32,454 nt of DNA, taken from the NCBI GenBank assembly GCA_022841365.1, contig JALHRP010000005.1:94013-126466 (forward strand). The letters run 5' to 3'. Made by a program: the position numbers and the translations under genes. Of the stretch, positions 1-32,454 are shown in pieces (position 1 is the stretch's first letter; each line of letters opens with the position of its first letter). The stretch is from Chitinophagaceae bacterium (lineage in GTDB: Bacteria; Bacteroidota; Bacteroidia; Chitinophagales; Chitinophagaceae). The notes below the pieces were generated by a model that saw only the letters and a list, made by a program, of their open reading frames with translations, was not told the origin of the DNA and searched no databases.

Positions 1-1230
1 TTCAGAATTGCTTCTCACCTGCACATTGGCCGCTTAGGTGTTGACAGTACCTACATGAATCCCGATTCAAGTTTAACCGATCAGTTCTATCATAAAAATC
101 TGCAACAGGTACTGAGCAATCAAACATTTTATCCGGTTATCCATGCCTTAGAGCCCCAGCATAAGGGCTATCAGCTCTTGCGTACATCAATCCAATCATT
201 TCTTGACACTGCTAATTTTTCTACACACTATACTTATGTATCGTATCCTTTTAAAGATTCTGCAGTCTTTATTAAAACACTTATCAAACGGCTGAAAGAA
301 GAAGGTGTTATCAGCTGGAAAACGAAACAGGTTGATTCAATTCAGTTAAGAGACGCTATTTTTCAGGTACAGCAAAAACGTAAACTTGCTGTTGATGGCA
401 GATATGGAGCACAACTCATCCGGACTCTCAATAACACTGATGCAGAAAAATTTAAACGCATTGCTATTAATTTAGACCGTTATAAAGTATTGCCGCCGCA
501 AATGCCTAAACGCTATATCTGGGTAAACCTGCCGGCTTATAAACTGGAGCTCTGGGATAATGATTCGGTACAGCTTGAAAGTAAAGTGGTGATAGGCAAA
601 CCCAATACACGCACACCATTACTCACCAGCCAGATCAGCGATATGGTTACTTATCCGCAATGGACTATTCCCAACAGCATCATCATGAAAGAAATTGTTC
701 CTGCTCTGCGAAGAAATCCCGGATACCTTGCAAGGAAAGGATATGCTTTAATGAAATGGAATGACGAACTGGTTGATCCGTATACGGTTGACTGGACAAA
801 ATATAAAAAAGGCATTCCTTACCGAATTGTGCAAGGAAGCGGCGATGATAATGCATTGGGCATTTTAAAATTTAATTTCCCTAATAAGTATGCAGTGTAC
901 CTGCACGATACCAATCAGCGCTATCTCTTTAAAAATGAAAAACGGGCACTGAGTCACGGATGTGTTCGTGTGCAGGAATGGGAAAAACTCACCTACTACA
1001 TTTCAGCACTGGACAGTGCAGGTTTTGCAGAGGATACCAGCCTTGTACCGCAGGATTCAATAAAAGTATGGCTGCAGCGAAAGGAAAAACATGTGATTAA
1101 GGTAAAATCAAAAATCCCCGTTTATTTCCGTTACTTTACCGCAACTGTAAGAAACGGCAGAATTGTTTTTTTTGAAGATATTTATAACGAAGACAAAGCA
1201 GCACGTGAAGCTTATTTCTCTACCAAATAA
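1..1230 (+). CDS. L,D-transpeptidase, YcbB/LdtD-like (5' partial)
   Basis: This enzyme forms 3-3 cross-links in peptidoglycan, or attaches proteins to it, in the periplasm. The reading frame is open from the first base, so the gene begins upstream of the window; the ATG at 55 is internal. Numbering from that ATG, residues 1-150 form the scaffold and peptidoglycan-binding-like region typical of long YcbB-type enzymes. The YkuD catalytic domain starts near residue 151. Its signature is ALSHGCVRV, with His301, catalytic Cys303 and Arg305. The family assignment is firm from this motif. The signal peptide or membrane anchor lies outside the window. The next gene, an RlpA-like protein, begins 6 nt after the stop and is also wall-related, so the two are probably cotranscribed. 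Confidence 0.9.
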   Translation, partial: FRIASHLHIGRLGVDSTYMNPDSSLTDQFYHKNLQQVLSNQTFYPVIHALEPQHKGYQLLRTSIQSFLDTANFSTHYTYVSYPFKDSAVFIKTLIKRLKEEGVISWKTKQVDSIQLRDAIFQVQQKRKLAVDGRYGAQLIRTLNNTDAEKFKRIAINLDRYKVLPPQMPKRYIWVNLPAYKLELWDNDSVQLESKVVIGKPNTRTPLLTSQISDMVTYPQWTIPNSIIMKEIVPALRRNPGYLARKGYALMKWNDELVDPYTVDWTKYKKGIPYRIVQGSGDDNALGILKFNFPNKYAVYLHDTNQRYLFKNEKRALSHGCVRVQEWEKLTYYISALDSAGFAEDTSLVPQDSIKVWLQRKEKHVIKVKSKIPVYFRYFTATVRNGRIVFFEDIYNEDKAAREAYFSTK

Positions 1231-1236
1231 ACAGGA

Positions 1237-1656
1237 ATGATAAAACTTCTGTCGGTTTTCAGCTTCTTTCTTTTGCTTTCTGTTCACCCCCTTTCGGCAC
1301 AGGATACAACTGCTGTGAAAGGAAAAAAGGGCAGCGGCGGGAAAGCAAAAATTCAATATGGCGTAGCCAGTTTTTATTCCAATAAATTTAACGGGCGAAA
1401 AACTGCCAACGGAGAAATTTTCAGCCAGCAGAAACTTACGGCAGCGCATAATTCTCTTCCGCTCGGTACCTATGTAAAGGTGACCAACCTGCGTAACGGC
1501 CGTACAGTGGTAGTAAAAATCAACGACCGGCTTCATCACCGAAACAAGCGGATTATTGATCTTACAAGGGCGGCAGCAACCAAACTCGGTTTTATTAAAA
1601 GCGGGTTAACCCGTGTAAAACTGGAAGTATTGGGTAAAAAGCCCCCTGTAAAGTGA
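1237..1656 (+). CDS. RlpA-like septal ring lytic transglycosylase (DPBB domain protein)
   Basis: A 139-aa secreted protein of the RlpA family, whose studied members cleave or bind denuded glycan strands during cell separation. The first ~22 residues form a signal peptide ending at an Ala-Gln junction. A short Lys/Gly-rich linker follows, and then a double-psi beta-barrel from about residue 45 to 136. It carries the family pattern YGVASFYS, TANGE, AAHNSLPLGT and VKINDR. No SPOR domain is present, so this is the short form common in Bacteroidota. It follows the L,D-transpeptidase by 6 nt, consistent with a small cell-wall operon. Whether it is catalytic or only wall-binding cannot be decided from sequence. 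Confidence 0.88.
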   Translation: MIKLLSVFSFFLLLSVHPLSAQDTTAVKGKKGSGGKAKIQYGVASFYSNKFNGRKTANGEIFSQQKLTAAHNSLPLGTYVKVTNLRNGRTVVVKINDRLHHRNKRIIDLTRAAATKLGFIKSGLTRVKLEVLGKKPPVK

Positions 1657-1716
1657 TCAATCCATAAACAAGGAAAGAATGTGTGTAAATAATTTCATGA
1701 TTACCCCACCTACCTT

Positions 1717-1724
1717 TACTTTTG
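1717..1724 (+). promoter_or_regulatory. Candidate Bacteroidota promoter (-7 box) for the OmpA gene
   Basis: TACTTTTG is an exact match to the Bacteroidota TAnnTTTG -7 consensus and lies 22 nt before the OmpA start codon. Twenty nucleotides upstream, at 1694-1696, is TTC, a two-of-three match to the -33 TTG. Spacing fits the known 19-21 nt. The role is inferred from match and position. Confidence 0.55.
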
Positions 1725-1746
1725 CTCATTCCAAAACAATTCTTAT

Positions 1747-3087
1747 ATGAAACAATTGTGTGTGTTGATTCTTGCTGTTAACTGCTTTATTGCTGTAAAC
1801 GGACAAGAAAACAATCTCAAAAAAAACCCTTCTTTCGGTATCCACTTTACTGGTATTGATTTTAAAACAGCCCAGGATCTGCGTACAAAAAACATTGCAA
1901 CTGTAGTACGTGAAAAACAGTGGAGAAGAGCTGAGCGTTTAAATCCTGCTATTACTTTAAGTTACTCGCAGGGGCTTAGTCAGCATTTTGATGTGATGAC
2001 ACGTTTAACGGGTGCTTTTCTTTCTTATCCTTCCCGCAACACCACTTCATTGAATTTAAACGATCGCTTTTATTTTGAAGCAGATGCAAATATTAACCTG
2101 AAACTTCTTACTGATAATTACTGGGTAGTTCCGTATTTACAGGCAGGTGCAGGTTTATCAAAAGAACGTACCAACTGGATGGCCTATATGCCTATTGGTG
2201 CCGGCCTGCAGGTGAATCTCTGGGATGGTGGTTTTTTACACATCAACACCGGCTATCGTGTTCCCGTAAGTTCAAGAGCAAATTACAGTCTGTTTCACGC
2301 AATTGGTGTAAGCTTCCCTGTTGCTGAAAGAAAACAAACTCCTCCTCCTCCGCCACCACCTCCGGCTCCGGAGCCTCCAAAAGATAAAGATGGTGATGGT
2401 GTGTTGGATGAAAACGATATGTGTCCCGATGTTGCAGGTTTATCTGCTTTGCGTGGATGCCCTGATTCTGACAAAGATGGTATTGCAGATAAAGATGATA
2501 AATGTCCAAACCAGGCTGGTATGGCCCGTTATAACGGCTGTCCTGTACCTGATACAGATAAAGATGGTATTAATGATGAAGAAGATAAGTGTGTAACGGT
2601 TGCAGGTGTTGCACGTTACAATGGCTGTCCTATTCCTGACAGCGATGGTGATGGGGTAAATGATGAAGAAGATAAATGCCCTGCTGTAGTTGGTGTAGCA
2701 ACAAATGCAGGCTGTCCTGAAATTAAACAGGAAGTGATTAAAAAAGTAGAGTTTGCAGCTAAGAATGTATTCTTCAACACTGGAAGCTATCAGTTACAGA
2801 AAAAATCATATGCACCTTTAAATGAAGTGGCGAAAATTTTAAAAGACAATCCCACACTGCAATTAGATGTGGAAGGGCATACAGATAATGCCGGCGATGC
2901 AGCAAAAAATCAAATGCTGTCAGAAAACAGAGCATCGGCTGTAAAAGCTTACCTCATTGCACAAGGTGTTGAAGGTACCCGTTTAACAGCTGCGGGATAT
3001 GGCCCTGATCGTCCGGTTGCAGATAATAAAACTGCTGCAGGTAAATCTAAAAACCGCCGTGTAGAGTTAAAGCTCAGAAGTTATTAA
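1747..3087 (+). CDS. OmpA-family outer-membrane protein with thrombospondin type 3 repeats
   Basis: A 446-aa protein that would link the outer membrane to peptidoglycan. Residues 1-20 are a signal peptide. Residues ~21-195 resemble an outer-membrane beta-barrel, with alternating strands ending in aromatic residues. A proline-rich hinge follows (about 198-210). Next come acidic calcium-binding thrombospondin type 3 repeats (~211-330) with recurring DxDxDGxxDxxDxCP units and paired cysteines. The OmpA_C domain occupies ~340-446 and includes EGHTDNAG (Asp380) and SENRA, which supply the Asp and Arg that bind diaminopimelate in this family. The architecture is standard for Bacteroidota. It has its own promoter candidate and is followed by a strong terminator, so it is probably monocistronic. 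Confidence 0.93.
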   Translation: MKQLCVLILAVNCFIAVNGQENNLKKNPSFGIHFTGIDFKTAQDLRTKNIATVVREKQWRRAERLNPAITLSYSQGLSQHFDVMTRLTGAFLSYPSRNTTSLNLNDRFYFEADANINLKLLTDNYWVVPYLQAGAGLSKERTNWMAYMPIGAGLQVNLWDGGFLHINTGYRVPVSSRANYSLFHAIGVSFPVAERKQTPPPPPPPPAPEPPKDKDGDGVLDENDMCPDVAGLSALRGCPDSDKDGIADKDDKCPNQAGMARYNGCPVPDTDKDGINDEEDKCVTVAGVARYNGCPIPDSDGDGVNDEEDKCPAVVGVATNAGCPEIKQEVIKKVEFAAKNVFFNTGSYQLQKKSYAPLNEVAKILKDNPTLQLDVEGHTDNAGDAAKNQMLSENRASAVKAYLIAQGVEGTRLTAAGYGPDRPVADNKTAAGKSKNRRVELKLRSY

Positions 3088-3105
3088 TCGTTTTTGAATA
3101 ATAGC

Positions 3106-3138
3106 AAAACCCTCCTGCATGCAGGAGGGTTTTTTGTT
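3106..3138 (+). terminator. Rho-independent terminator after the OmpA gene
   Basis: A perfect inverted repeat spans 3106-3133 (arms AAAACCCTCCTGCA and its complement) and runs into a T-rich tail. It begins 19 nt after the OmpA stop. The A-run on the left arm could let it work weakly in both directions. Confidence 0.85.
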
Positions 3139-3182
3139 TTATGCTCATTAAAATGCGCTACTCTTTCCTGCAAAACTCTCAT

Positions 3183-3190
3183 TATCTTCG
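3183..3190 (+). promoter_or_regulatory. Candidate -7 box for trpS
   Basis: TATCTTCG differs from the TAnnTTTG consensus at one base and lies 34 nt before the trpS start, just after the upstream terminator. No clear TTG -33 box is seen at the expected distance, so this is a weak call. Confidence 0.35.
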
Positions 3191-3224
3191 CCCACTTACA
3201 AAAGGCTGAAATTTTAGAAGATAT

Positions 3225-4262
3225 ATGAGTAGTCAGACAGAAAACATGCCTGCAGGCAAACAGATTGTCATGAGTGGCATCCGCCCAACCGGTTATTTGC
3301 ACCTGGGTAATTATTTTGGTGCCATGCAGAATTATGTAAAAATGCAGGAGCAGTTTGAGTGTTATTTTATGGTGGCCGATCTGCATTCCTTAACAACTCA
3401 CCCCGATACAAAAGAGCTGCGTGAAAATGTAAAAAGAGTGTTTGCAGAAAACATTGCCTGCGGTTTAGATCCCGATAAAGTTGCATTTTATTGCCAGAGT
3501 CATATACATGAAACAGCCGAGCTGTATTTGTATTTAAATATGATGGCGTATAAAGGCGAGCTGGAGAAAACCACCACCTTTAAAGACAAAGTTCGCTTAC
3601 AGCCGGAGAATGTAAATGCAGGGTTATTAACTTATCCTGTTTTACAAACAGCCGATATTATTTTACATCGTGCAAAATATGTTCCTGTAGGAAAAGATCA
3701 GGAACAGCATCTGGAAATGGCCCGCACATTTGCCAACCGTTTCAACCATCGTTATGGTGATGTGTTTCCCGAACCCGTGGCATTTAATTTTGGTGGCGAA
3801 CTGGTGAAGGTGCCCAGCCTCGATGGTACAGGAAAAATGAGCAAGAGTGAAAACCAGAATGCAACAATCTATCTGTCTGATGCGGAGGATGTAATTAAGA
3901 AGAAGGTGATGAAAGCGAAGACCGATGCCGGACCAACTGAACCGAATGCAGCAAAACCGGATTATATTGAAAATCTTTTTCAGTTGATGCGTTTAGTGAG
4001 CAGCCCTGATACGTTACAGAAATTTGAAGATGATTTTAATACCTGTAACATACGCTATGGCGATATGAAAAAGCAATTGGGAGAAGATATTGCAGCGTTT
4101 ACAGCACCTATTCGTGAAAAGGCTGCAGCTATACAGAGCGATGAGGTTTACCTGAAAAAAGTAATGCTGCAGGGAGCTGAAAAAGCAAGGATCAGCGCAC
4201 AAAAAACCATTGAATTAACAAGAGAGGCAATGGGTCTTAATTATTTTGCCCCCACACCCTGA
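3225..4262 (+). CDS. trpS: Tryptophan--tRNA ligase
   Basis: This enzyme charges tRNA-Trp with tryptophan using ATP in the cytoplasm. It is a 345-aa class Ic synthetase, a normal length for bacterial TrpRS. The HIGH-type signature is GYLHLGNYFGA (His26 to Asn29). The KMSKS loop is present intact as KMSKS at residues 204-208, preceded by LDGTG. The family ADLHSLTT motif follows the HIGH region. An internal ATG at residue 16 (MSGIRPTG) is a possible shorter start, because the first ~15 residues are not part of the conserved fold. Candidate promoter and terminator signals upstream suggest an independent unit. Confidence 0.96.
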   Translation: MSSQTENMPAGKQIVMSGIRPTGYLHLGNYFGAMQNYVKMQEQFECYFMVADLHSLTTHPDTKELRENVKRVFAENIACGLDPDKVAFYCQSHIHETAELYLYLNMMAYKGELEKTTTFKDKVRLQPENVNAGLLTYPVLQTADIILHRAKYVPVGKDQEQHLEMARTFANRFNHRYGDVFPEPVAFNFGGELVKVPSLDGTGKMSKSENQNATIYLSDAEDVIKKKVMKAKTDAGPTEPNAAKPDYIENLFQLMRLVSSPDTLQKFEDDFNTCNIRYGDMKKQLGEDIAAFTAPIREKAAAIQSDEVYLKKVMLQGAEKARISAQKTIELTREAMGLNYFAPTP

Positions 4263-4357
4263 AGGGGAGCAAAAAAAATCTATCTTAGTTTTTAATGGAT
4301 GTAGTAAATTATAAATTGTAAACTCATAAATCATCCCCCTTTGGGGATAGGGGTTAT
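4263..4357. repeat. Intergenic G/C-run elements between trpS and the nucleoside kinase gene
   Basis: The 95-bp gap holds short C-run/G-run units. ATCCCC and GGGGAT form a small hairpin near 4332-4347, followed by a further GGGG block. AGGGGAG lies just after the trpS stop. TATCTTAG at 4281-4288 is a one-mismatch -7 box, but no TTG lies at the right distance. The units resemble G/C-run stretches in the gap at 18764-19105. Confidence 0.4.
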
Positions 4358-4993
4358 ATGGCAAAAAGTAAAAAACCAAAACATGTGGCAATAGCCGGCA
4401 ACATCGGCGCCGGAAAAACAACCTTAACGGAGATGCTGGCCAAGCATTACAAATGGATCCCTCAGTTTGAAGATGTAGATCACAATCCCTACCTCAATGA
4501 TTTTTATGAGGACATGCCCCGCTGGAGCTTTAATCTGCAAATCTATTTCCTCAACAACCGTTTAAATCAGGTGCTGGATATACAGCGTGGTACCGAAACG
4601 GTGATACAGGACCGGACCATTTTTGAAGATGCACATATTTTTGCACCCAACCTGCACGACATGGGTTTAATGGGTAAGCGTGATTTTGATAATTACTTCT
4701 CCTTTTTCGCAACACTAAAAACCATGGTGTCGCCTCCCGATCTGCTGATTTATCTCAAAGCATCGGTGCCAACATTGGTTGCACAAATTCAAAAAAGAGG
4801 AAGAGAGTACGAAGAAAATATCCGCCTTGATTATTTGAAAAAACTCAATGAGTATTACAACAAGTGGATTGAAAATTATAAAGAAGGCAGTTTGCTGGTA
4901 ATTGATGTTGATAAAAACAAGTTTGCAGAAAACGAAGAAGACCTGGGCGAAATCATCAGCAAGATTGATTCACAGTTATACGGATTGTTTTAA
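4358..4993 (+). CDS. Deoxynucleoside kinase family protein
   Basis: A 211-aa P-loop kinase of the deoxyguanosine/deoxyadenosine kinase family, which phosphorylates salvaged deoxynucleosides to 5'-monophosphates in the cytoplasm. The Walker A loop is GNIGAGKT at residues 14-21. The nucleoside-binding DRT/S-type motif is present as QDRTIFEDAHIF near residue 86. An arginine-rich LID-like stretch, QKRGREYEENI, lies around residues 146-156. Length and motif order match bacterial dNKs. The preferred base (dG, dA or dC) cannot be read from these motifs. It follows trpS by 95 nt and is closed by a terminator. Confidence 0.88.
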   Translation: MAKSKKPKHVAIAGNIGAGKTTLTEMLAKHYKWIPQFEDVDHNPYLNDFYEDMPRWSFNLQIYFLNNRLNQVLDIQRGTETVIQDRTIFEDAHIFAPNLHDMGLMGKRDFDNYFSFFATLKTMVSPPDLLIYLKASVPTLVAQIQKRGREYEENIRLDYLKKLNEYYNKWIENYKEGSLLVIDVDKNKFAENEEDLGEIISKIDSQLYGLF

Positions 4994-5018
4994 CAATCAT
5001 CATCATCTTATAAAAATT

Positions 5019-5046
5019 AAACCCCTCCAGGAATGGAGGGGTTTTT
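5019..5046. terminator. Terminator between the convergent nucleoside kinase and pckA genes
   Basis: A 10-bp perfect stem (5019-5028 with 5035-5044, AAACCCCTCC and its complement), a 6-nt loop and a T-run on the plus strand. It sits between two convergent genes. A-rich sequence on its left gives a T-rich tail on the minus strand, so it probably serves both. Confidence 0.85.
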
Positions 5047-5075
5047 GTTCTTAGCAAACAATCGATTACGACCAC

Positions 5076-6680
5076 TTACACTTGCGGCGCTGCGGCTAAA
5101 ATTTCTTCACCGCTGCCGGAAGCATACTTTTTAAAATTAGATATAAACTGTTCAGCTAAAGCATTTGCTTTTTGATCATAAGCTGCTTTATCTGCCCATG
5201 TATTTTTTGGATTTAAAATTTCTGCAGGAACACCTTCGCATGCAACAGGAATTTGAAATTGAAAGACAGGCATTGTTTCAAACTCTACATTATTTAATCT
5301 GCCGTTCAGTACAGCACAGATCAAAGCTCTTGTATACGAAAGTTTTATACGTTCACCTGTTCCATAACTTCCGCCCGTCCAGCCGGTGTTGATAAGCCAC
5401 ACATTTACTTTCTGTTCTTTCATTTTATTGCCCAGCATGGCTGCATACTTTGCAGGATGTAACGGAAGAAACGGTGCGCCGAAACAAGCACTGAACGTAC
5501 TCTTTGGTTCTATAACACCGGCTTCTGTTCCTGCAACCTTAGCAGTATATCCGCTAATGAACTGGTACATGGCCTGTCCTTCAGTTAATTTAGCAACCGG
5601 AGGCAGCACACCTGTAGCATCGCAGGTTAAAAAGAAAATATTTGTGGGTAAACCTGCAACTGCAGGGTTTAATGCATTGCTGATAAAATGTAACGGGTAA
5701 CTGACTCTTGTGTTTTCAGTTATAGATTTATTGCTGAAATCAATTTCATCAGTACCGGGAAAGAACTGAATATTTTCAACCAAAGCACCCGGCTTAATGG
5801 CATTAAAAATTTCGGGTTCTTTTTCTTCACTCAAATCAATACACTTGGCATAACAGCCTCCTTCAAAATTAAAAATGCCATGCTCATCCCAGCCATGTTC
5901 ATCATCACCAATCAGTTTGCGTTGCGGATCGGCACTCAAAGTTGTTTTTCCTGTTCCGCTTAAACCAAAGAACACAGCAACATCGCCTTCTTCACCCACA
6001 TTGGCGCTGCAGTGCATGCTTAATACTTTTTTATTCTGAGGAAGCAGAAAATTTAAAACAGTAAAAATTCCTTTCTTCATTTCACCGGTGTATCCCGAGC
6101 CACCAATCAAAATCATTTTATGCGAAAAGCTTACCACAGAAAAATTGCTGTTCCGCACACCATCCGTTTCGGGGTTGGCATAAAAATGAGGCGCCTGAAT
6201 AATATGCCAGTCAGCTTCAAACTGTTCAAGCTCATCTTCTGTTGGACGAAGAAATAAGTTATGTGCAAATAAATTGCTCCATGGATTTTCGTTAATCACA
6301 CGAATGTTTAACCGGTATGCAGGGTCGGCACAGGCGTACGCATCCCTCACCCAGATTTCTTCTTTGGTGCCGAGATAATCCATCATCTTTTTGTACAGGA
6401 TGTGGAAATACTTTTCATCAATGGGCTGGTTAAAATCGTTCCAGTGAACAGTATCTCTTGTGAGGTGATCTTCAACAATAAACTTATCCTTCGGGCACCG
6501 GCCGGTAAACTTTCCGGTGTTAATGCACAACGCTCCCGTATGGTTATAAACACCCTGCCCACGGGCAACAGTTTGTGCAGCTAATTCTTCAGGGCCCAGC
6601 TGGTAATGGATATTGTCTGAATGCGTTAACCCCAGCTTAATGAGCTTTTGCTCCGGGAAAAAAATACCTGGAATAGACAT
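5076..6680 (-). CDS. pckA: Phosphoenolpyruvate carboxykinase (ATP)
   Basis: This enzyme converts oxaloacetate and ATP to phosphoenolpyruvate, CO2 and ADP, the first committed step of gluconeogenesis. The 534-aa length is typical of ATP-dependent PEPCK. The substrate-binding segment GKFTGRCPKDKF lies near residues 56-67. The kinase-1a P-loop GLSGTGKTT is at residues 239-247 and is followed by LSAD. The GDDEHGWD motif and a later GWTGG...GTGERI segment also match. It is the only minus-strand gene in the window. Its neighbours give no functional link, and it is probably its own transcription unit. Confidence 0.97.
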   Translation of the reverse strand: MSIPGIFFPEQKLIKLGLTHSDNIHYQLGPEELAAQTVARGQGVYNHTGALCINTGKFTGRCPKDKFIVEDHLTRDTVHWNDFNQPIDEKYFHILYKKMMDYLGTKEEIWVRDAYACADPAYRLNIRVINENPWSNLFAHNLFLRPTEDELEQFEADWHIIQAPHFYANPETDGVRNSNFSVVSFSHKMILIGGSGYTGEMKKGIFTVLNFLLPQNKKVLSMHCSANVGEEGDVAVFFGLSGTGKTTLSADPQRKLIGDDEHGWDEHGIFNFEGGCYAKCIDLSEEKEPEIFNAIKPGALVENIQFFPGTDEIDFSNKSITENTRVSYPLHFISNALNPAVAGLPTNIFFLTCDATGVLPPVAKLTEGQAMYQFISGYTAKVAGTEAGVIEPKSTFSACFGAPFLPLHPAKYAAMLGNKMKEQKVNVWLINTGWTGGSYGTGERIKLSYTRALICAVLNGRLNNVEFETMPVFQFQIPVACEGVPAEILNPKNTWADKAAYDQKANALAEQFISNFKKYASGSGEEILAAAPQV

Positions 6681-6708
6681 AGCAATTGTTGAGTATTAAA
6701 TTCAGCGC

Positions 6709-6716
6709 CAAATGTA
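6709..6716 (-). promoter_or_regulatory. Candidate -7 box for pckA
   Basis: Read on the minus strand this is TACATTTG, an exact TAnnTTTG match, 28 nt before the pckA start. The nearest TTG upstream leaves only 16 nt of spacing, shorter than usual, so only the -7 element is supported. Confidence 0.4.
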
Positions 6717-6971
6717 AAGGCTAAACAAGAACCAAAAAAATTCCGAAACCGTTTGCGATTAGAAAGTATTTTGAAATTATAATATAATGATGAAATATTT
6801 TCAATGATTGACGACAATTGAACGAGTATTTTAAATTTATTCTAAGGGAGGATAGATGGTTTATAAACTTTATCCAAACACATGTTAGTTTTACTCCTTC
6901 TGTGGATTATTTCATTACAGAATTGGGCAGGCAGTACCGAAATGCTATTTTGCACACCTAATACAAAAAGG

Positions 6972-8261
6972 ATGAAATTTCAGCCCATCAAACCAGTGCT
7001 CTTCAGCAAAAACAGGGAACGTTTTATAAAAGCAATGCTTCCTCAATCAATCGCCATTTTTGTAAGTAACGATGAGTGGCCCATGAATGCCGATGCTCTG
7101 CATACATTTAAACAAAACAGCGATCTGTTTTGGTTAAGCGGTGTAATGCAGGAGGACAGTATGGTGATTTTATTTCCCGATCACCCGGATCCAAAGTACA
7201 GAGAAGTGCTGGTACTGGTTCGCCCCAATGAATTAAAAGAGAAGTGGGATGGAAAACGTTTGCGTGCAAATGAAGCCAGAGCCATTTCAGGAATTGAAAC
7301 AATTGTTTGGTTAGATAGTATAGAAGCCTTGTTGCAAACATGGGTGCATTTAGCCGATACAATTTATTTAAGCAGTAATGAGAATGACCGCAAAGCATCA
7401 TCCATCCGCAGCAGAGATTATCGTTTCATTGATGAAATGAAAAATAAATATCCACTGCACAATTTTCAACGTGCAGCAAAAATTATGAAAGAGCTGCGTG
7501 CTGTTAAAACAGCAGAAGAAGTGGAGCTGATTCAAAAAGCAATTGATATAACTGAAGTTGCTTTCCGCAGGTTGTTGCAGTTTATAAAACCGGGAGTAAT
7601 GGAAAATGAAATTGAAGCAGAGATTTATCATTCATTTTTATCACAAGGCTCAACAGGCCCGGCCTATGGCAGTATCATTGCCGGTGGCGACAGAGCAAGA
7701 ACATTACACTATGTAAGCAATAACCAGGAATGTAAAGAGGGCGAATTGATATTGATGGATTTTGGTGCGGAGTATGGTGGCTACAATGCAGATTTAACAC
7801 GTACAGTTCCGGTGAGTGGAAAATTTGGTCGCCGCCAAAAAACAATTTACAATGCCTGTTTGCATTTGCATGATTATGCAAAAAGTTTATTAAAGCCGGG
7901 TATTACCATTGTTGATTATACAGATAAAGTAGGTGAAGAAGCAACACAGCAGTTTTTAAAAATCGGGTTGTTGAAAAAAACAGATGTAAAAAATGAAGAC
8001 CCGGAGAACAGGGCATACCGCAAATACTTATATCATGGTATTTCGCATCATCTGGGTATTGATGTGCATGATCTCGGCACAAAAACAGAACCCATCAAAG
8101 CAGGGATGGTATTTACTGTAGAACCCGGTATTTATATTGAAGAAGAACAAATGGGAGTGCGGATTGAAAATAATTTCTGGATCACCAAAACAGGAAATAA
8201 AGATCTCATGAAAAATATTCCCATCACTGTTGAAGAGATTGAAGGTTTAATGAAAAAATAA
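6972..8261 (+). CDS. Aminopeptidase P family (Xaa-Pro aminopeptidase, M24)
   Basis: A dimetal peptidase that removes the N-terminal residue preceding proline. I chose the ATG at 6972 (429 aa) over the open frame's first ATG at 6882. The extra 30 residues are hydrophobic and unlike the family, whereas MKFQPI... leads straight into the aminopeptidase P N-terminal domain. The creatinase-fold catalytic half carries all five metal ligands: Asp263 and Asp274 (in MDFGAEYGGYNAD), His359 (GISHHLG), Glu384 (VEPG) and Glu399 (RIEN). The 290-bp gap to the divergent pckA is A/T-rich with no other gene. If the longer start were used, the protein would gain a membrane-like segment; I think this unlikely. 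Confidence 0.92.
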   Translation: MKFQPIKPVLFSKNRERFIKAMLPQSIAIFVSNDEWPMNADALHTFKQNSDLFWLSGVMQEDSMVILFPDHPDPKYREVLVLVRPNELKEKWDGKRLRANEARAISGIETIVWLDSIEALLQTWVHLADTIYLSSNENDRKASSIRSRDYRFIDEMKNKYPLHNFQRAAKIMKELRAVKTAEEVELIQKAIDITEVAFRRLLQFIKPGVMENEIEAEIYHSFLSQGSTGPAYGSIIAGGDRARTLHYVSNNQECKEGELILMDFGAEYGGYNADLTRTVPVSGKFGRRQKTIYNACLHLHDYAKSLLKPGITIVDYTDKVGEEATQQFLKIGLLKKTDVKNEDPENRAYRKYLYHGISHHLGIDVHDLGTKTEPIKAGMVFTVEPGIYIEEEQMGVRIENNFWITKTGNKDLMKNIPITVEEIEGLMKK

Positions 8262-8288
8262 AAACCGATTGTTATAATAAAAATTTCA

Positions 8289-9050
8289 ATGAAGCAAATC
8301 CCAAACCTTTTCACTCTGCTCAATCTTGTATTTGGCTGTATCGCCATCATTCTTATTCTGCAACCCGGCGAAAATATTACTGCAATTGACGGCAGTAACC
8401 TGGTGATCAACCCGCCGGAGAAGATCATGTTTGCATCTTATTTTATTTTTGCCGCAGGTATTGTTGATTTTCTGGATGGGTTTTTAGCACGCCTCATGAA
8501 AGCTACATCGGGCATGGGCAAACAACTCGACTCATTAAGTGATGTGGTTACATTTGGTGTGGCACCTGCCATGATCATGTACCAGTTATTGCGGATGAGT
8601 TATCTCAAAGAAGAATCAGCGCTAGATACTTCCATTATTTATTTGTTACCAGCTTTTTTGATTGCCTGTTGCGCAGCCTGGCGTTTGGCTAAGTTTAATA
8701 TTGATGAACGCCAAACCACTTCATTCCGTGGAGTACCAACACCTATTACAGCCATGGTAGTAGCTACATTGCCGTTGGTGATCTGGTATAATCAATGGGA
8801 TCTGGCATCAGTGATCATTAACCGTTGGGTGTTGTATGCCATTATACTCATCATCAGTTTGCTGATGGTATCAGATGTACCCATTATGAGTCTCAAGCTG
8901 AAAGATTTCAGCTTCAAAAATAACCGGCCAATATTTCTGTTGCTGGTGCTGGCAATTGGTTTGCTGTTGATTTTTAAGTGGGCAGCCATTCCGCTTATTT
9001 ATGTAAGCTATGTTGCTTTATCTTTGCTCTTCCGAAAACAGATTCAGTAA
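8289..9050 (+). CDS. pssA: CDP-diacylglycerol--serine O-phosphatidyltransferase
   Basis: This inner-membrane enzyme makes phosphatidylserine from CDP-diacylglycerol and serine, the precursor of phosphatidylethanolamine. The 253-aa protein contains the full CDP-alcohol phosphatidyltransferase signature D-x2-DG-x2-AR-x8-G-x3-D-x3-D, beginning DFLDGFLAR near residue 59. About six to eight hydrophobic segments are visible, as expected of type II PssA. The start MKQIPNLFTLLNL is the classic opening of the family. It begins 27 nt after the aminopeptidase stop and is followed 15 nt later by purS, so the three may be cotranscribed without sharing a pathway. Confidence 0.93.
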   Translation: MKQIPNLFTLLNLVFGCIAIILILQPGENITAIDGSNLVINPPEKIMFASYFIFAAGIVDFLDGFLARLMKATSGMGKQLDSLSDVVTFGVAPAMIMYQLLRMSYLKEESALDTSIIYLLPAFLIACCAAWRLAKFNIDERQTTSFRGVPTPITAMVVATLPLVIWYNQWDLASVIINRWVLYAIILIISLLMVSDVPIMSLKLKDFSFKNNRPIFLLLVLAIGLLLIFKWAAIPLIYVSYVALSLLFRKQIQ

Positions 9051-9065
9051 CACAATATTTATACA

Positions 9066-9311
9066 ATGACTTATACAGTTCAGGTAAAAGTAATGCCACT
9101 CAAAGATTTATTAGATCCGCAGGGAAAAGCCGTAATGGGTGGATTATCTAATTTAGGTTTAAAAGCAGTGGCTGATGTACGTATTGGAAAAAACATCAGT
9201 ATGCAGATTGATGCAGACTCAGCCGACGCAGCAAAGGCCATTGCAGAGGAAGCAGCGAAGAAACTGCTGGCGAATCCTGTAATGGAGCAATATGAAATAA
9301 ACATCCAGTAA
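9066..9311 (+). CDS. purS: Phosphoribosylformylglycinamidine synthase subunit PurS
   Basis: An 81-aa protein matching PurS, the small structural subunit that bridges PurL and PurQ in the fourth step of purine synthesis. The opening YTVQVKVMPLKDLLDPQGKAV and the VADVRIGKNISMQI strand are characteristic, as is the length of about 80 aa. purL and purQ are not adjacent, so the complex is encoded at separate loci. It begins 15 nt after pssA. Confidence 0.9.
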   Translation: MTYTVQVKVMPLKDLLDPQGKAVMGGLSNLGLKAVADVRIGKNISMQIDADSADAAKAIAEEAAKKLLANPVMEQYEINIQ

Positions 9312-9390
9312 TTTGAAGATTTGAAGATTTGAAAATTCAAACAGGTTCGGTTTTCAATCTCAAATTCTTTCATTTTCAAATTTTCAAATT
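9310..9390 (+). repeat. TTTGAA/TTCAAA-rich repeat between purS and rsmI
   Basis: The gap consists largely of repeated ATTTGAA units on the left and CAAATTTTCAAATT on the right, which are near-complementary. The RNA could fold into a long A/U-rich hairpin ending directly at the rsmI GTG start. No promoter or gene is recognised inside. Confidence 0.5.
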
Positions 9391-10059
9391 GTGTTGTTCA
9401 TCATTCCCACTCCAATCGGCAATCTCAAAGACATTACATTCCGTGCATTGGAAGTGCTGAAAGAAGTAGATCTTATTCTGGCAGAAGATACACGCACAAG
9501 TTCTGTACTGTTGAATCATTACCAGATTCAGAAGTCACTTTCTCCCTATCACCAGCATAATGAACATAAAATTGTGCAGCACCTGGTTGATCAGTTAAAA
9601 GAAGGAAAGAAGATGGCCTTATTAACCGATGCCGGCACACCGGGCATCAGCGATCCTGCTTTTTTGCTGGTGCGTGAATGTGTAAAGAATGATATTGTTG
9701 TTGAAACACTTCCCGGTGCAACGGCATTTGTGCCCGCCCTCGTCAACAGCGGGTTGCCTGCCAACCGTTTTACATTTGAAGGATTTCTTCCGCAGAAAAA
9801 AGGCCGGCAAACTGCACTGAAACAATTGCAGGAAGAAGAACGTACCATGATCTTTTATGAATCTCCTTTTCGTTTAGTGAAAACCCTTTCTGATTTTATG
9901 CAATACTTTGGCGAAGAACGTTTGTGTTGTGTAAGCCGTGAGCTCACCAAAAAATTTGAAGAGAATAAACGGGGTACACTCAGGGAAGTACACGATCACT
10001 TTGAAGCAAAAGCAGTGAAAGGAGAAATTGTGATTGTGGTTGCAGGAAAAGATGAGTAA
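9391..10059 (+). CDS. rsmI: 16S rRNA (cytidine(1402)-2'-O)-methyltransferase
   Basis: This SAM-dependent enzyme methylates the 2'-O of C1402 in the 16S rRNA decoding centre. The 222-aa protein has the tetrapyrrole-methylase fold. The opening FIIPTPIGNLKDIT is the family signature. It is followed by AEDTRTS, LLTDAGTPGISDP (SAM-binding loop) and LPGATAFVPALVNSGLP. The start is GTG at 9391; no in-frame ATG lies close upstream, and the conserved N-terminus begins immediately after it. The start codon sits at the edge of a repeat-rich hairpin region. Length is slightly short at the C-terminus compared with E. coli RsmI, as is common. Confidence 0.93.
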   Translation: MLFIIPTPIGNLKDITFRALEVLKEVDLILAEDTRTSSVLLNHYQIQKSLSPYHQHNEHKIVQHLVDQLKEGKKMALLTDAGTPGISDPAFLLVRECVKNDIVVETLPGATAFVPALVNSGLPANRFTFEGFLPQKKGRQTALKQLQEEERTMIFYESPFRLVKTLSDFMQYFGEERLCCVSRELTKKFEENKRGTLREVHDHFEAKAVKGEIVIVVAGKDE

Positions 10060-10099
10060 TTTCAATCTCTCAAATTTAAAAACCTGCAACATGAAATGA

Positions 10100-10180
10100 G
10101 CAATAAAAATTAACCTTGTCCGCAGCAGTCATTCAAACGGGGAGTAATTTATACAAACCTAGGATGTTAATTTTTATAGC
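10100..10180. repeat. 81-bp intergenic element bounded by a 12-bp inverted repeat
   Basis: ATAAAAATTAAC at 10103-10114 is the exact reverse complement of GTTAATTTTTAT at 10166-10177. After a one-base mismatch, two further base pairs extend the arms. The 51-bp interior has no gene. It lies between rsmI and the PepSY-like gene and could be a regulatory stem or a very small miniature element. Confidence 0.4.
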
Positions 10181-10216
10181 GAATAACATGTGGCTAAAAA
10201 CAATAAAAAAGAACAC

Positions 10217-10660
10217 ATGAAACATCTGCTCATTCTCTCAGCCTGCTTTCTTTTTACTACAGCAACCAATGCACAACTCTTTGCAGTTCCTGAAATAGTA
10301 AAACAAACCTTCGCCAAACAATACCCCGATGCAAAGGAGGCCAAATGGAGTGATGGTTTAGATAACCATACCGTTCGGTTTACACTGGGCGATAAAAAAA
10401 TGAAAGCCAGCTATGCACCAAAAGGTGATTGGGTATGGACAGAAACAAAAGTAGAAATGACCGAGCTCCCGAAAGCAGTACAGGATGGTTTTAAAGACAG
10501 TAAGTATAAAGACTGGACGGTAAAAGAAACCGTTTCTGTTACAAAGCCAAGGGCAGAAGCCAATGAGTATAAAATTGTAGTTCAGAAATCGGCACTCAAT
10601 AAAAAAATCCTGGTCTTTGATGCAAAGGGCAGGTTGTATGAAGAGTTGATTGGGTTGTAA
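10217..10660 (+). CDS. Secreted PepSY-like (DUF2874-type) protein
   Basis: A 147-aa periplasmic or secreted protein of the PepSY-like beta-lactamase-inhibitor-fold group common in Bacteroidota; its biochemical role is unknown. The ATG at 10217 is preferred over a GTG at 10190 because it gives a clean signal peptide (KHLLILSACFLFTTATNAQ). Two alpha/beta repeat-like halves follow. The first holds VKQTFAKQYPDAKEAKW and a WVWTETKVEM strand. The second holds LPKAVQDGFKDSKYKDW and KILVFDAKGRLYEE. It stands alone between two intergenic gaps and has a terminator downstream. It is not part of the injection-system cluster as far as sequence shows. Confidence 0.75.
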   Translation: MKHLLILSACFLFTTATNAQLFAVPEIVKQTFAKQYPDAKEAKWSDGLDNHTVRFTLGDKKMKASYAPKGDWVWTETKVEMTELPKAVQDGFKDSKYKDWTVKETVSVTKPRAEANEYKIVVQKSALNKKILVFDAKGRLYEELIGL

Positions 10661-10688
10661 AATATGAATATTGTTTATTTTCTTACAT

Positions 10689-10711
10689 GCGATGAATTTT
10701 AATCGCTTTTT
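10689..10711 (+). terminator. Probable rho-independent terminator after the PepSY-like gene
   Basis: GCGAT (10689-10693) and ATCGC (10702-10706) form a 5-bp stem with an 8-nt loop, followed by five T. It lies 28 nt after the stop. The stem is short, so it is a weak terminator. Confidence 0.45.
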
Positions 10712-11074
10712 CATTGCGCTACATTCCTGCATTTTCTGATCAGCGAAAAGTTAACCTCGTAATTTTACTGTTTTGCATCGAAACATGTGCTGTATCATTT
10801 ACGATTTATATCAAATAATTGTTAACCGTAACTTCTGTTTTCAGTTCCTGCTTTGCACAGGCTGTCATGGAGATGCTTGTCTGCAAAGCATTTTCAGTTA
10901 ACAGACTTTCACCAGCTCAACAGACTTTTAAGAAGAAATAAAATGTGCAAAAAAAATACCTGATAGTAGTATTGACAAAAGTTTTTTTTTCGCTTAATCT
11001 TGTTTTACCATTCTCCCAACATCCATTGTAAGCAGCTTTTTTCCTCTGTACCATTAACCATTAAACCTTTAGCA
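10712..11074 (+). promoter_or_regulatory. Leader region upstream of the injection-system cluster
   Basis: About 360 bp without a gene precede the first eCIS gene. CTTTGCA (10851-10857) and TGCAAAG (10882-10888) could form a hairpin. AACAGACTTT occurs twice in direct orientation (10900-10909 and 10919-10928), a possible operator pair. A promoter candidate lies at 10972-11002. The leader ends with an AAACCTT-type motif before the start codon. No small ORF is convincing here. Confidence 0.5.
10972..11002 (+). promoter_or_regulatory. Candidate promoter of the eCIS cluster
   Basis: TTG at 10972-10974 and TAATCTTG at 10995-11002 are separated by 20 nt. This matches the Bacteroidota primary-sigma pattern (TTG, 19-21 nt, TAnnTTTG) with one mismatch in the -7 box. 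Transcription would start near 11009, giving a 5' UTR of about 65 nt before the Pvc16-like gene. The intervening T-run (10982-10990) is notable. Confidence 0.5.
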
Positions 11075-11077
11075 ATG
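11061..11077 (+). promoter_or_regulatory. AAACCTT-type motif at the Pvc16-like start codon
   Basis: TTAAACCTTTAGCA directly precedes the ATG; AAACCTT ends 5 nt before the start. No Shine-Dalgarno is present. Similar sites precede three other eCIS genes. Confidence 0.45.
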
Positions 11078-11674
11078 ATCCACGAATCATTGAAGTTCCT
11101 CGGTGAGGAAGTGAATAAGTATTTGAATTTAAAAATTACAAATCCCACTCCAACTGTTGCAAGACTGGTGGTGAGTAATATATCTCTGTCATCAGATACC
11201 ACTGCAGATATTTTACCCGATATCAAAGACAAAGCTGTACTGAGTCTCATAAATGTAGAAGAAGACCGTATTGCCAAACAGCAGGAAAACTATACCAGGA
11301 CTGATCTTTCAACAGTTTATAAAAATCCGCCGCTTTATCTCAACCTGTATGTATTGTTCTCCATGAACCGCAGAAAGTATGATGATTCATTACTGCTGCT
11401 GGGAGCAATTGTACAGTTTTTTCAACACCAGTATGTATTTACACCCATCACACATCCCGGTCTCGACAGCCGAATACAACGCATTGTGGTTGATCTGCAC
11501 AATATGAGCTTTGAACAAACCAATCATATGTGGAGCATTCTTGGAGGAAAATATTTTCCTTCTGTGATGTATAAAGTGCGGCAGGTAACAATGGATGAAA
11601 ATGCAACCATCAGCGAAAGCGGCTTTATCAAAGAAATTCAGCTCAACGATCAAATGAAAATTCCGGTATCATGA
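11075..11674 (+). CDS. Pvc16/Afp16-like cap protein (DUF4255, Pvc16_N)
   Basis: A 199-aa protein of the DUF4255/Pvc16_N family. Its homologues Afp16 and Pvc16 cap the growing tube and sheath at the end distal to the baseplate and help fix particle length. The start at 11075 gives the family opening MIHESLKFLGEEVN; the frame is open further upstream from a TTG at 11000, but those residues are unlike the family. Supporting segments include LSLINVEEDRIAKQ, PPLYLNLYVLFSMN, LLGAIVQFFQHQ and FEQTNHMWSILGGKYFPSVMYKVR. It is the first gene of the cluster, whereas afp16 is the last structural gene in Afp. The next gene overlaps its stop by 4 bp (ATGA), indicating translational coupling. Confidence 0.88.
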   Translation: MIHESLKFLGEEVNKYLNLKITNPTPTVARLVVSNISLSSDTTADILPDIKDKAVLSLINVEEDRIAKQQENYTRTDLSTVYKNPPLYLNLYVLFSMNRRKYDDSLLLLGAIVQFFQHQYVFTPITHPGLDSRIQRIVVDLHNMSFEQTNHMWSILGGKYFPSVMYKVRQVTMDENATISESGFIKEIQLNDQMKIPVS

Positions 11675-12873
11675 CAACCACGTACAAAATATTGTTCATG
11701 ACGGAGCTGCTGCATGATTTCTACAAAGATGGAACCTGTCGTGATTTTCGTATAGTGCCTTCTGCTGCCACTTCAAAACTTCTGGCAAATTATAAAGCGC
11801 TGTGTAAAACAGTCGGCAACAAACTGATTGTACTGATGAAGACAGATGAAACAGGAAAGCCGTTTGTAGAACCAAAAGCTACTGATCGGTTTACTTTTTT
11901 TATGGAGTTGATGAAGCCGTTGTTTATGACCGTGTCTAACCTGGAGTTGAAAGCCTTACAAGGCAAACGTTTTTATTTTACCAATCTGCACCAGAATAAA
12001 GTGAACATTGCAGTAAATACAGATCTGCTGTATTTATCAACTCCTGTTCCTGTTTATGTTGCTGCAGCAAATTATCAGCCAGGTGATTTTGTAAAACAAT
12101 CGAATGTGGTGTATGAATGTATCCGTGCATCAACAGGCAACACACCGCCGAATACTACTTTTTGGGTAAACCGGCAAAAGCAGGAATATGCATCAGCTGC
12201 AGATCTGTTGCAGTTTATTCCGCAGCAACAGATTTTCCCGGTATCACCTGCTGCTGCAGATGTTGAAGTTACAGTTCATCAATTAAATCAGGCAACAAAT
12301 AGTTTTACTGAGCAGGTGCTGCAGCAAACACTTCATTTTGAAACAGCAGTTGATGCTGTTCCGGTTGATTTTTCTTCTTTGCCCGAAGCAAAATATAAAG
12401 TGAGCATCAACGGTAGCGAAACAATGGTTTACTTAAGCAATGATGCGGTTTATAATAACTGCTTTGCTGTAATTGATTTGTATAACCATTTATCTAATGG
12501 AAATGATTTTGCTTTTCTGGATGCCGCAGGTAAATTAAAAGATCAGTTTATTGCAGGTAAAAACAGCTGGTTAAATTTCAGTATCCGTTTTGCGAACCGT
12601 TATGCCTTCTGGAAATATCTTATTCCAAAAAAAGGAGTACAGGCCATTGACAGCAATCCCGATTATGCGTTTACAGGCAATGCAAACCCTGCTGATTTTT
12701 TTACCAGCACACATCCTATTCCGTTAAAAGAAGAACCGCATGAATTTAAAGTCACCCTTTTTCAACCGGTAAGTGCTGAACCTCCGCTGGCACCCAATCC
12801 CGATGTGCATGCATCGGGTATGCTCAGCAAAACAGGAGCAGATTACTACTGTAACATATACTTAAACTATTAA
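11671..12873 (+). CDS. eCIS-associated protein of unknown function with a CBM5/12-like motif
   Basis: I do not recognise a family for this 400-aa protein. It starts with an ATGA overlap on the Pvc16-like gene and ends 26 nt before the sheath gene, so it is almost certainly part of the system. There is no signal peptide or membrane segment. Residues ~1-125 are mixed alpha/beta. Around residues 128-168, Y-x-PGD-x-V-x5-YEC followed by P-x4-FW resembles the small chitin-binding CBM5/12 fold, also seen in phage tail proteins. The rest is beta-rich with a closing YYCNIYLNY. It could be a cap-associated, sheath-associated or surface-binding component. This is inference from position and motif only. 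Confidence 0.6.
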   Translation: MTTTYKILFMTELLHDFYKDGTCRDFRIVPSAATSKLLANYKALCKTVGNKLIVLMKTDETGKPFVEPKATDRFTFFMELMKPLFMTVSNLELKALQGKRFYFTNLHQNKVNIAVNTDLLYLSTPVPVYVAAANYQPGDFVKQSNVVYECIRASTGNTPPNTTFWVNRQKQEYASAADLLQFIPQQQIFPVSPAAADVEVTVHQLNQATNSFTEQVLQQTLHFETAVDAVPVDFSSLPEAKYKVSINGSETMVYLSNDAVYNNCFAVIDLYNHLSNGNDFAFLDAAGKLKDQFIAGKNSWLNFSIRFANRYAFWKYLIPKKGVQAIDSNPDYAFTGNANPADFFTSTHPIPLKEEPHEFKVTLFQPVSAEPPLAPNPDVHASGMLSKTGADYYCNIYLNY

Positions 12874-12882
12874 ACCATTCAT

Positions 12883-12902
12883 CATTAAACCTTTTCATCA
12901 TG
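12883..12902 (+). promoter_or_regulatory. AAACCTT-type motif at the sheath start codon
   Basis: CATTAAACCTTTTCATC directly precedes the ATG; AAACCTT ends 6 nt before it. The gap from the previous gene is only 26 bp, so here the motif is more likely to act in mRNA than as a promoter part. Confidence 0.45.
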
Positions 12903-14972
12903 GCAACTACGTACAAAACCCCGGGTGTTTATGTGGAGGAAATTCCCAAGCTGCCCCCATCTGTAGCACAGGTTGAAACAGCAATTCCTGCTTTTATCGG
13001 TTACACAGAAAAAGCAGAACGAAGCGGAGAAAGTCTTACAGGAAAACCTATTCGCCTCAGTTCATTAATTGAGTTTGTGCAATACTATGGCGGCGATATT
13101 AATCCGGCCACTATCAATGTAAAAGTGGATACAGCGAATAACCATGCAGTAACAGAAGTAAGCATGGCCAATACACAGCGCTATTTTATGTACGACAGTA
13201 TGCGTTTGTTTTTTGATAATGGCGGGGGCGATTGTTACATTGTTTCTGTTGGTAAACATGGTGCTGCACCTGTTGCCGGAGATGAAGTGTTGGGTACCGG
13301 TTTCAGAGGTGGAGTAAAAGCTTTGGAAAAAGTAGATGAACCAACGATCATTCTTTTTCCCGATGCGTTGAACATGGTTGTAAATGGTTCTGATGATGCA
13401 GGGTTTTATTCACTGCAGCAAATGGTGCTGGATCAGTGTGCGAAACTGCAGGACAGAGTGGGTTTGTTTGATCTGAAAGAAAATGTAACCGGCGGACAAA
13501 AGAAAGCCGTTGAAAATTTCAGAAATAATATCGGCATCAACAATTTAAAATATGCGGCAGCTTATACACCATGGGTATATGCAACCTATCCGAGAGAAGT
13601 GGAATTTACTTCGTTTAAAGGCAATGTCACTCCTTCGGGCGGCGGTTCGGCCATTGATTTGGGAACACTCTCATCTGATCCTGTGTTAAATCAACTGGTG
13701 GCTGATACCAATGCAGCATTTACAGAAATCGGAAAAGTAGAAACCGTTCTCACTGCTATTAAAAAAGCCGATCCTGCAACAGGAGATTTAAATGGCGGGG
13801 CTATTCCGGTTGCACAATCATTAAAAGATAAGTTCAGAGAAATTAAAACGCTGGTAGATACAGCTGCTAATTCTGCAGATGCAAAAGCAAGAATGGTGAT
13901 ATTGATGAACTTCTGCAGAAAAGCATTGCTTGAGTTTCAAACATTGAATACAACGTTAAACAATCCATCTGCGTTGCGTAGTGATGTGAATTCTTATGCA
14001 GCTTCCGAAGCATTGTGGAGAGGTGCTGCTAAGTCCATTATTCTTGCAGACAGGAATGAAGATACCAGAGCGTTAACGGGTCTTGCAAATGGAGGTGCGG
14101 CTGTTGAAGCACTTTATCCGTCTATTGATGCAGCCTGGTTAGGTGGTTTAATTACAACAGTAGTGTTGCCAGCTACTCCAAAAGATTATGGTGATTCTAC
14201 CGTTGCAGGAAATCATGCAGCAATCGGAAGATTGGTGGCCATTGATCTGCAGATAGCATTTGATAAACTTTCAGCATATGCAGATACAGTTTTAAGTGCA
14301 GCAAAATCATATAAGAAAGCAGCACAGGATGCATTGTATGAAAGGCATCCCGTCATCAGCAGTATTGTTGCAAACATTAAACGGGAGTGGAACAAGTTGC
14401 CGCCAAGCGGAGCAATAGCAGGTGTATATGCTCGGGTTGATAATGCAAGAGGTGTCTGGAAAGCACCGGCGAATGAAAGTTTGAATTCTGTTTCAGGTCC
14501 GTCTGTAATGATCAGTGCCGATGAACAATCGAATTTGAATGTGGATGCTGTAGCAGGTAAATCCATCAATGCGATTCGATCCTTTACCGGTAAAGGAACA
14601 TTGGTTTGGGGTGCAAGAACATTGATGGGTAATGATAATGAATGGCGTTATGTAAGTGTGCGTCGCTTCTTTAACATGGTAGAAGAAAGTTGCAAAAAAT
14701 CTACAGAGCCATTTGTGTTTGAACCCAACGATGCCAATACATGGGTGAAAGTGCAGGGCATGATTGAAAATTTCTTAACTGTTTTATGGAGACAAGGTGC
14801 CTTGCAGGGAGCAAAACCGGAACATGCATTTTATGTAGCAGTTGGTTTAGGTAAAACAATGACAGCATTGGATATTCTCGAAGGAAGAATGATTGTTGAA
14901 ATAGGAATGGCAGTTGTTCGTCCGGCTGAATTTATCATCCTTCAGTTCTCACATAAAATGGCAGAGAGTTAG
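12900..14972 (+). CDS. Contractile sheath protein (Afp2-4/Pvc2-4-like)
   Basis: The 690-aa tail sheath subunit polymerises around the tube and contracts to drive it into the target. The N-terminus TPGVYVEEIPK (residues 7-17) is the classical sheath opening. Conserved elements follow, including FIGYTEKA, a DNGGGDCYIVS strand, PPSGAIAGVYARVDNARGVW near residue 500, and a C-terminal sheath domain with NDEWRYVSVRRFFNMVEES and RPAEFIILQFSH. Residues about 240-490 form an Ala-rich, mainly helical insertion, making the protein far longer than the Afp sheath proteins of roughly 350-450 aa. This is the only sheath gene in the window, whereas Afp and PVC have three. The start codon carries the shared AAACCTT leader. 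Confidence 0.93.
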   Translation: MATTYKTPGVYVEEIPKLPPSVAQVETAIPAFIGYTEKAERSGESLTGKPIRLSSLIEFVQYYGGDINPATINVKVDTANNHAVTEVSMANTQRYFMYDSMRLFFDNGGGDCYIVSVGKHGAAPVAGDEVLGTGFRGGVKALEKVDEPTIILFPDALNMVVNGSDDAGFYSLQQMVLDQCAKLQDRVGLFDLKENVTGGQKKAVENFRNNIGINNLKYAAAYTPWVYATYPREVEFTSFKGNVTPSGGGSAIDLGTLSSDPVLNQLVADTNAAFTEIGKVETVLTAIKKADPATGDLNGGAIPVAQSLKDKFREIKTLVDTAANSADAKARMVILMNFCRKALLEFQTLNTTLNNPSALRSDVNSYAASEALWRGAAKSIILADRNEDTRALTGLANGGAAVEALYPSIDAAWLGGLITTVVLPATPKDYGDSTVAGNHAAIGRLVAIDLQIAFDKLSAYADTVLSAAKSYKKAAQDALYERHPVISSIVANIKREWNKLPPSGAIAGVYARVDNARGVWKAPANESLNSVSGPSVMISADEQSNLNVDAVAGKSINAIRSFTGKGTLVWGARTLMGNDNEWRYVSVRRFFNMVEESCKKSTEPFVFEPNDANTWVKVQGMIENFLTVLWRQGALQGAKPEHAFYVAVGLGKTMTALDILEGRMIVEIGMAVVRPAEFIILQFSHKMAES

Positions 14973-15101
14973 TTGTGAAAGTTTAAGGTTTAAAGTTTCA
15001 GGTTCACACCTGATTGAATTAAGCACTTAAACAATTTAACAGCTATACAGTAATCGAATCGAACATTAAACATTCAACATCAAACTTTAAACTAATTTAT
15101 T
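14973..15101 (+). repeat. Sheath-tube gap with inverted repeats
   Basis: GTTTAAAGTTT (14988-14998) and its exact complement AAACTTTAAAC (15082-15092) face each other across the gap. Inside is CAGGT-TCAC-ACCTG (14999-15012), a small hairpin. In mRNA these would form a nested stem directly ahead of the tube start codon. No T-run follows, so it is not an intrinsic terminator. Confidence 0.5.
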
Positions 15102-15530
15102 ATGGCAACATATCCTCTTCCAAAATTTCATTTCCAGGTACAATGGGGTGGAGTACGGATTGGTTTTACAGAAGTAACGGGTCTTGATATGCAGGTTGAA
15201 GCAATTGAATACCGTGAAGGCAGCAGCCCGGAGTATTCAAAAATCAAAATGCCCGGTATGCACAAGTTCAGCAACATCACGTTGAAACGTGGCACCATCC
15301 AGGGCGACAGCGATTTTTATAAATGGGTAAACACCATCAACCTCACCGTTACCGAACGCAGAGACATCATCATCAGTTTATTAAATGAAACACATGCACC
15401 GGTTATGACATGGAAAGCAAAGAATGCATTCCCTGTAAAAGTACAGGCCAGTGATTTAAAGAGCGATGGCAATGAAGTAGCCATCGAAACACTGGAGCTG
15501 GCGCATGAAGGATTGAATATTCTAAGCTGA
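15102..15530 (+). CDS. Inner tube protein (Afp1/Pvc1-like, gp19 family)
   Basis: The 142-aa subunit stacks as hexameric rings to form the rigid inner tube. It belongs to the T4 gp19/Hcp-like tube family. Supporting features are the opening PKFHFQVQWGGVRIGFTEVTGLDMQVEAIEYREG (positions about 8-41), the LKRGTIQGDSDFYKW segment, and the final ETLELAHEGLNI strand. The length is normal. It is followed by a hairpin-rich gap and then by a paralogous tube-like gene. As the main tube component it needs hundreds of copies per particle, so high expression is expected. Confidence 0.93.
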   Translation: MATYPLPKFHFQVQWGGVRIGFTEVTGLDMQVEAIEYREGSSPEYSKIKMPGMHKFSNITLKRGTIQGDSDFYKWVNTINLTVTERRDIIISLLNETHAPVMTWKAKNAFPVKVQASDLKSDGNEVAIETLELAHEGLNILS

Positions 15531-15541
15531 CGGGATGCATA

Positions 15542-15657
15542 CGTCGGACGCCCTCGTCAGACGGATGAGTGATGAGTGATGAGTGGGTTTTCGTCAGACG
15601 TCCTCGTCAGACGAATAAATGATGAGTGAAGCTTTCGTCAGACGCCCTCGTCGGACG
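15542..15657 (+). repeat. Three hairpin units of CGTCNGACG pairs with GATGAGT tandem repeats
   Basis: Three 22-bp units lie at 15542-15563, 15592-15613 and 15636-15657. Each consists of two CGTC(A/G)GACG 9-mers separated by CCCT or TCCT. Because the 9-mer is self-complementary except at its centre, each unit can form a stem of nine positions with a 4-nt loop. GATGAGT is repeated three times in tandem at 15564-15584 and once more at 15621-15627. The array fills the gap between the two tube genes. Confidence 0.8.
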
Positions 15658-15688
15658 GATAGAATAAAAAAAGTAAACACAAAACTCC

Positions 15689-16147
15689 ATGGCAACTGCA
15701 CCCGGTGGATATTATCCTCCTGTTGGTTTTCATTTCAAGGTTGAGTTTGTTGGTATCGGTAATGATAACGATATCCGCTTTCAATCTGTAAGTGGATTAA
15801 CCGTTGAGTACGATACAGAAAGTTTTAAAGAAGGCGGTGAGAACCGGTTTGAACATAAACTTCCCGTTCGCTCAAAATATTCCGATCTGTCATTGAAAAG
15901 AGGAATGCTCACCGATTCCAAACTCATTAAATGGGTACTGGGCATTTTGCACGACAGAGATTTTATCAACAACAAACCCGTTATGATCAATGTGCAATTG
16001 CTCAACGAAAAACATGAAGCCATTAAGCATTGGGAAATCATTGATGCATGGCCCAAAAAATGGAGTGTGAGTGATCTCAACGCACAGGAAAATGGAATTG
16101 TGGTTGAAACTTTGGACCTGGCTTATAAATATTTCAATGTAAAATAA
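15689..16147 (+). CDS. Second tube-like protein, probable tube initiator (Afp5/Pvc5-like)
   Basis: A 152-aa paralogue of the tube protein. It shares the gp19-family layout, including FHFKVEFVG near the start, VSGLTVEYDTESFKEGG, LKRGMLTDSKLIKW and a terminal VVETLDLAYKYFNV. Compared with the first tube gene it has a short extra loop (GIGNDNDIRF). In Afp the second tube-like protein, Afp5, forms the first ring joining the tube to the baseplate, and this gene's place just before the DUF5908 and LysM genes matches that role. It could alternatively be a second tube isoform. Confidence 0.85.
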   Translation: MATAPGGYYPPVGFHFKVEFVGIGNDNDIRFQSVSGLTVEYDTESFKEGGENRFEHKLPVRSKYSDLSLKRGMLTDSKLIKWVLGILHDRDFINNKPVMINVQLLNEKHEAIKHWEIIDAWPKKWSVSDLNAQENGIVVETLDLAYKYFNVK

Positions 16148-16153
16148 ACGGTT

Positions 16154-16324
16154 ATGCCAATTGAAATACGGGAGCTGGTAATTAAAGCAACGGTTAATCA
16201 GGACCAGAACAAAGCCGCATCCAACGCAAATGCAGGTGCAGAAGGCAATGATGAAAAAGAAGCAGTAGTAAGAGAGGCGGTGGAAGAAGTATTACGCATG
16301 ATCGAAAACAAAAAAGAACGTTGA
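16154..16324 (+). CDS. DUF5908 family small protein (Afp6/Pvc6 position)
   Basis: A 56-aa reading frame beginning MPIEIRELVIKATVNQ, the characteristic start of DUF5908 proteins found in contractile injection clusters. The middle is rich in Ala, Asn and Glu and looks disordered. The C-terminus (EAVVREAVEEVLRMIENKK) is a likely amphipathic helix. It starts 6 nt after the tube-initiator stop and ends 1 nt before the LysM gene, so it is translated with them. Afp6 and Pvc6 occupy the same place and are of similar size. The role is unknown; an assembly or chaperone role is a guess. Confidence 0.8.
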   Translation: MPIEIRELVIKATVNQDQNKAASNANAGAEGNDEKEAVVREAVEEVLRMIENKKER

Positions 16325-16325
16325 T

Positions 16326-17006
16326 ATGCCCGACGGACAATTTGAAAAATTAAAAATCTTTGCTTACAGCGATCCGGGTTGTGAAACCCAGGTGGGTGAA
16401 CCGTTTACAGTCATGATGAACCCGGAAAACTATACGCAGGAAATTAAAATGGAATTTGAAAACGGACAGGGGCAGGGAACAAGCGGAAGTCAGCCGAAGT
16501 TTAAATTAAAACCGCCGGAAGAATTATCGTTTGAAATTTTGTTTGATAATACCGGCATCATTGATAAAAATCCACGCAGTGATATAGCAACCGACATTGA
16601 AAATTTTAAACAGTTTCTCATGGGTTACGAAGGTGAGATTCATCAGCCCAAATTTTTCAAGTTTGTGTGGGGCACATCACTCATGAAAGGGATTTGTGTA
16701 TTGCTCAACATTGCATACAAATTGTTTAATCCAAATGGTAAACCCATCCGTGCCATTTGCAAAGTATCAATCCGTGAGTTAAAAGAAGAAGAACTGAGAG
16801 TGGCAGAAGAGCGGAACAGCAGTCCGGATTTAACACATTACCGAACCGTGAAGCAAGGCGATACATTGCCGTTGATGTGTTATCGTATTTATGGTCATTC
16901 AAAATATTACTTGCAGATAGCGAAGGTAAACGGACTGAGTAATTTCAGAGAATTGCAGCCCGGATCAGAAATTTTTTTTCCGCCCATTGATAAAACAACG
17001 AAATAG
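16326..17006 (+). CDS. LysM tube-baseplate adaptor (Afp7/Pvc7-like)
   Basis: A 226-aa protein combining an N-terminal CIS tube-adaptor domain (about residues 1-160) with a LysM domain (about 172-221: YRTVKQGDTLPLMCYRIYG to GSEIFFPP). In Afp and PVC, and in T4 gp53, LysM proteins clamp the baseplate around the spike-tube junction. There they act inside the particle rather than on peptidoglycan. Conserved N-terminal features include FTVMMNPENYTQEIKMEF and LKPPEELSFEILFDNTG. It begins 1 nt after the DUF5908 stop and is followed 5 nt later by the spike gene. Confidence 0.9.
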   Translation: MPDGQFEKLKIFAYSDPGCETQVGEPFTVMMNPENYTQEIKMEFENGQGQGTSGSQPKFKLKPPEELSFEILFDNTGIIDKNPRSDIATDIENFKQFLMGYEGEIHQPKFFKFVWGTSLMKGICVLLNIAYKLFNPNGKPIRAICKVSIRELKEEELRVAEERNSSPDLTHYRTVKQGDTLPLMCYRIYGHSKYYLQIAKVNGLSNFRELQPGSEIFFPPIDKTTK

Positions 17007-17011
17007 ATTGA

Positions 17012-18763
17012 ATGCCCGGCGAAAGAACCATACCATCTGATCAGCCAAAAACCGTTGTAACATCAGTGATTACATCTGCCGGTACTGCCATACCGGGAAC
17101 GTATAATATCCTGTCGGTGATTGTACAAAAAGAAGTGAACCGTATTCCCTCTGCAACCATTGTTATCACAGATGGTGATCCGGCAGCACAGAGTTTTGAG
17201 ATCAGTAACAAAGCGGACTTTGAACCGGGAAAGGAAATTGAAATTAAGCTTGGATACAGAGGAAGTAATGAAACGGTGTTTAAAGGAATTGTGGTAAAGC
17301 ATTCAATTAAAACAAGAAAAAAAAATTCGCTGCTGTTGATTGAATGCAGAGACAAAGCAGCAAAGATGACAGCGGCATATAAGAGTAATTATTTTAAGGA
17401 GACCAAGGATAGTGATGTAATGGAACAGATCATTGACAGTTATGGTTTGGAAAAAGATGTAGAAGCAACCAGTATTGAACATCAGCAACTGGTGCAATAC
17501 AATTGCAGCGATTGGGATTTTTTATTGTGCCGTGCTGATGTAAACGGATTGCTCTGCATACCAAGCGATGGAAAGATCACGATTCAGAAACCTGATTTTG
17601 CAGGAGCTACAGTACTCAATGTTCAATATGGAGCAACTGTACACGAACTGGATGCAGAAATTGATGCAAGGCTTCAATACAAATCGGTGAAAGGAACCAT
17701 ATGGAATTACACCGATCAGGAACTGTTGAGTGATATAGAAGCAGAAGAACCTTCTGTACCTTCTGCAGGAAACTTAGATGGAGCAACATTGGCAGATGTG
17801 TTGGGTGAAGAGGAATTGATGTTATACCACAGTGGAAAAATTGAAGAGCCTGAATTGCAGCAATGGGTCAATTCCAAAATGATGAAGCATCGTTTGGCAA
17901 AAATACGTGGGCAGGTGAAGATTGATGGCACAGCAGCAATAGCACCCGGACAAATAATTGAACTGCAGGGAGTAGGTGAACGGTTTCAAGGAAAATTATT
18001 TGTGACCGCTGTTCGTCAGCAATATGAAAATGGAAACTGGCAAACCAATATTCAGTTCGGTATTAATCCGGAATGGTTTGCTCAAACATATAATGTGCAA
18101 CAACCAATGGCCGGTGCTTTGTTGCCTGCTATTGAAGGTTTACAAATAGGTGTTGTAACAAAACTGGAAAGTGATCCCGATGGTGAAGACAGGATTATGG
18201 TCCGCATACCGGTGATACACAAAGATGATGAAGGAGCATGGTGCAGAGTAAGTTCTTTGGATGCAGGAAAAGAACGGGGTATGTTTTTCCGCCCCGAGAT
18301 CAATGATGAAGTGATTGTTGGATTCATCAACAACGATCCACGTCATGGAGTTGTGTTGGGCATGCTCAACAGCAGTGCAATGCCGGCACATCTTACAGCA
18401 TCAGATGATAATCATGAAAAAGGTTATCAGAGCAGGAGTAAAATGAAACTGATTTTTAATGATGATAAAAAAAGCATCAATATCGAAACACCTGGCGGAC
18501 ATAAAGTAGTAATAGATGAAGATCAGAAAAAAATTGAGCTGGAAGATATGAATGGAAATAAAATCACGATGAATGAAGATGGGATTACTATTGAAAGCAT
18601 TAAAGACATTAAGATGAAAGCAGCAACAGACATGAAAATGGAAGGAGGCAGCAATGTAAATCTCAAAGGAGGTTCACAAACAAAAGTAGAAGGAGGAAGC
18701 GGCGCAGAAATTTCAAGTGGTGGCACAACGAATGTAAAAGGCAGTATGGTGAATTTGAATTGA
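17012..18763 (+). CDS. VgrG-like central spike protein (Afp8/Pvc8-like)
   Basis: A 583-aa fusion of gp27-like and gp5-like parts that forms the trimeric spike at the tip of the tube. Residues ~1-370 are the gp27-like hub. Residues ~379-455 form the gp5-type OB fold, with VVTKLESDPDGEDRIMVRIP and EINDEVIVGFINNDPRHGVVLGML. Residues ~456-583 are a repetitive beta-helix, with runs such as MKMEGGSNVNLKGGSQTKVEGG. There is no C-terminal effector extension, so it is a plain spike. The tip would carry the PAAR protein encoded next. Spacing from the LysM gene is 5 nt, but a 342-bp repeat-rich gap follows. Confidence 0.92.
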   Translation: MPGERTIPSDQPKTVVTSVITSAGTAIPGTYNILSVIVQKEVNRIPSATIVITDGDPAAQSFEISNKADFEPGKEIEIKLGYRGSNETVFKGIVVKHSIKTRKKNSLLLIECRDKAAKMTAAYKSNYFKETKDSDVMEQIIDSYGLEKDVEATSIEHQQLVQYNCSDWDFLLCRADVNGLLCIPSDGKITIQKPDFAGATVLNVQYGATVHELDAEIDARLQYKSVKGTIWNYTDQELLSDIEAEEPSVPSAGNLDGATLADVLGEEELMLYHSGKIEEPELQQWVNSKMMKHRLAKIRGQVKIDGTAAIAPGQIIELQGVGERFQGKLFVTAVRQQYENGNWQTNIQFGINPEWFAQTYNVQQPMAGALLPAIEGLQIGVVTKLESDPDGEDRIMVRIPVIHKDDEGAWCRVSSLDAGKERGMFFRPEINDEVIVGFINNDPRHGVVLGMLNSSAMPAHLTASDDNHEKGYQSRSKMKLIFNDDKKSINIETPGGHKVVIDEDQKKIELEDMNGNKITMNEDGITIESIKDIKMKAATDMKMEGGSNVNLKGGSQTKVEGGSGAEISSGGTTNVKGSMVNLN

Positions 18764-19105
18764 GGCGGCCAAGGCCCCACCTAACCTCCCCCGAGTGGAG
18801 GGACGCAGAGCACGTGGCCAGATTGTTTAAGATGTATAATTAATTACAGAGTTTTTGAAGTGTGTTGGTTAGAGTAAAAAAGTTGAAATGCTTAATTACT
18901 AAAGATGAATGATGATAAAAGATTGGCCTCCCCTCTCGAGAGGGGAATGAGGGGTGTGTTTGTTGAAGAGAATTATACAACGTACAAGCCCGCCCGGACG
19001 AACGCCGTTCGGACGGGTGAGTGACACAACAAAAGTTAATTAAACTTACTGAGGCTGGTTACAAAAAATAATCGCTTCAGCTTTTATAAAATTAAACCTT
19101 ATCAC
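18764..19105 (+). repeat. 342-bp gap with G/C-rich palindromes between spike and PAAR genes
   Basis: No convincing gene is present. CCTCC/GGAGG forms a stem at 18785-18801, nested within GGCCA (18767-18771) and TGGCC (18815-18819). CCCCTCTCGAGAGGGG at 18930-18945 is a perfect 16-bp palindrome, followed by another AGGGG unit. Around 18987-19017 a G/C-rich imperfect hairpin has arms CCCGGACGAAC and GTTCGGACGGG. The leader of the PAAR gene carries the AAACCTT motif at 19094-19100. The palindromes are of the kind seen as dispersed intergenic repeats. The stems are not followed by T-runs. Confidence 0.7.
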
Positions 19106-19108
19106 ATG
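19090..19108 (+). promoter_or_regulatory. AAACCTT-type motif at the PAAR start codon
   Basis: AATTAAACCTTATCAC directly precedes the ATG; AAACCTT ends 5 nt before it, at the end of the 342-bp gap. Confidence 0.45.
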
Positions 19109-19393
19109 CCACTTGCAGCAAGGGTTGGCGACATGCATACCTGTCCGATGGTTACAGGAACAGTACCACATGTGGGCGGACCTGTTATGCCGCCCGGATG
19201 CCCGACTGTTTTAATTGGCGGTCAACCCGCTGCAAGAGTTGGTGATATGCTCACCTGTTCCGGTCCACCCGATACCATCGCCGCCGGATCAGCAACCGTA
19301 AAAATTGGAGGAATGTCCGCCGCAAGATTGGGCGACAGCACAGCACATGGCGGCGCAATAGTTGCCGGGTGCCCAACTGTAAACATTAATTAA
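19106..19393 (+). CDS. PAAR spike-tip protein (Afp10/Pvc10-like)
   Basis: A 95-aa PAAR protein that sharpens the VgrG spike by binding its end as a zinc-holding cone. It has three repeating strands of the pattern AARVGDMxTC, AARVGDMLTCSG and AARLGDSTAHGG, each followed by GxPTVxIGG-type turns. His11, Cys13, Cys51, His81 and Cys89 are candidate metal ligands. There is no C-terminal extension carrying a toxin. It comes before the gp25 gene here, the reverse of Afp9-Afp10 order. Spacing to gp25 is 6 nt. Confidence 0.94.
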   Translation: MPLAARVGDMHTCPMVTGTVPHVGGPVMPPGCPTVLIGGQPAARVGDMLTCSGPPDTIAAGSATVKIGGMSAARLGDSTAHGGAIVAGCPTVNIN

Positions 19394-19399
19394 TGAACC

Positions 19400-19849
19400 A
19401 TGGCCTTTGATCAACAAAATAATTTTTTAGGAAGAGGATGGAGTTTTCCACCTGCATTCAGCAAACAGCTGAAAGAAGTGCAGATGACTGAGAAGGTAGA
19501 AGACATTGAAAAAAGTTTGCAGATTCTTTTAACCACCGGCATTGGCGAACGCATCATGCAACCACGCTATGGTTGCAACATGGATGATCTGTTGTTCGAA
19601 AGCCTGGATACTGCAACTAAAACAATCATCATTGATCGTATTAAAACAGCCATCCTGTTTTATGAACCACGCATTGATGCAAAGAAAATTGAACTGAACG
19701 TACAAAACGAACTGGAAGGTGAGATCATCGTTGAAATTGAATATGTCATTCCATCCACCAATTCGAGATACAATTTTGTATTTCCGTTCTACCGCAAAGA
19801 AGGAACTGAATTAGATCTGTTAACCGGCAATCATCCATTAGGAAACTGA
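19400..19849 (+). CDS. gp25-like baseplate wedge protein (Afp9/Pvc9-like)
   Basis: A 149-aa baseplate protein of the T4 gp25/TssE family that nucleates sheath assembly. The signature is the EPR-type core YEPRI near residues 88-92, with preceding segments FLGRGWSFPP and LLTTGIGERIMQPRYGC. The last portion, YNFVFPFYRKEG, matches injection-system forms. It lies 6 nt after PAAR and ends 1 nt before the large wedge gene, consistent with co-translation. Confidence 0.93.
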   Translation: MAFDQQNNFLGRGWSFPPAFSKQLKEVQMTEKVEDIEKSLQILLTTGIGERIMQPRYGCNMDDLLFESLDTATKTIIIDRIKTAILFYEPRIDAKKIELNVQNELEGEIIVEIEYVIPSTNSRYNFVFPFYRKEGTELDLLTGNHPLGN

Positions 19850-19850
19850 A

Positions 19851-22800
19851 ATGGCAAAATGCAGCGATAAAAAAACTCCATTACAACGAAGCGGCACTGC
19901 ACGCAATGAGCGGCTGTTACCCGGTTTGCAGGAGGGATATGTGCTGGCAGATGAAAAAACATTTGCAGACTGGATTGTGTTTGCAAAAGAGTTTGCTCAA
20001 TACCTGCATTACTATGAACTGAACAATGCAAAAAGCGGCGATTGGGTTTCATTCTTCAGCAGCGATGTATCGGCTGTACTTGGAACGATTGCAATACAGG
20101 ATGTTGATGCTTATAAACGAACTGTGAAAGAACGGTTTGATTTTTTGAAAGACGATGATCATGTAACCATGTTACCCGCAGCAGAACGTAAACTCAACGA
20201 TCTGTTTAGTGTTGTATTGAGTTTTTGTGAAGCGTTGGATGAATTCTATCGCTTGCTGCCTGCAGATATTGCATTAAAAGGAGGAATTGAAAATAGTATC
20301 CGCACAAGTCTATCGCCTGCATTGAACAGACTCTTACGTTATTATAAAGCAGCTAAAGATATTGGATATTTAAAAACAGGCAACTTCAGTAACTGGAAAG
20401 TATTGGGCTCGCCGGTAAAAGATGTGAAGTTGATTGTTGAAGGAAATGGGTTGAGTGAGTTGTGGTGGAAGCAAACTCCTGCACCCGTTTCATGGAATGC
20501 TTACTATGCAGGCATTACAAAGGACGAAAGCATTTTTGGTAATGCTGCACTCGATCTTTATTTCTCCGGTTTATATATTGCTACAACTGATTATACAGAG
20601 GCGCAATGGGTGCAATACATGAAAATGAATCATGCTGCCAATCATAATTTGTTCGCCGGTATTTTTGATCAGTTTCTGATGACGTACAGCAAGCTGGTTG
20701 CAGATGCAGAAAAGGAATTATTGCTGAGCATCGAAAACAGAAACACACATCCTGCTCATTATGCGTTATTCCTGGCCTTTCTGCGTTTGTTCAGATTTGC
20801 ACAGAATGATATCAATACCATTACGCATCGTCATCTTGATTTTTATTATAAAGAAGTGCTGCAGCTGAAACAAAAAGCTGCACTGCCCAACAGTGCTCAT
20901 ATTATTGCAGAGCTGGCCAAACCGGTTGATGATCATATACTGGCCGATGATACCTTATTCAAAGCAGGAAAAGACAGTGAAGGAAAAGAGGTGTTGTATG
21001 CATTGAATAATGAAACAACATTTAATAAAGCAATCGTAAAAAGCTTACGATCAGTTTATATTGGAACTGCAGATGACAGTCATGCAGTGGGTGTGAATAA
21101 TGAAGGAAGAATGTTTGCAGCACCAATCATCAATTCGGGTGATGGAGTAGAAGCTGAACTCACTACAGTAAATAAAGAATGGCATCCCATAGCCAATCGT
21201 TTATATTCAGAAGGCGATGTGATTGACATCAAAATGCCTCCTGCTGAAATTGGCTTTGCTGTTGCCAGTCATTACTTGTATTTGCAGGAAGGAGTGCGTA
21301 AAGTGATGGTAAGAGTGGCAACAGACAATGACGCTGCACTGGCCGGTAAAGATTATGTCTTATACCTCACTACAGAAAAAGAGTGGTATAAAATCACATC
21401 TGCTGTTACAGTTGTTACAAATAACAATCTCAATAACGGAACAGAGCCTTGTGCAGAATTTTCATTTACACTTACAGGCGATGAACCACCCATCAGCAAT
21501 TATAATGCAGAAGTACATGGCGGCACATTAAATGTTACAGTACCCGTACTTAAGATCATGTTGTTGAATGAAGAAAGCCAGCCTTATGACTACATTTCAT
21601 TACGGGATATCAGGATTAATAAGCTGGAAGTGGCAGTGGAAGTGGGTATGCAAACATCGGCCTACAACCAGCAGGGGCTGAAACAATTACTGGTGAGCAC
21701 CGATGGAGGTCCTGTAGATACATCCAAACCGTTTATGCCTTTTGGTGCACAGCCAAGAAGAGATGCAACTTTGGTGATTGGCAATAAAGAAATCTTCAGT
21801 AAGAAAAATGCACGCATCAAACTGAATATCGAATGGGGAGGCATCACAGACTTCTCTCCCTCTAATATTGATTTTGACAGTGTGGGTGATTATTATCCTT
21901 ACACCAAAATGGATTTTTTGCAGGGAGGTTTATGGGCGAATCAGAACAGCTCGCTCAATATTTTTAACAGTAATACAGCAAAGGTTCAATTGTTTGGATC
22001 CACACCGCTTGCTTTACCTGCTAATGCAGTTGTTTCATTTGATGAAGAGTACTTAAATTATGGTATTGATTCCGTAAAAGGGTTTATGCGTTTTGTATTA
22101 GATGGATCATTCGGGCATAAAGAATACCTCAATGCACAATCCATCTATTTAATTAATAAGGCAAATAAGGTTGCCGATGCAGATAATCCCAAACCAACAG
22201 AACCTTACACACCCATCATCCAATCAATCTATATCAGCTATTCGGCATACAGCGATGTAATTCATATCAACAGCACAACAGAAACATCATTCAAACAAAA
22301 ACAGGCAAGCCTGTTTCATCTCTATCCCTTTGGAGATGCAGAGCAGCACAGTTATCTCACAAATAATTCAATCCATTATTTATTACCTCAGTTCAGGCAT
22401 ACAGGCAAAGATTCAAAACAGGTATTGCACGAAGGTGAGTTTTATATCGGTTTGCAGAACCTTGCTGCAAAGCAATCGGTGAATATATTGTTCCAGGTGA
22501 TGGATGGTACAGCCGATCCTACTATCAGCAAACCTGCCGAACATATTCACTGGAGTTATCTCAGCAATAATCAATGGAAAGAATTTAAACAGCAGGAGAT
22601 CAGCGATGCTACCATGCAGTTGATTCAGTCGGGCATCATCAGTTTTATTATTCCGGCAGATGCAACAACCGAAAACAGTTTGTTGCCAACCGGTTATTTA
22701 TGGATCAAAGCTTCGGTTGCAGAAAAAACAGATGCCATTTGTAAATTAATTACAGTAGATGCACAGGCAGCAGTTGTTACATTTAATGATAACGGGAATG

Positions 22801-23660
22801 CAGATGATTTTCTCGATGCTTCATTGCCAGCCGCAACCATAAGTAAATTAAAAGCACCGCAATCTGCAGTTAAGAAAATCAAGCAACCTTATTCTTCTTT
22901 TGGCGGCAGGGCCATGGAAAGCAGTGATGCATTTTATGTACGTGTAAGCGAACGGCTGCGGCATAAAGCAAGAGCCATTACCATCTGGGATTATGAGCAT
23001 CTCATACTGGAAGCATTTCCATTGATTCATAAAGTAAAATGTCTCAATCATACCAAAAGTGTGGATGCAGATTATAATGAAGTGTTGCCTGGCCATGTAA
23101 CCATCATCACTATTCCTGATTTGCAGCAACGCAACGACATTAATCCGCTGAAACCTTATACCAGTCAGGCAATGCTGCAATCAATAGACACCTACTTACG
23201 TAAACGCATTTCCTGTCACGTGCAGTTGCATGTAGTGAATCCTGTTTTTGAAGAAGTGCAGTTGAAATTTAAACTGAAACTGGCAAAAGGTTTTGATGAC
23301 TTCACTATTTATTCAAACAAATTGAGAGAAGAGATCACTGCTTTTCTTTCGCCATGGGCTTATGCTGACAATGCGGAGATCAGCTTTGGCGGTAAAGTGT
23401 ACAAGTCAGTCCTCATCAATTTTATTGAAGAGCGGCCTTATGTAGATTTTGTTACTGATGTGGAAATGTGTCATTATGCAGAAGATGGATCGGTGATTCA
23501 ACTGGATAATGATGAGATTATTGCATCAACAGCAAAAAGTATTTTGGTTTCTGTGCCCGCATCCAAACATGATATTACTCCGGTTGATGCTATCAATACA
23601 AAGCAGCAATATGAATGTGCCATGCTGGAAGAACAGAAAAAACAAACCATTAAACACTGA
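19851..23660 (+). CDS. Large baseplate wedge protein, J-like (Afp11/Pvc11-like)
   Basis: A 1269-aa protein corresponding to Afp11, a baseplate J/gp6-like wedge component that dimerises with Afp12 to form the ring around the hub. The C-terminal third (about residues 1020-1240) has the J-like features FYVRVSERLRHKARAITIWDYEHLILEAFP and PVFEEVQLKFKLKLAKG. The N-terminal and central regions (about 1-1000) are larger than in Afp11 and contain beta-rich segments, including repeated VxVPVLKI-type strands. The extra mass may be decoration on the baseplate surface. It follows gp25 by 1 nt and precedes the second wedge gene by 11 nt. Confidence 0.85.
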   Translation: MAKCSDKKTPLQRSGTARNERLLPGLQEGYVLADEKTFADWIVFAKEFAQYLHYYELNNAKSGDWVSFFSSDVSAVLGTIAIQDVDAYKRTVKERFDFLKDDDHVTMLPAAERKLNDLFSVVLSFCEALDEFYRLLPADIALKGGIENSIRTSLSPALNRLLRYYKAAKDIGYLKTGNFSNWKVLGSPVKDVKLIVEGNGLSELWWKQTPAPVSWNAYYAGITKDESIFGNAALDLYFSGLYIATTDYTEAQWVQYMKMNHAANHNLFAGIFDQFLMTYSKLVADAEKELLLSIENRNTHPAHYALFLAFLRLFRFAQNDINTITHRHLDFYYKEVLQLKQKAALPNSAHIIAELAKPVDDHILADDTLFKAGKDSEGKEVLYALNNETTFNKAIVKSLRSVYIGTADDSHAVGVNNEGRMFAAPIINSGDGVEAELTTVNKEWHPIANRLYSEGDVIDIKMPPAEIGFAVASHYLYLQEGVRKVMVRVATDNDAALAGKDYVLYLTTEKEWYKITSAVTVVTNNNLNNGTEPCAEFSFTLTGDEPPISNYNAEVHGGTLNVTVPVLKIMLLNEESQPYDYISLRDIRINKLEVAVEVGMQTSAYNQQGLKQLLVSTDGGPVDTSKPFMPFGAQPRRDATLVIGNKEIFSKKNARIKLNIEWGGITDFSPSNIDFDSVGDYYPYTKMDFLQGGLWANQNSSLNIFNSNTAKVQLFGSTPLALPANAVVSFDEEYLNYGIDSVKGFMRFVLDGSFGHKEYLNAQSIYLINKANKVADADNPKPTEPYTPIIQSIYISYSAYSDVIHINSTTETSFKQKQASLFHLYPFGDAEQHSYLTNNSIHYLLPQFRHTGKDSKQVLHEGEFYIGLQNLAAKQSVNILFQVMDGTADPTISKPAEHIHWSYLSNNQWKEFKQQEISDATMQLIQSGIISFIIPADATTENSLLPTGYLWIKASVAEKTDAICKLITVDAQAAVVTFNDNGNADDFLDASLPAATISKLKAPQSAVKKIKQPYSSFGGRAMESSDAFYVRVSERLRHKARAITIWDYEHLILEAFPLIHKVKCLNHTKSVDADYNEVLPGHVTIITIPDLQQRNDINPLKPYTSQAMLQSIDTYLRKRISCHVQLHVVNPVFEEVQLKFKLKLAKGFDDFTIYSNKLREEITAFLSPWAYADNAEISFGGKVYKSVLINFIEERPYVDFVTDVEMCHYAEDGSVIQLDNDEIIASTAKSILVSVPASKHDITPVDAINTKQQYECAMLEEQKKQTIKH

Positions 23661-23671
23661 TGTACTGAATC

Positions 23672-26600
23672 ATGCAGGAAAGCATTACCATACAAAAAAA
23701 TCCCGTGCTTACAGAAAGCAGTAACTATGAGTTGCTGCGTAAGAAAGGACTGGATTATATTGAACAACTCGGCAGCAGTATCTGGACCGATTACAATATT
23801 CATGACCCCGGTATTACGGTTTTGGAATTACTGACCTATGCCATTACTGATCTGGGCTACCGCACTTCCATTGATATAAAGGATTTGTTAGCTGAACTTG
23901 AATCAAAAATTCCAAAGGCTGATCCTGAACGGCAGGGCTTTTTTACTGCAAGAGAAATTTTAACTGTCAACCCATGGACAACAGCAGACTTTCGAAAACT
24001 ATTGGTTGATATCAACGGTATTAAAAACGCATGGCTAAAGTGTAAAGAATGTGCCTGTAACGATTTGCTCATCTATGCAAAATGCAGCACCAGTGTATTG
24101 CAGTATGAACCAACAGAACATCCTGTCATCATCAAAGGGTTTTATGATGTATTGGTTGAATTTGAAAATGAAGAAGCTGCCGGTGACTTGAACAGCGGAA
24201 AAGTAAAGTATAATTTCTCCTTTCCAACAACCAATGGTTTTTCTACTGCTATGATTGAAATGCGTTTGCCAGCATGGCAGCAATTGGAAGATCAGGCAGC
24301 AGTGTATAAAAACTTCAGGAGTCCAAAAAGTGAAATTCAAACAGTTACTGTTCAATTTATCTCCGGCAATAAAAATGATGATCAGGATATACCTGTTTCA
24401 GAATTATCGAATGTTTTACGCCGCCCGGTTTATGCAACCATGAAAGTTGAATTCAAACCGGATAAGGATCTTGCAGCGGTTGAAGTGTTGCAGTTTACAG
24501 ATATTGCAATGAGTGTCTGGTTCAGGAGCGACAGTGATCGTAAGCAGGCAAAACTAAAAGATATTAAGCAAGCGATCGAAGATGCATCACTCTCAGGCAT
24601 CTTTGCGAAATACCTTTCATTAATTCATCGTACAGATGAAGTAATGAAACTTACAAAAGATGAACTGCACAGTCACCGCAACCTCAGTGAAGATTATTGC
24701 AGTATTAAAGGAATAGGAGTAGAAGATATTGGTGTGTGTGCTGACATGGAAGTAGAACCTTCTGCTGATATTGAAGCGATCCTTGCAGAAGCATACTACC
24801 GGATCGATCAGTATTTCAGCCCCGATATTAAATTCTATTCCTTAAAAGAATTGATGGATGCAGGTGTACCTGTTGATGAAATATTTGAAGGTCCAAAATT
24901 GGATAATGGTTTTATTAATAATGAACAACTCGATTCAACTAATCTCAAACAGTTTATTTATACTTCTGATATCATCAACCTGCTGATGGATATTCCAGGT
25001 GTGAAAAATATCAAAAACTTTGTACTCACAAAGTTTGATGCTGATGGAAATTTGATTAAGAATGAAGAATGGGTGATGGAGATCAGCTACAACCATCAGC
25101 CAAGATTATATCTCGAAGCATCCAAAATACTAGTGTTTAAAAATGGCCTGCCATTTCTTCCGGATAAACTGGAGTTAAGTGATACACTACAGGTGATCAA
25201 AGGGCAACATGCACAACCGAAATACTCTGTGCTTGAAAATGATCTGCCTGTACCTGTTGGAAAGTATTTTCAACTGAACGATTATTTCCCGCTGCAGTAT
25301 TCATTGCCTCAAACCTATGGAGTTGGCCAGGCAGGTTTGCCATCTACTGTTTCTGATCAGCGGAGAGCACAGGCCAAACAACTGAAAGCTTATTTACTGT
25401 TTTATGAACAGTTGCTGGTGAATTATCTGGAACAACTGGCAAATGTAAAAGAGTTGTTTGCATTGGATACTTCTGTAACAAAAACGTATTTCAGTCGGAT
25501 GTTGCAGGAATCAGAGTTAAAAGATTATAATGATCTCAACAATGGAATGAATACAAGCATTCTTCATTCATTGGTTGAAACAGAGACTGTGTTCTTTGAC
25601 CGTCGTAACCGTTTTCTCAATCACCTGCTTGCCCGCTTTGCAGAAAATTTCAATGAGTATGCATTGATGTTATATGCTTATAGCAGCAGCAAAGCCATTG
25701 CAGATGCAAAACTGATCAAGGACAAAATCAACTTCCTCAAAGATTTTCCATTCATGAGTGCTAACAGGGCGAAGGCCATCAACTATAAAGATCCTGCTCA
25801 TGTTTGCAGCAGTGAAAATATTGCAGGTCTGCAATTACGCATACAACGTTTGCTGGGCATGGATGCATTCGGCGGTTTCTTTGAACTGTACGAAGAAAAA
25901 GATATAGATGGCGTTTCATTTGAACGCAGATGGAGATTAAAAGATGAAACAGGAAAAATTCAACTCAGCAGCAGTACCAACTATACAGATGCCAATCTCG
26001 ATGTCAGCGAACAAAAAGCAAAAGCCGAAATAGCTGTTGTAAAAAAATATATTACATCAACTGCACGCTATCAAATAAAGAAAGTGAAAAAATGGGTGGT
26101 GAATCTCACCGATGAAACAGGAGAAATTATTGCAACAAGAAAACAGGCCTTTGACACAAAAGCTGCTGCTGAAATTGCAAGAGATGAGATCATTGTATTT
26201 GGAAAAAAATTAATTGCTGCAGATAAAGTGTATGTAGTGGAGCATTTGTTATTACGTCCACGCAATGTTCCATCGCTTCCTGATTTTCCGCAGGGCGATC
26301 CGTTGTTAACCGTATGTATTCCGGGTAACTGTGAGTTGTGTGGCGATGAAGATCCTTATTCCTTCCGCTTAACAGTGGTGTTAAGTGGCGAAACAGGTAT
26401 TGCCAATAGTGGCATTGAATTCAGACGTTTTGCAGAACAAACCATTCGTCTGGAAGTGCCGGCACATCTGGCTGTTAAGATCTGTTGGGTATCCAATGAG
26501 CAATTGGCAGAGTTTGAAAAACTCTATTGCGATTGGCTGTCAGAACTGGCAAAGTCTGAACCCGATGCACTGGCATTACATACAAAATTAAAAGCGCTGT

Positions 26601-26707
26601 TACTGGTATTTGAACAATTGAAAAGTGTATATCCTGAAGCGAGACTGCATGATTGTATAGATGGGGATGACAGTAACAGGGTATTTCTTGATAATACGAT
26701 TATTTAA
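23672..26707 (+). CDS. Second baseplate wedge protein (Afp12/Pvc12-like)
   Basis: A 1011-aa baseplate wedge protein. The N-terminal motif SIWTDYNIHDPGITVLELLTYAITDLGYR (residues about 35-63) is the diagnostic W-x-DYN-x-HDPG-x-T-x-LELL signature of Afp12-like proteins. The middle carries long helical stretches (QLKAYLLFYEQLLVNYLEQLANVKELF). The C-terminal region includes VYVVEHLLLRPR, another family hallmark, followed by a Cys-containing beta domain. It follows the first wedge gene by 11 nt. A 158-bp gap then separates it from the fibre candidate, with no gene in the gap. Confidence 0.93.
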   Translation: MQESITIQKNPVLTESSNYELLRKKGLDYIEQLGSSIWTDYNIHDPGITVLELLTYAITDLGYRTSIDIKDLLAELESKIPKADPERQGFFTAREILTVNPWTTADFRKLLVDINGIKNAWLKCKECACNDLLIYAKCSTSVLQYEPTEHPVIIKGFYDVLVEFENEEAAGDLNSGKVKYNFSFPTTNGFSTAMIEMRLPAWQQLEDQAAVYKNFRSPKSEIQTVTVQFISGNKNDDQDIPVSELSNVLRRPVYATMKVEFKPDKDLAAVEVLQFTDIAMSVWFRSDSDRKQAKLKDIKQAIEDASLSGIFAKYLSLIHRTDEVMKLTKDELHSHRNLSEDYCSIKGIGVEDIGVCADMEVEPSADIEAILAEAYYRIDQYFSPDIKFYSLKELMDAGVPVDEIFEGPKLDNGFINNEQLDSTNLKQFIYTSDIINLLMDIPGVKNIKNFVLTKFDADGNLIKNEEWVMEISYNHQPRLYLEASKILVFKNGLPFLPDKLELSDTLQVIKGQHAQPKYSVLENDLPVPVGKYFQLNDYFPLQYSLPQTYGVGQAGLPSTVSDQRRAQAKQLKAYLLFYEQLLVNYLEQLANVKELFALDTSVTKTYFSRMLQESELKDYNDLNNGMNTSILHSLVETETVFFDRRNRFLNHLLARFAENFNEYALMLYAYSSSKAIADAKLIKDKINFLKDFPFMSANRAKAINYKDPAHVCSSENIAGLQLRIQRLLGMDAFGGFFELYEEKDIDGVSFERRWRLKDETGKIQLSSSTNYTDANLDVSEQKAKAEIAVVKKYITSTARYQIKKVKKWVVNLTDETGEIIATRKQAFDTKAAAEIARDEIIVFGKKLIAADKVYVVEHLLLRPRNVPSLPDFPQGDPLLTVCIPGNCELCGDEDPYSFRLTVVLSGETGIANSGIEFRRFAEQTIRLEVPAHLAVKICWVSNEQLAEFEKLYCDWLSELAKSEPDALALHTKLKALLLVFEQLKSVYPEARLHDCIDGDDSNRVFLDNTII

Positions 26708-26868
26708 TCGAGGCTGTTTGAAAGTATGGTTTATAACTGGCCGGGAAGGCGGAAAGAAGATAAATGTTTTTGTTCAAAGAATAATTTGAGCAAACATTTT
26801 TATTCCGCTCACCTCCTTCACTGCTACAAACCTTTTTTCTCAGTTCTCACATAAAACCTTATCATATG
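26708..26868 (+). promoter_or_regulatory. Gap before the fibre candidate, with AAACCTT-type motif
   Basis: The 158-bp gap holds no gene. CATAAAACCTTATCAT directly precedes the ATG at 26866, with AAACCTT ending 5 nt before it. I found no good TTG/TAnnTTTG promoter pair here. Confidence 0.4.
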
Positions 26869-29800
26869 CTTCCGGTACAAGTTGAGTTTCCGAAGTTCGT
26901 TGCTGATCAATTGCTCACATCAGACGATCTGAACCAGTTGTTTGGCTATCTCGATGAGCAAAACCGAATGACACGTACCAACCTTATTGGAATTGGTATT
27001 GTATGCGGATTGCAACTGCAGGTGAACAATGCCAAAACACAGGTAACCATTACAAAAGGCTGTGCTGTTACATCAGAAGGGTATCTTATTTCTGTGCATA
27101 CAAAAGCATATACGCAGTATAAAAAATACAAGGTGGATACTGCACGTGTGTATGACAAGTTTTACAAACCCGATGGAACGGGAAATAAAATTGCAATGGA
27201 TGTATGGGAACTGAAGCAACCTGCTGTTGATCCGGACCTGGAAGATATTGATGCAGACTTTTTAAAAGATAAAGTGATCCTGTTGTTTGTTGAGTTAAAA
27301 GACGAAGACAATAAAAACTGTGATCCAAACTCCTGCGATGATAAAGGAATCAATGTAACCGTTTCGTTTTTACCCATGGCCGTTTCTGTTGAAGATGCCA
27401 AACTCTTAATGGGCACAACCGGCGGAAGCTTTGGAGTGAATACCTATACTGCTTTACCGGAGCTGCGGATGAAACGTTGGGATGTACCCAATACATCTCC
27501 TGTTTACAGTCAGGATATTTTTGAAGCATATCTCAAACTGCTGGATAAACCGTTTATAGATTCTGTTGAAACTACTTTAAAAAGTATCTACTCCGTTTTC
27601 GGGCCATTTGTTGCAAATGAATATGGAGTCAATCCGTTTACAGGGTTATCTGCAAAGTTTGATTATCTGTATAATGGAAACATTAATCTCTCTCAGGTTT
27701 TGCATCTGCAATATTATTATGATCTGTTCAGCGATCTGTTACTGGCTTATCAGGAATTTAGAAAAGCAGGTACACATGTATTAAGTACTTGTTGCCCCGA
27801 TAGTGATCTGTTTCCAAGACATGTATTATTGGGCGAAGCGGTTCCATCTGAAACAAGTGGTATTCTTCCTTACAGGCATTACTTTATTTATTCGCCGTTG
27901 TTTGATCAGCACGGAATGCTGGGCGAATTAAAAAGCCTGTTCAAACGATTGGTGCTGATGATTGAGCAGTTCTTTTTACCAACTGTTGCAGGGAATAATA
28001 CAAAAGAAGATACGTTTCTTCGAATTACACCAAGTATGCTGTGGGATGTGCCGCTTTCACATAAAGCCATTCCATATTACTATCAAGTAAACAGCGGTGC
28101 CCAGCCACTTTATCTCAGCTGGGATCACAGAAGAACGTTGTTGAATGATGCTAAGAGAAATCTTTCATATCATGCTATTCAATACAATGCATCCGATGAG
28201 TTTGTTACTTCTCCGTTACAATATGATTTAGAGCCGTATAATTTTTTACGGGTGGAAGGGATTGTAGGAAAATCGTATGTGCATGTACTGAAACAGGTAA
28301 AGCAACAGATACAGAAGAATCGTTTGCCAGTTGATATTATTGCGTTGAGTACAGATACAGGAGCAGGGTTTAGTAATCGTCTCAATTCAAACAGCAAGTT
28401 ACAGGGGTCAAAGGATTCTTTGGAAATGCTTTGTCATTTTCAGGATATGGAATCAATGTATGACAGTATGCGTCGTGAAATTTTATGCATGCTCTGTAAA
28501 GAATTGAAATACTACTATGATTTTACGTTTCCATTAGTCAATGCGTTTTTACGTAAAATGACCTTGGCCGGTGAAGTATCGCAGGTTGATTTGTTTGATG
28601 TGTGCAGCAAAGGATATGTAATTAAAGACAGGTCATTGGGTATGATGATCGAATTTCTGCATCGCAAAGGTCTTACAGATGAAACCCTCACACTTGAAAC
28701 TTTTTTTGAAGCCTTTGGTGTAAATGTGCAGGATGCAAACAATGATGATATACCGGATAATTTAACGGGGCAAATGTCAACCATCTATCTGGCATTGCTC
28801 AACTTCTTTAAAATACCATTAGGCATTATCCGCCTCTCAACATTGTTAACAGAAGATTTGGCTGAGTTTGATGTGAAAGCTTACTGCAATGCAACGGACA
28901 AACTTGGAGAGTATGCAAAAAGTTTGAAAGCACTCTTCAGCATCTTTACAGGTTCGCAACAATCTAAAACAACAGATCCTGCTACTGAAGTAAATACGGA
29001 TGCACAACCACCGGGAGTTGCAGGAGAGGTTAATACAACGAACAATACAAACAGAATACTTGTAACGAATAAGCGCAGTAATTCGCTGGCAATGCTTGCT
29101 TCATCCAACAACGGATTTGTAATGATCCTGCTGTTGTTACTGATGATCGAAGATTTAATGGATCACCTGGATGTACTCATCTACAACTGTAAATGCAGTG
29201 CGCTGCTTTCTTTAAAGAAAGATTACATGAAGCGTTATCTGATGTTAACACGCCTTCGTCAGTTTGGGTATTTCACCAAGCTTCATCCCGGTATTCAACA
29301 CAAAGCAGGCGTGCCAATGGGAGGTACATTTATTATTGTTTATCATTCCAGAAAAAAACGTGCAGGCGGAACAATACTCAACAGAGCTGCAGAAATCAAC
29401 GAATTTACAGCAGAAAGAAAGATGGATGATCATCGGATGATGATGAGTACAGCCGACGCTGTAGAAAGAGAAACACTTGCAGCCGGATTTATTTTAGATG
29501 AAGATGCAAACCCTGTTGCAGGTGCTGAAATATCCGTTGCTGAAACAGGTGAAAGCACTGTGTCTGCAGCAAATGGATCGTTTGCATTTAGCAGCAGCAT
29601 TGTTCCGTATACACTGCTGGTAGAAGCGCCTGGTTATGAGTTGTACGAAGAATTAAAAACCGATGGCCACACAAACATGCGTATCATACTCAAAGCAGCA
29701 AATGAAAATGTGCTGGATGAATTGCAGCAGGGAGTGGTGATTGCAGATTTTTATTTGCCCTACAGATGTTGTTCTGATTGTCCGCCGATACAATACATTG

Positions 29801-31299
29801 TTCAGGATAAGCCGGCACCCGATGTTCCGAACAAAGGCCCGGTTGTAAATGCAGGTCCTGATCAAACCATTACATTGCCCACCGACTTTGTTACGTTAAG
29901 CGGATCTGCATCAGATCCTGATGGAAGCATTGCATCTTTTCAATGGATTAAAAAATCAGGCCCAACACTTCCGGCCGGATCAATTGTTACAGATACAAGT
30001 GCACAAACAACAGTAAAAAATCTTGTACAGGGCGTGTATGTGTTTGAATTAACTGTAACGGATAATACAGGTTCGTTTACAAGAGATGACGTGCAGATTA
30101 CAGTAAACCCTGCACCTCCTCCTGAAAATAAACCGCCTCTTGCAGTTGCCAAGGCCACGTTGTTTCCTGCTGCTGCAAATGCAATTCAATTAGATGGAAA
30201 GGATTCAACAGATGAAGATGGTACAATTGACAGTTACAAATGGATTCAGCTTGATGGTCCTACAGTTGCCATTGACGGTGCATCGCTGGTTACAGCAATT
30301 GTAAAAGACATGCAGCCGGCAACATATAAGTTTCAGTTGATGGTAACAGATAATAACAATGCAACAGGCAAGGCAGAAGTAAGCATCACTATTGATGCAC
30401 CTCCTAATCAACCGCCAAAAGCAAACGCAGGGCAAAATCAAATTGTAACTATTCCTCCAAATGGAACAATACAATTAAACGGCAGTGCATCTACAGATCC
30501 GGAAGGAAAAGCACTCACTTATAGCTGGACAGTTTTGCCAGGCAGTGCCAACAATCCAAATATTGTTGATCCCGGAAAAGATATTACGGAAGTTACCGGA
30601 CTGGTTGAAGGCGATTATCAATTTGAATTGAAAGTTACAGATGATCAGCAGGCAAGTGATACAGCAACTGTTACCGTGAAGGTGATTATTCGTGAAGTGG
30701 TCATTAACAAATCATGCGGACCGCTTTCTGAAATCATTAAGCGATTCGATGAATTTGAAACAATTGATCCGAGAAGGTTCCCTGTATTCATTAATGCAGA
30801 TGGCTTCAGTTCTTTTGGTAATGTGAAAGAGTTTTTTGCAATGATGCAGAACATCGTCAACAGTTCAACAGACGATCAGCTGAACTTTTTTGGATCGGTT
30901 ATCAATGGTACAACAGTTCAGGATTCGTTGATCAAATGGTTTAATGAACTGCAAAAGCTGATTGTTGAACGGAAAGATCTTCGATTGCTTGCATTGATCT
31001 TATACCGCATCCTCCATCAACTGGCCATGTATATTGTGTGTATACAGAAAGAAGATTTTGATATTGCCAAAGTACCGATGCAAAAAGTCTTTACACTTAT
31101 TCTGCGGCATGTAAAGCAGTGGGTAGAATTGATTTCAACAGGTGTGTTTACAGCTGCTGAAATAAAGCAGGTGAAAGAAATGGGAGATGATGTTGAAAAA
31201 GAAATGCAAAGAGTAGTCGCAAATGGAGAAGCATCATCCAAGCCTAAATATCTAAAAATGCTCAAGCAAATTCTTGACCTGATCAGAAGTATTCCATAA
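26866..31299 (+). CDS. Multidomain fibre candidate with PKD domains (Afp13 position)
   Basis: A 1477-aa protein between the wedge and tape-measure genes, where Afp encodes the tail fibre Afp13. No signal peptide is present, so export through Sec is unlikely. Residues ~1-150 (FVADQLLTSDDLNQLFGYLDEQNR...) may be a baseplate-docking domain. Residues ~150-740 are mostly helical. A strongly hydrophobic stretch lies near 750-765. Residues ~871-945 look like a carboxypeptidase-regulatory-like beta domain, followed by a CCSDCPP cluster near 967. Three PKD/Ig-like domains span ~991-1275 (NAGPDQTITLP, ASDPDGSI, ELTVTDN). The C-terminal ~200 residues are helical. The target-binding role is inferred from position and fold. 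Confidence 0.7.
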   Translation: MLPVQVEFPKFVADQLLTSDDLNQLFGYLDEQNRMTRTNLIGIGIVCGLQLQVNNAKTQVTITKGCAVTSEGYLISVHTKAYTQYKKYKVDTARVYDKFYKPDGTGNKIAMDVWELKQPAVDPDLEDIDADFLKDKVILLFVELKDEDNKNCDPNSCDDKGINVTVSFLPMAVSVEDAKLLMGTTGGSFGVNTYTALPELRMKRWDVPNTSPVYSQDIFEAYLKLLDKPFIDSVETTLKSIYSVFGPFVANEYGVNPFTGLSAKFDYLYNGNINLSQVLHLQYYYDLFSDLLLAYQEFRKAGTHVLSTCCPDSDLFPRHVLLGEAVPSETSGILPYRHYFIYSPLFDQHGMLGELKSLFKRLVLMIEQFFLPTVAGNNTKEDTFLRITPSMLWDVPLSHKAIPYYYQVNSGAQPLYLSWDHRRTLLNDAKRNLSYHAIQYNASDEFVTSPLQYDLEPYNFLRVEGIVGKSYVHVLKQVKQQIQKNRLPVDIIALSTDTGAGFSNRLNSNSKLQGSKDSLEMLCHFQDMESMYDSMRREILCMLCKELKYYYDFTFPLVNAFLRKMTLAGEVSQVDLFDVCSKGYVIKDRSLGMMIEFLHRKGLTDETLTLETFFEAFGVNVQDANNDDIPDNLTGQMSTIYLALLNFFKIPLGIIRLSTLLTEDLAEFDVKAYCNATDKLGEYAKSLKALFSIFTGSQQSKTTDPATEVNTDAQPPGVAGEVNTTNNTNRILVTNKRSNSLAMLASSNNGFVMILLLLLMIEDLMDHLDVLIYNCKCSALLSLKKDYMKRYLMLTRLRQFGYFTKLHPGIQHKAGVPMGGTFIIVYHSRKKRAGGTILNRAAEINEFTAERKMDDHRMMMSTADAVERETLAAGFILDEDANPVAGAEISVAETGESTVSAANGSFAFSSSIVPYTLLVEAPGYELYEELKTDGHTNMRIILKAANENVLDELQQGVVIADFYLPYRCCSDCPPIQYIVQDKPAPDVPNKGPVVNAGPDQTITLPTDFVTLSGSASDPDGSIASFQWIKKSGPTLPAGSIVTDTSAQTTVKNLVQGVYVFELTVTDNTGSFTRDDVQITVNPAPPPENKPPLAVAKATLFPAAANAIQLDGKDSTDEDGTIDSYKWIQLDGPTVAIDGASLVTAIVKDMQPATYKFQLMVTDNNNATGKAEVSITIDAPPNQPPKANAGQNQIVTIPPNGTIQLNGSASTDPEGKALTYSWTVLPGSANNPNIVDPGKDITEVTGLVEGDYQFELKVTDDQQASDTATVTVKVIIREVVINKSCGPLSEIIKRFDEFETIDPRRFPVFINADGFSSFGNVKEFFAMMQNIVNSSTDDQLNFFGSVINGTTVQDSLIKWFNELQKLIVERKDLRLLALILYRILHQLAMYIVCIQKEDFDIAKVPMQKVFTLILRHVKQWVELISTGVFTAAEIKQVKEMGDDVEKEMQRVVANGEASSKPKYLKMLKQILDLIRSIP

Positions 31300-32454
31300 T
31301 GAATTCTTCCATGAACCATATTATTAAAACTGCATCACTCGATTTCGTATACAACGGAAAAACAGATGGCTTTGCGTTTCAACAGAAAGTAAAAGAATGG
31401 TTTGAAGAATTCATGCTTGCACTTGATCCGGAATTTGAAGCGTTATGTGATGAGGATTCACTGATCAGCATTGATCAGTTGGAGTTAGAGCTGGAACTTT
31501 CAGGAACAGACTGGAGACAACAGGCTGCACATAAAGTAAGAGAGCAGTTAAAAGACAAGCTTCGCCTAATCAGAGCGGGTACAATTTCACAGAAAGGGTA
31601 TGTTGAAAAAAAGATCCACATGCATTTTAAAGATTCATTTTTATTTTATCTGCAAAAAGGATACCTGCCCTGGCAGGCTACATCAACAGATACAGCAGAA
31701 TGGAGTAAACAACTGGAAGAACTTGTAATGCAGGCCGATGAAGAATTTATAAGAGAGCTGAAGCAGGTGTTGAAAATTTCCTCATCGGTTCAGCAACGAT
31801 TGATGTCTGTAATACCCTTTCAGTCTGCCATACAACTGTTCCGGTTTGCTAAAGCAGATGGATTAGCTGCCGGCAAACAACTTGTATATGATCTGCAGAT
31901 GCTTATGAAAATTGCTGTGGTGCATCATCTCAGCGAAATCAGACAGTTAATTTATCAGTTGTTTCTGAATGATCTTGCAGCTAAGGTTGATCGTAAACAG
32001 GTGCAGAAGGAATTCATTTCTGCTTTTCGGAAAAAGTTGGGCAGTCATCCATCGCTGTTGTCAAGACTTCGTGATATTAATTTTCAAACAGAGTTGTTTC
32101 AGGATATTCAAAAAGAACTTTCAGAAGAAAAGAAAAACCAAAGGTCAAAAATATCAAAATCCGAATCAACCAAAATTCAACAACAGAAAGATGAGCAACT
32201 GCTTTTATTAAAACAGCAACATGCAAAAGAAGCGGCAGGTGAAGAGATTTATATCAACAATGCAGGATTGGTGATTCTTGCAGCATTTATTCCGGCGTTG
32301 TTTGAAAAGACCGGGCTTGCAGTTGCCAATGAAATTAAATATCTTGATAGGGCTGTTTGTTTTCTGCAATTTCTGGTAACCGATAAAGTAACTATGCCGG
32401 AGTATGAATTGGTACTCCCTAAAATAATATGCGGTGTGCCAATTGAGCAAACGA
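31299..32454 (+). CDS. Contractile injection system tape-measure protein (Afp14-like, 3' partial)
   Basis: The frame is open to the end of the window (about 385 residues), so the C-terminus is missing. It begins with an ATG overlapping the preceding stop (TAATG); a second in-frame ATG at 31311 gives MNHIIKTASLDF, which fits the family opening better, so either start is possible. The last part, YINNAGLVILAAFIPALFEKTGL followed by YLDRAVCFLQFLV and PEYELVLPKIICGVP (from about residue 318), is the signature of the CIS tape-measure family. The middle is helical and charged. It sets tube length during assembly. The gene after it, outside the window, would be expected to be the Afp15-like ATPase. 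Confidence 0.88.
   Translation, partial: MNSSMNHIIKTASLDFVYNGKTDGFAFQQKVKEWFEEFMLALDPEFEALCDEDSLISIDQLELELELSGTDWRQQAAHKVREQLKDKLRLIRAGTISQKGYVEKKIHMHFKDSFLFYLQKGYLPWQATSTDTAEWSKQLEELVMQADEEFIRELKQVLKISSSVQQRLMSVIPFQSAIQLFRFAKADGLAAGKQLVYDLQMLMKIAVVHHLSEIRQLIYQLFLNDLAAKVDRKQVQKEFISAFRKKLGSHPSLLSRLRDINFQTELFQDIQKELSEEKKNQRSKISKSESTKIQQQKDEQLLLLKQQHAKEAAGEEIYINNAGLVILAAFIPALFEKTGLAVANEIKYLDRAVCFLQFLVTDKVTMPEYELVLPKIICGVPIEQT

Follow-up and report, generated by a model that had tools for sequence, protein, structure and literature searches.

The DNA analysed here, referred to as the window, is a stretch of 32,454 nucleotides from a Chitinophagaceae bacterium (contig JALHRP010000005.1, positions 94,013 to 126,466; G000:C5:94013-126466 in our numbering, where G000 is the window's own genome). 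It carries an eCIS structural cluster, in which the genes for Cis12, a fibre and the tape measure follow each other in this order. The features are:

11000..23660, + strand: remaining structural part of the eCIS (Pvc16_N protein, 400-aa ORF, sheath, two tubes, CIS_tube protein, spike, PAAR, gp25 and Baseplate_J)
11671-12873: the 400-aa ORF, flanked by the genes for the Pvc16_N protein and the sheath, without a Pfam family at E 0.01
23672..26707, + strand: cis12 baseplate wedge gene (1011 aa), presumed docking partner of the fibre; weak match to TIGR02243, with homology to All3315 and Alg12 in the C-terminal part
26474..26704, + strand: C-terminal tail of Cis12 (residues 935-1011), which ends SVYPEARLHDCIDGDDSNRVFLDNTII and tracks the presence of a Cis19-type fibre
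26866..31299, + strand: Cis19/Alg19-type tail-fibre gene, ATG start, 1477 aa
26866..28356, + strand: fibre residues 1-497, shoulder/neck, presumed baseplate-docking part; slow-evolving, homologous to Alg19 (9wt0) and All3314 (7b5h)
28357..28965, + strand: residues 498-700, variable middle, probably helical (low-confidence model); occupancy and conservation drop past residue 500
29116..29148, + strand: residues 751-761, hydrophobic run FVMILLLLLMI, then IEDLMDHLDVLIYNCKC; probably not transmembrane
29281..29352, + strand: residues 806-829, conserved family motif HPGxxHxAGVxxGGTFxxVY, also in 9wt0 and 7b5h
29485..29703, + strand: residues 874-946, beta domain of the carboxypeptidase-regulatory-like kind, with a conserved motif on either side (Pfam CarboxypepD_reg, E 4.2e-10)
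29731..29805, + strand: residues 956-980, ADFYLPYRCCSDCPP motif (CCxxC), from the alignment of 86 fibres
29851..30684, + strand: residues 996-1273, three K319L-like PKD domains (Pfam)
30712..31296, + strand: residues 1283-1477, C-terminal all-helical domain (AF2 model), present in a subset of related fibres
31299..32453, + strand: start of the tape-measure gene (CIS_TMP), which overlaps the fibre stop codon and is cut by the contig end

The two tubes of this cluster are gp19-type, and the Baseplate_J protein measures 1269 aa. Residues 737-834 of Cis12 (25880-26173) contain weak matches to HVO_2922-like (E 0.024) and DUF1508 (E 0.0015). The truncated tape-measure gene has an intact homologue in another locus (L003), and contig C72 of the same genome (L196, G000:C72:1-12000) starts with a matching tape-measure gene end, followed by a CHAP protein, an 1803-aa eCIS_core/pre-toxin protein, two more eCIS_core proteins and an AAA ATPase; this contig is probably the continuation of the window's cluster. 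Another short contig (L068, G000:C116:1-5240) carries a further fibre fragment with a tape-measure gene and an eCIS_core protein. It may represent another, incomplete cluster or contamination, because its G+C differs (0.44-0.49 versus about 0.40 in the window) and because the window sheath, searched in its own genome, matches only itself.

In the AFP gene order, the Afp13 slot comes after cis12, and the window fibre lies in the same place. The initial annotation, made from the letters alone, was right to assign the ORF to a fibre position, which here lies between cis12 and the tape-measure gene. The ORF itself is present with the described coordinates and length, on the + strand and with an ATG start. 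Its three PKD/Ig-like domains are borne out by the Pfam family K319L-like_PKD (PF22352), which matches in three stretches over about residues 994-1273 (E 2.3e-59; 197.8 bits against a gathering score of 27), and the carboxypeptidase-regulatory-like beta domain by the Pfam match noted above (residues 874-936/946). The Cys-Cys-x-x-Cys cluster exists as C968, C969 and C972, within a conserved ADFxLPYxCCSDCPP motif, but its position had been described imprecisely: it follows the beta domain and immediately precedes the first of the PKD domains. Of the long helical regions, the one at the C-terminus is modelled with confidence; helices within residues 490-985 are seen solely in a poor, low-confidence model (pLDDT 35).

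Conservation was profiled on an alignment of 86 fibres, 84 of them distinct (L003 duplicates L035, and L004 duplicates L037), with nine ORFs excluded (eight at a locus edge and one shorter than 680 aa). Residues 1-497 are conserved and mostly present, residues 500-800 are variable and the distal half is modular; conservation is high again beyond the variable middle, at the HPGxxHxAGVxxGGTF and ADFxLPY motifs. Here, G815, V816, T821 and D961 are kept in 86/86 fibres and P965 in 82/86. Near-invariant cysteines are found at positions 152 (84/86), 157 (83/86), 309 (79/86) and 47 (77/86), whereas those of the CCxxC cluster are less constant (C968 in 54, C969 in 50 and C972 in 32 of the 86). The PKD domains diverge faster than the shoulder: between the window fibre and a fibre of the same genus (L036), identity is 86% in the shoulder versus 64%, 51% and 64% in PKD1, PKD2 and PKD3, and it is 63% in the C-terminal domain and 29% in the linker 701-758. 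A Pfam scan that covered 43 of 55 representative fibres found PKD_4 in 10, CarboxypepD_reg in 10 and K319L-like PKD in 5, so that the window's combination of modules is one that a minority of fibres adds to a shared base.

In a phmmer search of the PDB, the best match of the window fibre is 9wt0 (E 5.4e-51), over residues 5-597, 777-837 and 946-980 (the last including CCSDC), and 7b5h (All3314) matches at E 1.8e-43; a profile built from 20 N-terminal parts reaches E 8.5e-90 and 9.7e-90 with these two entries, respectively. 9WT0 is the tail fibre Alg19 of the Algoriphagus machipongonensis injection system (AlgoCIS) bound to its wedge (PMC13314943). The thylakoid-anchored CIS of Anabaena (tCIS) has All3314 as its crown protein, Cis19 (PMC8894136). 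Alg19 is similar in length (1443 aa), and the Cis12 of the window is a homologue of its partner Alg12, but the match to Alg19 does not extend to the PKD set and the C-terminal helical domain of the window fibre. With All3314, the homology lies in the N-terminal part, and its partner All3315 has the same Cis12 tail; unlike the window fibre, the aligned segment of All3314 is without CCxxC. Closer relatives are a fibre from a Chitinophagaceae MAG (95% identity) and one from Lacibacter luteus (71%).

CIS fibres have been sorted into Cis13 and Alg19 types (PMC12210884), and a class eBAP4 has been described whose shafts resemble the tCIS crown and which is associated with modules of the PKD, VWA and carboxypeptidase-regulatory kinds (PMC12923769). 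Of these features, the window fibre has the All3314 homology and the Pfam PKD and CarboxypepD_reg domains. Judged by sequence, it belongs to the Cis19/Alg19 (eBAP4) family, the class being assigned via the shared reference protein and not via an eBAP4 domain model; the architecture is already published and not new. Passages of PMC12998442 yielded nothing on the window's fibre.

Two other origins were considered and rejected. An Afp13-type fibre is not supported, as matches to CIS13_fam (NF053767) reach 17.3, 18.7 and 20.2 bits against a curated cut-off of 370. The faint similarity (17-20 bits) concerns residues 11-96 of the window fibre and is seen in 6 of 20 N-terminal parts of the family. 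In a further difference from Afp13 and Pvc13, none of the Pfam matches of the window fibre is to an adenovirus-type shaft family. As to a phage origin, a tblastn search with residues 1-834 against 50,697 phage records gave no match at E 1e-5, PHROGs gave one family at E 0.015 inside the PKD part, and one weak viral-contig locus (L154) aligns at 33% over residues 9-77. Among 72,556 plasmid records, one matches (38.9% over 73%): a Pararhizobium replicon (NZ_CP149511.1:1081802-1084069) with a relative of the fibre's N-terminal half, where the gene table is incomplete and lists no feature under the match. This relative hints at transfer between phyla.

Residues 1-675 are matched in 34 of 294 genomes of the family and in 58 of 395 genomes of the phylum (own genome counted in both), and the fibre ORF is thus not a chance reading frame. 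Around these matches we collected 90 stretches, 33 from genomes of the family, 55 from genomes of the phylum and two from second contigs, the window itself not being among them. All 90 are eCIS loci: cis12 is present in 87, cis11 in 86 and at least eight of 11 window components in 78, and the three stretches without cis12 are contig ends that each carry a tape measure. Reversed-ORF decoys gave zero matches in this survey. Directly upstream of the fibre (<300 bp) and on the same strand, cis12 is found in 84/90 stretches; exceptions include two stretches with overlapping mechanical ORFs and one with a 510-bp gap. A role of the N-terminal domain as a general adhesin outside eCIS, the outcome that would have counted against the initial annotation, was seen in 0/90 stretches. 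In two loci (L143 and L145), two fibre genes stand in tandem within one cluster.

The neighbouring wedge protein was surveyed as well. Searched in the 294 family genomes, the window's Cis12 is found in 60, including all 34 that bear the fibre. The other 26 genomes, with 28 cis12 places, form our fibre-less set (a further fibre-less cis12 place, on contig C3 of the fibre-bearing genome G006, stands outside it), and a search of these 28 stretches with the fibre N-terminus gave no fibre match. Of the nine places in this set at which the following gene was examined, eight have the tape measure directly after cis12. The Cis12 of the window ends in a tail with a …YPxAxLHDC… motif, for which we built a model of 88 positions from the last 90 residues of 54 Cis12 proteins encoded in fibre-bearing loci outside the family. 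With this model, the window's tail scores 73.8 bits. Scores range over 15.3-77.8 bits in 33 fibre-bearing family Cis12 and do not exceed 13.3 bits in any of the 28 fibre-less ones. The end of the model (position 85 or beyond) is reached in 32/33 fibre-bearing and 0/28 fibre-less proteins, none of the latter extending beyond position 74, and at equal body score (272-347 bits) it is reached in 10/11 versus 0/17; these counts are not significance levels, as related genomes are not independent. Scores come close at the edge, with L061 (15.3 bits) and L066 (15.8 bits) against the fibre-less L166 (13.3 bits). The exception, L061 (G029:C15), has a tail match that stops at position 56 of 88, and its fibre is short (760 aa). 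A regular expression applied to the last 75 residues recovers 29/33 positives, 0/28 negatives and 21/54 training sequences; the HMM is preferred because many training sequences have residues past the tail or another spacing.

The near-strict co-occurrence of this Cis12 tail with a Cis19-type fibre is new here: in the passages of the CIS fibre literature that we read, no statement of it was found. The end of the window's Cis12 aligns with All3315 through the tail, while the YPTGRLYDC part of Alg12 aligns to it weakly, as a separate segment (7.6 bits); alignments to SalCis12 and Pvc12 end before the tail, and the table range for 9qgl does not reach it either. In AlgoCIS, Alg12 touches three protomers of Alg19 with a loop at its C-terminus (PMC13314943), and this contact, together with the co-occurrence, suggests that the tail is probably the docking element for the fibre in the window's system as well.

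We propose that the window protein is a Cis19/Alg19-type tail fibre of an eCIS, docked on Cis12 and binding a target cell, a reading to which we assign a probability of roughly 0.87. Alg19 is described as a homotrimer that bridges two baseplate wedges, and particles without it are rarely seen bound to cells (PMC13314943). By analogy, the N-terminal ~500 residues (shoulder/neck) would dock on the C-terminal tail of the Cis12 encoded just upstream, forming a homotrimer that bridges two wedges. The helical middle, the carboxypeptidase-regulatory-like beta domain, the three PKD domains and the C-terminal helical domain would hang outward and may bind a structure on the target-cell surface, and this binding would let the fibres tilt as a first step of firing. 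The initial annotation had proposed a receptor-binding or anchoring part; receptor binding is the half we retain as likely, since it follows from the homology to Alg19, and membrane anchoring is the half we do not. Which target an injection particle attaches to depends on its tail fibres. According to PMC12923769, most eCIS operons have no identified fibre gene. Here such a fibre can be assigned, and the short C-terminal tail of the adjacent Cis12 provides a simple, testable mark for clusters with an Alg19-type fibre.

As the closest solved relatives include the tCIS crown protein Cis19, the fibre could instead be crown-like and belong to a particle whose place of action is the cell that makes it, during stress or programmed lysis, with PKD modules that bind this cell's own envelope. 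An exposure of the particle in ghost cells has been proposed for tCIS (PMC8894136), but Alg19, which is as close by profile, binds foreign bacterial cells (PMC13314943). The Cis13 cut-off is passed in 0 of 41 genomes (15 of the 34 fibre-bearing and the 26 fibre-less), so that no anchor of the tCIS kind is seen, a count to be read with the control genomes, which also gave no positive. Bacteroidota are not known to have thylakoids. We consider the crown-like alternative very unlikely and continue with the target-binding tail fibre.

The internal hydrophobic stretch that had been noted near residues 750-765 corresponds to residues 751-761, and it was suggested to hold particles to a membrane or to lie buried in a trimer. 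On the first of these readings, the fibre would be the membrane anchor of a cell-bound injection system via segment 743-761, much as Cis13 anchors the Anabaena tCIS, which stays in the cell (PMC8894136); there, however, the anchor is Cis13 and not the Cis19 homologue. Over 19 residues, the hydrophobicity of the fibre peaks at segment 743-761, with a mean Kyte-Doolittle value of 1.96. This exceeds the classical cut-off of 1.6 for a 19-residue mean, and the stretch is kept in two fibres of the same genus (L035 and L037) and, in weaker form, in a third (L036, 1.26). The more distant L099 has a partial counterpart in the same place (...GAIMLFLFVKEDLFDH, mean 1.44), and values at this position are 1.16 in L038 and 0.21 in L039. 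Yet the strictly hydrophobic run spans only 11 residues, with SSNNG before it and the charged EDLMDH after it, and the whole stretch comes after a poorly conserved linker and is followed by IEDLMDHLDVLIYNCKC. Of the 84 distinct fibres, three exceed 1.6 at this position (the window's fibre, L035 and L037, all one genus) and six exceed 1.2; over the wider region 497-806, 11/86 pass 1.6, some of them elsewhere in the region, and a strictly hydrophobic run of at least 15 residues occurs in 0/86 aligned fibres. The stretch is thus probably not a membrane anchor, and we consider an anchored, cell-bound system of this kind unlikely.

The distal parts are those that set the window's fibre apart from Alg19, and their sequences suggest that the PKD and C-terminal domains are its adhesive parts. 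The PKD domains belong to the same Pfam family (PF22352) as those of KIAA0319L/AAVR, to which the window fibre matches at E 2.4e-30 over residues 994-1272; the domain family alone is shared, with no sign of a common ligand. Residues 1275-1477 are modelled by AF2, from a three-sequence alignment, as a helical domain (pLDDT 90.2, pTM 0.88), and fold searches with this domain gave no clear structural relative. It is found in 9/294 family genomes, always within a fibre ORF, and in 3/390 phylum genomes (the window's own, a G377 fibre and a doubtful match with four stops). Among 3571 ORFs of the fibre loci, matches to its profile at E <1 are confined to fibre ORFs; nine of the 84 distinct aligned fibres plus L069 carry it, that is, ten related fibres. 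Alongside the co-occurrence of the Cis12 tail, this domain is the other new observation.

We further speculate, at a little less than even odds, that the LHDC tail is a general docking plug for Cis19-type fibres, gained and lost with the fibre cassette that stands between cis12 and the tape-measure gene, and that the C-terminal domain of 200 residues is an undescribed adhesin tip of one Bacteroidota group. If the plug reading is true, the fibre type could be read from the wedge protein. A variant that is compatible with the tail-fibre reading, and that we regard as more tentative still, would place the specificity in the C-terminal helical domain, leaving the PKD domains as spacers. The small number of fibres with this domain and the PKD domains, which diverge at least as fast, speak against it, while it would fit that the domain is kept in L099, a fibre without a Pfam match at E 0.01, and also in L040 and L041, whose PKD matches are to other families.
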